A DNA stretch of 52,703 nucleotides from Verrucomicrobiota bacterium (GTDB taxonomy: Bacteria; Verrucomicrobiota; Lentisphaeria; JABSQK01; JAJFLO01), in NCBI GenBank assembly GCA_021772635.1, contig JAJFLP010000043.1, forward strand, positions 1 to 52,703, read 5' to 3'. Made by a program: the position numbers and the translations under genes. Every line of letters begins with the position of its first letter. Positions within the stretch are counted from its first letter, which is position 1. The notes beneath the pieces were generated by a model. That model was not told the origin of the DNA. It did no database searches and was given only the letters and a program-made list of their open reading frames with translations. Shown piece after piece: positions 1 to 52,703 of the stretch.

Positions 1-105
1 GCCTGCCTATTTCGGTCGAATTTTCGTGCTTTTTCGGTCGACATTCGATGCTTGAGCATCGGATTCGACCAAAAAGCGCGAAAAGGCACCGAAAGAGGTA
101 GGTGC
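1..105. repeat. Long imperfect hairpin at window edge
   Basis: Positions 1-51 pair with 56-105 around a 4-nt loop (ttga). The arms are about 50 bp with scattered mismatches and single-base bulges. A second nested hairpin lies at 144-186 (gatcggt/accgatc outer stem, aatagct/agctatt inner stem). No open reading frame crosses them. They could be a MITE-like relic or the tail of a structured RNA that begins outside the window. The left boundary cannot be seen. Confidence 0.6.
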
Positions 106-255
106 CCTTCGGGTTGCGGCGGATGACGGGCATCTTTCGACTCGGATCGGTAAGTCAATAGCTCCAAGCTATTAACGTAACCGATCCCGGCCGAAACCTG
201 ACCGACATGCGCTCCCAATGCGGGCCGCGCTACCTTTTCGAACAGGGTCTAGTTA

Positions 256-353
256 GAATGAACTACCCCCCCGCAGAGCAGACGGGGTATCGGCTTCGGA
301 AATAGTTTTGATATCGCGGTAAACCGCGGGGAATGAAACCCCACTATGTGGGT
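256..353 (+). repeat. Structured 98-bp repeat, copy 1 (partner at 39421)
   Basis: This is nearly identical to 39421-39519. It carries three consecutive small hairpins: cgcggtaaaccgcg, ggggaatgaaacccc and cccactatgtggg. The shared block starts at gaat and ends just after gtggg. Both copies lie on the plus strand upstream of a gene (here the reductase at 468, there xerD). Similar hairpin strings occur as REP-like repeats in other bacteria, but the family cannot be named from sequence alone. Confidence 0.8.
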
Positions 354-354
354 T

Positions 355-453
355 CAAGTCGGCCAAAAATTCAACTGCTTGCAGTTTATCTATCGTTCGA
401 TATCTCATGTAAAGCAATTTGAAGTCGTCCCAAAATTGTACTGCTTGCAGTAT
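355..453 (-). repeat. Two partial T94 elements upstream of the reductase
   Basis: Two copies of the T94 terminus (ccaaaaattcaactgcttgc and cccaaaattgtactgcttgc, each followed by agt) occur at about 355-387 and 424-453. The second ends 14 bp before the ATG at 468, so the ribosome-binding site of the next gene directly abuts the element. Confidence 0.75.
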
Positions 454-467
454 CGTTGGAGATTCGG

Positions 468-1358
468 ATGAAAAAATTATTGGTCACCGGTGCAAGCGGG
501 TTCCTCGGTTCGCGCATTTGTCGATTAGCCCATGACCGATGGGAAACCGTCGGAACGAGTTTTTCCAACCCGATCCAAATAGAAAATGTTAAGATTTACG
601 CGGTCGATCTTGCTGACCGTAATGAGACCAGAAGTCTATTCTCGAGGGTTCGTCCGGACGCCGTTGTACATACTGCAGCGGTAACTAATCCCGATCGCTG
701 CCAGTTAGATCCGGACGCTACCCGAAAACTCAATATTGACGCCTCTCTTCAGATCGCAGAACTTTCCGCCGAATCTGGAATCCCCTGTGTCTTCACTTCT
801 TCAGATCTGGTTTTCGACGGGAAGAATTCGCCGTACTCCGAGACGGATCAACCGACCCCTGTGAGTATCTACGGTGAGCAAAAGGTTGAAGCGGAACGCG
901 GGATGACAGACATCCATCGTGACGCGATTATTTGTCGGGTCCCGCTCATGTACGGGGCCCCTGGCATAAAACCCACCGGCGGGATTCAGAGAATGATCGC
1001 AACGATGATGCGGGGCGAATCAATCAACCTGTTTACGGATCAATTCAGAACCCCGGCTTCTGGCCAGGCCGTCGCAGAGGGCATCCTGTTGGCTATCGAA
1101 AACCGACCGAATATTCTTCATCTCGGCGGCCCGCAACGCGTTTCGCGACTCGAATTAGGCCTTATGTTGGCAGACGTATTTGAGCTCCAGGCCGATCTCT
1201 TGGTGCCATGCAGACAGAGTGATGTCACTATGCCTGCCCCGCGCCCGCCCGATGTCTCTTTGGACAGCAGCAAAGCATTCTCACTGGGTTATCATCCAAG
1301 GTCACTGATCGAAGAACTACGGCACCTGAGAACGGCTAGTCGACCACAGGCGGTTTAA
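468..1358 (+). CDS. RmlD-like NAD(P)-dependent sugar-nucleotide reductase (SDR family)
   Basis: A 296-residue extended short-chain dehydrogenase. The N-terminal Rossmann motif TGASGFLG lies within the first 20 residues, and a YxxxK catalytic pair (YGEQK) follows a TSSDLVFDG strand, the usual layout of dTDP-4-dehydrorhamnose reductase (RmlD) and related reductases. The ATG at 468 is preferred over an upstream in-frame TTG at 456 because that TTG is part of the ribosome-binding site (ggag, 7 nt before the ATG). It stands alone, with T94 elements on both sides and no other rhamnose genes nearby, so the substrate is uncertain. It could also be a MAT2B-like or generic NAD-dependent epimerase. Confidence 0.85.
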   Translation: MKKLLVTGASGFLGSRICRLAHDRWETVGTSFSNPIQIENVKIYAVDLADRNETRSLFSRVRPDAVVHTAAVTNPDRCQLDPDATRKLNIDASLQIAELSAESGIPCVFTSSDLVFDGKNSPYSETDQPTPVSIYGEQKVEAERGMTDIHRDAIICRVPLMYGAPGIKPTGGIQRMIATMMRGESINLFTDQFRTPASGQAVAEGILLAIENRPNILHLGGPQRVSRLELGLMLADVFELQADLLVPCRQSDVTMPAPRPPDVSLDSSKAFSLGYHPRSLIEELRHLRTASRPQAV

Positions 1359-1366
1359 CTCGAATA

Positions 1367-1459
1367 TATACTGAATCCAGTCAGGTTTTCGACAAGTTCT
1401 GAACGAATCTCTGCCTGCAATGTTAAAAGATCGTCGAATATTCAACTGCTTGCAGTTTA
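1367..1459 (-). repeat. T94 element, minus orientation
   Basis: A full-length 93-bp copy. It runs from TATACTGAATCC through a gttttcgac core to ttcaactgcttgcagttta. It starts 9 bp after the stop codon of the reductase. A few more bases with T94-like wording (caaagtcatccaaaaaa) follow it and lead into the next gene. Confidence 0.75.
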
Positions 1460-1540
1460 GAAATCCGAGCCAAGCATTCGCTATCTTATAGGTGACAAAT
1501 TCAAAGTCATCCAAAAAATCGACAATAACGGAGAGGGACA

Positions 1541-1708
1541 ATGAGTGATGATCGAAAAGTATCTATCGATGAACTGGCGATATCAAACATGTATGGGATT
1601 GACGCACTTGTAGCGCTTTTGGTGGAGAAAGGTATTATCACCCACGAAGAATTAATTACGAGAATAAGCGATATTCAGCAAGAGCAGGCGGATCAGACCG
1701 TCAATTAA
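1541..1708 (+). CDS. Small acidic hypothetical protein (55 aa)
   Basis: An ATG follows a good ribosome-binding site (ggagaggg, 3-9 nt upstream) and opens a 55-codon frame ending in TAA at 1706-1708. The predicted protein begins MSDDRKVSID and contains a central hydrophobic helix (GIDALVALLVEKGIIT) followed by an EELITRI segment. This pattern resembles small helical proteins with a 'gets-longer-with-helix' register rather than random translation. No family is recognised. The stop codon lies 2 bp before a CTAG-flanked inverted-repeat element. Its short length and lack of a recognised family keep confidence moderate. Confidence 0.6.
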   Translation: MSDDRKVSIDELAISNMYGIDALVALLVEKGIITHEELITRISDIQQEQADQTVN

Positions 1709-1710
1709 CA

Positions 1711-1989
1711 CTAGCACCTAATTGCATAAATAATTGATATTTTGTTAAGCCTATTTTGAGCGCCATTCTACTTCGAAAGCGAGCGGTAATACCTTCCGGT
1801 ATTGCCCGAAACCTTCGGAGCAGAATGGGACCAGAAGAGTACAACCCATTCGCGGCGAACACTTTTTGACTTTCAGGCACAGCGACGCATGACGACGATG
1901 CGACAGCATCGCCTTACATGAGACGCCGCACCTGACAAGCCCAAAATACGCCACACAAAATATCAATTATTCATGCAATCAGGCACTAG
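1711..1989. mobile_element. 271-bp MITE with 30-bp inverted ends and CTAG target duplication
   Basis: CTAG occurs at 1711-1714 and 1986-1989. Between them (1715-1985) the two ends are inverted repeats of about 30 bp with four mismatches (left cacctaattgcataaataat, right complement tgcctgattgcatgaataat). The interior contains no plausible transposase. A 4-bp CTAG duplication is typical of IS5-group insertion sequences, so this is best read as a non-autonomous IS5-like derivative. That parentage is inference; the inverted ends and flanking CTAG are seen directly. Confidence 0.75.
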
Positions 1990-2097
1990 TATTAGCCATC
2001 TGCCTGTATACGAGTATTATAACCGTTCAATAATATGGGGTGGTGGATGTTGCCCTAGAAGTCGTCGTAATAAATTCTAATCATAAGAGGAGTCGAA

Positions 2098-2424
2098 ATG
2101 GCAGAGCCAAAAGGATTGAAGAAACCGGTAAAACTAAAGAGTGAGTTGGCAGCGTTTCTTGGCGCAAAGGAACTTCCTAGAACCGACATCACGCAAAAAC
2201 TGTGGGAGTATATTAAGGCGAATAAGCTTCAGACAAAGACTGAAAACGGAAAGCCGTCGAATGGAGGTAAGTACATTGTGGCAGACGCCAAATTGCTGAC
2301 GATTTTCAAGAATACAAACTCGAAAAGCAAATCGGGCAAGGTCACTGATCTCAGGAATTTGAAAGAAGGCCAGACCATTGATATGATGCAGATGGCCGCT
2401 GTCGTCGGCGCGAATGTAGAATAA
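2098..2424 (+). CDS. SWIB/MDM2-domain protein
   Basis: 108 residues forming one SWIB fold: a LAAFLGAKELPRTDI segment, then LWEYIKANKLQ and a C-terminal DAKLLTIF. These are the landmarks of SWIB domains known from eukaryotic SWI/SNF subunits and from chlamydial proteins such as the SWIB-topoisomerase fusion. Here the domain is free-standing, with a lysine-rich N-terminus (about residues 1-16) that suggests nucleic-acid association. The ribosome-binding site aagagg sits 6 nt before the ATG. The gene is monocistronic, flanked by the CTAG MITE upstream and a hairpin array downstream. Its role is probably chromatin- or topology-related, but this is inference. Confidence 0.85.
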   Translation: MAEPKGLKKPVKLKSELAAFLGAKELPRTDITQKLWEYIKANKLQTKTENGKPSNGGKYIVADAKLLTIFKNTNSKSKSGKVTDLRNLKEGQTIDMMQMAAVVGANVE

Positions 2425-3013
2425 GCTATTATGTCGGGCTGGCACAGCCTTGTGCCGGCCCGACTGATCTATAGTTGAGATCAGAGCTTTTCGGGGTCAC
2501 ACCAAATGCCCCCAACTTAAGGCCTCGAGATCCGATTTTTTGCTTCTGAGCGTGGGAGGCGCTGTCCCTAGCGGCGATTGTTTTTGTTTGGAATTGTTCC
2601 CAAATATATATTATCGTCGCTGGGGACAGCGCGTCGGTCGACGCTCCTACGAAACTTAAAAGGTTTTGAGGCTGTAAAAGTCGCGTAGGCATTCCTGCCT
2701 GCGTTCAAAAGTCGCGTCATTAAGCACAGGCAGGAATACCTATGCTACTCTGGCCGATCGCCCAATCAGAGTTTCCTGTTATATTAACAGAGGCAGCGAA
2801 GCGGCCTCGGCGGATTGCTCCCTTGAAACTTCGGTTTTGAGGTTGTTAATCGCGTTCGATTCGGCTCGATCGTGCGGCTTTTGGAGTTCAAGCTTCAGCG
2901 CTATTTGTTGATTGGCAGAGGCAATCCCGCATGCGGGATTGAACTCCAAAATTCTGGCGAATTCGAAGTTTCCAACTAAAATACACCCGAGCGAAGCCGG
3001 GAGAAAAGCTCCC

Positions 3014-3109
3014 TTGAAACTTGGCGGAAATCTTCGACATTGAGAGCCCGTTTCGCATTGTAAAATGAGGGTTAAAAAGGATACCCACTGGTGGGCTCCT
3101 CTGAAACTT
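3014..3109 (+). repeat. 96-bp repeat, copy 1 (partner at 7652)
   Basis: This matches 7652-7747 with five differences over 96 bp. Both copies begin ttgaaacttggcgg and end gaaactt. Internally, gagccc near the start can pair with gggctc near the end, and cccactggtggg is a palindrome, so the unit can fold on itself. Confidence 0.85.
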
Positions 3110-3130
3110 GAACCGGTTTGAGGCTGTTTT

Positions 3131-3224
3131 TAATGTAGGAGGCTGCTCCCGCAGGCGATCTTATTTTTTTTCGGTATCGTTCCGAAATAATCGTTATCGC
3201 CTGCGGGAGCAGCCTCCTACATTA
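3131..3224. repeat. Perfect 29-bp-arm hairpin (MITE-like)
   Basis: Positions 3131-3159 are the exact reverse complement of 3196-3224, with a T-rich 36-bp centre. Related hairpins with the same taggaggc...gcctccta logic lie at 8401-8484 (22-bp arms) and, more diverged, at 2559-2632. Confidence 0.9.
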
Positions 3225-3392
3225 GGGCTACCTGGAACCCAAGTTTCCTATTATATTAACCGGGGCGGTACGGCCCGGACAGTTGCTCCTCTGAAGTCGA
3301 CTCAATATTACGGTCAAAAAATCCTTAAGTGGCGGGGGTATTCGGTGCTTTAGATTCACCGCGCAGTATAAATCGAATTATACGTCAGTATG

Positions 3393-3485
3393 TATACTGA
3401 ATATCATCAGGTTTTCGAAATAATGTTCGAAATCGCTTGGCTAGTTCATCCAAGGTCGTCCCAAAATTGTACTGCTTGCAGTATA
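3393..3485 (-). repeat. T94 element, minus orientation
   Basis: A full 93-bp copy. It starts tatactgaatatcatcaggt, has a gttttcgaaa core, and ends with ccaaaattgtactgcttgc plus agtata. It lies 66 bp downstream of the stop codon of the minus-strand calmodulin-like gene. A partial direct-repeat of its end (cagtata) is also seen at 3364. Confidence 0.85.
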
Positions 3486-3550
3486 CGTAATATTAATGCG
3501 TTCGGTGTACACCGCACCATATACGCCTCTGTGAACCAGAAGCTTGGTCC

Positions 3551-4006
3551 CTAATCCTCGGACATCATAGCGACGAACTCTTCGAAATTGATCTCGCCGT
3601 CGCCATCGCTGTCCGAGTCATTCATCATTGCATCAAGTTCTTCATCAGTCAATTCCTCGCCCAAACTCGCCATCGCTTGCCGAAGTTCTTTCGCACTGAT
3701 CTTACCGCTGGAGTCATGATCGAATCGCGCGAATGCCTCTCGTAATTGGGCTTTTCGATCTGGCTCGGAAACTTGCCCCGCCATCACCGCCAGAAATTCC
3801 GGAAACTCGATAGTGCCATTTCCATCCGTGTCGATGGAACTTACGATCAGTCGGAGCTCATCGTCGCCTAGATTCTTTCCGACTGATCGCAGAATAGCGC
3901 CTAGTTCATCGGTGGAGATCACGCCGTCACCGTCTGTGTCAAACGTTGAAAATATCGCTTTGAATTCAGTAACGCGTTGCTCATTTGATTCGTCTGATTC
4001 TGACAT
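3551..4006 (-). CDS. Calmodulin-like protein with four EF-hands
   Basis: 151 residues, the length of calmodulin. There are four canonical 12-residue Ca2+ loops: DTDGDGVISTDE, DTDGNGTIEFPE, DHDSSGKISAKE and DSDGDGEINFEE. The order, spacing and linkers follow eukaryotic calmodulin almost without gaps, including AIFSTFDTDGDG, GTIEFPEFLAVMA, LREAFARFD, LGEELTDEELDAMM and EEFVAMM. Loop 3 has Ser at position 5 but keeps the acidic positions 1, 3 and 12, so all four sites could bind Ca2+. There is no signal peptide, so it is cytoplasmic. The ribosome-binding site is weak (aaggg). Neighbours give no target. Bacterial EF-hand proteins such as calerythrin are known, but this close colinearity is uncommon. 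Transfer from a eukaryote is possible but unproven. Confidence 0.9.
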   Translation of the reverse strand: MSESDESNEQRVTEFKAIFSTFDTDGDGVISTDELGAILRSVGKNLGDDELRLIVSSIDTDGNGTIEFPEFLAVMAGQVSEPDRKAQLREAFARFDHDSSGKISAKELRQAMASLGEELTDEELDAMMNDSDSDGDGEINFEEFVAMMSED

Positions 4007-4312
4007 AATATCTTGCCCTTAAATTTTATCCACCATTAACTCGTTTAGTGCAGTAGAAGACAGTAAATAACCCTCGTCACTGCACTGGGCACGCGATTGT
4101 ATTTCTTTCAAAAGTCGCCGGTTTAGGTATTCCGGATTAATGTCCCATATTCGCATCGTCGTAATTTTCTTTTTATTAACAAAAGAGCAAGATAATTAGG
4201 CAACATTATCGCCGAATAAACCTCTTAGGGTCACTAAATTTAAAATTAGCGGCTCAGACCTCTCTGAAACGAACATCTCTGGAATCAAAAGATTTGGATC
4301 AGCCTAATTCTA

Positions 4313-5170
4313 TCACTTCAGCGGGCATTTCCGAACGAGTCGTTTGCAACCGTAGTAATACATCGGTAAAATTACCAGACCCGCCGTGAGCCCGACACAG
4401 CCCCCAAAAACACCGCCGACGAACGTCGTGCCAATGAGAACATCTACTTTTAAGCCATCGATAAACGCAATGATTAATGACTGACTTATCGCGCCGCCGA
4501 AGATTCCTCCCAAGGTACCTCCAACAAGCTTATTACGAAAGGATGTTGTAGGGTACTTCGCCCAAAATCCGCCCCAAAAGACCGCGCCCGCGATCGATGC
4601 AGCAACGGACACCGTCAGCGGCAGCCGATACACGACACCGACGCCCGCGCCGTACAACAGCCCCAAAACTATGCCAAAGGTCGCCAGAACCTTGCTGTCG
4701 CGGACAGTCTCTACAGTTTTTCCACTTTCGCTTTCTTTCCCTGAGGATCTGGTATGTCGGAGTGCGGTGGACGGGTTAGTTTTCGGCGCACCGAATGCGC
4801 AGTATAAACACACGGCAATGATGGTGATCGCGATAGATAGTAATAGGACACGCTCGTAATCAACAGCTACCAAAAGATTCACCGTTGGGGGCGGCGCCCA
4901 GATCGGCGCGAAGGCGGTTGCGGAATATGTTCCATCAGGTGTTGTTGTCTTCCAGGGTACGAAAAGTGTCGAAAACGAGAATATCAGGAGACAGTATAGT
5001 ACAGCGATAAATTTCTGAATTCGGGAAACTCTTTCCCTGCGCAACCCCGTTACTACGGGTTCATCGTCGTGATATACTCGAAATGTCCGCGGTCTTCTCC
5101 GAAACCGAGGCACCGGACCGAAATTGCAATATTTACGACGATTTAACTTCCTTTTTATATCATAAATCAT
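4313..5170 (-). CDS. Multi-pass membrane protein of unknown function
   Basis: 285 residues. A strongly basic N-terminus (residues 10-55, many Arg) precedes a first hydrophobic helix (about 52-72), a second (about 105-128), a polar linker with SSGKESESGK, and four more helices (about 163-275) rich in Gly pairs (GIVLGLLYGAGVGVVY, GGTLGGIFGGAIS, FVGGVFGGCVGLTAG). The Gly-zipper repeats in the last half suggest tightly packed helices. I recognise no family. A T94 element lies immediately upstream (5174-5266), ending 3 bp from the ATG, so the promoter would have to be inside or beyond the element. Confidence 0.7.
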   Translation of the reverse strand: MIYDIKRKLNRRKYCNFGPVPRFRRRPRTFRVYHDDEPVVTGLRRERVSRIQKFIAVLYCLLIFSFSTLFVPWKTTTPDGTYSATAFAPIWAPPPTVNLLVAVDYERVLLLSIAITIIAVCLYCAFGAPKTNPSTALRHTRSSGKESESGKTVETVRDSKVLATFGIVLGLLYGAGVGVVYRLPLTVSVAASIAGAVFWGGFWAKYPTTSFRNKLVGGTLGGIFGGAISQSLIIAFIDGLKVDVLIGTTFVGGVFGGCVGLTAGLVILPMYYYGCKRLVRKCPLK

Positions 5171-5173
5171 ATT

Positions 5174-5266
5174 TATACCAACAATCTCGGAGTTTTCGAA
5201 AAATCGTCCGGAGTCTCTTACTCAACCATCTTGATGTCGTCCAAAAATTGTACCGCTTGCAGTATA
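5174..5266 (-). repeat. T94 element abutting a start codon
   Basis: A 93-bp copy beginning tataccaacaatctcggagt and ending ttgtaccgcttgcagtata. Read on the minus strand, the terminal stem is tactgcaagcggta, in which one A-U pair has become a G-U wobble. This is intermediate between the common tactgc/gcagta and the variant taccgc/gcggta. The element starts 3 bp from the ATG of the minus-strand membrane protein. Confidence 0.85.
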
Positions 5267-5646
5267 ACTCGTTCTAAAAGAATATATTCTCAAGAACATA
5301 GACAATATCACTTGAGCCACTAAGCAAGTTCAAAGCGCTCGTTGGAGTTCACGTTTTAGAAGTCGCTGTAAAATTCCTCACTAAGAAATACCACGCTAAA
5401 GCGCGAACTCTAATGCCGTCGAGCACATACGTTTCCGTAAGTGAATTGTATTGAAAGCTAATCGTTCTTTCACGCCCCCCCGAATCAGCCATCTCCTCAG
5501 GATTTGTTCGGTGATTACGTTCCCGACAAGTGGACTTCGATATACGCCTCGTGTATGATTAAACCGCAAGCCATATGATTTCCCAACAGCCTAGAATTTA
5601 TCACCATAACATTGACTGCTTGCAGTCCAGTCTATTGGAGCATAAA

Positions 5647-6768
5647 ATGAGTGACAAAACAATATCTCGAAAATCGTATCTTACCCAGAACCGGGGTGAG
5701 TATCCTGACACTACCTCATTCTTCGGAAAATCTTTCGTCAAAGTTGATGACCTGCGGTACGGGACCAACCCGCACCAAACAGCGGCGCTGTATAAGCCGG
5801 CTGAGGGGTCGGCATTAATCGGCGACCTGAAGACCTTGAAAACCGGTAAAGGCGGACTGTCGCAGACCAATCTCGAAGATATATCCTACGCCCTGAATAT
5901 TTGCAAGTACTTCGACCGCCCGTGCTGTGCGTGCATGAAACACGTAAACCCGAGCGGCGTCGCGGTAGCAAACGAGAATGATCACCCCAAAGATGTTTTC
6001 GTCAAAGCGTTTAACGCCGACGAGCGCGCCTCGTTCGGGTGCGTCGCCGGATTCAACTGCGAAGTTGACGGTGAAACAGCGAAAGAAATCATGTCCCGAT
6101 TTATCGAGTGCGTCGTGGCGCCGTCGGTCACCGCGGAAGCTCTAAAAATACTCCATGATCACGAAACTTTTAAGAAAAATAAACATATTCGGGTAATTGA
6201 ATGCGCAAACCCGGCGGGGTTACCGAAATTTGTCGGCGATCAGGCGGATGGCGTGCCGACAATGAAAGTCTTGGCCGATGGGTCAGTCATTGTCGCAGAC
6301 CCTCTTTTAAGCGGACTCCGATCGGTAGATGATCTTAAAGCCGCGACGGGACAGAATAAAAAACTCGGTGCGGTCGAGTCTGAGCCTAAAGCAACGCCGC
6401 AGCAGCTCTTGGATATATTAACAGCCTGGTATATCAATATAAATGTCCGGTCTAATGGGGTCGTGCTTGTGAAAAACGGTGTAACGCTAGCCGTCGGCAC
6501 TGGTGAACAGGATCGGGTCGGTGCGGTTGAACAAGCAATCTGGAAGTACAAGAATAAGTTCTCCGGGGAAGAAAACATCGAAGGCGCGGTGATGGCGAGC
6601 GACGGGTTTTTCCCGTTCTACGATGCGGTTGAAACGGCTGCGAACGCCGGGATTCGCGCGATTATTTCACCGGCCGGGTCGATACACGACGCCACGGTTA
6701 TCCAACGTGCTAATGAGCTAAAAGTCGCGTTGTTCCACGCGCCAGAACGAATATTCTCACATCATTAA
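5647..6768 (+). CDS. Stand-alone AICAR formyltransferase (PurH C-terminal type)
   Basis: 373 residues corresponding to only the transformylase half of PurH. It formylates AICAR to FAICAR, the penultimate step of purine synthesis. Visible landmarks are LRYGTNPHQ (36-44), the catalytic Lys-His in KHVNPSG (98-104), the ASFGCVAGFN loop and SPAGSIHD near the C-terminus. No IMP cyclohydrolase domain is present, as in the short formyltransferases of some anaerobes and archaea-like pathways, so a separate cyclohydrolase would be needed elsewhere. The ATG at 5647 is chosen because ggag lies 6 nt upstream; an earlier in-frame ATG at 5575 has no such site and its extension contains a T94-like hairpin (actgcttgcagt). 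Confidence 0.9.
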   Translation: MSDKTISRKSYLTQNRGEYPDTTSFFGKSFVKVDDLRYGTNPHQTAALYKPAEGSALIGDLKTLKTGKGGLSQTNLEDISYALNICKYFDRPCCACMKHVNPSGVAVANENDHPKDVFVKAFNADERASFGCVAGFNCEVDGETAKEIMSRFIECVVAPSVTAEALKILHDHETFKKNKHIRVIECANPAGLPKFVGDQADGVPTMKVLADGSVIVADPLLSGLRSVDDLKAATGQNKKLGAVESEPKATPQQLLDILTAWYININVRSNGVVLVKNGVTLAVGTGEQDRVGAVEQAIWKYKNKFSGEENIEGAVMASDGFFPFYDAVETAANAGIRAIISPAGSIHDATVIQRANELKVALFHAPERIFSHH

Positions 6769-6976
6769 CAGCAAGCTGTGAAATTTTAGATTTTGGATTG
6801 CTGATTTCAGATTTTGTTTATTTTGGAATTTGCTAGAAAACACTATGAAAAAGCCTGTTTATCGTTTTCGAATTACCTTCGACAGCGATTTCGAGATCAT
6901 ATTTTCTATCCTTCGGCATTTCCACCGCGGCGGATTCGAAATTCGATATCAGAGCTGTGCCAAAACGGTAAAGGTT

Positions 6977-7372
6977 TCATTTGGACCAGTTCTCGACTCG
7001 TAAACCGGGAATTTTGCTAAAGTGTTTCTCATTATTCGTGACAACACGATAGCCAAATGTCATTGCAGTTGCGCCAATAATTAAATCAAACTCGTCGATG
7101 CTAACACCTTGTCTCTCCAAATCAGCTTTAACGGCGCCATATGTGTCTAATATGGCCGGGGTGACATCAATGACCGGAAAGATTTCAGCGATTCGATGAA
7201 CCTTTGCCAAATTCTCATGGCGATTCTTCGATTTCTCAGCGCCGTATGCTAATTCGCCGTAAGTAATCGCCGAAATCGCCTTCGGAGCATCTCTATTCAG
7301 TTTAAGATTCGCGATAACAGTCGGATCGTTTTTCAGTGAATAAATGATTGTATCGGTATCGAGTAGAAACAT
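6977..7372 (-). CDS. PIN-domain toxin, VapC/FitB type
   Basis: 131 residues of a PIN-domain ribonuclease. The acidic active-site residues are visible: D5 and D7 in LLDTDTII, E40 in ITYGELAYG, D96 in DEFDLIIGATAM, and the late TNNEKHF motif. The ATG overlaps the stop codon of the upstream antitoxin by one base (taATG), indicating translational coupling. VapC toxins cleave tRNA or rRNA when released from their antitoxin. The ELAYGAEKS sequence fits the VapC4/5/FitB group. No second copy is seen in the window. Confidence 0.92.
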   Translation of the reverse strand: MFLLDTDTIIYSLKNDPTVIANLKLNRDAPKAISAITYGELAYGAEKSKNRHENLAKVHRIAEIFPVIDVTPAILDTYGAVKADLERQGVSIDEFDLIIGATAMTFGYRVVTNNEKHFSKIPGLRVENWSK

Positions 7373-7638
7373 TAGAAAATCTCTTTACCCCGGGTCCTCG
7401 GCCGCCGCGATTTTCTTATATCACTCGCAATTCTATCCGCACTTCCCTCGTCCTGCCAACTCCCGGCAAGTTCCAGAAACGCTGTGGTAGCGTTTTGATT
7501 TTTGCGCACGGGCGCTGAAAGATGCTCTTTAAGTATCACAATCACCTGTTGACTAATCGAGCGGTTTTCCATTGCCGCTCGTTTGCCAAGGGCATTGTAC
7601 AATTGGTCGTCTATCGATCGAACTTGTAAGGTTGCCAT
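7372..7638 (-). CDS. Antitoxin with ribbon-helix-helix fold (FitA/VapB type)
   Basis: 88 residues. The N-terminal MATLQVRSIDDQLYNALGKRAAMENRSISQQV pattern is an Arc/MetJ ribbon-helix-helix DNA-binding domain of the FitA kind, ending near residue 45. The Arg-rich C-terminal tail (RKSRRPRTRGKE) would wrap the PIN toxin. It is first in the operon, as usual for antitoxins, with a cctcc complement (ggagg on the minus strand) ribosome-binding site just before the ATG. A 96-bp repeat starts 14 bp upstream, so the operator and promoter likely lie in or beyond it. Autoregulation is expected from the family. Confidence 0.88.
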   Translation of the reverse strand: MATLQVRSIDDQLYNALGKRAAMENRSISQQVIVILKEHLSAPVRKNQNATTAFLELAGSWQDEGSADRIASDIRKSRRPRTRGKEIF

Positions 7639-7651
7639 ACTATTACCTCCA

Positions 7652-7747
7652 TTGAAACTTGGCGGAAATCTTCGACATTGAGAGCCCGTTTCGTATTGTA
7701 AAATGTGGGTTAAAAATGATACCCACTGGTGGGCTCCATTGAAACTT
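7652..7747 (+). repeat. 96-bp repeat, copy 2
   Basis: The second copy of the unit at 3014-3109 (five mismatches). It lies directly upstream of the vapBC-type operon, which is read in the opposite direction. Confidence 0.85.
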
Positions 7748-8549
7748 CGTCATTTTGACACACTGAAGTGTGAACTCCAACGGGCGCTACTCGCATACCA
7801 AAAGATTTGTGTTGTTAAGGTCCCCCGTTGGAGTTCACGCTTCAGCGTGTCTTAACCCAAGTTTCGTTATGTAATACTTCTGTTCCCACAATAAAATAAT
7901 CAGAGTTCATGAACTTGCAAGCATTTTGCAACACTGCACAAAACCACACCTCCTTTCTATAAACTGCGTATCGCTTCACGACCGTGAAGCTCGTGACTGG
8001 ATAGTCGCGATTCCCTAAGCTAGCCTGATCTATCGGATCGATTTCGATTTTCGAATAGGTAATGATGGGAGTTTTTCACAATCATCCCATTATGGAAGAG
8101 TCGGTGGGACGACCAATCGGAGTCGCTATCGAAATCGCTATCGAAATCGTTGTTTAGTTTTTGTGCGAATCAGTTGCCGATAGCCAAAGAACAAGGAGGA
8201 ACGATCCCGATTTCGATAGCGATTTCGATAGCGAAAAAAATAGTCCACGGATAGATTCCTCCAGGGCTAGCAGGTAAAATGCGAACCGCGTGTTTCCGAA
8301 AATTGCCTTTAGGCTATCCACTGACAAAATCTACTGATTTGGGATCCCGGCGGGATCACAGTGAAAGTTTTATCGAAGCGAATATCGAAAACGGTTTCAG
8401 TGTAGGAGGCAGCTCCTGCTGGCGATCATTTTTTGTTTTTGTTTTTCCGAAATAACTATCAGCCAGCAGGAGCTGCCTCCTACATTTTCCACTCCGTGCG
8501 CCGGGTTGCATTTCCTATTGACAGAAACACGCAACAAGAAACACGTTCC
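7748..8549. repeat. Gene-free stretch with three inverted repeats
   Basis: No supportable gene is present. There are three inverted repeats: 7757-7784 with 7824-7851 (28-bp arms, few mismatches, ggagttcac/gtgaactcc core); a perfect 26-bp pair at 8124-8149 and 8208-8233, built of cgctatcgaaat units; and a perfect 22-bp pair at 8401-8422 and 8463-8484, related to the hairpin at 3131. An aggagga motif at 8195 has no open frame after it. Confidence 0.8.
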
Positions 8550-10748
8550 CTATTTCAATCCGATTCGCCGACGAAGGATCCAGTCGGGAATGACGGCGGC
8601 GAGAATGACAAGGAGAAACCACCAATTGCTTAGCCAGTATTGTCTCTGTTCGATGGTGTTCACGTTCTCTGTCAGTTTAATTTCGTCGATCTTGTCTATA
8701 TCCGCGAAATTCCAGTAGTCGCCGCCCGTATGCCGAGCGAGACTTTGAAGTTCTTCCTCTGCCATCGGAAGAGGTTCGGACTCCGGACTAAGGTCGACCA
8801 CGAAATAATCGCCGATGATTTCCAGCTTTTCACCGACCTCCGGGTCGACATCGACGTGAAATCGATGTTCGCCGGTTTGTTTCGGTATAAATTTACCGAG
8901 ATAGCGCCCGTCCACATTCGGATCTGGGATAAGGTTCAGCTCCTCTTCGCTCCCGTCCGGTAAGGCGATAACGCATCTCGCATCAGCATCGTTATCGGGT
9001 ATATAGTTGTCATTCAATACATCAACCTTAAACTCGATTTCCTCACTAAGTCGGAGTTTAGTCGATCCCGGCTTGATCGTTAATTTCTGTTTGGACGATG
9101 ACGACATCCACGTAATCAACTGCCCCCAGAACGTTGCGTAATAATAGTCGCCGTCGGCGATATTCATCTCCCAGCGCCATGTTTCAGGCAGATTCAGGAA
9201 CGCGACCTTTCCAGCTCCGTAGTGGTGCATTGCCAACAGAATCCACCGCGAATCGCGCATTCTCATAACTGTTGATGCACCCGGTTTAACCTGAGACTCC
9301 GTGATCTTGTAGAGTTCACCGTGGCGCGGAACGTAGAGTTTACTCTCTAATCGCCGGGTTTCCTTGCGCAACCCGGACGTTAAAAAATGAGACGGAACGA
9401 ATTCGAATGCGCTTTTCTGGACGTTGATTATCTGGGTGGAGAGTTCGGTTACGGGTAAACACTGAAGCACTTCAGCTGGAATCTCGTCCGCAACGCCCGT
9501 GAAAATTACGCCGCCCCCCCTGTTTTCAGCGAAATTCACAAGGCAACTGATGTCATCCGAATCAAGGAGATATAACGAATTCACGTTGATAATCAGGCAA
9601 TCATAGCCGCTAAGCGTCTCGCAATCAGGAAATCCCTCGGGATTACCGTCCTCGGCGTCGATACCAGTCATAAAGTATCGGTGAACGCCCAACCGAATCA
9701 CGGCATCGAGCTGCAGTTTCTCCTGGTTTTCGGCAAATCGCTGAAGATACTTATAGTCCCAATCAAGATTAGCGTTAAAGAAAAGGACTTTGAAGATATC
9801 CGGGTCTTTAACGCGAACGCCAACGAAATCGGTATTATTCAACAAGTTCTTCTCGCCCGCGATGGGCTCCACATGAATTTTATATGTCTTCAAGCCCGGC
9901 GTAAAACCGATGTGTTCAAAGACGATCGTCTGTGATAAGGTCCCCTCGTCGAACTCAACCAGACGCTCCTCTAAAAGACGCGTATTCTCGTACAACAGGA
10001 CTTTCCCGACGTACGCACCCGGAAAGTTACTAACCAGGGTCGCTTCCAGTTTAATACGCTCGCTCTTAGGAATTTCGTCGCGGACCTTTCCCCATTTCAC
10101 CCCAAAATCTTTCCGCTCTTTCGAATTCCCGACACCGATGCAATGAACGGGAATTCCCGCCGTCTTGTAGGGTCTGATCGCGTCCATCATTCCGCCGCCG
10201 CGGTTATCGCGCCCGTCTGAAATTAGGATCACCGCCCCGAGAGCGTTCTGGTCGATCGGATTCGTTAATAGCGTATTCAGGGCATGATCGATATCTGTAT
10301 CGCCAGGGAGCGTATCAAACATTGTATCATGCTGAATTCGACGCAGATCATCGCCGGAGAAAAGCAGCAGCTTCGCGTTCTGGTACTTACCGAACAAACG
10401 CTGGTGAAAATCCGACGAGGACCGTAGTATGGAGTTCTTGATGAACTCGATACGGCTGGTATCTCCGCAATCAGCGGTGTCCATGCTTCGCGTTGCGTCG
10501 ATAAGGACTGCGATGCTGAATTTGTTCGTGTCGGGAGATTCAGTAATCAGGTAGGGATTAAGCAATAAAATCAACAGTAAGATCAACGACAGGAATTTTG
10601 CACCGACCAGCGTCCACCAGTAACCGTTTGAGACGACACTCCGATATCGACGATAATATAGAAAAAGCGCAATCGAGAAAACGACGACAAATATCGTTAA
10701 AACCGGTGGCGAAAGAATGGGATCAATTCCGAGAGAATGTTTAACCAA
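8550..10748 (-). CDS. Membrane-anchored von Willebrand factor A domain protein
   Basis: 732 residues. Two N-terminal transmembrane helices (about 15-31 and 47-67) are followed by a VWA domain whose MIDAS motif appears as DATRS (84-88), where Thr replaces the usual Ser, and ILISDGRDNRGGG. A later segment (about 320-500) resembles the glutamine-amidotransferase-like fold that accompanies such VWA proteins. A last transmembrane helix near residue 705 ends in basic residues. This architecture is common in planctomycete-type operons with MoxR, DUF58 and DUF4175 genes. Here only the DUF4175-like partner is present, 393 bp upstream. The frame opens with TTG at 10748, with aggata some distance upstream, so the start is not certain. 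It is probably an envelope protein. Confidence 0.85.
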   Translation of the reverse strand: MVKHSLGIDPILSPPVLTIFVVVFSIALFLYYRRYRSVVSNGYWWTLVGAKFLSLILLLILLLNPYLITESPDTNKFSIAVLIDATRSMDTADCGDTSRIEFIKNSILRSSSDFHQRLFGKYQNAKLLLFSGDDLRRIQHDTMFDTLPGDTDIDHALNTLLTNPIDQNALGAVILISDGRDNRGGGMMDAIRPYKTAGIPVHCIGVGNSKERKDFGVKWGKVRDEIPKSERIKLEATLVSNFPGAYVGKVLLYENTRLLEERLVEFDEGTLSQTIVFEHIGFTPGLKTYKIHVEPIAGEKNLLNNTDFVGVRVKDPDIFKVLFFNANLDWDYKYLQRFAENQEKLQLDAVIRLGVHRYFMTGIDAEDGNPEGFPDCETLSGYDCLIINVNSLYLLDSDDISCLVNFAENRGGGVIFTGVADEIPAEVLQCLPVTELSTQIINVQKSAFEFVPSHFLTSGLRKETRRLESKLYVPRHGELYKITESQVKPGASTVMRMRDSRWILLAMHHYGAGKVAFLNLPETWRWEMNIADGDYYYATFWGQLITWMSSSSKQKLTIKPGSTKLRLSEEIEFKVDVLNDNYIPDNDADARCVIALPDGSEEELNLIPDPNVDGRYLGKFIPKQTGEHRFHVDVDPEVGEKLEIIGDYFVVDLSPESEPLPMAEEELQSLARHTGGDYWNFADIDKIDEIKLTENVNTIEQRQYWLSNWWFLLVILAAVIPDWILRRRIGLK

Positions 10749-11141
10749 AGTTACGCTGTATCCTATTTAGAGATGTAACGGTTCAGGGATCAAGGGTTCA
10801 AGAGTTCAACGGTTCAAGGCTCCGGAAGCGTAGCGCAAGCAGTCCCGCCTGCGGGAGCCACGGTTCAAAAGTTCGGCGAAGTGCTTTATTACCGCGGAGG
10901 CATGGAGAAAAAGAGGAGATCCGTGAATCCTTCGCCCCGTTACATGCGGGGCATCGCCTTCACTGCATTTGCTCAATTGAGGAAGAAAGAGGGTTTCGAA
11001 AAACCGTGTCCTCGAATAAATCTCTACTCCTTCTTTTCTCCGCGTCTCCGTGGTAATAAGATGCCAGAATCTATCGTGATCGCATATTATCCCGAACAAA
11101 TTAATTTGGGTTAGGCAAGGTCGTCCGTATAACGCGAGGTA
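10749..11141. repeat. Intergenic inverted repeat between VWA and DUF4175-like genes
   Basis: The 393-bp gap carries a 'ttcaagggttcaagagttca' slippage-like run near 10790-10820 and a long-armed inverted repeat: about 10889-10917 (ttaccgcggaggcatggaga) with about 11028-11055 (its near complement ending tccgtggtaa). Such ccacggagacgcggag ends are frequent in many environmental bacterial genomes. No gene is supported. The gap separates two genes that are normally adjacent or overlapping. Confidence 0.7.
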
Positions 11142-14100
11142 CTATTGGGAACGGCTTAGACGCTTGAAATACGCGTTTACGAGTTTCTTAAACTCATCCG
11201 GCGCTTGCTGACCGGTGACACGACTCAGACTTAATTTTCGCTCTAAGGCGTTCAACATCAATCTCGACTCCAGGACGCCGGCAGTTCTGTGGAGCAAAGC
11301 CATTATCTCGGCGTCACCTGCGCCGGAAGTCTCCGACGTCCCCATCAGCATTTGCGTCATCGCATTTGCTATCTGATCCATTTGTTCGACGTTCATTTTT
11401 TCGGTTATATCCTTCAGATTCTCGTCAATCGATCGGTATAACGATTCTCGATTCCCGCCCGGCGAAGATCCTGTTTTCGCGGCCTCCAGCTCCTGCGCAT
11501 GTTGAGCAACGCTTTGAAGCATACGCCCCAGTTCTTCGCTTGAAAGTGAGGGGCGATGCTGCATTGCACGATTAACCCCTTGCGAGAGTGCCGCGAGCGA
11601 CTCGTTTACTTCCTTCTGGTAATCGGCTGCACGATCAAGGCGGCCATAGCGACTGGAATTCTCCGCGCGCTTCATCTTTCCGGATATATTCGCTTTGCCG
11701 GCCGCCTCGCGAGCGTTCGCAAGCTCACGGGCCGCCCCCGGATTCGACTCGTCGAGATCGTCGGCGGCCGATCCCATGTTCTTTAAAAGTTCGTCGAGTT
11801 TCTCCCGTATTTCCTTTTGCGTTTTAGTCAACTCTCCAGCGTCCATCGAATTCGGGGCGCCCCCGATCTTCTTGAGGGTTTCATTCGTTAGGGAGGCCTC
11901 GGCATTAGTGATATCTTCCAGGGCCTTACTCAAGTTCGCGAGACGCCCCTGGGCCAGCCCCCTCTGCAATCCCTCGATTAATTCTTTAGTTCTCTCAAGG
12001 AACTGAGACGCGAATTGACCGTGTTTAAGGGAATTCTCCGATTCCCCTCCACGCAATGCTCTGATCAAGCTACGCATCTCACGAACAGCGTTGTCCAACT
12101 CCAGCACGCCGGCGTAGGCTTCCTGTAAACCGCTCAGTTCGCGCCGAACCTCCGAGGTTTTCCTGTGGATTTCCTTCTCACGCTCCTCTATATACGCTGC
12201 AGTTTCCTTATCCATATTCTCCAACTCGCGACTAATTACATCGTTGACGCCACTTTGGCTGTGAATTAGTCGATTGATTCGAGCCAGCAACTTATCCAGC
12301 AACAAAGCCTTTTCCTGTTCTTTTTTCTGCTGGCTCTTTTCCTCGGCCTCCTGCGATTCGCTGGGTTCACCCTCGCCACCCTGGCTCGACGGCGGCGGCG
12401 TGTTCTTTTCGAGCTCGATCTCCAATGACACGAGATCGGATAGAGCACCGTGCTGGAACATTAGCGACTCCTCCGTAAGCGATTTTTGAAGGAACTCCAC
12501 TGTTCGTGCCATATTAGCGATCGAACTTTCGAATAACTCGCCGACCTTTCCTAGAGAAGCGATGCCACGTTCCAGAGGATCGGCGTTCGCGATCGCATCG
12601 CGGAACAGCTCCCCCACCATACCATCAAGTGCCGTTGGTGGTTCCTGGGGCGTGATACTCTCAATTTCCTCTTCAACAGGCGCACCGACTAGATCCGCCA
12701 ATCTTGTTTTCGCAGCATAGTGCAAATCCGCTGCGGATCGGTTCAACTCGTCGAAACCCTCGTTTCCGCGCGGTCGGTCGCCGCTATTCAAACGATTCCA
12801 ACTTGATCGAATCAAATGTTTTTGCTCAACGATCAAATCACTGACCTTCAGGGTTTTCTTCTCGCCACCATGACCACCTTGTTGGCCCTCATCGGCCTCG
12901 GACTTCTCCGGTCGAATCTCAATAAATCCGACCTCCGTTATAGATACGTTCGGCTCAGGGACGGCGTTATCGGCGGCGGAGCAATAATACGAAACAACGT
13001 CACCATCTTCGACAGCACCAGCCAGGGACAAGCGATAGGCGGCGACCTCTTCTGTGGCCGCAGGTTTGCCGTCGAGTGAAAATAGCGGGACCATACGCCG
13101 ATCATCGCCGTTGACAGCGTAGTACATCTTGATCGAGGTCACTCCGTAGTCGTCGCTAACCCTGTATGAATATGAAACTTCTGCGTCGCTTTCCGTCTTT
13201 TCGTCATCTTCCGGCGCGATCCTTTGAATAAGCGGCGCGAAATCCTGAATGCACTCGAGCTGAAAATAGCGGTTGGCCTCGGACATATGTCCTTGGCTAT
13301 CCCGAAGAGCGACCGCAAACTTAAACCCTTCTGTCACGATCAAATCAGTTTCGTAACGCTGGCCGTCGAGACTTTGGAAGGGGATATCACGATCGATATC
13401 GGTTTTCATCGTTGCGGTCACCGGCATATTCGTTTCCACACTAAAACGAACCCTTGAACCGGCGGGGACCGAAAAATCCTTTATCTCATTTAGTTCGGTA
13501 GCAGGTAACCGAGTGTATTCTGGCGGTTGAATCCTAATACTGGCAGTAACGATTGCCGGTTTTTCGTATACCCGAACATGGTAGGTCCGGCTTTTGAGTC
13601 TCGCAGTCGTTACGAAGTACGAAAAATCGCGGTCCACACCAAAAATATCGAATGAACTCTTGCCGCCCGATTTCTCGTACATGTTGTAGCTGAACTCTCC
13701 CTTCTCGTCGGTCAGCATTATCCTCGCTTCTGTCGGACCACGGACTACGTCGGTTAGAATCGTAATGTCATCACCTTCAGCGATTTCAGTGTCGCCGGGG
13801 CGAACGTTGAGACCGTTTGAATGGCCTGTCAAGAAAGTCCGTGAATACGTAATCGCCTTGTCAGTAACCGGCGCGCGACTCGCGGAAACGACAGCCACAA
13901 TTGTTAATGCAATCAACGCCGTCATCTTGTACCAATTTGTGGTCTCCTTCTTTACGACTTCCCGTATCTGCCTCTTTGCGAGATCGTCGGCAACGGTACC
14001 GATCAATGCCTGGCTTAGCGAATTAGGCGCCCGGCGCTTACCGTCGAGTAACTCCAATGAACAAATGAGCGAGTCCATCAACTCTGGATAACTCTTTTCA

Positions 14101-14375
14101 ATCAGGAGCGCTATCTTTCTTTCGCTCGGAAACAGGGAGCGCCAACGTCGAATACGGATCGCGAGAAACGCAATGGATAATGTCAGTCCTCCGAGAATCA
14201 AGAGGAATGCTGCTCGCTCTCTAACCGGCCAAATCGTATCTGCGAGCGCGAGCGCGGCGATCGGAAGGGAAACGGTTATTAACGACACCATTACCAGGGT
14301 AGCGATCAAATAACGGCGTACGTAGTTTTTCTCGGTACGCAATTTTTCGATAATCGTATGTTTGTTATCTTGCAT
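11142..14375 (-). CDS. Large DUF4175-like envelope protein
   Basis: 1077 residues from the ATG at 14375. A TTG further upstream (14405) is unlikely because the ATG lies in the classic overlap with the end of prfB, sharing its last 11 bases. Two N-terminal transmembrane helices (about 25-70) and a third (about 155-175) are followed by an extracytoplasmic Ig-like beta region (about 200-480), then a long, charged, coiled-coil-rich region (about 540-1050) with low-complexity segments such as GGEGEPSESQEAEEKSQQ. This is the layout of the DUF4175 family that accompanies VWA proteins in planctomycetes and relatives. Function is unknown. Cotranscription with prfB is implied by the overlap. Confidence 0.8.
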   Translation of the reverse strand: MQDNKHTIIEKLRTEKNYVRRYLIATLVMVSLITVSLPIAALALADTIWPVRERAAFLLILGGLTLSIAFLAIRIRRWRSLFPSERKIALLIEKSYPELMDSLICSLELLDGKRRAPNSLSQALIGTVADDLAKRQIREVVKKETTNWYKMTALIALTIVAVVSASRAPVTDKAITYSRTFLTGHSNGLNVRPGDTEIAEGDDITILTDVVRGPTEARIMLTDEKGEFSYNMYEKSGGKSSFDIFGVDRDFSYFVTTARLKSRTYHVRVYEKPAIVTASIRIQPPEYTRLPATELNEIKDFSVPAGSRVRFSVETNMPVTATMKTDIDRDIPFQSLDGQRYETDLIVTEGFKFAVALRDSQGHMSEANRYFQLECIQDFAPLIQRIAPEDDEKTESDAEVSYSYRVSDDYGVTSIKMYYAVNGDDRRMVPLFSLDGKPAATEEVAAYRLSLAGAVEDGDVVSYYCSAADNAVPEPNVSITEVGFIEIRPEKSEADEGQQGGHGGEKKTLKVSDLIVEQKHLIRSSWNRLNSGDRPRGNEGFDELNRSAADLHYAAKTRLADLVGAPVEEEIESITPQEPPTALDGMVGELFRDAIANADPLERGIASLGKVGELFESSIANMARTVEFLQKSLTEESLMFQHGALSDLVSLEIELEKNTPPPSSQGGEGEPSESQEAEEKSQQKKEQEKALLLDKLLARINRLIHSQSGVNDVISRELENMDKETAAYIEEREKEIHRKTSEVRRELSGLQEAYAGVLELDNAVREMRSLIRALRGGESENSLKHGQFASQFLERTKELIEGLQRGLAQGRLANLSKALEDITNAEASLTNETLKKIGGAPNSMDAGELTKTQKEIREKLDELLKNMGSAADDLDESNPGAARELANAREAAGKANISGKMKRAENSSRYGRLDRAADYQKEVNESLAALSQGVNRAMQHRPSLSSEELGRMLQSVAQHAQELEAAKTGSSPGGNRESLYRSIDENLKDITEKMNVEQMDQIANAMTQMLMGTSETSGAGDAEIMALLHRTAGVLESRLMLNALERKLSLSRVTGQQAPDEFKKLVNAYFKRLSRSQ

Positions 14376-15478
14376 CTCGGTCTTTTGTCTTGAGGTAAGC
14401 TTCAATGAAAGGATCTAATTTCCCGTCGAGAACACCGGAGGTATCACTGGTTTCGCACGAAGTTCGGAGGTCCTTAACCATTTGGTACGGATGGAGCACG
14501 TATGAGCGAATCTGGCTACCCCAGGCATTTTCCTCCTGCGGACCGGTTTCATCTATCTTCTGCTGCTCCAGATCAGCGACCTCTTTTTCGTAAAGTTTCG
14601 ACCGGAGGATCCGCATCGCGGTAGCGCGATTCTGATGTTGCGACCGCTCATTTTGACAGGAAACTACTATCCCCGATGGGATGTGCGTAATTCGAATAGC
14701 GCTGTCAGTTGTATTGACATGTTGTCCGCCGGCACCGCCACTTCGGAATGTATCAACGCGCAGCTCTTTTTCGTCTATCGCGACTTCGACGTCGTCAGCG
14801 ATCTCCGGGTAAACTTCGACGGCGGCGAAAGACGTGTGACGCCGGTTGTTACTATCGAAAGGTGAGATCCGGACCAATCGGTGAACGCCCCGTTCGGGGC
14901 GCAGATAACCGTACGCGAAAACGCCGGAGACGACGATCGTCGCGCTCTTAATACCGGCAACGTCGCCGGGTTGTAGATCGATGATTTTGCTCTCGTATCC
15001 TTTGCGTTCGGTCCAGCGCAGATACATCCTGAGGAGCATGTTCGCCCAGTCACATGACTCCGTGCCACCTGAGCCGGGATGTAGCGTCAAAATCGCGTTT
15101 CCTTTATCGAATTTCCCGCCCAGGAAACTCATCACCTCAAGTCCCGCCAGCGCCCGGGCCAACTTTGGCCAGGTCGCCTCTGCTTCAGTAATGAGGTCGG
15201 CACTGGAGTCTTCCTCGTCGATAAGCTGTGATATCGCGACGAAATCCTCCACTCGCGTCTGCAGATCATCAAACGGCGTCAGAACACTACGGCATGCGCT
15301 TAGGTCCGCGACAACCAACTGGGCTTTCTCTTTCTGGTCCCAGAACGTTGGAGAGCTCATAGATAATTCAAGCTTCGATCTTAATTCCCGCTTCTCAGCG
15401 ACGTCAAAGAAACCCCCTGAGTTGATCTAATCTCGATTCCGCTTGATTTGCATTCGTCAATATTTCGTCCAAAGTCAT
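14365..15478 (-). CDS. prfB: Peptide chain release factor 2 with programmed +1 frameshift
   Basis: 370 residues when joined as complement(15478..15407) + complement(15405..14365). The first 24 codons (MTLDEILTNANQAESRLDQL, then RGFL) end at CTT TGA; skipping one base continues as Asp-Val-Ala into the long frame. RF2 landmarks are the stop-codon-recognition SPF tripeptide (RISPFDSNNRRHTS), the catalytic GGQ (RSGGAGGQHVNTTDSA) and a normal family length. The product releases peptides at UGA and UAA. Automated calling would start the gene at 15360 and lose about 39 residues. The DUF4175-like gene overlaps its 3' end, and a membrane protein gene is divergent upstream. Confidence 0.95.
15403..15418 (-). 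promoter_or_regulatory. RF2 autoregulatory +1 frameshift site
   Basis: On the minus strand the sequence reads AGGGGG TTT CTT TGA C. The SD-like AGGGGG (15418-15413), a 3-nt spacer, the slippery CTT (15409-15407) and the poorly terminating TGA followed by C (15406-15403) match the E. coli prfB site in composition and spacing. Low RF2 would favour slippage into the +1 frame and full-length RF2. Confidence 0.95.
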
Positions 15479-15597
15479 GGTAAGCCTACAAGGTTTCAAT
15501 GTTATAATTTCGGGGCGAGTATGAAGTCTTACGATACGCGATTCGTCGAAGAGACTCAATAAACTCGCGAGAACATATTTACAAGTGCGTCCTATAT

Positions 15598-16569
15598 ATG
15601 AGTAATGTATCCGGTTATATCGATACTGCCGTTCGTACCGCAGAGAAATCCTTTGATTATACGGGGGCACGCCTATTTTCGTCTGCGACCCCGCGAATCT
15701 GGTTCGAACTAGGGTTGGTAGCGTGGCTAGCGATGATTCACAGCCGCTTCCGCGACCTATTCCAGATCGTTAAATCGGCGTCGAACGGAAGTTTCCTGAA
15801 TTTTAATCTCAATCCGACGGCACTGAAGACGATCGATCCGAATGCAGTGTCATCACAAATCTGGTTATGGATTTTAGGACACGGACTCTACATTGCGCTT
15901 TTTATCATATCGTCCGCAGCAGTTTACCTTACCCTATTATGGATCAGTTCCGTCGCAGAGTTTATTTTCCTCGACAACTTGGCACAACGCAAAACTACAA
16001 TATCCTCAAGCTGGCCGCGCTTTGTACGCAGAGGATTCTCTTTCTTTATTTGGCGTCTACTATTACGTGGTCTCTTTCTTCTTATTACGATCACGATTGC
16101 CGCTGTTGGGACGGGATTATCCGTTGCCATCACCTCGAACGTAGACACCCCCTCACCTGTAATAATCGTGATCGTCGTTCTAGCCCTGCTAATATTGCTG
16201 ACCGGAGCGCTAGCCTGCGCTTCATTAACGAATTTCCTATTATGCGATATCGCCGTACCGCTTATGTATAAGTTCGATCTCACGGGGCGCCAGGCGGTCG
16301 TATACGTAATTTCGCTGTTAAAGATTCACTGGGTCGGCATGGTAGCTGCCTGGATGATGCAGGTCATTTTAAAAGTGGGCGTTCATATCACGCTGGCGAT
16401 CGCGGTAATATGTACGTTGTGCCTCGCCTTGGTTCCGATGATGATACCCGTCGTCAACATCGCATGGGGCTATCTACTGACCGTTCTTCTTTTACCGGTT
16501 CATGTATTCTTTCGCGCTTACGGCCCGACCTTCCTCGAGCTCCTGAATCCAAGTTACAAAATCATTTGA
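15598..16569 (+). CDS. Polytopic membrane protein, family not recognised
   Basis: 323 residues with about six to seven hydrophobic helices (near 38-55, 90-115, 145-172, 185-208, 250-275 and 277-305). A conserved-looking DIAVPLMYKFDLTGRQAV loop precedes the last helices. The general layout (long helices, short polar N-terminus, FRAYGPTFLELLNP tail) recalls planctomycete proteins annotated as glycerophosphoryl-diester-phosphodiesterase membrane domain or DUF4013-like, but I cannot assign it. It is divergent from prfB with 119 bp between starts, so promoters for both genes must lie in 15479-15597. A tataat at 15503-15508 is present but has no good -35. Confidence 0.75.
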   Translation: MSNVSGYIDTAVRTAEKSFDYTGARLFSSATPRIWFELGLVAWLAMIHSRFRDLFQIVKSASNGSFLNFNLNPTALKTIDPNAVSSQIWLWILGHGLYIALFIISSAAVYLTLLWISSVAEFIFLDNLAQRKTTISSSWPRFVRRGFSFFIWRLLLRGLFLLITITIAAVGTGLSVAITSNVDTPSPVIIVIVVLALLILLTGALACASLTNFLLCDIAVPLMYKFDLTGRQAVVYVISLLKIHWVGMVAAWMMQVILKVGVHITLAIAVICTLCLALVPMMIPVVNIAWGYLLTVLLLPVHVFFRAYGPTFLELLNPSYKII

Positions 16570-16728
16570 CACACCGATTTACGCCACTATTGTACTGCTT
16601 TTAAATTTAGCGGAATGAGCGCGTGACGTTCGTTCCCGGGAGAATGATTTAGACGTAGGGAATCATAAACTTAGAACCACTCGCTTAACTCTATTTGAGC
16701 CGTCCCGAACGCAATACATGGGACGCGC

Positions 16729-17184
16729 ATGAGCGGCAGGTTCGCTCCGCAGCCGGTGCCTTTTACGACGCAGACAACGATGTTCGTGAATCCACCGACT
16801 CCGAAGCGAAGATGCGGCTCATCGATTGCGAAACCCGTGCGCGGGCCAACAATCTCATTCGGAATACAGCAAGTTCCTCAGCAAGAATTTTACGCTGCGG
16901 CGGATACGGGATTACCGAATCTGACCGTGACACCGAAACCAAATTCTGTTTCGGTCGATAGTAAATTCACTGGCGGTTCAGTCGTTCTTGATTCGGATGT
17001 GATAAAGATAAATTGTTGGGAAGTTGGACTGATCGTCTTGGCAATAGCTATCGGGATCGACGCTTTTGCGGAAGAGTTTCGGTTAATCCGACCCGAAAAG
17101 TGGACTGCTAGCAGCCTAGATTGTCCCTCGAAATTTTACCCATCCTATACTGGTCTCCGTCTGAGCATGATCCACTCATCATAA
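16729..17184 (+). CDS. Doubtful hypothetical protein
   Basis: A 151-codon open frame in the 676-bp gap before pnp. It has a Pro/Thr-rich N-terminus and one hydrophobic stretch (VGLIVLAIAIGIDAF). There is no ribosome-binding site before the ATG, no recognisable family, and Arg/Ser-rich translation typical of chance frames. It could be a decayed gene. The rest of the gap (16570-16728 and 17185-17245) shows nothing further. Confidence 0.25.
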   Translation: MSGRFAPQPVPFTTQTTMFVNPPTPKRRCGSSIAKPVRGPTISFGIQQVPQQEFYAAADTGLPNLTVTPKPNSVSVDSKFTGGSVVLDSDVIKINCWEVGLIVLAIAIGIDAFAEEFRLIRPEKWTASSLDCPSKFYPSYTGLRLSMIHSS

Positions 17185-17245
17185 TCTCCGATTACGCGAG
17201 ATTAATTAGAACGGTTACAACTCATACCCACTAAAAGGTACTTTT

Positions 17246-19345
17246 ATGGCAATTCATCAAGTAACAATTGAGGTCGGAAACAACCGATCCATTACCATCG
17301 AAACTGGAAAGCTCGCGCTTCTCGCAGACGGCGCCGTTACCGTGCGTCAAGGGGACACGATCGTACTCGTCGCGGCATGCGGCGCGGATCCGCGTCCCGG
17401 CCTGGATTTTTTCCCGTTACAAGTCGATTACCGCGAGAAATTCAGTGCCGCCGGAATGATTCCAGGCGGATACTTCAAGCGCGAAGCAAGGCCGAGCGAG
17501 AAGGAAATTCTAACGTCCCGGATGATGGATCGCCCCGTGCGCCCGCTTTTTCCTAAGGGATACAAGAACGACGTTCAGATTCAATCGCTGCTATTAAGCG
17601 CTGACGGTGAAAATGAACCGGACGTGCTGGCTATGCTCGGCATATCCGCCGCGTTAACTTTATCCAGCCTCCCATTTGAAGGACCGCTCGGTGCTGTACG
17701 TGTTGGCTTGGTTGACGGCGAATTCGTCGCGAACCCCACACAAGAAGAAATGACACGTAGCGAACTGGACCTGGTCTATGCCGGCCTCGCTGATAAAACG
17801 ATCATGATTGAAGGCGCCGCCGACGAAGTCTCCGAAGAGCAATTAAGAGACGCACTGAGCTTCGCAAATGAGATTGTCAAAAAACAAATCGATCAGCAGA
17901 ATCAATTGGCAAGCGTCGCGGGGAAAGAGAAACGCGAAGCTAAAGTGAACCTGATACCGCAGGAAGTCACTGATGCGGTTAAAGAATGCTGCGGAGAAAA
18001 AGTAAAAGCGTGTTGCGAACTTGGGAGCAAAGAGGAGCGGTCAAACGCATTAGCCGAGCTCCGGAGCGAAGCGGCTGACGCCATCGACGAGAAACTTGAA
18101 GGCGATCCGGAGCAGTATGCATCGGACATCAAGAAAGCCTTCGAAGAACTGTTGGAGTCGGCGATACGTGAAGAACTACTCGAAAATGGCAAACGCGTCG
18201 GCGGACGCGGCACCGATGAACTCCGCGAGATTTCCGCTGAGGTGGGATTGATCCCGCGGGCGCATGGATCCGGCTTGTTCGCACGCGGCGAAACACAGGC
18301 GTTGGTTCTTGTGACACTTGGTTCATTGAAGCAATCCCAAACGCAAGACGCAATCACAGGCGGCGAGACAGAAAAGAAGTTCTACCTGCATTATAACTTC
18401 CCGAACTTCAGTGTCGGTGAGACCGGACGTATTATGGGACCGGGTCGACGGGAGATCGGGCACGGCGCATTAGCCGAGCGGTCTGTTGCCCGCGCGATGC
18501 CAGAGGACTTTCCGTACGCTGTACGATGCGTTTCTGAGGTAATGGGATCGAACGGATCCACGTCGATGGCATCGATTTGCGGCGCAACTCTCGCGCTCAT
18601 GGATGCCGGTGTCCCGATCAAAAGACCAGTCGCCGGCATTTCTTGCGGACTGATTATGGAAGGAGATCGGAAGGTACTGTTGACGGACATTCTAGGCAGT
18701 GAAGATCACTACGGCGACATGGATTTCAAAATTGCCGGGACAACGGACGGGATCACAGGGTTCCAGCTGGACCTGAAAATCGCCGGCATTTCAATCGACC
18801 TGATGTACGAGGCGATGCTCCGAAACAAAACCGCTCGACTCGATATCCTCAAAACAATGACTGAGTGTATCGCGTCACCGCGCGATGAGATTAATCGCTT
18901 CGCGCCGCGTATAGAAACGATTAAGATTAAACCTGACAAGATCGGCGCGCTGATTGGACCGGGCGGAAAAACGATCCGCGGTATCACCGATGAATATGGT
19001 GTCGAAATCGATATTGAAGACGACGGGTCCGTACGAATCTATGCCAACGATGGAGACAAAATGGCAAAGGCTCTCGAAGCAGTCGGGGCAATCGTAGCAG
19101 AGGTCGAAATCGGCAAGATTTATCATGGCCTGGTAAAGTCCGTGAAAGATTTCGGTGCCTTTGTTGAAGTACTTCCCGGACAGGAAGGACTCGTACATAT
19201 TTCGGAATTAGCCGACTACCGAGTCGGGAAAGTAGAAGATATTTGCTCCAACGGTGATAAGGTATCGGTTAAGGTCATTGATATTGATGAAAAAGGAAGA
19301 ATCCGCTTAAGCCGGCGCGCCGCTTTAAGTGAAATGGAGGAGTAG
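17246..19345 (+). CDS. pnp: Polyribonucleotide nucleotidyltransferase (PNPase)
   Basis: 699 residues with the full PNPase order: RNase PH-like domain 1 (about 10-215, with FFPLQVDYREKFSAAG and RPSEKEILTSRMMDRP), an alpha-helical linker (about 230-320), catalytic RNase PH-like domain 2 (about 325-545, with GEKK-like TEKKFYLHYNFP and LTDILGSEDHYGDMDFK containing the metal-binding Asp pair), a KH domain (IGALIGPGGKTIRGI, near 570) and a C-terminal S1 domain (about 622-692). It degrades mRNA 3'-5' by phosphorolysis. The usual rpsO neighbour is absent. A clear purine-rich ribosome-binding site (aaaagg) precedes the ATG. Confidence 0.97.
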   Translation: MAIHQVTIEVGNNRSITIETGKLALLADGAVTVRQGDTIVLVAACGADPRPGLDFFPLQVDYREKFSAAGMIPGGYFKREARPSEKEILTSRMMDRPVRPLFPKGYKNDVQIQSLLLSADGENEPDVLAMLGISAALTLSSLPFEGPLGAVRVGLVDGEFVANPTQEEMTRSELDLVYAGLADKTIMIEGAADEVSEEQLRDALSFANEIVKKQIDQQNQLASVAGKEKREAKVNLIPQEVTDAVKECCGEKVKACCELGSKEERSNALAELRSEAADAIDEKLEGDPEQYASDIKKAFEELLESAIREELLENGKRVGGRGTDELREISAEVGLIPRAHGSGLFARGETQALVLVTLGSLKQSQTQDAITGGETEKKFYLHYNFPNFSVGETGRIMGPGRREIGHGALAERSVARAMPEDFPYAVRCVSEVMGSNGSTSMASICGATLALMDAGVPIKRPVAGISCGLIMEGDRKVLLTDILGSEDHYGDMDFKIAGTTDGITGFQLDLKIAGISIDLMYEAMLRNKTARLDILKTMTECIASPRDEINRFAPRIETIKIKPDKIGALIGPGGKTIRGITDEYGVEIDIEDDGSVRIYANDGDKMAKALEAVGAIVAEVEIGKIYHGLVKSVKDFGAFVEVLPGQEGLVHISELADYRVGKVEDICSNGDKVSVKVIDIDEKGRIRLSRRAALSEMEE

Positions 19346-19435
19346 ACTGTCACTACGCTTATTTGTTGACAGAGCAAGTGATAGCCTGCTCGGTTGCGTC
19401 CTGCTGGACGATAGAATTAATGCGTGATGAAACTA

Positions 19436-19510
19436 TCGGTGTCGAAATCGCTATCGGGTCTCGGGATCGAGAGTAATGCGATAGCAATCCCGATTTCGAT
19501 ACCGAAAGAC
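19436..19510. repeat. Imperfect inverted repeat after pnp
   Basis: The tcggtgtcgaaatcgctatc arm near 19436 pairs with cgatagcaatcccgatttcg near 19478 and the following ataccga. It uses the same 'cgctatcgaaat' vocabulary as the inverted pair at 8124-8233 and the sequence near 52310-52370. It lies between pnp and a T94 copy. There is no T-run, so it is not an obvious terminator. Confidence 0.55.
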
Positions 19511-19581
19511 TTTAAGTTTCAAGGGAATTGGATAGCGTGTTGCGTGTAACTCACGATAAATTCAGAGCGTTGTTATTGAGA

Positions 19582-19738
19582 TATACTGCAAGCAGTACGA
19601 TTTTTGGTCCGTATGGACGGACTCCGCTCGTGCGGAGACGACTTGAAATTCATTACCTAAGGGATATCGAACAATATTTTTTAACCGGCATAGCCACCTG
19701 GGCGACGCCTGGTCGCAAACCTGAAGACGTTCAGTATA
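19582..19738 (+). repeat. T94 element carrying two inserted hairpin modules
   Basis: The core is recognisable at both ends (tatactgcaagcagtacgat and aacctgaagacgttcagtata) but is expanded to 157 bp. About 30 bp (tccgtatggacggactccgc plus a short hairpin) sits after tttttgg, and about 36 bp (ttaaccggca...cgcctggtcg) sits before the tcgaaaacc-equivalent segment. The 94-bp copies at 36995 and 50973 lack both inserts at exactly these points. Confidence 0.85.
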
Positions 19739-19801
19739 GTAAGGGTTAACGAATTCTTTAGTGAAGCCCTGCTTAAAGACTAAGGATTACGAGGAAATAG
19801 A

Positions 19802-20212
19802 ATGAAAAAGGATATACATCCCACATATTTCGATGACGCCGTCATCTCTTGCGCGTGCGGCGCCGAGTACCGGGTCGGATCGACGCGGCAAGAAGCGAAG
19901 ATCTCAATTTGCGCGAAATGCCATCCATTTTTTACGGGTAAACAAAAATTCGTAGATACAGAAGGTCGTGTCGATCGTTTTCGTCGACGTTACAACATGC
20001 CTGAACAAGCAGAAGCTGAGACGGAAGTTGAAGCGAAGGTCGAAGCGAAGGTCGAAGCCAAAGTCGAAGCCAAAGTCGAGGCCAAAGTCGAGGCAGAGGT
20101 TGAAGTCAAAGCTAAAACGAAGGTCGCAGCTGAAGCGAAGGTTGTAGCGGAAGCCCAAGCCGAGACAGAGGTTGAGGTCGAAGCCGAACCTAAGGCAAAG
20201 TCTGATAGCTGA
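19802..20212 (+). CDS. rpmE: Ribosomal protein bL31 with long repetitive C-terminal tail
   Basis: Residues 1-66 are a standard zinc-binding bL31 ([10 protein letters not shown] start; Cys at 17, 19, 37 and 40; [21 protein letters not shown]). The family normally stops near 66-75 residues, but this protein runs to 136. The extra 66 or so residues are built of V-E-A-K/V-E-A-E repeats, encoded by tandem 12-bp units (gtcgaagcgaag and variants) from about 20026 to 20100 and degenerating afterwards. The tail should form a highly charged helix extending from the ribosome surface. The gene has a strong ribosome-binding site (gaggaaat) and lies upstream of prfA, the arrangement known from other bacteria, but with a 404-bp gap. 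Confidence 0.93.
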
Positions 20213-20616
20213 CTGTCTCGTTTGGACCAGGATCAATCACGTGCGGGTGTAGGAATGCTGTAACTCGCTCGACCATTCGCATAGATACCCTGGTAGCACG
20301 GACCGAAAACTGGACTGCCCGGTTCGCGAGGGGGTTGTTGAAACTCCGCCTCAAACCGAAGAGGAATAACGGTCTAGTCCTAAAATAAGCGAACATTCCG
20401 ATTCGTAACCTTACTCTTACTCGTAATCGTAATCTTTCCGGTATTTCGAGGCGAGAATCTGAAAAGGGATTACGATTATGATTACGAGTACGATTACGAA
20501 GAAACTCCAACGAAAAGTTCGCTGGAGTTGGGGCTAGTGAGGTATGCTGCCCGCGATTCAACCAAACTTACCAAAATTTCTCCGCCAGTGGACACTCCCA
20601 TGTTCAACTACTGATT
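20213..20616. repeat. rpmE-prfA gap with inverted repeat
   Basis: The gap contains ctaaaataagcgaac at 20381, also found at 51105, followed by an inverted repeat: 20403-20434 (tactcgtaatcgtaatc type) with 20468-20499 (gattacgattatgattacga). The pair at 51105-51170 shares the leading block and the first arm only. No gene is supported. The separation breaks the usual rpmE-prfA spacing. Confidence 0.65.
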
Positions 20617-21696
20617 ATGGATATCTCTTCTTATATCGATAAAATCCGCAAGAATCTCGTTGAAATTGAACAGAAATTATCCGATCCCGACGTCTTTTCG
20701 GACCACCAGAATTACGAGAACATCTCGAGAGAACACCAGCGTCTATCACGACTGATTTCAAGCTATGATGATCTTGAGAAATCCCGCGCTGAATTAGCCG
20801 ATAACGTCGACATGCTCGAAAACGAAAACGACGACGAGTTCGTCGAGGAAATCCGTGCGGACGTCAAGCGACTGGAAACCAAGATACATCGCGCGGAGTC
20901 CCGGGTTCTCACTCTCATAATGCCACCGGGAGAAAACGACTCGCGAAATACGATCGTCGAAATTCGTCCGGCTGCGGGCGGCGATGAAGCCTCTTTGTTC
21001 GTCGCTGTTTTATTCCGAATGTATACGAAGTTCGCGGAACAACGGCGTTGGAAATCGGAGGTGCTTCACTCCTCTGGAACCGAAGTCGGTGGGATGAAGG
21101 AAGTCGCATTCAGTTTGGAGGGAGAAGAAGTTTACCGACTCATGAAGCTCGAAAGCGGCGTTCATCGTGTGCAACGCATCCCCGTCACCGAAACCTCTGG
21201 TCGCATTCACACGTCAACCGTAACTGTTGCGGTCCTGCCCGAAGCTAAGGAGGTAGATCTTAAAATCAACAACGAAGATCTTCGTATCGATGTATTCCGC
21301 TCTCAAGGTCCGGGCGGTCAAAGCGTTAACACGACCGACTCCGCTTGCCGCATAACCCATGTCCCCAGTGGCTTGTGTGTAGCGAGTCAACAGGAGAAAT
21401 CGCAGCATCGCAACAAAGAGATCGCGATGAGAATATTGCGGTCGCGATTATTAGAGCACAAACAAAACGAAGAGGCTGCGAAACACGCAGCTACGCGTAA
21501 GAACCAGGTCGGCACCGGCGATCGCAGTGAACGGATACGAACCTACAATTATCCGCAGAATCGAGTTACCGACCACAGATTTAATATAAGCCACCACAAT
21601 CTGCCCGAACTTATGGAAGGCGATCTAGACGCGTTCTTCGAGGAAATTCTTGGAGTCGATAACGCGCGACAACTCGAAGAAGAACTCGCAAACTAA
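20617..21696 (+). CDS. prfA: Peptide chain release factor 1
   Basis: 359 residues, the family's normal length. The stop-codon-recognition tripeptide is PVT (RIPVTETSGRIHTS), the RF1 PxT form used for UAG and UAA. The catalytic GGQ is in SQGPGGQSVNTTDSA. The coiled-coil N-terminal domain and the C-terminal NYPQNRVTDHR motif are present. The prmC gene that often follows is absent from the window. With prfB at 14.4-15.5 kb, both class I release factors lie within 7 kb. Confidence 0.96.
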   Translation: MDISSYIDKIRKNLVEIEQKLSDPDVFSDHQNYENISREHQRLSRLISSYDDLEKSRAELADNVDMLENENDDEFVEEIRADVKRLETKIHRAESRVLTLIMPPGENDSRNTIVEIRPAAGGDEASLFVAVLFRMYTKFAEQRRWKSEVLHSSGTEVGGMKEVAFSLEGEEVYRLMKLESGVHRVQRIPVTETSGRIHTSTVTVAVLPEAKEVDLKINNEDLRIDVFRSQGPGGQSVNTTDSACRITHVPSGLCVASQQEKSQHRNKEIAMRILRSRLLEHKQNEEAAKHAATRKNQVGTGDRSERIRTYNYPQNRVTDHRFNISHHNLPELMEGDLDAFFEEILGVDNARQLEEELAN

Positions 21697-21794
21697 GGCT
21701 GCAGGCAGTCGATTTCTCGACGATCGTCGAATGATTCCGCCCCCTGATTCTCTATGGATGCGTATTCGCTGTCAAATTGCGGAACTACGACCGT

Positions 21795-21886
21795 TATACC
21801 AACAATCACGGAGTTTTCGAAAATCGTTCGATATCTCTTGCGTGGTCAGTTCAAAGTCGGCCAAAGATTGTACTGCTTGTTGATAA
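21795..21886 (-). repeat. T94 element with eroded terminus
   Basis: It begins tataccaacaatcacggagt and keeps the gttttcgaaaatcg core, but the terminal hairpin has decayed to actgcttgttgata. Immediately after it, at about 21917-21956, lies a free copy of the module ggtccgcacgagcggactcc that also occurs inside other T94 copies and in the ends of the 397-bp element at 26785. Confidence 0.75.
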
Positions 21887-22230
21887 ATCCCGATTCAGAA
21901 TGTCCGAGACTACCCCTTATGCGGTCCGCACGAGCGGACTCCGAGAATACGGAGAGAGATAGCGGGCAGTCTACCAACGGATCGTCGACCCGCGAACGCA
22001 CCCCGGTTTACGCCCTAGCAGCAAGTCCGAAAGTCCCCGCTAACAGCAATCCGGAAACTCACTGATTTACCACCGACCGCGGCGAGAAGAAACACCTTCA
22101 TGACCGCCCATTAGTTTCATAATATACTTACCGGAAAACACTTACAAGAATTCATAATTCCCCGAAGATCTCTGATTGAAAAAAAGTCAAAAAAAACCTT
22201 AAAAAACTTCGAAAAGACATTTCCTTTGGG

Positions 22231-22278
22231 CCACAATATATACTACCATAAAAACAGATCATCCCCAATATGTTGTGG
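22231..22278 (+). promoter_or_regulatory. Tandem NrdR boxes upstream of nrdA
   Basis: Two 16-bp boxes, ccacaatatatactac (22231-22246) and ccccaatatgttgtgg (22263-22278), start exactly 32 bp apart, three helical turns, as is typical of paired NrdR operators. A tatact at 22239-22244 inside box 1 could be the -10 hexamer, so repressor binding would block polymerase. NrdR represses ribonucleotide reductase genes in response to dATP/ATP through its own ATP-cone. The boxes lie 388 bp before the nrdA start. Confidence 0.85.
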
Positions 22279-22665
22279 TTTTCGCCGAATTCCGCGAGAT
22301 ATTTCAGGCGGTGATTCTTCGTAATTACCTATCATCCAAACAGATAGAAAAACCGCGACCGGGGGAGGCCGCAAAGAACCAAAAACTTTACAATTCCAAT
22401 CTTTTTTGTTTGAGTATTTCGAGCATCACATTGCCGTCAGCGAACCACGACCTGAATTAGGTAAAATGAGTGGACGACAGCCGTCTCGTTTCACACGATC
22501 CGGCCCGCGCGGAAATACTGTAGAATTCGACGAAATTAAGATACTTACGTTTGTCGTTTTCCTCAGGAAACGCCGGGTGGAAATATTTAGTGCTTATCGC
22601 TCAGCATAAGGAGTTCATTCAGTTTTACTGTTAGCATAATTTTTGATTTTTGGAGGAGCGAGAAA
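22279..22665 (+). other. Long nrdA leader of unknown content
   Basis: 387 bp between the NrdR boxes and the nrdA ATG. No credible gene is present. A GC-rich patch (accgcgaccgggggaggccg, near 22351) flanked by A-rich single-strand-like stretches could be a structured RNA. I see no cobalamin, preQ1, THF or c-di-GMP riboswitch consensus. A strong ribosome-binding site (ggaggag) lies just before the ATG. Confidence 0.4.
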
Positions 22666-25539
22666 ATGATTAAATCTCAAGTGGATCTACAACTGAATCT
22701 AGAAGGCCTTGACCCGCTTAAGGACCGCAAGTTTTCAGTCCGTAAGCGCGGGGCCCAGGTGGTTCCGTTCGAAGAGGTACGGATATACCGGGCAATTGAA
22801 AAGGCATTCAAAGCCGATCTCGGACTGGGGCCGGATCAGGTATTGAAAGAAGAATTTCAGAACCAGGTTCAGCGGATCTCGGATAACGTGTGTGAAAAAG
22901 TTGTGGCAATTGCGCTGCATGGCAATGAACTGCAGGTCGAAAAGATACAGGACGAAGTAGAAGCCCAGCTGATGCAGCAGGGGCATTACTCAATAGCCCG
23001 TCGATACATTGTTTATCGTGAAGAACACCGGAAGGTTCGACTTTTACAAGAGAAAGACCAGCGCCAGATTGAAGAAGAGTTAGTACTGCACGTCTCGGAT
23101 CCGGACGGCGGAAACTGGGAGGTTCTCGACGTCAACCGGCTTCGAAGCCGGATAGCCGATTCATGTATGAATTTGGAGGAAAACTGTTCATCTCAGACGA
23201 TTGGAGAGGAAGTCTTTAGATCATTGTACGACGGGATCACGCCGAGCGAAATTAATAAGGCACTGATCCTTGCGGCGAAAGCGCAGATCGAAAAGGAGCC
23301 GTCATACACATTCGTTGCAGCAAAACTGCTTCTGAAGATGATTTACAAAGAGGTTTTATCAAAAAACTATAACGATATTGAACTCGAACTCGCGCACAAA
23401 TCGCAGTTCTCCGAGTATATCAAACGTGGTATCGACAGTGACCGTCTATCGCCGGACCTGCTGAATTATGATCTCGATCGACTTTCGAATGCGCTCCAGA
23501 TAAACCGCGACCTGAAGTTCACGTACATGGGGCTTCAGACCATCTACGATCGTTATCTATTACACCTTGAAGGACATCGCATTGAGTCGCCGCAATATTT
23601 TTGGATGCGCGTCGCGATGGGGCTTGCCCTCGGCGAAGGCGACCTGAAAGAAGACCGTGCAATCGAATTCTACGACGTCTTGTCGTCGTTCTATTTCACA
23701 TCTTCAACCCCGACCCTGTTTAATTCGGGAACACTGAATCCGCAGTTAAGCTCATGCTATCTGTCGACGATCATGGACAATCTCGACCACATCTTCAAAG
23801 TCATCTCGGACGATGCAAAGCTGTCGAAGTGGGCTGGCGGCCTGGGAAATGACTGGACTAATATCAGAGCAACCGGAGCATACATCAAAGGAACAAACGG
23901 CCAAAGCCAGGGTGTTATTCCGTTCTTAAAAGTTGCTAACGACACCGCTGTGGCGGTAAATCAAGGGGGCAAACGCAAGGGCGCGATGTGTGCGTACCTC
24001 GAGACATGGCATCTCGATATCGAAGACTTTCTCGAGTTGCGTAAAAATACCGGCGACGAACGCCGGCGTACGCACGATATGAACATCGCCAATTGGATTC
24101 CGGATTTGTTCCTGAAGCGGGTTGCGGAAGAAAAACAGTGGTCACTCTTCAGCCCGGATGACACGCCTGATCTTCATGACCTCTACGGCTCGGCCTTCGA
24201 AAAACGTTACGAACACTACGAGGCCATGGCGGATGCAGGGGAGATTAAGGGTTTTCGTCGTGTTGAAGCCGTTGAGTTATGGCGAAAAATGCTCTCGATG
24301 CTGTTCGAGACCGGGCACCCTTGGCTCACGTTTAAGGATCCCTCGAATATCCGGTCGCCGCAAGATCATGCCGGTGTTGTTCACAGCTCTAATCTGTGCA
24401 CAGAGATCTTATTGAATACGAGTAAAGACGAGACCGCCGTGTGTAACCTGGGGTCGATTAATCTCCCCGCGCACGTTACAGAACACGGGCTCAATGAGAC
24501 GCTGCTCCGCAAGACGGTACGGACCGCGATTCGAATGCTTGATAATGTGATCGATATAAATTTTTATCCCACGATTGAAGCCAAGAATGCTAACCTCAGG
24601 CATCGCCCGATAGGACTTGGGATAATGGGTTTTCAGGACGCTCTTTACAAACTGAATTTCAGCTATGCGAGTGATAAGGCTGTTGAATTCGCGGATCGGA
24701 GTATGGAGATGATTTCCTACTACGCGATACTTGCATCAAGCGAACTGGCAAAGGAACGCGGGACATACGGCAGTTATAAAGGATCGAAGTGGAGTAAAGG
24801 GATTTTACCCATTGATACGATTCAGCTGCTCGCAGAAGAACGAGGCGGCTATCTCGATGTTGATACAACCAAAACCCTGGACTGGGATATCGTACGGGAG
24901 CAGGTCAAAGAACACGGAATGCGCAATAGTAATACGATGGCAATCGCACCGACGGCGACCATTTCGAATATCACTGGTGTTTCCCAGTCGATTGAACCTG
25001 CGTATAAGAACCTATTCGTTAAGTCAAACCTATCGGGTGAGTTCACAGTTCTCAATCACTACCTCGTCGAAGACCTCAAGAAGCTTGAACTGTGGGACGA
25101 CGAAATGCTCGACGATCTAAAATACTTCGACGGTTCGATAGAAGAAATCGAACGAGTTCCGGAGACGTTGAAACAGAAATACCTGACCGCATTCGAGATC
25201 GAACAAAAGTGGTTGATCGATTGCGCCAGCAGACGTCAGAAGTGGATCGATATGGGACAGTCCCTGAATCTGTATTTAGCTGAGCCGAGCGGACGACGCT
25301 TGAGCGAGATTTACATGTACGCTTGGAAGGCCGGGTTAAAAACGACCTATTATTTGCGGTCGTTAGCAGCAACGCAAGTTGAGAAATCCACTGTAGATGT
25401 CAATCGCCGCGGGATCCAGCCGCGGTGGATGAAGAACAAGTCCGCGTCTAGCGATATAAAGGTCGACCGCGATCCGCAGTCCATGGGACCGCCAAAAACT
25501 TGCAGTATACTTGACCCGGAATGCGAAGCCTGCCAATAG
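22666..25539 (+). CDS. nrdA: Ribonucleoside-diphosphate reductase class I, large subunit
   Basis: 957 residues, longer than the usual 760 because of two N-terminal ATP-cone-like modules (about 23-120 and 137-230). The catalytic core has the redox Cys C364 (QLSSCYLS), the radical site NLCTE (N576, C578, E580) and the second redox Cys C593 ([10 protein letters not shown]). The C-terminal shuttle pair is C953 and C956 (ECEACQ). It reduces NDPs to dNDPs using a radical generated by NrdB. Chlamydial NrdA also carries multiple ATP-cones, in keeping with the class Ic partner here. It is co-oriented with nrdB, 93 bp downstream. Expression is likely controlled by the tandem NrdR boxes. Confidence 0.97.
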
Positions 25540-25632
25540 GCTAATAAGCCGCTCGAATACTGGACTGCTTGGTTCTGAATCCCAATTTGGAATGAGATCC
25601 AGGACAGTCTATAAATTAAAGGAGAATCCCTT

Positions 25633-26694
25633 ATGTCCTGTTGCGCAGCGACCGAATCACGACCTGAATTCCACGATTTAACGAAACGAATCGATCCGGA
25701 CGATAAGAGGCTTATTAATTGTAATAGCGTCGATGTTAACCAGCTCATGCCGCTAAAGTACAAATGGGCGTGGGAACATTATCTTAACGGATGCGCAAAT
25801 ACCTGGCTCCCGAACGAAGTATCGATGCAGCGGGATATCGAACTGTGGAAGTCCGATGTACTTACGGAGGCCGAGCGTGCAGTGATAATGCGTAACCTCG
25901 GGTTTTTTAGTACTGCGGAGAGTTTGGTCGGGAATAATATTGTACTCGGTATTTACAAATTCGTCACAAACGCCGAAGCCCGACAATATCTATTGCGTCA
26001 GGCATTCGAAGAGGCAGTGCACACGCATACCTTCCATTACATAGTTGAATCCTTGAATCTCGATCAACGGGAAGTGTTCAACATGTACCATGAGGTAAAC
26101 TCTATCGCTGATAAAGATGTCTTCGAAATGCGTCTCACAGAAAATCTTTCCCGCGAGGATTTTGATACCAGCTCAATCGAAGGTATTCAAACGTTTGTCG
26201 AGAACCTGGTCGGCTTCTATGTGATAATGGAGGGGATATTCTTTTATAGCGGGTTCGCGATGATCCTGTCATTTAATCGCCGGAACCTGATGCAGGGGAT
26301 CGGCGAGCAGTTCCAGTACATACTCCGCGACGAAACCGTTCACCTCAATTTCGGTATCGACTTGATCAACGGTATCAAGCACGAGAATCCGGATATTTGG
26401 ACCCCGGAGTTTCAGGACCGGATTTATAAGATGATCGATGAGGCAGTTGAGTTGGAAATCGCGTATGCCGTCGATTGTTTACAGAACGGGATACTGGGGC
26501 TGAACGCAGATATGTTTCGTGAATACGTCCACTTCATCGGCGACCGTAGGCTGGAACGCATCGGACTTCAGACGCGCTACGAGGGATCTAATCCATTCCC
26601 ATGGATGAGTGAGACTATCGATCTCGGCAAGGAAAAGAACTTCTTCGAGACCAGAGTTACTGAGTACCAAAGCTCGGCATCCCTCAGCTGGTAG
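25633..26694 (+). CDS. nrdB: Class Ic ribonucleotide reductase small subunit (Phe replaces radical Tyr)
   Basis: 353 residues of a ferritin-like radical subunit. Metal ligands are E96, E127, H130, E200, E234 and H237. The radical tyrosine position (Y122 in E. coli) is F134 within EEAVHTHTF, and the first ligand is Glu (STAESLVG) rather than Asp. Both traits, and much of the surrounding sequence ([41 protein letters not shown]), match the Chlamydia trachomatis R2c protein, which uses a Mn/Fe centre in place of a tyrosyl radical. A strong ribosome-binding site (aaaggaga) precedes the ATG. Class Ic enzymes resist oxidants that quench tyrosyl radicals. Confidence 0.96.
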
Positions 26695-26784
26695 ACGAAC
26701 CAGTTCGTTACCATTGAATTTGCGTTACAGTGGCTCCCCACGAAAGTCTTTATCTGCTTCTAAACCGAACTACTAAGTAAATTG

Positions 26785-27181
26785 TTACCACGGTCCGCAC
26801 GAGCGGACTCCGCTTATGCGGAGAGACACGGGGCAAAAACGAGTTGGAGATTTTCTATTTTGGCCTACAGCCAAATTAAAAAACAACGTTATAGTCGAGT
26901 AAACCAAGGAGTCTTTTTTCTACCTAAGGATCAACTCATAACGAAGCCTTCCTCCATAAATTTCCTCGTCCAATACGGATCCTCATTACGTTTTATAGAC
27001 CTCCACTGTCGAGTCGGTGATACTTACAAAATGTCGTTTCTTTTCGGCACGACACCTCTCGAATTCTCTAAACAAGTTGTCAGCGAGGAGCGACTGCCTG
27101 CAGTCGCTCCTCGCTGATCTCCTTTCAATTCTCTCCGTGCCTCTCCGCATAAGCGGAGTCCGCTCGTGCGGACCGTGGTAA
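26785..27181. mobile_element. 397-bp element with about 46-bp near-perfect inverted ends
   Basis: The ends begin ttaccacggtccgcacgagc and its exact complement, and stay inverted-complementary for about 46 bp with one or two mismatches. They contain the ggtccgcacgagcggactcc hairpin module also found inside T94 copies. The interior has no transposase-like gene. A perfect 18-bp-arm hairpin with a 2-bp centre occupies 27080-27117. No clear target duplication is visible. It sits between nrdB and the SDR gene. Confidence 0.8.
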
Positions 27182-27239
27182 ACTCTGTTTAACCTTCGCG
27201 ACGGAGAAAAGTTCGCCGGAACCCGAATTTCACGACACT

Positions 27240-28082
27240 ATGAAAAAAGATGCTAGCATCCTCATCACAGGCTGTTCCAGCGGTATCGGCCTGGAATCCG
27301 CAAAAACTCTCCATGCCCGGGGCTACAAAGTATTCGCTACCGCCAGGAACCCCGATGACGTAACGATGTTGGAAGAACTTGGGCTCACGGCGTTGAAGCT
27401 TGACGTCAACGATTCCGAGAACATCGAACGCACGGTAGCGTCGGTCCTTGCGAGAACTGGCGGCACTCTCGATGCGTTGTTCAATAACGCCGGCTTCGGT
27501 GTGGTCGGTGCTGTCGAGGATTTAACTCGGCAAGCGATGAGAGATCAGTTCGAGACGAATCTATTCGGGGCCTTCGAGTTAATCTCAAAAGTTCTGCCCG
27601 TCATGCGCCGACAGGGCCATGGTCGCATCATTCAGAACAGTTCGGTACTCGGACTTATTGTCATGCCTTTTCGCGGCGCGTACAACGCCAGTAAATTCGC
27701 CATGGAAGGGATGACCGATACGCTCAGACTGGAATTGAAGGGGTCCAATATCTTCATATCTCTGATTGAGCCCGGCCCGATTGAGACCAAGTTCCGCGCA
27801 AACGCGTTTAAGGCGTACCAACGCTATATAGATCCCGGGAAAAGCGCGTTCCGTGATGATTACCAGAAAATGGAGAACCGCCTCACGAAAGAGGGAAGAA
27901 CCTTTCCGTTCACCCTCCCCTCCTCGGCCGTTGTCGATAAACTTATTCACGCCTTAGAGAGTTCGAAGCCTAGAACGCGATACTACGTAACCTTCCCGAC
28001 CTATCTCCTGGCGACTCTGAAACGTATTCTCCCGGTATCCATACTTGACAAAGTCCTGCTCAAAGCGTCGAAAAGCGATTGA
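27240..28082 (+). CDS. Classical short-chain dehydrogenase/reductase
   Basis: 280 residues. NAD(P)-binding TGCSSGIG (about 10-17), structural NNAG (FNNAGFG), catalytic Ser in NSSVLG and the YNASK active site are all in place. The C-terminal region past residue 200 (AFRDDYQKMENRLTKEGRTFPF) resembles SDRs acting on retinol-, steroid- or lipid-like substrates, but the substrate cannot be assigned. It is a single-gene unit; the start ATG follows soon after the 397-bp inverted-repeat element, which may therefore carry or disrupt its promoter. Confidence 0.9.
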   Translation: MKKDASILITGCSSGIGLESAKTLHARGYKVFATARNPDDVTMLEELGLTALKLDVNDSENIERTVASVLARTGGTLDALFNNAGFGVVGAVEDLTRQAMRDQFETNLFGAFELISKVLPVMRRQGHGRIIQNSSVLGLIVMPFRGAYNASKFAMEGMTDTLRLELKGSNIFISLIEPGPIETKFRANAFKAYQRYIDPGKSAFRDDYQKMENRLTKEGRTFPFTLPSSAVVDKLIHALESSKPRTRYYVTFPTYLLATLKRILPVSILDKVLLKASKSD

Positions 28083-28356
28083 CGATTCGGCAATACAGGT
28101 TGTATCCTTTTTTGTTATATCCCGATCGTTAATGAGTTTTCGTCCGGATTACATCGCGTATTCCGCCAAGAATATTGCTTTTATTTGGGACACTATTGTT
28201 ACAGTCCGATTGGAGAGCATATTCTTCAATACTATCAATCGCTATTGTTATGATATTGAATTCAAGCAATTCTGCCTGACTTTGACGTTAATATCAGGAT
28301 ATCAAGCAAATTCGTTTTATACTTAAATGTTCGCTAAATGAAAAGGATCACTGATA

Positions 28357-28647
28357 TTGCGATACGATTTCGAATGGGACCCTGAAAAGGCTGAAATTAA
28401 CCGGAGAAAGCATAAAGTCAGGTTTAATCATGCCGCCACGGTATTCCGAGATCCCGAGGCAATTTCGATTTTCGATGATGAGCATAACGCCAGCGAAGAT
28501 CGTTGGATTACGCTTGGCATCGCATCGATCGGCAGTTTGCTTGTAGTTTACCATACCTTTGATCAGGTTAGTGAGAACAGGGAGAAGATTCGAATCTTCT
28601 CCAGCCGTAAGGCGAACAAGTCGGAACAAAAACAATACGGGGTGTAA
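28357..28647 (+). CDS. brnT: BrnT-family ribonuclease toxin
   Basis: 96 residues with the BrnT signature: FEWDPEKAEINRRKHKVRF at the N-terminus, ATVFRDPEAISIFDDEH in the middle, a DRWITLGIA strand and a C-terminal RIFSSRKANKSEQKQY. It uses a TTG start, preceded by aagga about 10 nt upstream; the family's typical length supports this start. BrnT is a RelE-fold RNase in type II toxin-antitoxin pairs where the toxin is encoded first. Its stop codon overlaps the next gene's start (taATG). Confidence 0.93.
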   Translation: MRYDFEWDPEKAEINRRKHKVRFNHAATVFRDPEAISIFDDEHNASEDRWITLGIASIGSLLVVYHTFDQVSENREKIRIFSSRKANKSEQKQYGV

Positions 28648-28850
28648 TGATGAAAAATGAATATGATTTTTCGAAAGGTGAACGGGGGAAATTTTACCAC
28701 TCGGACGCGAAATTTAATCTGCCAATTTATCTGGATTCCGAAGCTTATTCGTTCATTGAGCAGGTAGCTGAAAATCGAGATCAGGACATATCGAGAGTAG
28801 CCAGCGATCTTATCATGACCGACAAGCAAATCGTAGACTTGGTCCGATAA
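28647..28850 (+). CDS. BrnA-like antitoxin
   Basis: 67 residues starting in the last base of the brnT stop codon. The pattern (FSKGERGKFYHSDAKFNLPIYLDSEAYSFIEQVAENRDQDISRVASDLI) matches the BrnA/CopG-like antitoxins, with a ribbon-helix-helix segment from about residue 22 onward. A position one gene after the toxin is normal for BrnTA. It would neutralise BrnT and repress the operon. The gene name is not given because the sequence is short. Confidence 0.82.
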   Translation: MMKNEYDFSKGERGKFYHSDAKFNLPIYLDSEAYSFIEQVAENRDQDISRVASDLIMTDKQIVDLVR

Positions 28851-28854
28851 TCCC

Positions 28855-28940
28855 GAAGCGATCGGGATAGGGACGCCCTTTGAAGGGCGCCCCTCCCACA
28901 CCACCACTCGTACGGGTCACGTAAGTGGCGATTCGGCTGT
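28855..28940 (-). ncRNA. 3' end of a group II intron (domains V-VI)
   Basis: Read on the minus strand, the sequence after the maturase fragment forms a domain-V-like hairpin (28938-28893, cgccactt...gagtggtggt with a cgtgacccgtacg apex) followed by gtgggaggggcgccctttga and its complementary arm, the usual terminal hairpin before the 3' splice site (ending tatcccgat). This block is characteristic of bacterial group II introns downstream of their reverse-transcriptase gene. Exact splice boundaries cannot be set by eye. Confidence 0.6.
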
Positions 28941-29102
28941 TCAGGCACATCAGGACCAAGGAAGAATGAACCCGAGGGATTCGAAATAGCGGTCAGGCAA
29001 GGCAATGTCAACCCATTTCACGATGCTCATACGCCAGCAACCTTTGCGGGCACATCCGGTGGTAACCGCGTGACCTTTGCTTACACCTCGGTTGATGAGT
29101 TC

Positions 29103-29468
29103 TCAGACTCGTGTGCGGCGATTCTTCCAATGTTTCCAGAGAATAGCCCGCAGGCGTCGGCGAATCCAGTGTCCGAGGGGCCTAAGCCGATTCCACGATT
29201 CGGTAAGGCCGAAGTAGCCCCACCACCCACGGATGTATTGCATGAGTTCGCTGATAATTTGCCGGATACTGCGTCCACGACCACGAGCCGTTATTTCACG
29301 AATTCTTTCCTTAAAGCGTTCTATGCTCTTCCAGTGAATTCGTATCTGCGGTTTGCTACGTGAATTGGTGAAACAGAATCCCAGGAATTTTCGCTCCCAG
29401 GGACGACCAACGTCGCTTTTATCCTCGTTCACCTGTAACCGTAGTTTCCGGGTGACATACTTAAAGAT
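29103..29468 (-). pseudogene. C-terminal fragment of group II intron maturase/reverse transcriptase
   Basis: About 120 residues corresponding only to the end of an LtrA-type protein: KLRLQVNEDKS (end of the RT palm/thumb), FLGFCFTNSR, and the maturase region RQIISELMQYIRGWWGYFGL with RIRRRLRAILWKHWKNRRTR. The reverse-transcriptase active site and the first three-quarters of the gene are missing because a 130-bp inverted-repeat element lies at 29469-29598. No maturase sequence resumes beyond it, so the intron is a dead 3' remnant. It sits between two toxin-antitoxin pairs. Confidence 0.9.
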
Positions 29469-29598
29469 TGGGGTCACACCTTGACTATCAAGTAACTGGA
29501 TTTATTGACTAAATAAGCGACGATATGCCAGTATGATGCAATACATGGAGTTAATTAGATGCTTCTTTAACAAACTTGATAGTCAAGGTGTGACCCCA
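29469..29598. mobile_element. 130-bp element with 24-bp perfect inverted ends
   Basis: The ends tggggtcacaccttgactat and its complement (continuing to caagt/acttg) are perfect over about 24 bp and flank a 75-bp AT-rich centre with no gene. Ends of this 'ggggtcacaccttgactat' type are often seen flanking REP-associated or Y1 transposase relics; that link is from general knowledge. It defines the break in the group II intron maturase. A related fragment (gggtctgacctgacaattat) occurs near 30347. Confidence 0.85.
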
Positions 29599-29670
29599 GG
29601 AAGCAACCACGCGCTATCCGCTGCCACTCCTAGCACGTGAGTGAATTCAATCGTTGGCTCGGCGATTCAC

Positions 29671-29698
29671 TTGACAAACTGCGGATGTGGATTATGAT
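29671..29698 (+). promoter_or_regulatory. Sigma70-type promoter of the MazEF-like pair
   Basis: TTGACA (29671-29676) and TATGAT (29693-29698) with a 16-bp spacer lie 34 bp before the antitoxin start. A short palindrome-like segment (atagctatatacat) downstream of the -10 is a plausible operator for the ribbon-helix-helix antitoxin. Confidence 0.75.
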
Positions 29699-29731
29699 AG
29701 CTATATACATCCACATAGGAGGATTGGTATT

Positions 29732-29965
29732 ATGAGAACTGTTCAAATGACCCTAGACGATGAACTTGTGGCTGCCGTGGACACGCTCGTGGATGAACTA
29801 CGTACTAATAGATCAGCATTTACTCGTGATGCATTACATGCTGCTCTCGCTCGGCACAGGACAAAGCGATTGGAGCAAAAGCATCGCCACGGGTATTTGA
29901 CGCAACCAGTAGCGGCAGATGAATTCTCTGATTGGGAGAGCGAGCATGCATGGGGCGAGGAATGA
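29732..29965 (+). CDS. Ribbon-helix-helix antitoxin (MazE-like partner)
   Basis: 77 residues. The N-terminal MRTVQMTLDDELVAAVDTLV segment followed by NRSAFTRDALHAAL is a CopG/Arc ribbon-helix-helix fold. The acidic C-terminus (DEFSDWESEHAWGEE) would bind the toxin. The ATG at 29732 follows an ideal aggagg (9 nt upstream); an upstream in-frame start at 29687 lies in the promoter and is rejected. The stop codon overlaps the toxin start as ATGA. Autorepression through the palindrome near the -10 is expected. Confidence 0.88.
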   Translation: MRTVQMTLDDELVAAVDTLVDELRTNRSAFTRDALHAALARHRTKRLEQKHRHGYLTQPVAADEFSDWESEHAWGEE

Positions 29966-30294
29966 AACGAGGTCAAGTTCGTTGGTATACGTTCGCTCGC
30001 CCAGATAAGAGGAGACCCGTGTTAATTCTTACTCGAGATTCCATTATCGGAGTGTTGGGTGAAGTTACGGTAGCGCCAATAACTTCGACTATCCGAGATA
30101 TTCCCAGCGAGGTGGTATTGAGCAGGTTAGATGGGATTGACAAGGATTGTGCGGTTAACTGTGATCACATTCAAACCGTGAGTGCTGCAAAAATCGGGTC
30201 CCTGATTACTACGTTGTCTAATGCAAAGCTGATGGAAGCTTCTCAGGCGGTGATCTTTGCGCTGAACTTAAATGCGAGCGAACAACCGGATTGA
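29962..30294 (+). CDS. MazF/PemK-family endoribonuclease toxin
   Basis: 110 residues from the ATG at 29962, chosen for its 4-bp ATGA overlap with the antitoxin and ggcgagg just upstream; an earlier start at 29932 would overlap the antitoxin by 34 bp. Family landmarks are KRGQVRWYTF, the RPVLILTRD strand, VTVAPITSTIRDIPSEVVL and CAVNCDHIQTV. MazF-type toxins cut mRNA or other RNAs at short motifs. This is the third type II toxin-antitoxin pair in the window. Confidence 0.92.
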   Translation: MKRGQVRWYTFARPDKRRPVLILTRDSIIGVLGEVTVAPITSTIRDIPSEVVLSRLDGIDKDCAVNCDHIQTVSAAKIGSLITTLSNAKLMEASQAVIFALNLNASEQPD

Positions 30295-30439
30295 TACCAA
30301 TGATAAATACTGCCGCTCCCGCCGGAGAGAAGCATAGGCGCCATTCGGGTCTGACCTGACAATTATGAAAAGATTTTAAGTTCGGATTTATATGGAAGCT
30401 AACCTGAATAATTCACCAGTATTCTGCTACGAGCCCTAA

Positions 30440-30585
30440 TCTCTGCTCAAATAAACCGATTGGCTTGGCTTCACATCTTAGTGAATGAAAATTCACTTTC
30501 ATCGTGGCGCCTTCTCCAATCATCTTATTATGAACGGGTTAAGTTCTCTCGCGACGAATCGCGTGAATTAATCAGGCTAATGGAG
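30440..30585 (+). repeat. About 145-bp repeat (inverted partner at the window end)
   Basis: This aligns, in reverse complement, with 52561-52703. Shared blocks include tctctgctcaaataa, cattcactttc, tattatga.cg.gttaag and tctcgcgacgaatcgc, with moderate divergence elsewhere. It lies after the MazF-like gene in a 344-bp gap that also holds a gggtctgacctgacaattat fragment. No gene is supported in it. Confidence 0.75.
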
Positions 30586-30638
30586 TACGAGCCCTATCTG
30601 CACTATTTTACGCCTTTGTACGGAAAAAAGGACAAGTA

Positions 30639-30998
30639 ATGAATGAGCATGAAAAAATAAACTATGTCGAGTTTCCAGCGAAAGATATCGAAGCAACAAA
30701 AGCATTCTTCTCCGCTGCACTCGATTGGTCTTTTGTCGACTACGGCCCTGAATATACGGCGTTCTCAAACGAAGGAATCGACGGTGGGTTTTTCAAATCT
30801 GATTTATCTGCGTCTACTGAAAACGGTAGTGCCCTTATTGTTTTCTATAGCAAAGAGCTAGAAAAGACACAATCACGGATAGAGAATTCCGGGGGAGAAA
30901 TCATCAAACCCATTTTTCCGTTTCCGGGTGGTCGTCGTTTTCACTTTGGCGACCCGAACGGTAACGAATATGCAGTTTGGTCGGACTTGGGCGCGTAG
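30639..30998 (+). CDS. VOC-superfamily (glyoxalase/bleomycin-resistance-like) protein
   Basis: 119 residues forming one vicinal-oxygen-chelate module: INYVEFPAKDIEATKAFFSAALDW at the start, a FSNEGIDGGFF strand and the terminal FGDPNGNEYAVWSDLG, which carries the usual last metal-ligand Glu. This resembles small uncharacterised VOC proteins related to YjdN/PhnB or lactoylglutathione lyase. The substrate is unknown. Start ATG at 30639 with aagg 9 nt upstream. It stands alone between repeats. Confidence 0.9.
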   Translation: MNEHEKINYVEFPAKDIEATKAFFSAALDWSFVDYGPEYTAFSNEGIDGGFFKSDLSASTENGSALIVFYSKELEKTQSRIENSGGEIIKPIFPFPGGRRFHFGDPNGNEYAVWSDLGA

Positions 30999-31078
30999 CG
31001 GTCGTCAGAAGCATATAGGAGTAGCATACTGAGCTTACTGGGGTCCAGCATACCGGGGTCGTACTCCTTTTTGAATTC

Positions 31079-31256
31079 TATACCGCAAGCGGTACAATTT
31101 TCGGTCCGGATTACCCGTCCTGCATAAGCGAGGATCCCGATAGTGCGGGAAGACTCTTCCCGCATGGGCGTGGCCCCCGTCAGTACCGGACGCTTATGCG
31201 GTCCGCACGAGCGGAGTCCAGCCATACGGACCAAAGATCGTACTGCTTGCAGTATA
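31079..31256. repeat. Palindromic double-headed T94 derivative
   Basis: It has two T94 heads facing each other: tataccgcaagcggtacaat at the left and its inverted counterpart (gtactgcttgcagtata) at the right. Between them is the long module 1 seen at 47395-47540 (gcataagcgaggatcccg, gggaagactcttcccgc, gcggtccgcacgagcgga). The left head has taccgc/gcggta, a compensatory change from tactgc/gcagta. The tail half of the element is missing. Confidence 0.8.
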
Positions 31257-31324
31257 TTTTATCAGCCTCTCATTTCCTCGATTATACTGGCGAAGATCAT
31301 TGCAGGACGAAGCGAATATTGTCT

Positions 31325-32569
31325 GTGACCGAAATATTATCGAGTATTCCAAGAATCGCTGAGAAACGGATTGCCATGCGTGTCACACCTGCGGCTTCGC
31401 GTGCTCTCAGACATGGCCACCCCTGGTTATTTGAAGGGGCGATAACGAAACAAAGTTTCGCCGGCGTCGCGGGGGACCTTGCCGTTATATTTGATAAAAA
31501 ACGCTGTTTTTTAGCGATCGGGTTATACGACCCCGATTCGCCGATCCGAGTCCGTATCTTGCATGCAGGCAAACCCGTCCTCATCAACCGACAATGGTTC
31601 CAGGACAAAATCGCCACGGCAAGCGCCGTTCGCTGTCCGCTGCGCACGCAACCCGTGTCCCGACGAACCACGGGCTGCCGACTTATTCACGGGGAAAACG
31701 ATGGGTTGCCTGGGCTCATCCTTGACCGCTACGAAAACACGCTCGTATTAAAACTCTACACGCCCGCCTGGGTCCCCCACCTTCATGATATATTGCCTGC
31801 GCTGCCCGCAGCGGACCGGGTTATCCTCCGCTTAAGTCGAGCATTAACCTCTAAACCTGAGAGACTTTACGGGCTGGAAGAAGGGATGATCGTATCTGGA
31901 TCTGCACTGGACGGCCACGTTATGTTCTGGGAAAATGGCTTACGTTTTGAAGCCGAGCCTATACTTGGACACAAAACGGGATTTTACTTCGATCAGCGCG
32001 ACAATCGAGCGCGTGTTGAAAAGTTGGCCGGAGGAAAGGATGTGCTCAATGTTTTCTCGTATACAGGCGGCTTTTCGGTATATGCCGCACGAGGTGGAGC
32101 GCGGCGCGTCATGAGCGTCGATACGAGTGCTGCGGCGCTTGCTGTGGCGACTCGCAATTGGAATCACAACCAGCAAGTCCCTGCCGTTGCAAATTCCGTA
32201 CATACCACCCTTGCGGCAGATGCTTTCGAAACCTTAGCAAGGATGGCGGAACAAGGCAGACATTTTGATATGGTGATCCTTGACCCTCCTGCGTTTGCGC
32301 ACAAACGAAAGCATCTTGCAAAGGCACTTTCAGCGTACCGACGGCTGGCGGTTTTGGGAATAAACGTCCTTAGGAAAGGTGGAACCTTGGTGCAGGCCTC
32401 TTGCTCAAGTCGGGTCTCGGCTGACGATTTTTTCGATCAGATCAACCGCGGCGCCACTGAGGCTGGGCGTTCACTCGTCGAAATTGAAAGGACCGGGCAT
32501 GCCGTGGATCATCCGATTTCGTACCCGGAAGGCGCATATCTCAAATGCCTGTTTGCAAAGGTGTTATAA
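31325..32569 (+). CDS. Class I SAM-dependent 23S rRNA methyltransferase, RlmI-like
   Basis: About 414 residues. An N-terminal PUA domain (RVTPAASRALRHGHPWLFEGAI, AVIFDKKRCFLAIGLYDPDSPIRVRIL) precedes an EEHUB-like middle and the Rossmann methyltransferase with motif I VLNVFSYTGGFSVYAA and motif IV LDPPAFAHKRK. This matches the RlmI/RlmK-L family that makes m5C or m2G in 23S rRNA. The ATG at 31376 would cut into the conserved beginning, so the GTG at 31325 is preferred, although its ribosome-binding site is weak. A double-headed T94 derivative lies 68 bp upstream. Confidence 0.88.
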   Translation: MTEILSSIPRIAEKRIAMRVTPAASRALRHGHPWLFEGAITKQSFAGVAGDLAVIFDKKRCFLAIGLYDPDSPIRVRILHAGKPVLINRQWFQDKIATASAVRCPLRTQPVSRRTTGCRLIHGENDGLPGLILDRYENTLVLKLYTPAWVPHLHDILPALPAADRVILRLSRALTSKPERLYGLEEGMIVSGSALDGHVMFWENGLRFEAEPILGHKTGFYFDQRDNRARVEKLAGGKDVLNVFSYTGGFSVYAARGGARRVMSVDTSAAALAVATRNWNHNQQVPAVANSVHTTLAADAFETLARMAEQGRHFDMVILDPPAFAHKRKHLAKALSAYRRLAVLGINVLRKGGTLVQASCSSRVSADDFFDQINRGATEAGRSLVEIERTGHAVDHPISYPEGAYLKCLFAKVL

Positions 32570-32698
32570 ATAAAAGGTACGAGCAATACTGCAGGCAGTA
32601 TAGGGTAACAACCGGATTGATGCCCACGATAAATACTGCAGCTCCCGCCGGAGTATTTATCATGGATCATCCTAATCTTCCTGACAACTACAAAACGG

Positions 32699-32980
32699 CT
32701 AGTTGACAGTGACCAAATTGTTTAATGTCCCGAAATCATTGATCGCCCAATCCGGGCATTCAGGATCGACCTGCCACTCTCCGTCAACCACGAATTTATA
32801 TTGATATTCCCCGGGTGCGAGCATCAGTGTAGCCGCGTAATTGCCGGTCCCGTTTGAGTCCTTCATTCTCTTCGCTTTTCCGTCCCAGTTATTAAATGTT
32901 CCTGAAACATAAATCTCCCTGTCAGGATTAGCTCTTATGCTGAGTTTGACCCTCTTACGTCCTGTATTTGTCGTCTTCAT
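32699..32980 (-). CDS. Stand-alone glycogen-binding (CBM48/AMPK-beta-type) domain protein
   Basis: 93 residues made up almost entirely of one early-set carbohydrate-binding module: VKLSIRANPDREIYVSGTFNNWDGKAKRM, then APGEYQYKFVVDGEWQVDPECPD and a final NNLVTV. The FNNWD and YQYKFVVDGEW aromatic residues are those that contact glycogen in AMPK-beta and branching enzymes. Such free modules occur in bacteria; their role in glycogen regulation is inferred. Neighbours are not glycogen genes. Confidence 0.9.
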   Translation of the reverse strand: MKTTNTGRKRVKLSIRANPDREIYVSGTFNNWDGKAKRMKDSNGTGNYAATLMLAPGEYQYKFVVDGEWQVDPECPDWAINDFGTLNNLVTVN

Positions 32981-33377
32981 TTCGTCTCCGTTGTCGGTAT
33001 ATGTACATATTAAACGAGTTAGTTTCTGTCTAGAAAAGGGGTTAATATGTGTATGATCGGGTTAATGTCTAACTCCGTTCAGAAAAAACGGGACAAATTT
33101 AAAGGAACGAATCCGCAGACTGGAGGGGGGGGGATTTTTGATTTTCGATTTTCGATTAGGTACAGCTCGGGGCGAATATCCAATGCCGAATTTTCAATAT
33201 TGAGCCGCCGAAATGAAAAAACGGCTGGGAACTTCGTTATTCGGGAGAGTATACCGAAGTCGTACTCTTTTTTGAATTCTATATACTCGTAATTTTCGAG
33301 TCTCGCCTCAACCTGCAAGGAGCGGGCGAGACCGATTTTATTTCGACAAACATTAACACGTTCCCATGTAACTCGTA
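32981..33377. other. Gap with short repeats, no gene
   Basis: It holds a G-run (ggaggggggggg near 33121) and a gattttcgattttcgatta slippage-like run. The block agtataccgaagtcgtactc...tttgaattctata (33247-33285) also occurs at 31043-31080. No open frame here is convincing. Confidence 0.6.
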
Positions 33378-33854
33378 ATGATTCACCTACAACCACTTGG
33401 CCATCGATTGTTCTCCTTAGTTGTCATTATCGCATTCTTCCTCGGTGTCTATTCTTCATTCTTTCGCAACGAGCATAGCCGAAACATGTTGATGCGGGCG
33501 ATCGGACAAACCGAAGGGAACGCCAATGCTAAGTTTATCTCCCAGGTCGATGCGTTTTACGATTCTCGTTTTCCCGACGGAAACACCTTTATACATTTCG
33601 AAGGGCTGGAGGCTAAAACAGACGGCTCGTTCGTATTCGCCCAATTTATCCGCGCCAGCTATCATAATTACCCTCGAAAAGTTTTGGTTGGGCCGCCTGA
33701 AATTACGTTACAGTCCGCGGCGGATATCCTTGCGAACAATTCGCTGCCTTCCAACCACTGGCTACGGGATCATGGAGTCACTCGCGTTCTTACATACGAA
33801 TACCGGAACGGACGCCCAAACTATACAATTTCCGATGTTCCGGAGGCAAACTGA
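33378..33854 (+). CDS. Small membrane-anchored protein cotranscribed with a glycosyltransferase
   Basis: 158 residues with one N-terminal transmembrane helix (about 10-28, LFSLVVIIAFFLGVYSSFF) and an extracytoplasmic domain that starts SRNMLMRAIGQTEGNANAKF. No family is recognised. Its TGA is separated by only 2 bp from the next ATG (33857), so the two genes are an operon; it may assist the GT-C enzyme. The upstream region gives no clear ribosome-binding site. Confidence 0.7.
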   Translation: MIHLQPLGHRLFSLVVIIAFFLGVYSSFFRNEHSRNMLMRAIGQTEGNANAKFISQVDAFYDSRFPDGNTFIHFEGLEAKTDGSFVFAQFIRASYHNYPRKVLVGPPEITLQSAADILANNSLPSNHWLRDHGVTRVLTYEYRNGRPNYTISDVPEAN

Positions 33855-33856
33855 CC

Positions 33857-35224
33857 ATGTTTTGGGCTACGCTATACGTCCTTTTTCTCATGTTACTCGG
33901 TACCGGAGTAATGTTGTGGGTCACTGAGCGTCCGTTGGGAATCATCGAATGCGCCGGGCTTTCTCTGGGCCTCGGACTCGGGTGCAATGGGCTATTATTG
34001 TTCTGGATTTCATTGATCGGTTACGAACCAAAACTACAAACCGCGTTCGTCCTGTCGTTAATCGTCATTGCAGCGTTGTGCGTTCGACGTCGTCGCGGAT
34101 CAATAATAAAGCTATCCCGGCAGTCGACTAATCGTTCGGCAATTGAGTCTATCCTTATTATTGTCCTCGTTTCTTCAATCGCGGTCGCTGCTACAGTGGT
34201 CGTCGTTCACGCCCTTGGCCATCCCAATTACGAGTGGGACGCGTATATGATTTGGGGATTGAAGGCGAAGGTTTTGACCTACGAACCTATCCGAAACGCG
34301 ACCTATTTTCACAATTCACAGTTCGCGAGGTTACACCTGAACTATCCGCTGATGACCCCATTTCTCATGGCAGGCCTTAATAGTTTTTTCGGGGCGCCAC
34401 AGGAAACCATCGCCAAGCTAATCTTCCCACTATCATTTTGCTGCCTGGGATGTTTCGTATATTCGGGGCTGAGACAGCGTTTGTCATTGACGCAATCCCT
34501 GATGTTGACGGCTATTTATCTCTCTATGCCGAAGCTTTTGCGGTGGGGAGGATCCGGTTTGGCAGATGTCCCGCTGGCGGCCTTTTATTCGGCGGTGGTT
34601 CTATACCTGATTCGGTGGAACGAATCTGGCGAAGTCCGTGACTTAATACTTGCAAGCCTATTTATGTCCTTCTGCGTATTCACGAAGAACGAAGGACTCG
34701 CAATACTTCTCGTAACTGCGGTTGGAATAACGATCGTGGCAGCAATAAAGCAGCATCGCCGCAGGTTGGTTCACGTTGTTTTGTATTGTGGTTCTGTATT
34801 CTGCATTTCGGTTCCATGGTTACTTTTTCGCCGGTCGCTTCCGCGACTCGACGAAAACTATCCGGCTTACCTGTCGATCGACCGAGTTATGCAGAATTGG
34901 GATCGATCAGGCTATATTATGGCCGAGCTCAGTAAGCATGTTACTGACGCGACGGCTTGGAACGGCCTTTGGTTGCTACTAGCAATTGCAGCAATCCTGG
35001 CGTACCGCGGATTCTCGCGCCCCCCGATCATATTTCTGTGGACGATTCTCTTGGTACATCTCATTGCTTACTTATCGATTTTCCTAGTCGGTCCGATCGA
35101 ATCTCCAAAATTCGTAGGCGAGAACTTGGGACGCCTGTTACTGCATATATCACCCGTTGCGATCATCTTAATCGGCTGGCACTGGAGCCTGCTTCAATCT
35201 CAGGAAATCAGCACCGACAGCTGA
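33857..35224 (+). CDS. GT-C-type (family 39-like) membrane glycosyltransferase
   Basis: 455 residues with about 10-12 transmembrane helices. The first periplasmic loop has the acidic residue expected of GT-C enzymes (NYEWDAYMIWGLKAKVL), followed by HLNYPLMTPFLMAGL. Other typical segments are SGLADVPLAAFYSAV and CVFTKNEGLAILLV. These fit dolichyl- or undecaprenyl-phosphate-sugar-dependent transferases of the PMT/ArnT superfamily. Acceptor and sugar are unknown. It is the second gene of a two-gene operon. Confidence 0.85.
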   Translation: MFWATLYVLFLMLLGTGVMLWVTERPLGIIECAGLSLGLGLGCNGLLLFWISLIGYEPKLQTAFVLSLIVIAALCVRRRRGSIIKLSRQSTNRSAIESILIIVLVSSIAVAATVVVVHALGHPNYEWDAYMIWGLKAKVLTYEPIRNATYFHNSQFARLHLNYPLMTPFLMAGLNSFFGAPQETIAKLIFPLSFCCLGCFVYSGLRQRLSLTQSLMLTAIYLSMPKLLRWGGSGLADVPLAAFYSAVVLYLIRWNESGEVRDLILASLFMSFCVFTKNEGLAILLVTAVGITIVAAIKQHRRRLVHVVLYCGSVFCISVPWLLFRRSLPRLDENYPAYLSIDRVMQNWDRSGYIMAELSKHVTDATAWNGLWLLLAIAAILAYRGFSRPPIIFLWTILLVHLIAYLSIFLVGPIESPKFVGENLGRLLLHISPVAIILIGWHWSLLQSQEISTDS

Positions 35225-35262
35225 TATCCCGCACTCATCGCAGCCGCTACGGATGGACAACT

Positions 35263-35418
35263 ATGAGAGCGAACCTACCAACACTGACGCTTATACTGCT
35301 GGTATCCGGCTGCAGCACTACCCGTTCGCAATCATCTTGGGTGATTAATCTAAAGCCGTCCAAAAATTCAACTGCTTGCAGTTTACTTAAGCCAACCGTA
35401 GCTCTTGATGAATTTTAG
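35263..35418 (+). CDS. Possible truncated lipoprotein
   Basis: 51 residues. The start (MRANLPTLTLILLVSGCS) has a good lipoprotein signal with lipobox LVSGC, but after about 30 residues the frame runs into a T94 half element (35356-35385) and ends in the 3' end of the opposite-strand gene. It may be a lipoprotein gene cut short by the element, or a chance frame. It lies 38 bp after the glycosyltransferase. Confidence 0.35.
   Translation: MRANLPTLTLILLVSGCSTTRSQSSWVINLKPSKNSTACSLLKPTVALDEF
35356..35385 (-). repeat. T94 half element at a stop codon
   Basis: gccgtccaaaaattcaactg followed by cttgcagttta. The final tta is the reverse complement of the TAA stop of the LMF-like gene, so the element's end and the gene's stop coincide. 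Confidence 0.7.
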
Positions 35419-36954
35419 GAACGAAGGATTTTCGAGTGATAACGGGGGCGCGTACAGGCCCAGCCTCTTTCGTCGCCACCAGGCACCCGTGTCGTCGTTA
35501 AAGTCTGTAAACTCATATTCGTATAGTTCCAGACGAATGAGTTTCGGCGGGGATGTCTTATCGAAAGGGTTCTTATCGATAAGGGTCAACGCCCCTTCAT
35601 CGTTCTGAAGCAGCTTATAGACTAAATGGATCAGCCACGGGTTAGTCTGATAATTCTGCATCGCCGCGAACCAAATCTGCCAGTCAACACGATAATGAAA
35701 CGGCGCGACAAGGATAGGTCTTCGATAGATATCGCCGGGTTTACATTTGAACTCGTATTCCAGCCATTTGGACGACGATGACGCGACTTTATCCGTCGTA
35801 CCGGCCATGATAATCTCGTACCGCTTTTTCCCGATATGCCCGAATGCGCCGTAGGTATTGACAAGGTGCAGTCGATCGAAGGATGAGTTCATCTTCTGCT
35901 CTCGAGACGTCAGGTTCTGTATCGGTTTGATACTCAAATACGCGATCAACCCGGTGAGCACGCACAAGCAAATCTTACGAGCCCATGAGCTGCTTGCAAT
36001 TGATTTTGCGTGGTCATACGCGGCAAGAAACTTCTTTGAGAATAGAAATTTAAGGACTTTATCATCGAAGCAAGCGATACACACCGCGATCGTCAGCCAA
36101 TTGAGCCACGATAGATTTCCACTGATTATTAGCATGAGCTGAAAGGAAACGAGCAGGACGCCGGCGATAATTCGGACAATTCGCGGCCCGAAAAGCAGCC
36201 AAGGGACTATCAGCTCAATAAAATGGTTCCATATTACGCCTGCCTGATGCATCCATAACGGCATCTGGTGCAGGTACCAGCTGATCGGATTCGGAATCGG
36301 CTGCGTCTCGTAATGGTAGACCATGCACGTTAGATCGCGCCAACACTCGTCACCGCGCAGCTTAATAAGGCCGGCCCCGAACATGACGCGGAATAACACC
36401 CAACGCAACATCCAGAATACAACCTTCGGCGGTGGCGCCCTGAGCGGTAGAAATCCGGTGCGCAACGGCGGCCGCAGGAATATCGCGAGAAATCCGACTT
36501 CCAACAGCAACATCTCCCATCCGTAGCCGTAGAATAACTGCCCGATATGCACGAAGGACATGTATAGAAACCAAATCAGAACTAGCAGGATCCCATTACC
36601 GAAACCGCAGAAAAGCAGGACCGCCAGGACCACGCCGACATAGCAAAATGCGTAGAGAACCGGATCTGAACAATCCGCCCAAAAAACGGTTGGTACTTTC
36701 AGAAAAGACGAGAGCCCACTGCCATAGGCTGTTTCTAACCGTTCCAAGTACAAATTCGCCGGGAGCAAACCATTTGACCCGATTAACGGTCCGAGCTGTT
36801 TCGCTAATGAGAAGAAGGCGATAAAGTAAATAAACCCGAGGAATCTCAGAAATACGACGCGCGTCAGCCAATACTGACTATCGTCCGGTTCCCAGAACGC
36901 GGAAACTCTGCCGCATGCATGCTTTAGTTTCGTGGTAATAAAAACTGATTTCAT
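35383..36954 (-). CDS. Lipase maturation factor (LMF)-like membrane protein
   Basis: 523 residues. Multiple transmembrane helices (about 35-55, 90-135, 145-162, 178-200, 235-285 and 320-342) and the hallmark block RWVLFRVMFGAGLIKLRGDECWRDLTCMVYHYETQPIPNP, followed by WYLHQMPLWMHQAGV, identify the LMF1/LMF2 family. In animals LMF1 assists lipase folding in the ER; bacterial relatives exist but their function is unknown. The C-terminal half (about 370-523) is soluble and also LMF-like. Its stop codon lies within a T94 half element, and a full T94 lies 41 bp upstream of the start. Confidence 0.92.
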   Translation of the reverse strand: MKSVFITTKLKHACGRVSAFWEPDDSQYWLTRVVFLRFLGFIYFIAFFSLAKQLGPLIGSNGLLPANLYLERLETAYGSGLSSFLKVPTVFWADCSDPVLYAFCYVGVVLAVLLFCGFGNGILLVLIWFLYMSFVHIGQLFYGYGWEMLLLEVGFLAIFLRPPLRTGFLPLRAPPPKVVFWMLRWVLFRVMFGAGLIKLRGDECWRDLTCMVYHYETQPIPNPISWYLHQMPLWMHQAGVIWNHFIELIVPWLLFGPRIVRIIAGVLLVSFQLMLIISGNLSWLNWLTIAVCIACFDDKVLKFLFSKKFLAAYDHAKSIASSSWARKICLCVLTGLIAYLSIKPIQNLTSREQKMNSSFDRLHLVNTYGAFGHIGKKRYEIIMAGTTDKVASSSSKWLEYEFKCKPGDIYRRPILVAPFHYRVDWQIWFAAMQNYQTNPWLIHLVYKLLQNDEGALTLIDKNPFDKTSPPKLIRLELYEYEFTDFNDDTGAWWRRKRLGLYAPPLSLENPSFLKFIKSYGWLK

Positions 36955-36994
36955 GATTAAAACTTCTCTTCCGAAAATCGGACCGCATGCGGTC

Positions 36995-37088
36995 TATACT
37001 GCAAGCAGTACAATTTTTGGAAGACTTTTAACTTATCACCTAAGGGATTCCGAACGGTATATTCGAAAACCTGAAGACGTTCGGTATA
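36995..37088 (+). repeat. T94 element, reference copy (no inserted modules)
   Basis: 94 bp from tatactgcaagcagtacaat to acgttcggtata. It differs from 50973-51066 at only two positions. It lacks both internal modules and so defines the bare core. Confidence 0.95.
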
Positions 37089-37101
37089 AATTATTTGTAA
37101 A

Positions 37102-37230
37102 TAAACTGCAAGCAGTTGGTTTTTTGGACGACTTTAGATTAATCCCCCAAGAGATTCCTAACGATATTTTTTAACCGGCATTCTGCTGGCTAGCAGAACG
37201 CCTGGTCGAAAACTCTAAGGCGTTTGGTAT
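37102..37230 (+). repeat. T94 element with module 2
   Basis: It follows the previous copy after 13 bp. The core is diverged (taaactgcaagcagttggtt start). It carries the hairpin insert ttaaccggcattctgctgg(c)tagcagaacgcctggtcg at the second site. The remaining 37231-37577 gap shows no gene. Confidence 0.85.
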
Positions 37231-37577
37231 CTTTGCCGTTCTCTCTAATGCGTAACGAAATTAGCCAACGTATCCGGTCCCAGCATCATTCTCTCAGGCT
37301 TTTCAGGGGACGGAGGCGGATCGTTGACGGCTAGCCTACATTATGCATAAACTTTCTATTGCGAATAGGTATCTTGTTTCATCTAAAAGAGTTACAAAGG
37401 TTTCAAGGCTGAAGGAATAGCGAGCTATTTCAAAGTCTTGGGTTCGTTATAAGTCATTCAGGTCACGTACAACGCGTGCTCGCAGTAGAAAGTTCGTGCA
37501 TAGATCAGGCTAGGCACCGTACAAGTTCCGATAGAATAAAATCGCAAATACTCAATCGCAAATCGCGATGCCATATC

Positions 37578-38414
37578 ATGATATATATTACGACTGCACT
37601 GCAATGTGAGGCACGCCCTCTGATTCAGCACTTCAACCTGCGCCAGGATCAGGCCGCAAACCAGTATCGCCGCTATGCGAACGGCGAGATCACGGTAATC
37701 GTGACCGGTGTCGGAAAAACCCGGGCCGCTACCGCGATAAACCACCTATTGTCGGCCGAGAACAGCAGGGACTTATCGCGGAGCGTCATTGTAAACTTCG
37801 GTGTCTGCGGCGCGGTTCGCAAGGACTCGCTGGTGATCGGCGACATGGTCGTGGTCAACCAGATTCAGGACAACGCCTGTGGTCGGGCGTATTTTCCGGA
37901 CATGCTGCTAAAGCACGATTTTAAGGAAGCCGGAATAGAAACGTTCGACTCACCGGTTGGCGACACTTCAACGCCTGCCCTGCCACTGGTGGATATGGAG
38001 GCGTCAGGGTTCTTCGAGGCTGCGTCCGAGCACTTCAGTCCGGATAGAATTATGTGTATTAAGATTATCTCCGATTTTCTGGAGCCCAAGAGGGTAAGTA
38101 ATAAACAGGTCGCGACGTTAATCGAATCGTGTATCAATAATCTAACGCAACTTTTCCGCGCTTTTCACGAACTGATACCACCAGCTGAAAAGGTTCTCGG
38201 TCCCGACGATGAAACGATTTTGGATCAACTAAACAGTCGGTTTCGATTTACTTCGACACAACGCCATTTGCTTCGAAGATCCGCCGAAGCTTTCGCGGTT
38301 CGGACCGGTTCCACGCTCGACTCGTTCAAAACGTCCCGAACCAGTGATCCGAGCTCTAAACACGAGGTTAAACGCATCTTCAACTCATTGAGGGATTCTC
38401 TTGATCAATCGTAA
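37578..38414 (+). CDS. MTAN-like nucleoside phosphorylase/hydrolase with C-terminal extension
   Basis: 278 residues from the ATG at 37578; an earlier frame start adds non-conserved sequence. The nucleosidase fold is shown by IYITTALQCEARPLI, VTGVGKTRAATAINHLL, VNFGVCGAV, the substrate-binding VDMEASGFFEAA and the catalytic Asp in IKIISDFLE. A C-terminal extension of about 80 residues (from about 198, STQRHLLRRSAEAFAV) is not part of MTAN enzymes. The 3' end overlaps the radical SAM gene by 14 bp, implying coupled translation and joint function. Substrate is unknown; 5'-deoxyadenosine or methylthioadenosine are plausible because radical SAM enzymes release 5'-deoxyadenosine. Confidence 0.85.
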   Translation: MIYITTALQCEARPLIQHFNLRQDQAANQYRRYANGEITVIVTGVGKTRAATAINHLLSAENSRDLSRSVIVNFGVCGAVRKDSLVIGDMVVVNQIQDNACGRAYFPDMLLKHDFKEAGIETFDSPVGDTSTPALPLVDMEASGFFEAASEHFSPDRIMCIKIISDFLEPKRVSNKQVATLIESCINNLTQLFRAFHELIPPAEKVLGPDDETILDQLNSRFRFTSTQRHLLRRSAEAFAVRTGSTLDSFKTSRTSDPSSKHEVKRIFNSLRDSLDQS

Positions 38415-39405
38415 TTTCTCTCACATCTATATTGAGGAAAAGGCGCTGGAGTATCCGGATACTGCAACCGTGCTTACGCACTTTCCGCAGGCAACGCAGA
38501 TACCCATCACCGATTATAAGACCGTCTTTAACCGCGGCGGGCAACGATTTCAATCTCAGAAACGAAGTGCGAAAATCATTTTGGCGGTGAAGAAAAACGC
38601 GTTTCTATACGACGGCTCCCGTTACGCGCCTAACTTTGACCTCCCGAATTTTTACTACAATTCGATGATGCTGAACTGCGTCTACAACTGCGACTACTGC
38701 TATCTTCAAGGGATGTATCCGTCCGGGAATATCGTCATTTTCGTTAATACCGAACCTTTTTTCGCCGCGGCCGACGAAGTTCTTCGTGATAAAGGATCTA
38801 TTTACTTGTGTATCTCATACGATACGGACTTGCTCGCGTTCGAAAACGTTATTCCGAACTGCCGGCGCTGGATTGAATGGGCAGAAACGCGTCCGAACAG
38901 CCTCGTGGAACTACGCACGAAAAGCACCAATTTCAGTGCTATTTCCGACATGCCGCCGGCTAAGAACACGATCCTCGCATGGACACTTTCGCCGGGATCC
39001 GTCACTGCGACCCATGAATTCAAAACCCCGTCTCTCGATTCTCGACTGGCTTCGGTAGTAGACGCGTTAAATAGCGGATGGCGGGTCCGCATTTGTATCG
39101 ATCCAATTTTGAACGTCCCGGATTGGATCAAGGTCTACAGCGAGTTCATTGATGGGGTACTGGACTGTATTCCGGGTGAAGCCGTACATGATTTTAGTTT
39201 GGGCGTGTTCCGGATGAATTCAGAGTATCTCGATCGCATACGAACTGATAGAAAGGATAGCAAAATTTTATTTCACCCGTTCGTTGCGAAGAATAAATCC
39301 TGCAGTTACGACGACGTGACTAAAGAAAAGATGACGTCTGTGGTAAAAGAACGAATACTGGCCAGGCTCCCAAGCGCCACGGTAAGTTGCCAGTCTGGTT
39401 CGTGA
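38401..39405 (+). CDS. Spore photoproduct lyase-family radical SAM enzyme
   Basis: 334 residues. The [4Fe-4S] triad is C93-x3-C97-x2-C100 (LNCVYNCDYCYLQG). C137 in IYLCISYDTDLLAFE lies where spore photoproduct lyase has its H-atom-donor Cys (ASCTSDIVG in Bacillus). SPL repairs the thymine dimer of UV-irradiated spores by direct reversal. Here the gene starts with TTG, within the end of the nucleosidase gene. No sporulation gene is visible. The family has many uncharacterised members, so DNA repair is possible but not proven. Confidence 0.88.
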   Translation: MINRNFSHIYIEEKALEYPDTATVLTHFPQATQIPITDYKTVFNRGGQRFQSQKRSAKIILAVKKNAFLYDGSRYAPNFDLPNFYYNSMMLNCVYNCDYCYLQGMYPSGNIVIFVNTEPFFAAADEVLRDKGSIYLCISYDTDLLAFENVIPNCRRWIEWAETRPNSLVELRTKSTNFSAISDMPPAKNTILAWTLSPGSVTATHEFKTPSLDSRLASVVDALNSGWRVRICIDPILNVPDWIKVYSEFIDGVLDCIPGEAVHDFSLGVFRMNSEYLDRIRTDRKDSKILFHPFVAKNKSCSYDDVTKEKMTSVVKERILARLPSATVSCQSGS

Positions 39406-39420
39406 TAATTCGGCGTAAAC

Positions 39421-39519
39421 GAATCAACTACTCCTCCGCAGAGCAGACTGGGTATCCGGCTTTGGAAATAGTTTTGATATCGCGGTAAACCGCGGGGAAT
39501 GAAACCCCACTATGTGGGC
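39421..39519 (+). repeat. Structured repeat, copy 2
   Basis: The second copy of 256-353; the last 60 bp, including the three hairpins, are identical. It ends 29 bp before the xerD start, so it likely forms part of the xerD leader. Confidence 0.85.
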
Positions 39520-39548
39520 TCACATTCAAGATCGGAGAGTAGCAACGG

Positions 39549-40442
39549 ATGGAAAAAGACATACAACAGTTCCTGGTATACGCGCAGATTGAGAAGGGGC
39601 TCGTAAAGAATAGTCTGAGTGCCTACGGAACGGACCTGGCGCAGTTCGTATCGTTTCTTACGACGGAGCAATCTACTACCGCGTGGGACAACGTGGACCG
39701 TGAAATCATACTCGATTTCCTCGATTCATGTTATAAGAAAGATCAGAGTACATCGACGATCGCGCGGAAACTGGTGACGATTAAAATTTTTTTCCGGTAT
39801 CTTTTCGTTGAAAAGATTATCCCCGTTAATATCACTGCGGTGATGGACAGCCCACGGTTGTGGCGACTTCTGCCGGATTTCCTTAGCGAGAAGGAAATAA
39901 ATCGGCTTTTATCGGTTTACCGCCGCGCCAACGACAACCTTGGCCAACGAAACTACACGATTCTAGAGATCATGTATGCCTCGGGCTTGCGGGTAAGTGA
40001 GCTAACGGATTTGAGAACGGAGAGTGTTCGTTTCGATGAGGAGGTCTTACGAATCACCGGCAAAGGAAGTAAAACACGGATCGTACCCTTTGGGAACCCC
40101 GCCCGTAAAGCGTTGCGACGGTATCTAAAGAACGTTCGACCATTGCTGGTACGATTGGACAATTATCCGAATGTTTTTCTTTCCAGGAACGGCCGCCCGT
40201 TGACGCGTGCCCGAATCTGGTCGATTGTCAAGGAAGCCGGGGTTAAGGCGAACATACGAAAATGTATATACCCCCACACCTTACGTCATTCCTTCGCCAG
40301 CCATTTGCTTGCGCACGGTGCCGACCTCAGAGTCATTCAGGAAATGCTCGGCCACGCAGATATCAGTACGACTCAGATCTATACACACGTGGACCAAACA
40401 CATTTGATGAAAGTCCACCAAGCCTATCACCCAAGAAACTGA
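39549..40442 (+). CDS. xerD: Site-specific tyrosine recombinase XerD
   Basis: 297 residues, the family's length. A SAM-like N-terminal core-binding domain (about 1-85) precedes the catalytic domain with the pentad R148 (GLRVSEL), K172 (GKGSKTR), H243 and R246 (HTLRHSFA), H269 (MLGHADIST) and the nucleophile Y278 (TQIYTHV). The terminal YHPRN matches the XerD consensus FHPR-type tail that contacts its partner. It resolves chromosome dimers at dif with XerC. The adjacent structured repeat and T94-type hairpin make an element-related integrase conceivable, but length and tail favour the housekeeping enzyme. The stop codon TGA runs directly into a gaccgcaagcggtc hairpin. Confidence 0.9.
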   Translation: MEKDIQQFLVYAQIEKGLVKNSLSAYGTDLAQFVSFLTTEQSTTAWDNVDREIILDFLDSCYKKDQSTSTIARKLVTIKIFFRYLFVEKIIPVNITAVMDSPRLWRLLPDFLSEKEINRLLSVYRRANDNLGQRNYTILEIMYASGLRVSELTDLRTESVRFDEEVLRITGKGSKTRIVPFGNPARKALRRYLKNVRPLLVRLDNYPNVFLSRNGRPLTRARIWSIVKEAGVKANIRKCIYPHTLRHSFASHLLAHGADLRVIQEMLGHADISTTQIYTHVDQTHLMKVHQAYHPRN

Positions 40443-40625
40443 CCGCAAGCGGTCGAATTTCCTGACGACTTACAACTAACAGCACAAGCGATTACGAACG
40501 GCAATTCGAGAGATTCGAGGCGATGGGCATAACTGCGCAAGCGGTCGAATTTCCTGAAGACTTACAACTAACAGCACAAGCGATTACGAACAGTAATTCG
40601 AGAGCTTCGAGGCGATGGGCATAAC
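40434..40625 (+). repeat. Two tandem copies of a T94-like 92-bp unit
   Basis: gcaagcggtcgaatttcctg recurs at 40445 and 40537, a 92-bp period, with few differences. Each unit keeps the T94 head hairpin in the gaccgc/gcggtc form (first copy) but a different body (cgacttacaactaacagcac). The first unit starts at the xerD stop codon. A third, short restart follows at about 40622. The region 40626-40813 holds nothing further. Confidence 0.85.
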
Positions 40626-40813
40626 TGCGCAAACGATTCCCAACAGGACTTCGATAACTCCGAGGTGACTAGCAAATATTGACGAGGATTCGAATGTCTC
40701 TTTGAAATCCTGGTCTACAATTTGATTTTGCTTCGAAGTTAAATACCTTATCACTCCGATTTCACATAACGCACTCTTGAGTTGCCCGTGACGGTAGCGC
40801 TCAAGGACGATCT

Positions 40814-40940
40814 GTATATTACAAGCAGTACAAGTTTTGGATAGCTGCGAATTTATCAGCCAAGAATTTCCGAACGATATTTCTCCGCATAAGCGAGAGT
40901 CTCGGGTAATCCGGACGAAAACTCCATGACTTTCGGTATA
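40814..40940 (+). repeat. T94 element with a module-1-type insert at site 2
   Basis: The copy starts tatattacaagcagtacaag and ends actttcggtata. At the second insertion site it carries tctccgcataagcgagag...ggtaatccggac, the vocabulary normally found at the first site in other copies. It lies 68 bp upstream of thrS. Confidence 0.75.
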
Positions 40941-41008
40941 TATACACTGCCGGCTGGTACAATCAGATCTGCCCGGTTAATTACCCCGATAGAGAGAATG
41001 AACGACGC

Positions 41009-42739
41009 ATGATAAACGAAAAGCTATTACGTAAGAGACACAGCACCGCGCATTTGATGGCAGCGGCAGTGAAGAACCTTTTTGACGCGGTTAAATTCGA
41101 TATCGGCCCGGCGACAGAAGAGGGGTTCTACTACGATTTCGATATGGAACATCGCCTTGTTCCCGAAGATTTGCCGCGAATCGAAGAAGAAATGAAACGC
41201 CTGGCCGGCCAGAAAGACCCGTTTACATGTGATGAATACACGAGAGACGACGCCAGGAAACTTCTGACTGACAGCGGTCAATCCTATAAGGTTGAACGCC
41301 TTGCGGACATACCCGAAGGAGATAAGATCACTTTTTATCAGTGCGGGGAATTTATCGATCTCTGTCGGGGTCCCCACGTGGAACACACGGGCCACACGGG
41401 CGCATTCAAGTTACTGTCGATCGCCGGGTCTTATTACCGCGGAAACGAGAACAATCCGATGCTTCAACGGATTTACGGAACGTCGTTTAATTCGCCGAAG
41501 GAATTGAAGATATACCTCAGGGCGATCGAAGAGGCGAAGAAACGCGATCACCGCAAGCTCGGGACTGAACTAGAACTATTCAGCGTCAGCGAAAGTGTCG
41601 GAGCCGGCCTGATTCTCTGGCATCCCAATGGTGCCCGGATCCGAAATATTATCGAGAATTTCTGGCGCGAAAAGCATTATCAAGACGGATATGAAATGGT
41701 TTATTCCCCGCATATCGGGTTTGCCGATCTCTGGCAAACGAGCGGACATCTTGACTGTTACCAGGAGGCGATGTACGCGCCAATAACGATTGATGACCGC
41801 GAGTACTACGTCAAACCGATGAACTGCCCGTTTCACATCAAGGTCTTTCAAAGCCGAAACCGATCATACCGGGAGTTACCGCTGCGATGGGCGGAGTTAG
41901 GGACTGTCTACCGTTATGAAAAGAGCGGGGTGTTGCACGGCCTACTTCGAGTACGTGGTTTCACTCAGGACGACGCGCACATATTCTGTACACCGGACCA
42001 GGTCGTTAATGAGATCTCGGAAGTCCTGCGTTTCTGCCTGTTCATGTGGAAGTCATTCGGATTCTCCGACGTTAAAGCTTATCTCGCTACCAAACCGCCG
42101 AAGGCTGTCGGCGACGATGCGCAGTGGGAACAGGCGACTCGGTCACTGGAACAAGCGGTGCAAGACGCGGACCTCCAATGCGAGGTCGATCCTGGTGGCG
42201 GCGCGTTTTACGGACCAAAGATCGACTTAAAAATAAAAGACGCGATCGGTCGCGAATGGCAAACCTCGACGATTCAGTTCGATTTTAACCTCCCGGAACG
42301 GTTCGACCTGAGTTTTATCGGTGAGGACGGCAAGAAACACAGGCCGTATATGATCCACCGCGCTCTGCTCGGCTCCCTTGAAAGGTTTTTTGGCATTCTC
42401 ATCGAGCACTATGCCGGAGCCTTCCCGGCATGGCTTGCGCCATTGCAAATTCGTGTACTGCCGATCACCCTGGAGCATCACGATTACGCAGAAGAAGTGC
42501 GAAAAACTCTTTCAAAACACCAATTGCGCGTCGAAGTCGACTCGCGGAGTGAAAGCCTCGGTGCAAAGATTCGGAAATCGAGAAACGAGCGGATACCGTA
42601 TATGCTGATCGTGGGTGATAAAGAAGCGGAAAACCAACATGTCTCGGTTCGTAAGCGTGGCGACGACGGGGACTTGGGATCTATGGATCTGGTTTCATTC
42701 ACCGATATGATCACAAAAGAAATTGAGGAAAAGGCCTAA
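41009..42739 (+). CDS. thrS: Threonyl-tRNA synthetase lacking the TGS domain
   Basis: 576 residues, about 65 fewer than E. coli ThrRS. The protein begins directly at the editing domain, whose zinc-like cluster H11-x3-H15 (RHSTAHLM) and C119-x3-H123 (CRGPHVEH) is intact. The catalytic core has MNCPFH (Zn ligand Cys), the motif 2 WAELGTVYRYEKSG with downstream HGLLRVRGFTQDDAH, and GAFYGPKID and HRALLGSLERF (motif 3). The anticodon-binding domain is present (about 475-570). The TGS domain is missing and the upstream DNA is a T94 element, not coding. TGS-less ThrRS exists in some bacteria. It is followed by infC, as in many genomes. Confidence 0.96.
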   Translation: MINEKLLRKRHSTAHLMAAAVKNLFDAVKFDIGPATEEGFYYDFDMEHRLVPEDLPRIEEEMKRLAGQKDPFTCDEYTRDDARKLLTDSGQSYKVERLADIPEGDKITFYQCGEFIDLCRGPHVEHTGHTGAFKLLSIAGSYYRGNENNPMLQRIYGTSFNSPKELKIYLRAIEEAKKRDHRKLGTELELFSVSESVGAGLILWHPNGARIRNIIENFWREKHYQDGYEMVYSPHIGFADLWQTSGHLDCYQEAMYAPITIDDREYYVKPMNCPFHIKVFQSRNRSYRELPLRWAELGTVYRYEKSGVLHGLLRVRGFTQDDAHIFCTPDQVVNEISEVLRFCLFMWKSFGFSDVKAYLATKPPKAVGDDAQWEQATRSLEQAVQDADLQCEVDPGGGAFYGPKIDLKIKDAIGREWQTSTIQFDFNLPERFDLSFIGEDGKKHRPYMIHRALLGSLERFFGILIEHYAGAFPAWLAPLQIRVLPITLEHHDYAEEVRKTLSKHQLRVEVDSRSESLGAKIRKSRNERIPYMLIVGDKEAENQHVSVRKRGDDGDLGSMDLVSFTDMITKEIEEKA

Positions 42740-43049
42740 CTAGTTCTCGTCCTGAAATAGCCGATTCGTGTTGATCTGGCGAGTCAAAAGTAGCTCGGCC
42801 CCCGCGGTCGCGGGGCCAGGCCTCGCTACGGCGCAGCCCGGCAGCTGAGTAAAAAAACACCCACGTAGTCAGGAATGACCGCGTTACTTTTCTATTTCAG
42901 GACAAAAACTAAGTACACCCCGTCCGCGCTAAACTGTAGCGCAAACAGGCACTAGATCCTATGTTTACCGACGGTTCCCTAGATTCTTTGACGATTGGCG
43001 TAAATCCGCGCAGCGAAAGTATCTTCACGTATTTTGCGATAAATCCTGA
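42740..43049. other. thrS-infC gap
   Basis: A short GC-rich hairpin (cccccgcggtcgcgggg, near 42799) lies 56 bp after thrS without a T-run. No gene is seen up to the promoter at 43050. Confidence 0.5.
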
Positions 43050-43078
43050 TTGAATTCGCCTGGGTAACGCACTATAAT
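43050..43078 (+). promoter_or_regulatory. Sigma70-type promoter of infC-rpmI-rplT
   Basis: TTGAAT (43050-43055), a 17-bp spacer and TATAAT (43073-43078). The predicted leader (about 115 nt) contains a hairpin, cgtcgtct/agacgacg at about 43129-43160, before the ribosome-binding site. Confidence 0.8.
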
Positions 43079-43200
43079 TCCTCCGTTCTTAAAGTGAACG
43101 AATATTTCCGCTCCGTTAATTCAAGTCGTCGTCTCAGATGAAAAGAGTTGCAGACGACGTATAAAGTCCCGTATGGGCGTTTAATTAGGAGAGACACGCT

Positions 43201-43719
43201 ATTCCTCGATTACTAGATAAAAATGACCGGACTCTAAAAGACCGGGACATACGGCTTATTAGTCAAACGAATGATCAAGTCGGAATCGTAACTTTCACAG
43301 AAGCTTGCGAACTAGCCGAGAAAGAAGGTAAAGATTTAGTGCTCGTCGCGGATGACTCAGATCCGCCGGTTTGCCGGATTATGAATTTCGGAAAATACCG
43401 GTACGAACGGAAACGGCGCGGACGCGAGCAAAAAAAGAAGCAGGCGAGTCACAAGAGCAAAGAGATTAAGTTCCACGCCAATATTGATCCCCATGACTAC
43501 GGAATTAAGCTGAATCATATCAGAGGCTTTCTGGAAAAAGGGCACAAAGTTAAGGTATCCTTATTCTTTCGCGGACGCGAAATGCGGAACACCGAGCACG
43601 GCATGGAATTGATGACGAAAGTTGTCAAGGATATTGCGGATATTGGTATGGCGGAAGCCCAGCCCCGCCGAGTCGGCAGAAATATTGGAATGTATTTGTC
43701 CCCGTTGAGCCATAAATAG
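43201..43719 (+). CDS. infC: Translation initiation factor IF-3, ATT start codon
   Basis: 172 residues. The frame opens at ATT (43201), 7 nt after an aggagag site, giving IPRLLDKNDRTLKDRDIRL, the expected IF-3 N-terminus. The next in-frame usual start (43339) would delete 46 residues including the N-terminal domain. Other motifs are SDPPVCRIMNFGKYRYE, the IKFHANIDPHDY strand and KVSLFFRGREM. An AUU start is the known autoregulatory feature of E. coli infC, where IF-3 discriminates against non-AUG starts. It leads the infC-rpmI-rplT operon. Confidence 0.95.
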   Translation: MPRLLDKNDRTLKDRDIRLISQTNDQVGIVTFTEACELAEKEGKDLVLVADDSDPPVCRIMNFGKYRYERKRRGREQKKKQASHKSKEIKFHANIDPHDYGIKLNHIRGFLEKGHKVKVSLFFRGREMRNTEHGMELMTKVVKDIADIGMAEAQPRRVGRNIGMYLSPLSHK

Positions 43720-43869
43720 AAATTAACAATTCAACGTTCATAGGTTCAACGGTTAGGGAATTGGATGTCGAACCGTCGATAGCCGTTGTTCCCCGGGTTC
43801 TCAGATTCTTAACCACTGAACTTTGAGCCATTGAATCGTGAGCCTGAATAGTTACATCTGGAGAAAGTA

Positions 43870-44067
43870 ATGCCGAAACAAAAAACGAGAAAAAGCGCTT
43901 CCAAGCGGATAAAAAAGACGGGGACAGGAAAGTACGTTCATTTTCGGGCCGGAGCTCGTCATATCCTCACGAAAAAATCCACGAAGCGGAAACGTAGATT
44001 GAGACAAAGCACATTGGTACGGTCAACCGAACTTAAGCGAATTAAAGCAGCACTGCCGTACGGTTGA
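43870..44067 (+). CDS. rpmI: Ribosomal protein bL35
   Basis: 65 residues, full length: MPKQKTRKSASKRIKKTGTG, then RHILTKKSTKRKRRLR and a typical C-terminus LKRIKAALPYG. The ribosome-binding site is ggagaaag. It is preceded by a 150-bp gap containing a ttcaacggttaggg slippage-like stretch, and its TGA runs directly into a perfect hairpin. Confidence 0.97.
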   Translation: MPKQKTRKSASKRIKKTGTGKYVHFRAGARHILTKKSTKRKRRLRQSTLVRSTELKRIKAALPYG

Positions 44068-44087
44068 GTGGACTGCAGGCAGTCCAC
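44068..44087. repeat. Perfect hairpin after rpmI
   Basis: gtggactgcaggcagtccac: 9-bp arms around ag, starting at the base after the rpmI stop. It has the T94 head sequence form (actgc/gcagt). A second head (gactgctcgcagtc) lies at about 44173-44186, just before the rplT ribosome-binding site. There is no T-run, so it is more likely a processing or repeat hairpin than a terminator. Confidence 0.75.
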
Positions 44088-44205
44088 TACGGATAATCCA
44101 AGTATTATTGCATGTCGTTTTCCAAATCCGTGAAAAACTTATGCGGTCCGTCTATTCGGATCGAAAACTCGACTGCTCGCAGTCTAGAAAGAGGAAGATC
44201 ACAAA

Positions 44206-44568
44206 ATGGTCAAAGCAACAAATGCCCCGGCATCACGTAAACGTAGAAAGCGCGTCTTAAAGAGAGCGCGAGGGTTTCGTGGTGGCAGAAGCAAATTGAT
44301 AAGAACCGCTTACGACTCCGTCGATAGAGCAAATGCAAACGCATACGTCGGCCGCAAACAGAAGAAACGTCAGTATCGCAGACTCTGGACAATCCGTATT
44401 AACGCGAGCTGCCGGCAACACGACTTGAATTACAGTCGTTTTATCGATGGCCTCAAGAAAGCGGGTGTTGAATTAAATCGTAAGATCCTCGCTGATATGG
44501 CAGTAAACGATTCCGACGCATTCACTGCGCTAATCGAGAAGGCTAAGCAAGCTTTAGCCGCTGCCTAA
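44206..44568 (+). CDS. rplT: Ribosomal protein bL20
   Basis: 120 residues, full length. Basic N-terminal extension ([20 protein letters not shown]), then [28 protein letters not shown] and the [22 protein letters not shown] segment typical of bL20. In other bacteria bL20 represses its own operon through the leader mRNA. A 138-bp gap with two T94-type hairpins separates it from rpmI, unusually long for this operon. pheS does not follow. Confidence 0.97.
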
Positions 44569-44795
44569 TACTTGCTTGTATTAATTCATCCGGTATTAGA
44601 ATCCCCCCTCAACTTCCCGTGCGGACCCGAGCCTTTTTCACACACAAGTATCCGGTAGCGCACTGTTTTCCGGAAGATCGTTGGCAAGTTATTGCGCGAA
44701 CAATTCCAAGTGCTCTCTCTCCGTATCCTCAGAGACCGCCTGTGCGGCCCCGTAGCCTCCCGTCGACAGGGGCAAAAATCGGACAGCCCGCAAGT

Positions 44796-44888
44796 TATAC
44801 TCATCGTCTTCGAGTTTTCGAATTATCGTTCGGAATCTCTTAGCTGAGTAATTGAAAATCGTCCAAAAATTCAACTGCTTGCAGTTTA
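44796..44888 (-). repeat. T94 element supplying the stop codon of the LptF/G-like gene
   Basis: A 93-bp copy from tatactcatcgtcttcgagt to ttcaactgcttgcagttta. Its last three bases, tta, are the TAA stop of the minus-strand permease gene (44888-44886). The region 44569-44795 upstream holds a module fragment (tctccgtatcctcagagacc) and no gene. Confidence 0.85.
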
Positions 44889-46046
44889 CATCATTTTTCG
44901 AAGTCCCCACAGTCCGTACCCGAAGAAACAGATAACCGGTGTCACTCCTGCGAGCACGGCGGGAATTACGTCATTCTTACCGAGAACCAGAAAGAACTGT
45001 ACGGATACGTAGTAAAGGGCAAGGACTAACGCGGCCTTTATAAAATTCCCGACTGCACTATTCCGTCGGTCGCTAAGCGACAACGGTATCCCCAGCATTA
45101 CGGCGACCAGGCAGGATAGCGGCCAGAAGACGTGATAAAAGAAATACGACTTTAACACAGCTATCGTACTTAACGAAAACGAAGTACCCTGCGCACGCAG
45201 GATTTTGTAAATCTTCACGGCGGACATCTCTTCGAGCGGCCGCAACGAAGAAACGAACAGAAAACCTTTCGGATCTTCTGTAATCGACGGCATCTCTAAA
45301 GTCGGGGATTTTTCCGGAATATCGAGTAGGAAATAGCCGTCATCGTCGAATCGCCGCAGCATTGCGTCTACAAACCTCCAACGCCCATCTGTAAACTGAG
45401 CTTCCCGCGCGAACAGCTCCCACGAAACCGAGCCATCCGGCCGAAACTGTGTGATACGAACGTTATTGCTTATTCCCACCGCGTGGAAATTTTCGAAGAA
45501 CCAGTCTCTGTATTGGTCCTGGTTGCGAAAAGCGAGATAAGCTTTGGATTTCCGGACTCTTTTGTGATACGGGTCCGCGATCTCATTTTTCAGATTTTCC
45601 GCAGCAACCCTACCCGCCGGCGCAACGTACTGACCTACGACAAAATGCAGTACCGTTAATAACACGGCGACTACCCATAGAGGAGTGCTGCTTTGGAGTA
45701 TAGAAGTCCCCGATGCCCGCATCGCTGTCATCTCATTGTTGCGAGAAAGTTGTGAGACAACGTAAGTTGTCGCCATAAGTAGCGACATCGGCAAGCAATG
45801 CAAAAGGTGCTCGGGTTGGATCAGCAGAAAATAGTGCGTAATTACAACGATGCCGGCGCTATTTTTCAGAAAATGATCGAGGTCGTCAAATAAAGCACCG
45901 ATAAGAAACAGGGTGAGAAATGTCGAGAGGCAACAAAAGAGAATGAACGAAAATTCGACTAGAATATATCTGAAGAGTTTAGGGGAAATACGCCGGTCTT
46001 GAGAAACCGGGCTCAATTGAATCTTCTCCGCCAAATCACTATCCAA
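44886..46046 (-). CDS. LptF/LptG-family (YjgP/YjgQ) permease
   Basis: 386 residues with the LptF/G layout: helices near 28-50, 68-92 and 110-135, a periplasmic jellyroll-like domain (about 145-275), and C-terminal helices near 302-330, 335-355 and 360-380. Family segments are LIQPEHLLHCLPMSLLMATTYVVSQLSRNNEMTAMRASG (coupling loop) and VFWPLSCLVAVMLGIPLS. It would form the membrane part of the LptB2FG lipopolysaccharide extractor, which points to a diderm. Only one member is present; the partner is elsewhere. It starts with TTG and ends in the T94 terminus. Confidence 0.9.
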   Translation of the reverse strand: MDSDLAEKIQLSPVSQDRRISPKLFRYILVEFSFILFCCLSTFLTLFLIGALFDDLDHFLKNSAGIVVITHYFLLIQPEHLLHCLPMSLLMATTYVVSQLSRNNEMTAMRASGTSILQSSTPLWVVAVLLTVLHFVVGQYVAPAGRVAAENLKNEIADPYHKRVRKSKAYLAFRNQDQYRDWFFENFHAVGISNNVRITQFRPDGSVSWELFAREAQFTDGRWRFVDAMLRRFDDDGYFLLDIPEKSPTLEMPSITEDPKGFLFVSSLRPLEEMSAVKIYKILRAQGTSFSLSTIAVLKSYFFYHVFWPLSCLVAVMLGIPLSLSDRRNSAVGNFIKAALVLALYYVSVQFFLVLGKNDVIPAVLAGVTPVICFFGYGLWGLRKMM

Positions 46047-46341
46047 TAATAGTCAAGTTCCATCGACGGAGCCGATGGTTTGAAGAAGCCCTTAAAGGGC
46101 CCGCAAGCTCAACTAATTTTTTTGTCATGTGCGTGACGTCGCTATAAGGTGACACACGTCGCATTTCTACTCTTAATTATAATCCTAATCGGTTGATAAT
46201 AAAGAATCCAATTACGAATTTCTCGCGCTGATGCGTTCGGCCGATCCGGTAGTTTACTGTAATGATTTCACTGCCAGCAATCGCACTTCTGGATATCGCT
46301 TAAGCGAGCAATGGTCCCGCAAGCTCACTCACGATTTGGGA

Positions 46342-47058
46342 CTATTTGCCTGTGCTTATTTTAACAGCGCGAACACCGCTTAATTTGTCCTGAATCGCAC
46401 GTTTAGAGGGAAAGCAGAACGTAAATAGTATGGTCGTCCATCCGAAGACAAGCAGCCAAACGGAAAAGACGAATGCCCGGCCCATAAGCACGGGGCCGCC
46501 GTCGGTACGTACGACCATTACTCCACACAACAGCTGTCCAACGGTCTGTGCGGTATACCCAATCGAGATTGCGTAATAAAGTAGAATGCAGCTCAGGAAA
46601 CCAACAGAGAACAAGGTAAACGCGGTATCCCGCTCAAGTGTGCTGCTTCCGATCAGGTTGCCCGTCACGAAAAGCAGACCGGCACCCATGGCAACGATTA
46701 TCGCAACGTCAATCAACCATGAGCCGAATCGCAGTCCCGTGGACCCCGGCACGAATTCGAATTTACCGGCTTCAGTTAGGGAGTGCTTTTGCACATCCTC
46801 GGGCGTACTGAATAAATCGGCCAGCTTGGCCTTCACTGACTGATCTTGTTCACCTGAAGAAACGTGACTAACGACTTCTTTCAAGAATGGAATCTTCCCG
46901 GCCTTATTCCATTTCATCATCATCGCGTTCCGGACCTCGGTATCCGCTGCAATTCGCCCGGTCTCTGCCCATCGAATAAGAACATCCTGCCCTACCGGAC
47001 CGTACTCGTTACCGTCCGATCCTTTAATGATATACTTCATCCCGTCATTACTCATCAT
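46342..47058 (-). CDS. GYF_2-RDD fusion membrane protein
   Basis: 238 residues. The N-terminal GYF_2-type module (about 7-60: KYIIKGSDGNEYGPVGQDVLIRWAETGRIAADTEVRN) is joined by a linker to an RDD domain (about 105-235) with the R and D residues in LRFGSWLIDVAII, a QTVGQLLCGVMVV segment and three or four transmembrane helices. The GYF_2 module is thought to bind proline-rich peptides. Function is unknown. The preceding 47059-47307 holds no gene. Confidence 0.85.
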   Translation of the reverse strand: MMSNDGMKYIIKGSDGNEYGPVGQDVLIRWAETGRIAADTEVRNAMMMKWNKAGKIPFLKEVVSHVSSGEQDQSVKAKLADLFSTPEDVQKHSLTEAGKFEFVPGSTGLRFGSWLIDVAIIVAMGAGLLFVTGNLIGSSTLERDTAFTLFSVGFLSCILLYYAISIGYTAQTVGQLLCGVMVVRTDGGPVLMGRAFVFSVWLLVFGWTTILFTFCFPSKRAIQDKLSGVRAVKISTGK

Positions 47059-47307
47059 CGATCCCTTTATAGCTAACTTATGCTACGATGTAATAATTTT
47101 CCCCTAACATAACCCGATTCAAAATCGATTCAATGGGTTCTACGGCTGTCTCGTCGTCGCTGCACTCGACCCGCACGAGCGGACCTCCCGGATATCCAGT
47201 TCGCACACTTGGACCAAAGAATCGATTGCCCGGGTCGCCGTGGCGCTCCGCATACGCGTCCCCGTTGGCCGGAATCGTTGCCAACGCGGGAAGAGTCCGT
47301 CCATATA

Positions 47308-47566
47308 AATACCGAACGTCTTCAGGTTTTCGACCAGGCGTTCTGCTGGCCAGCAGAATGTCGGTTGAAAATTATGGTTCGATATCCCTTAGCTAATGAA
47401 TTCAAAGTCGTCTCTCCGTATTCTCGGAGTCCGCTTGTGCGGACCGCATAAGCGTCCCGTACTGCCGGGATCCACGCCCATGCGGGAAGAGTCTTCCCGC
47501 ACTATCGGGATCCTCGCTTATGCGGGACGGGTAATCCGGACCGAAAATTGTAATGCTTGCGGTATA
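47308..47566 (-). repeat. Longest T94 copy with both modules
   Basis: Read on the minus strand, the head is at 47566-47545 and the tail at about 47330-47308. It contains a long module 1 (about 150 bp: gcggtccgcacaagcgga, gggaagactcttcccgc, gcgaggatcccgata) and module 2 with ttctgctggccagcagaa. The core between modules (cgactttgaattcattagct, aaggga) is intact. At 259 bp it is almost three times the bare core. No gene is seen in 47567-47794. Confidence 0.85.
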
Positions 47567-47794
47567 GAGACGCCGAAGGCGCGGAAACTTCCAGTCTATC
47601 GATTGGCGACTATGCATATGTCCCGCTAAAGTACCGATGGATTATTGACTGTCCTACATAATCCCCGACAAAAGCTATTTTTCGCTGAATCGCGAACCGG
47701 CAGCAGATCGACGCGCTTATGCCGTCCTCGGACGCAGCAGGCCAACGTACAGGCTATCACTGCTGAATCGCAGAATCATTAACCCGAAGGTTAA

Positions 47795-48472
47795 ATGAAA
47801 TCGAAACTGGCAACTTGGCAGCTCATCCGTGCCCTTGACGGGATCACCTGTGCACTAATCGTGATGATCGTAGTTTTGGCACATCCCTCGGTTGGTCGAG
47901 ACGAACTCGGGAATTTCGATATTCTTTGCGTCGCCCCGATTATAGCGATTGCCGGGTTCGTGCACCGAATCCCGTTAGTTCTCTCAGACAGCGGCGTCTG
48001 GAGGAGATGTGTTCACAGCCTACGCGTCACGACGTTGATCTTTGCTCTGTTGGCGCCATTTTCGGTGTGGTGGCTCAAAGCACCGAAGAACTGTTATCTG
48101 ATGGTCAATTCGTTGCTGGGATGTATTGCTGGGATAGCGGTACTAATGAGCCTGTGCGCCGTAATCAATCAAGTGTCGGTTGATACTGATCTGCGATACA
48201 TGAAATGGGAATCGAAGCTGACGAGTATACTGACTTTGTATATTTTATTTATTCCGTTCGTCGCTTTTGTGTTAACATTCTATATCGACTCATACATATT
48301 ATCGGTCAGTAACCTCGGTGATTTTTATGATCTTATAGTTCTGTTTCCAAATTGGGTAAGAGCGGTACTGCTGGTCCCGGTCCTATTATCTATCGGCACA
48401 CTCGTGCACAGTCGGCATCTCCTCGTCGCCTATTTAGTGCCTGAACTCAAACCCTCGCGAGCCGGGTTTTAG
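47795..48472 (+). CDS. Polytopic membrane protein of unknown function
   Basis: 225 residues with about six helices (near 14-29, 41-58, 75-92, 103-125, 144-168 and 188-205). No family recognised. A hypothetical role in the envelope is the most that can be said. The start ATG at 47795 has only a weak aagg 9 nt upstream. It precedes pyrF by 118 bp. Confidence 0.7.
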   Translation: MKSKLATWQLIRALDGITCALIVMIVVLAHPSVGRDELGNFDILCVAPIIAIAGFVHRIPLVLSDSGVWRRCVHSLRVTTLIFALLAPFSVWWLKAPKNCYLMVNSLLGCIAGIAVLMSLCAVINQVSVDTDLRYMKWESKLTSILTLYILFIPFVAFVLTFYIDSYILSVSNLGDFYDLIVLFPNWVRAVLLVPVLLSIGTLVHSRHLLVAYLVPELKPSRAGF

Positions 48473-48590
48473 TTCAAGCACTATTTTAGATAATAAGCAT
48501 TAGACTGACTCAAGATTTCAAACTATTCTTTATTTTTTAACAAAGTTCAAAAAAGAACCGGACGTGGTTCGGTAGAGAGAATTTACAACA

Positions 48591-49292
48591 ATGAGAAAGC
48601 AACCAGAATTGATCGTTGCATCGGACTTGAACACTATCCGGGAACTACACCGTTTAGTTGACGATTTAGGGGATACAGTTGAGTGGTACAAGGTCGGAAA
48701 GCAAATGTTTACCCGATACGGGCCGGAGATTGTGACATATCTTAAGGACCGCAAAAAAAAGGTATTCCTGGACCTTAAATTTCATGATATCCCGAATACC
48801 GTCGCGAACGCAGTAATTTCGGCGATAGGTATCGGCGCTGATATGGTCAATGTTCATGGCGTCGGCGGTGCCGAGATGATGCGTGCTGCAGCGGACAAAG
48901 TGGCGCCGCTGAAGTCCGACGCGCTGTTGATCGCGGTAACGGTCCTGACAAGTATGGATAGTGAGAGCTTTGCTGCGGCTGGGTACGCCGGCGACATTCC
49001 GGAACAAGTACAAAGACTCGCGCGAACGGCGCAAGATTGCGGCTTCCACGGTGTCGTCGCGTCAGCGCAGGAACTGGCGATCATACGAGAAACATGCGGA
49101 GAACAATTCCTGACTGTCGTCCCTGGCGTTCGACCTGCCAACGCCGACGCGCAAGATCAAAAGCGCACCGCGACCCCGGCAGCAGTATCGAAACTCGGTG
49201 CGAACTTCATCGTCGTCGGACGACCGATAACACAGGCACCCAACCCTAAAGCGTCGGCTACGGCGATTTTGGCAGAATTGGGGAAAAACTGA
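48591..49292 (+). CDS. pyrF: Orotidine 5'-phosphate decarboxylase
   Basis: 233 residues, type I OMP decarboxylase. The catalytic Asp-Lys-x-Asp set is in FLDLKFHDIPNTV; other conserved segments are ELIVASDLNT at the start, WYKVGKQMF, MVNVHGVGGAEMM, VVPGVRP and the phosphate-binding VVGRPIT. It makes UMP in the last de novo pyrimidine step. There is no pyrimidine operon here. The ATG follows agagagaa, 6 nt upstream. Confidence 0.97.
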   Translation: MRKQPELIVASDLNTIRELHRLVDDLGDTVEWYKVGKQMFTRYGPEIVTYLKDRKKKVFLDLKFHDIPNTVANAVISAIGIGADMVNVHGVGGAEMMRAAADKVAPLKSDALLIAVTVLTSMDSESFAAAGYAGDIPEQVQRLARTAQDCGFHGVVASAQELAIIRETCGEQFLTVVPGVRPANADAQDQKRTATPAAVSKLGANFIVVGRPITQAPNPKASATAILAELGKN

Positions 49293-49349
49293 TCCTCCGG
49301 AGGACGCAGAGACAACGACCAATGCCAGGGGGGCCGGTTTTACCGCTCT

Positions 49350-50891
49350 TTATTCCGATACGGCATTATCGATAAATTCTTCCAAATCGTATTTCATCTT
49401 AATTAACGACGGCTTATGAAAGTACATCATATGCCCGCCCTCATAAAATTTGAGCGAAATATTATCGCGAACTTTCGGGTTCCATGCGAGATGATTAGCA
49501 GAATACACCGCGGCGAGATGCGGAGTTGCCAAGTCGAAGTAACCCGCACAGATCAGGACTTTCAGGGAGGGATTCTTGTTCATCGTGCGGCGTAATCGCT
49601 CACTCACCTCAACGTACCGGTTTTTAAATTTATCGTATCTCCACGGATGGACTTTCCCGGTCAAAATCTCGTAGGGCAAATCGCTCTCGAATTCGAGTTC
49701 GGTTCTTAAGTAATCATTTAAGGTGGCCGAAAGCGGGCCACGCACCTCTTCGTAGCTCGGATCGTACTCTGGCGATTCCCCGGCGGAGTCACGGTCATGC
49801 CCCACGATTCTACTATCGAAACGACCGATGGTGCGCTTTTCGTCCCGTAATAATTCCTTCACGAATCTGAAGATATTTATACGTAGATTCGACCTTTCAA
49901 CGTACTCCCGGGAAAGCCCGGTGTACCGCGAAACCTTGCTCGCGATCTCATTGCGTACGTCGTCCGTTATCGATGCGCCTGATAACAGCGCAGTTGCATA
50001 ATCGCCCAGGGCAAAAGCCTCAACCTCAGCCAGCAGATCCGTTAAATCAGTCGGTAAGTCGTTTGCCAGTTTCTTATGGTACCACGCTGTACTTGCGTAT
50101 GTCGGGAGAAACAGGATATACGGTAGATTATTGCTGCGATCGAACCGGATCGTTTGGAAATCAATAACCGATGATACCAACATAATCCCATTGAGATACA
50201 TTCCGTGACGATTATGCAAATGCTCGGCCAGACCCGCAGCGCGCATGGAACCGTAGCTTTCCCCAATGAGAAACTTGGGCGACGACCAACGCCTATTCCG
50301 GGTAATATAAAGGCGGATAAATTCACCGACCGATTCCAGATCCTTTTCGAGTCCATGAAATTTTTTGGGATCTTTACCCGGAACCGCACGACTGTAGCCC
50401 GTACTAACGGGATCGATGAAGATCAGATCTGTTTTGTCCAATAATGAATACTCGTTATCAACCAGACGATACGGCGGTGGTGACGCTGTACCATCGTCGT
50501 TCAAGTCCACACGACGCGGCCCCAACACTCCTAAATGCAGCCAAACAGAGGACGATCCCGGCCCGCCGTTGAAAGAGAAAGTGACCGGTCGAGTTCCCAA
50601 ATCTTTGGCGTTATCCTTCGTGTACGCCACATAAAACATCGACGCCTCCGGCTTATCGTCTTCCTTTTTCAGTAAAAGGGTGCCGGCCGTCGCGGTATAT
50701 CCGATCTTTTTCCCTCCGATCTTCACCGAATGGGTGGTCCGCGAGATTTTTTCCTTCTGATCATCTTCCGACGCCTCCTTCTTGGGCGGATTATCGGAAT
50801 CTCCGCCCTTATCTTCTGAATAGCCGGAATTACCGGCGACGCACAATATAAGCGCTATAAAAACAGGGAGTACGTAGTAACGCATAGTCAT
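49350..50891 (-). CDS. Secreted serine carboxypeptidase (peptidase S10)
   Basis: 513 residues from the ATG at 50891, chosen because aggagaaaa lies directly upstream; an in-frame ATG at 50930 precedes this site. A signal peptide (YYVLPVFIALILCVAGNSGYS) leads to the S10 domain: oxyanion FNGGPGSSS, catalytic Ser in GESYG (S212), Asp in CAGYFDLATP and His in EGGHMMY. The substrate-binding strand FIDPVSTGYS is also present. Bacterial S10 enzymes are found in proteobacteria, acidobacteria and others. It would be exported to the periplasm. The mature N-terminus is highly charged (EDKGGDSDNPPKK). Confidence 0.93.
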   Translation of the reverse strand: MTMRYYVLPVFIALILCVAGNSGYSEDKGGDSDNPPKKEASEDDQKEKISRTTHSVKIGGKKIGYTATAGTLLLKKEDDKPEASMFYVAYTKDNAKDLGTRPVTFSFNGGPGSSSVWLHLGVLGPRRVDLNDDGTASPPPYRLVDNEYSLLDKTDLIFIDPVSTGYSRAVPGKDPKKFHGLEKDLESVGEFIRLYITRNRRWSSPKFLIGESYGSMRAAGLAEHLHNRHGMYLNGIMLVSSVIDFQTIRFDRSNNLPYILFLPTYASTAWYHKKLANDLPTDLTDLLAEVEAFALGDYATALLSGASITDDVRNEIASKVSRYTGLSREYVERSNLRINIFRFVKELLRDEKRTIGRFDSRIVGHDRDSAGESPEYDPSYEEVRGPLSATLNDYLRTELEFESDLPYEILTGKVHPWRYDKFKNRYVEVSERLRRTMNKNPSLKVLICAGYFDLATPHLAAVYSANHLAWNPKVRDNISLKFYEGGHMMYFHKPSLIKMKYDLEEFIDNAVSE

Positions 50892-50972
50892 TTTTCTCCT
50901 AATTGTGATTCCTCGCTGGCTCAATTTCACGCGTGATTTATCGACGAAACGATACCTAACCGGTCTGATAAA

Positions 50973-51066
50973 TATACTGCAAGCAGTACAATTTTTGGAC
51001 GACTTTTAACTTATCACCTAAGGGATTGCGAACGGTATATTCGAAAACCTGAAGACGTTCGGTATA
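50973..51066 (+). repeat. T94 element, reference copy
   Basis: 94 bp, two mismatches to 36995-37088. Orientation is opposite to the S10 gene. Downstream (51105 onward) lies the ctaaaataagcgaac block shared with 20381. No gene is seen in 51067-51290. Confidence 0.95.
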
Positions 51067-51290
51067 ACTCGAATTTCGATTTATTTATCAGACAGCACAC
51101 GAGCCCTAAAATAAGCGAACTTGTCGTTGAATTTTCTAAGTAATCGTACTCGTAATCATAATCATAATCCCATTCCGAATTTCACCTCGAAATATTTCAA
51201 TATTCTTTCGCCCAAACAGCCTCCATAACTCATTAATCTAAAACACGATATGTATTATCATGACGAAATTTGTGCATGATGCAGGCTAGT

Positions 51291-52241
51291 TCAGACTTTC
51301 ACTTTTTCGTATTTTAAGAAGACTTCACGATCAAGGTCACCTATCACTTTTCGGTAAAAGCCCTCGTTCTCATTAACCCACGGGAAAAGTACGTGGTTGA
51401 TTCCCCTTTGCTTGGCCGTCAGCAGGGCATGGGTCACCAGCATCCGCCCAAGCCCCGACATTTGGGCATCCTCGCGAATACCCATGGGACCAAACCAGTG
51501 GGGGTTCGAAGCGTTGACTGCTGCGAATCCGAGAATTCGCCCCGTATCATTCTCCTTAATGACAGAACAGAAACCGTCTGACTCCGCGACAAACGCCCTG
51601 CAACTTTCCAACGCCCAGGAATAGGAGAATTCAGTCTCGATGAATCGAAGGACTTCGCGCTCGTCCAACGACTGCGCGACCTCGACGGAAACGCAACCGT
51701 TGTCGTCCAGAAGAATCTCCAAATCGTCCTGGGTCAATTTCAATTTTCCCAGGCTGAGATCCAGGTTGACTCGCTCAGAGCGTTCGCTCCACCCGCAAGC
51801 ACTCAGGAATTTCTGCGTTTCCAAATCACCTGCGGGAACCCCGGGGAGTAAATATCGCGGCGAACTACTGCCGTATACCAACACGCGCGCACCTAGTCCG
51901 ACTAAGCGCCGCTCACAAGCGTCGAGAAGGGAACGGCCTATCCCTTGTCGCCGATTTTCGTTCTTCACGAAAACGAATTTTATATATCCGGTATCCTCTT
52001 TCGTTGATTTCCAAGGTCGCTGAACCCCGAATATCACCCCGACGAGTTCGTTTCCGGCGTATGCGCCGATCAACAGATCCGGATCGAAGTCCGGATCCTG
52101 AGCGGTGTGTCGCAACAACTCGTGACCCGTCAGATGGAATCCCAGAAGGCTACTGAATTGATCACTGACACTGGCATGAATCAGGTCGGTAACGACTTCT
52201 ATTTGCTCGACGGGCACTAGATCTATCTTGATTTCCGTCAT
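51291..52241 (-). CDS. Double-domain GNAT acetyltransferase
   Basis: 316 residues made of two GNAT folds. The first (about 5-170) has the acetyl-CoA loop ENRRQGIGRSLL after the YIKFVFV strand; the second (about 185-312) has REDAQMSGLGRMLV after the PHWFGPMGI strand. Tandem GNAT proteins of this kind include antibiotic- and peptide-modifying enzymes and MshD-like forms, but the substrate is unknown. The start ATG has ggagaa 6 nt upstream. It is a single-gene unit. Confidence 0.85.
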   Translation of the reverse strand: MTEIKIDLVPVEQIEVVTDLIHASVSDQFSSLLGFHLTGHELLRHTAQDPDFDPDLLIGAYAGNELVGVIFGVQRPWKSTKEDTGYIKFVFVKNENRRQGIGRSLLDACERRLVGLGARVLVYGSSSPRYLLPGVPAGDLETQKFLSACGWSERSERVNLDLSLGKLKLTQDDLEILLDDNGCVSVEVAQSLDEREVLRFIETEFSYSWALESCRAFVAESDGFCSVIKENDTGRILGFAAVNASNPHWFGPMGIREDAQMSGLGRMLVTHALLTAKQRGINHVLFPWVNENEGFYRKVIGDLDREVFLKYEKVKV

Positions 52242-52560
52242 CGCGATTCTCCCTTGTTAAGGCGGTGCGCAGATCCGGCGTGATAGAAATCTGCGCGGGT
52301 CGTTTCGGTATCGCAGTCGGTATCGTTCTCGAAATCCGCAATCCCGAGACCCGATTCTGATACCGGTGATTTAGTCGTTTATTATCGACTATCTCAGGGC
52401 CCGCAAACTGTTTGCAGTTAGAAATTGTTGTTATATTTTATTTGTAGTGAATGGATAACGGTCTTTCGGAGACCTGTTAGTATAACCTTTGCGGGGCGAC
52501 GCTGTCCACTCTGAATCATACATAAACTTAGTTCCTTCAAACCCTTTCGAGAACATATTC
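52242..52560. other. Gap after the GNAT gene
   Basis: It contains an imperfect inverted region made of tcggtatcg/cgatacc words (52300-52370), like those at 8124 and 19436, and a degenerate T94 head (aaactgtttgcagtta, 52407-52422). No gene is supported. Confidence 0.55.
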
Positions 52561-52703
52561 CTCTAGCCTGATTAATTCATGCGATTCGTCGCGAGAGCGC
52601 TTAACTCGCTCATAATAAATCGATTAGAGAAAACTTGACGGCGAAAGTGAATATTCATTCACTGAGATGTAAAGTTGAGCTAATCGGCTTATTTGAGCAG
52701 AGA
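52561..52703 (-). repeat. About 145-bp repeat, copy 2 (runs off the window)
   Basis: Reverse-complement counterpart of 30440-30585. Its outer end may lie beyond the window, though the alignment to copy 1 also ends at tctctgctc. Confidence 0.75.

Follow-up and report, generated by a model that had tools for sequence, protein, structure and literature searches.

The repeats closest in kind to T94, the element described here, are BOX, Correia/NEMIS and the GC clusters of yeast mitochondria. BOX from Streptococcus pneumoniae and S. suis is described as MITE-like and high in copy number, and like T94 it has inverted repeats at its termini and duplicates its target; the likeness extends to layout and workings, namely conserved end modules, a variable interior, gain and loss of modules and nested repeats, and S. 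suis has the alternative sets boxD, boxE and boxF (PMC3049150). As portrayed in that source, BOX varies mainly by boxB tandems between boxA and boxC, whereas T94 has four sites with alternative modules, one of which lies in a terminal hairpin, and its modules are common to sites in both orientations. The Correia/NEMIS element of Neisseria is, like T94, a TA-terminated MITE; it measures ~107 bp, has inverted repeats of 24–26 bp and also occurs in a longer version that contains an internal piece of 50 bp (PMC2229807, PMC3049150). Forms with and without this piece are reported, i.e. one internal insert variant (PMC2229807), compared with a repertoire at several sites in T94. RUP of S. pneumoniae is a TA-targeting MITE as well, with a length of 107 bp and a proposed movement in trans by IS630-Spn1 (PMC2229807, PMC3049150). 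In these descriptions it is simple, and an IS630 relative with matching ends was not found for T94. The enterobacterial ERIC shares with T94 that it is a TA-terminated intergenic MITE, of 127 bp, but multi-site hairpin exchange does not appear among the features described for it (PMC2229807, PMC10969869). In yeast mitochondria, the GC clusters resemble T94 as mobile units of short palindromic sequence that can fuse and be reshuffled, one common end being linked to many different partners; as reported, they differ in being mitochondrial and in having neither a TA-target MITE nor a defined acceptor set (PMC4478555).

T94 is a TA-target MITE with an unusual module system. No bacterial element with a multi-site hairpin layout was recognised in the freely available literature searched. 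The original prediction, which knew of no described family with the layout of T94, was too strong given BOX, Correia and the yeast GC clusters, although these searches turned up no match to the multi-site hairpin layout itself. Forms of ERIC with internal insertions also exist. Probably, T94 is a miniature TA-target element whose hairpin modules are interchangeable at fixed positions, which is likely moved in trans by a putative transposase and whose modules are likely exchanged via replication template switching at hairpins and recombination between copies.

The T94 family and its copies in the window

T94 is dispersed in high copy number in the 91% complete draft genome of an uncultured Lentisphaeria/Verrucomicrobiota-type bacterium. 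It has ~94 nt (93–94 nt when empty), which is too short for a transposase, and its ends are of the TATACTGCAAGCAGTA type. A profile search in an 838 kb sample (21% of the source genome) yielded 305 matches compared to 1 at E ≤ 1 in the reversed-DNA control. The sample contained 236 T94 elements, corresponding to ~1,100 copies by extrapolation. Genome-wide, the exact left-end pattern was matched 189 times and the reversed pattern 0 times. T94 nested inside T94 also occurs.

Within the window, the whole stretch of 52,703 nucleotides that was analysed, the profile recovered the copies listed in the original prediction with 14 matches at E ≤ 1e-6 plus one module-split copy at 47309–47566. The following features are profile matches unless stated otherwise. 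Two forward-strand copies at 36995–37088 and 50973–51066 have every module site empty and, as predicted, lie 14 kb apart and differ at 2/94 positions (28 and 56). Empty sites were also found on the reverse strand at 3393–3485, 5174–5266 and 44796–44888, the last of these with an A-T outer pair in its left hairpin. The copy at 37102–37230 (forward) contains an S2 module of the ttaaccggca type at about 37169–37205, and the one at 19582–19738 (forward) an S1 double-hairpin module (19607–19636) together with an S2 module (19679–19712). The module-split copy on the reverse strand at 47309–47566 bears an S1 module array (47413–47541) and an S2 module (47334–47370). As claimed, site 1 is empty at 36995 and 50973 and holds 30 nt at 19582, while the insert at 47309 measures 129 nt and not 150. 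Site 2 is likewise filled as predicted at 19582, 37102 and 47309, and comparison of the sequence rows showed a site-1-type module in site 2 of the forward copy at 40815–40940, where it is inverted (40883–40915). Both predicted sites are confirmed; the layout missed S0, seen in the reverse-strand copy at 21795–21973 with an 87-nt module (21880–21966) within the left terminal hairpin, and a fourth site after CCTAAG.

Further matches are diverged or partial. A diverged copy is located at 1367–1459 (reverse, nhmmer E 7.9e-7) and a tandem of two diverged copies with a period of 92 at 40442–40623 (forward). Left parts on the reverse strand were detected at 35323–35385 (model columns 1–62, right part not recognised) and 391–453 (columns 2–65), the latter adjoined by another at 349–388 (columns 1–40, nhmmer E 4.8e-6). 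A weak solo left end at 36967–36996 (reverse, nhmmer E 0.057) abuts the 36995 copy in opposite orientation and shares its TA. The entry at 31079, listed as a copy, is not a full one; by sequence comparison, 31079–31256 consists of two left ends facing inward around hairpin modules, without core and right end. The copies had also been described as all intergenic, which proved to be a strong tendency: 151 of the 208 copies scoring >30 overlap no ORF of at least 100 aa (14% for random placements), but 29/208 lie mostly inside one.

Sister family, target site and search for a mover

BLAST of 39 genomes, the source included, detected T94 only in the source genome, plus one 23-nt match (E 9e-4) in another genome. 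Among 197 genomes of the class, the exact left-end pattern matched the source genome and Verrucomicrobia bacterium OFTM167 alone, with 0 matches in a 95% complete genome of OFTM167's own genus. The source-type pattern had no exact match in the GTDB r220 contigs, where the source genome itself may be left out. The OFTM167-type pattern gave 114 stretches, and all 80 listed were from OFTM167. A T94 search of viral contigs and plasmids gave no match.

OFTM167 belongs to another genus, and its copies have the same ends as T94 and are mostly without modules. They show imperfect terminal inverted repeats of ~28 nt, judged by eye, with terminal pairing over the full length in one of two copies folded. 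For 13/88 complete copies, an empty paralogous site (identity of 78% or more) was found that fits TA duplication; two of these copies (L092 and L217) share one site and may be a single duplicated insertion. The first match listed per empty site had TA in 10/13 cases and TA with one changed base in 3/13. Among the matches shown, the flank-TA-flank alignments have a junction without gap, and no target duplication longer than TA was seen at these sites, as the in-register alignment fits TA alone. In the source genome, the terminal inverted repeats have diverged and a usable empty paralog was found for only 1/127 copies searched; this module-bearing copy of 133 nt has an empty paralog with 77% identity and a single TA. 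The claim that T94 is unlike a simple MITE is therefore half right: the inverted repeats and the single-TA empty paralogs in OFTM167 are MITE traits, yet the module system is unusual.

Concerning movement by an IS630/Tc1-mariner enzyme, the TA target is present, whereas an IS630 transposase with similar ends was not found in the genomes searched. The IS630 domain PF13358 had 0 matches in the source genome and none in the 95% complete congener of OFTM167. In OFTM167 itself, none of the 7 matches has T94 ends adjoining, and two weak right-end-like matches had 8 and 9 mismatches. The source genome has 11 Y1 transposase matches, with left ends near 3/11, a right end near 0/11 and none bracketed. 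REP/REPIN with RAYT (Y1) was rejected as the kind of T94 since no palindrome-bracketed Y1 gene was found among these 11. Unpartnered left and right ends 0.5–3.2 kb apart form 8 pairs. Six of their long frames were scanned and no transposase was found; four are host genes (riboflavin synthesis, response regulator-cyclase, phosphomannose isomerase and Hsp70-like) and two had no family match. Of the other two pairs, one covers a frame that another pair also spans, and the second encloses no frame longer than 477 nt. Overall, the IS630 and Y1 families examined in the 91% complete draft yielded no autonomous partner with T94 ends.

Fixed sites and exchange of hairpin modules

Module sites were derived from inserts of 8 nt or more (n=131) in 127 complete copies of the 838 kb sample. 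S0 lies inside the left terminal hairpin, S1 borders the left end and S2 the right end on its inner side, and S3 lies mid-core. The first three account for 101/131 inserts (S1 30, S2 62 and S0 9) in 14/93 columns, a grouping chosen after the distribution was seen, so the inserts are not indels at random sites. The remaining ones are found at column 51 (9), at column 58 (9, S3) and elsewhere (12); S3 has one recurrent module.

Many inserts are placed precisely, leaving the sequence of the empty form unaltered on both flanks, and modules are common to S0, S1 and S2, even within the left hairpin. At a length of at least 20 nt, 25/34 S1 modules have an inverted counterpart at S0, while 19/34 have an inverted counterpart at S2 and 15/34 one in the same sense. 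From the S2 side, only 6/64 modules have an inverted counterpart at S1 and 2 have one of the same sense; most S2 modules are therefore of their own types. Precision and sharing, together with a TCCCGC hairpin at S2 in 2/88 OFTM167 copies, would agree with the rather unlikely reading that the hairpin modules are tiny mobile elements inserting site-specifically in T94, each fill being an insertion, in line with proposals made for the hairpin elements and GC clusters of mitochondria. However, most module types are rare away from T94. With both strands counted, every pattern match of S1a (14/14), S2A2 (5/5), S3 (13/13) and S2C (9/9) falls inside T94 or no more than 150 bp from it, as do 23/25 of S1b and 40/41 of S2A; 2/25 S1b and 9/62 S2B matches lie away from it. 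The double-hairpin pattern TCCG..CGGA[C/G]TCCG..CGGA had 36 matches in or near T94 and 6 elsewhere (both strands). Insertion is also opposed by several S2 and S3 modules that substitute for core sequence rather than add to it, and by insert edges at which no target duplication was evident by eye.

All four combinations of S1 and S2 states exist. In the 127 copies, 50 have neither site filled, 43 S2 only, 12 S1 only and 22 both. After removal of 17 rows in which the alignment ran into an adjacent right end, the values for the 110 cleaned copies were 49, 29, 12 and 20, respectively. Near-identical cores can bear different modules: a core cluster of 25 copies comprises six S2 states (empty 13, A 7, B 1, C 1, D 1 and other 2) with S1 filled in 9/25, and S2 module A is present in all six largest core clusters. 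Filled copies do not make up a single lineage, as several S2 states occur in one core cluster, and the predicted combination of a conserved core, fixed insertion sites and swapped inserts was borne out by site counts and core clusters. It is accordingly very improbable that T94 consists of ordinary old MITE subfamilies, in which every insert had a single origin and was carried along by transposition, with no exchange between copies; the range of S2 states within core clusters contradicts this. The subfamily reading draws on right ends that mostly travel with cores, differing by 12% or less in 62/92 near-identical-core pairs of the cleaned set, and on core cluster 8 (7 copies), in which S1 is filled in none. 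On the other side, right ends differ by 30% or more in 14/92 of these pairs (40/167 in the uncleaned set, a value inflated by neighbouring right ends), and cores are 35% or more different in 69/244 pairs with identical right ends. The distance correlation between core and right end was 0.16, whereas interleaved columns taken from one and the same segment gave 0.31 and 0.33. We infer module exchange through template switching and recombination.

Hairpin folding and proposed formation of modules

The distinct modules folded with median z values of -2.19 (S1) and -1.38 (S2), compared to +0.59 for the core. S3 modules gave no fold signal (z +0.28), and the fold of bare T94 copies from the source genome was not clearly better than that of shuffles (z -1.82, -1.14 and -0.06). 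Paired positions of the left hairpin covary, with 39 double-change paired cells in 70 distinct rows, while 2000 shuffles had a mean of 12.7 and a maximum of 22. Covariation of the right-end hairpin was rejected after two registers were examined, with 17 such cells compared to 18.7 as the mean of the shuffles.

Compensatory changes in the left hairpin and the self-contained hairpins formed by many S1 and some S2 inserts could be taken for a structured RNA or regulatory element whose fold is under selection and which has acquired hairpins in the manner of ribosomal expansion segments. A slight excess of copies between divergent genes, 54/156 (35%) compared to 29% for intergenic positions drawn at random, points the same way. 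This reading is highly improbable given the right hairpin without covariation, the lack of orientation preference in co-directional context (43 same, 41 opposite), an otherwise near-random gene context (84/156 co-directional and 18/156 convergent against 54% and 17%), 0 Rfam matches at gathering threshold in the window, and the account in PMC8794818 by which arm copying through template switching yields covariation without selection. Gene position and orientation suggest no host function.

Arm homogenisation and spacer inversion are reported as marks of template switching (PMC8604942, PMC8794818). S2 hairpins were seen with either arm corrected. At one checked position in 15 hairpins, thus in few copies, the mismatch was kept in 11, whereas 3 had G-C (one outside T94) and 1 had A-T. 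By eye, an S2 module reads as inverted in place in 3/127 copies, or 2/110 cleaned copies. Four of 33 distinct S1 modules (60–64 nt) are near-foldbacks, paired almost end to end.

In the favoured reading of T94 as a miniature element with interchangeable modules, the empty element of ~93 nt would be the ancestral state, since hardly any copies of the sister family carry modules, and a putative transposase would act in trans to move it. Modules may lengthen by snap-back copying, because four S1 modules fold back almost end to end. They may be corrected or inverted by switches between hairpin arms, and recombination would swap them between copies. More tentatively, T94 might be a hairpin-cassette transposon with dedicated acceptor positions, where modules are written in, extended through inverted copying of themselves, turned around and passed between roughly a thousand copies via replication template switching.

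Palindromic mobile repeats are common, but families that show just one or two forms reveal little of how hairpins are acquired, exchanged and lengthened. For T94, a single genome contains many parallel outcomes at defined positions, and a sister genus has the near-uniform empty form with TA empty sites. With both states present, it would become possible to measure how DNA hairpins arise, grow, invert and are traded, and how template switching gives rise to compensatory changes. Covariation in dispersed palindromes need not imply a selected RNA structure. If true, the hairpin-cassette reading would make T94 the equivalent in bacteria of the hairpin shuffling known from mitochondria, and its copies would document in nature how palindromes originate.

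T94 in its host genome and in a related genus

The window corresponds to contig 68 in a draft genome of 3.97 Mb (G000; 130 contigs, 91% complete). The proteins nearest to its threonyl-tRNA synthetase were 76% identical, and named matches lower in the list belonged mostly to Lentisphaerae/Victivallales and Verrucomicrobiota bins. Eight out of nine large ORFs scanned, including ribonucleotide reductase and the synthetase, matched a Pfam family.

The T94 copies at 36995-37088 and 50973-51066 are nearly identical as originally predicted, with differences at 2 of 94 sites. BLAST of G000 yielded at least 44 T94 matches with 40 of 648 first-look candidates scored, while the exact left-end pattern matched 189 times and the reversed pattern not once. 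A sample of 838 kb, namely the window and 40 stretches (21% of the genome), was drawn from longer contigs; these were chosen as long ones in hit lists, and the stretches inside them regardless of hits. A profile search of this sample gave 305 matches at E ≤ 1 and a single one in reversed DNA. They resolve to 236 elements, 127 of them complete, at a density of 0.28 per kb; the 208 elements scoring above 30 make up approx. 3% of the sampled DNA. Assuming that the sample is typical, G000 contains about 1,100 copies by extrapolation. The basis of the T94 data is this one draft genome, with thresholds and module patterns set by the analyst.

Among 197 genomes of the class, the exact left-end pattern was present only in G000 and in G002, Verrucomicrobia bacterium OFTM167, which belongs to the same family and another genus (165 matches); G001, a congener of G002, had none. 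The G002 copies have both ends in common with T94 of G000 and a different core. Their form is uniform, with a length of 93 nt in 76 of 88 distinct complete copies; two carry a hairpin at the inner edge of the right end (S2) and one a palindromic core insert. Short repeats are abundant in G002 as well (7.3 Mb, 610 contigs; stretches L087, L088, L091 and L100), which makes this genome well suited to finding empty sites. For 13 of the 88 copies, the host sequence also occurred element-free. The first match listed for each reads flank-TA-flank, with TA in ten cases and a single-base variant of TA in three, and the junctions were gap-free in the matches shown; two of the 13 (L092 and L217) have one common site and may be a single duplicated insertion. 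This is the trace expected from a TA-target transposon with TA duplication, and T94 is a transposable element. In G000, 127 queried copies gave eight empty-site candidates, most of which were adjacent copies or matches of T94 to T94. For one module-bearing copy of 133 nt, there is an empty paralog that is 77% identical and contains a single TA. Some copies are nested within others.

The copies had been described as all intergenic, which applies to 151 of 208 without ORF overlap and fails for 29 lying mostly inside ORFs. The neighbours of 156 intergenic copies were co-directional in 84, divergent in 54 and convergent in 18 cases, compared to 54%, 29% and 17% at random intergenic positions. Together with an even orientation of T94 (43 vs 41), this matches the expectation for a tolerated transposon.

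Anatomy, acceptor sites and modules

The empty element consists of TATACTGCAAGCAGTACAATTTTTGG, a core of approx. 40 nt and TCGAAAAC...GTATA. Its left end contains a hairpin of six covarying pairs, the outermost occurring as T-A, G-C and A-T and another as T-A and C-G. In 70 distinct rows, 39 paired cells showed double changes (2000 shuffles: mean 12.7, maximum 22), and slid controls were far lower. The right end showed no covariation beyond chance (17 vs 18.7 in shuffles). As related copies inflate these counts, they are evidence of a hairpin and by themselves not of selection.

Inserts of at least 8 nt (131 in the 127 complete copies) were placed by an alignment with equal cost for a long insert at every column. 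S2 (columns 64-70) received 62, S1 at the inner edge of the left end (columns 24-27) 30, and S0 within the left hairpin (columns 6-8) 9. The two predicted fixed sites (S1 and S2) were thus recovered together with S0, 14 of 93 columns taking 101 of 131 inserts; the columns were grouped once half of the sample had been inspected. Columns 51 and 58 took 9 each and the remaining columns 12; according to the listings, the former two are parts of a single mid-core module (S3) substituting core bases.

Many S1 modules are hairpin strings of the form TCCG-loop-CGGA. At S2, type A is the hairpin AACCGGCATTCTGCTGGCCAGCAGAACGCCTGG, which occurs with different inner loops, type B a short TCCCGCATGCGGGA, type C an inverted S1-type module and type D, by eye, type A inverted in place. 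S2 was empty in 62 of 127 copies and held A in 28, B in 14, C in 9, D in 3 and other sequences in 11, which include A-like and B-like variants outside the patterns and a few misjoined copies. After removal of 17 copies with doubtful right ends, the 110 remaining comprised 61 empty, 25 A, 10 B, 7 C, 2 D and 5 other. Modules recur at several sites: S0 modules were matched by 25 of 34 S1 modules in inverted and by 9 in direct orientation, and S2 modules by 19 and 15 of the 34, respectively, while 6 and 2 of 64 S2 modules matched an S1 module; one module may enter both counts, many being palindromic.

Compared with dinucleotide shuffles, distinct S1 modules folded better (median z -2.19; z < -2 in 19/33), as did S2 modules (-1.38; 16/60), and S0 modules weakly (-1.03; 3/8). 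S3 modules (+0.28; 1/10) and the core (+0.59; 1/101) folded no better than shuffles.

According to the main rival explanation, the hairpins are independent mobile elements that insert into T94. For most module types, nearly all pattern matches lie in T94 or no more than 150 bp away (14/14, 23/25, 40/41, 5/5, 13/13 and 9/9 for six types), and the short type B is less restricted (53/62); matches were counted on both strands, so that palindromes may count twice.

A hairpin-rich 66-bp repeat at 291-356 and 39457-39522 (97% identical; eight matches in 838 kb) may be another module, and a T94 copy at L052:14989 is filled by a stretch resembling it. At 26785-27181, a 397-bp segment lies between 47-bp inverted repeats (98%) of S1-type double-hairpin bricks. 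No T94 ends were recognised in it, and its 31 blastn matches in the G000 sample probably arise mostly via the bricks.

Exchange between copies and possible mechanisms

Among the 127 copies, 50 had neither S1 nor S2 filled, 43 only S2, 12 only S1 and 22 both (49, 29, 12 and 20 in the cleaned 110). The predicted exchange of inserts on a conserved core was supported in the cleaned set by a core cluster of 25 copies with six S2 states, one being 'other'; a cluster of seven had A, B, C and one other, and module A was present across all six largest clusters. Such mixed combinations and varied modules on like cores indicate that modules move between copies. Right ends move as well, less often than modules. 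They were at least 30% different in 14 of 92 near-identical-core pairs and nearly unchanged in 62, and cores were at least 35% apart in 69 of 244 identical-right-end pairs. Core and right-end distances correlated weakly (r 0.16), below interleaved columns within one segment (0.31 and 0.33). Eight inward left-left neighbour pairs were found within 420 bp vs 81 left-right pairs; some of the eight are chance neighbours or nested copies, and 31079-31256 is a clear left-left form.

A TA-target enzyme would move T94 in trans; the usual candidates for such elements are IS630-type transposases. A search of G000, G001 and G002 for the IS630 domain found no such transposase with T94-matching ends. For the MITE RUP, movement by an IS630-type transposase is proposed in PMC2229807. 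Eleven matches to Y1 (RAYT/IS200-type) transposases in G000 (L073-L083) were not bracketed by T94 ends.

The modules are probably altered by template switching and recombination between copies. Where the template is switched between inverted repeats, the reported marks are arm homogenisation and spacer inversion, and such copying yields compensatory changes without selection (PMC8604942, PMC8794818). Hints of template switching are near end-to-end foldback in 4 of 33 distinct S1 modules (60-64 nt), left arms altered to fit the right and vice versa in a few S2 hairpins, whole-module inversion in place by eye (3/127 copies, 2/110 cleaned) and modules recurring inverted at the opposite T94 end. 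At one checked S2 hairpin position, the mismatch was kept in 11 of 15 cases, with G-C in three (one outside T94) and A-T in one.

Other repeats and known families

G000 holds several high-copy repeat families. One of approx. 150 bp (30440-30587 and 52556-52703) is common to G000 (21 blastn matches in 838 kb) and the G002 set (48), and a related G002 stretch holds a T94 insertion, the source of one empty site. The repeat AGCCTACATTATGCATAAACTTT... at 37320-37450 also occurs in both (29 and 43 matches), while those at 20456-20539/51098-51181 and 3009-3109/7647-7747 were absent from the G002 set, with 35 and 21 matches in 838 kb of G000, respectively.

T94 is grouped with the TA-terminated MITEs on account of its TA ends, its size and its mainly intergenic location; among these, Correia/NEMIS, ERIC and RUP are tabulated in PMC2229807. 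Closest by working principle are BOX (PMC3049150) and the shuffling GC clusters of yeast mitochondria (PMC4478555). The original prediction that no described family has this layout therefore needs narrowing: the element is of a known kind, and its four-site hairpin layout had no recognised counterpart in the open-licence literature searched. The set of four acceptor positions, one of them in a terminal hairpin, and the use of bricks in either orientation at several of these positions appear to be new.
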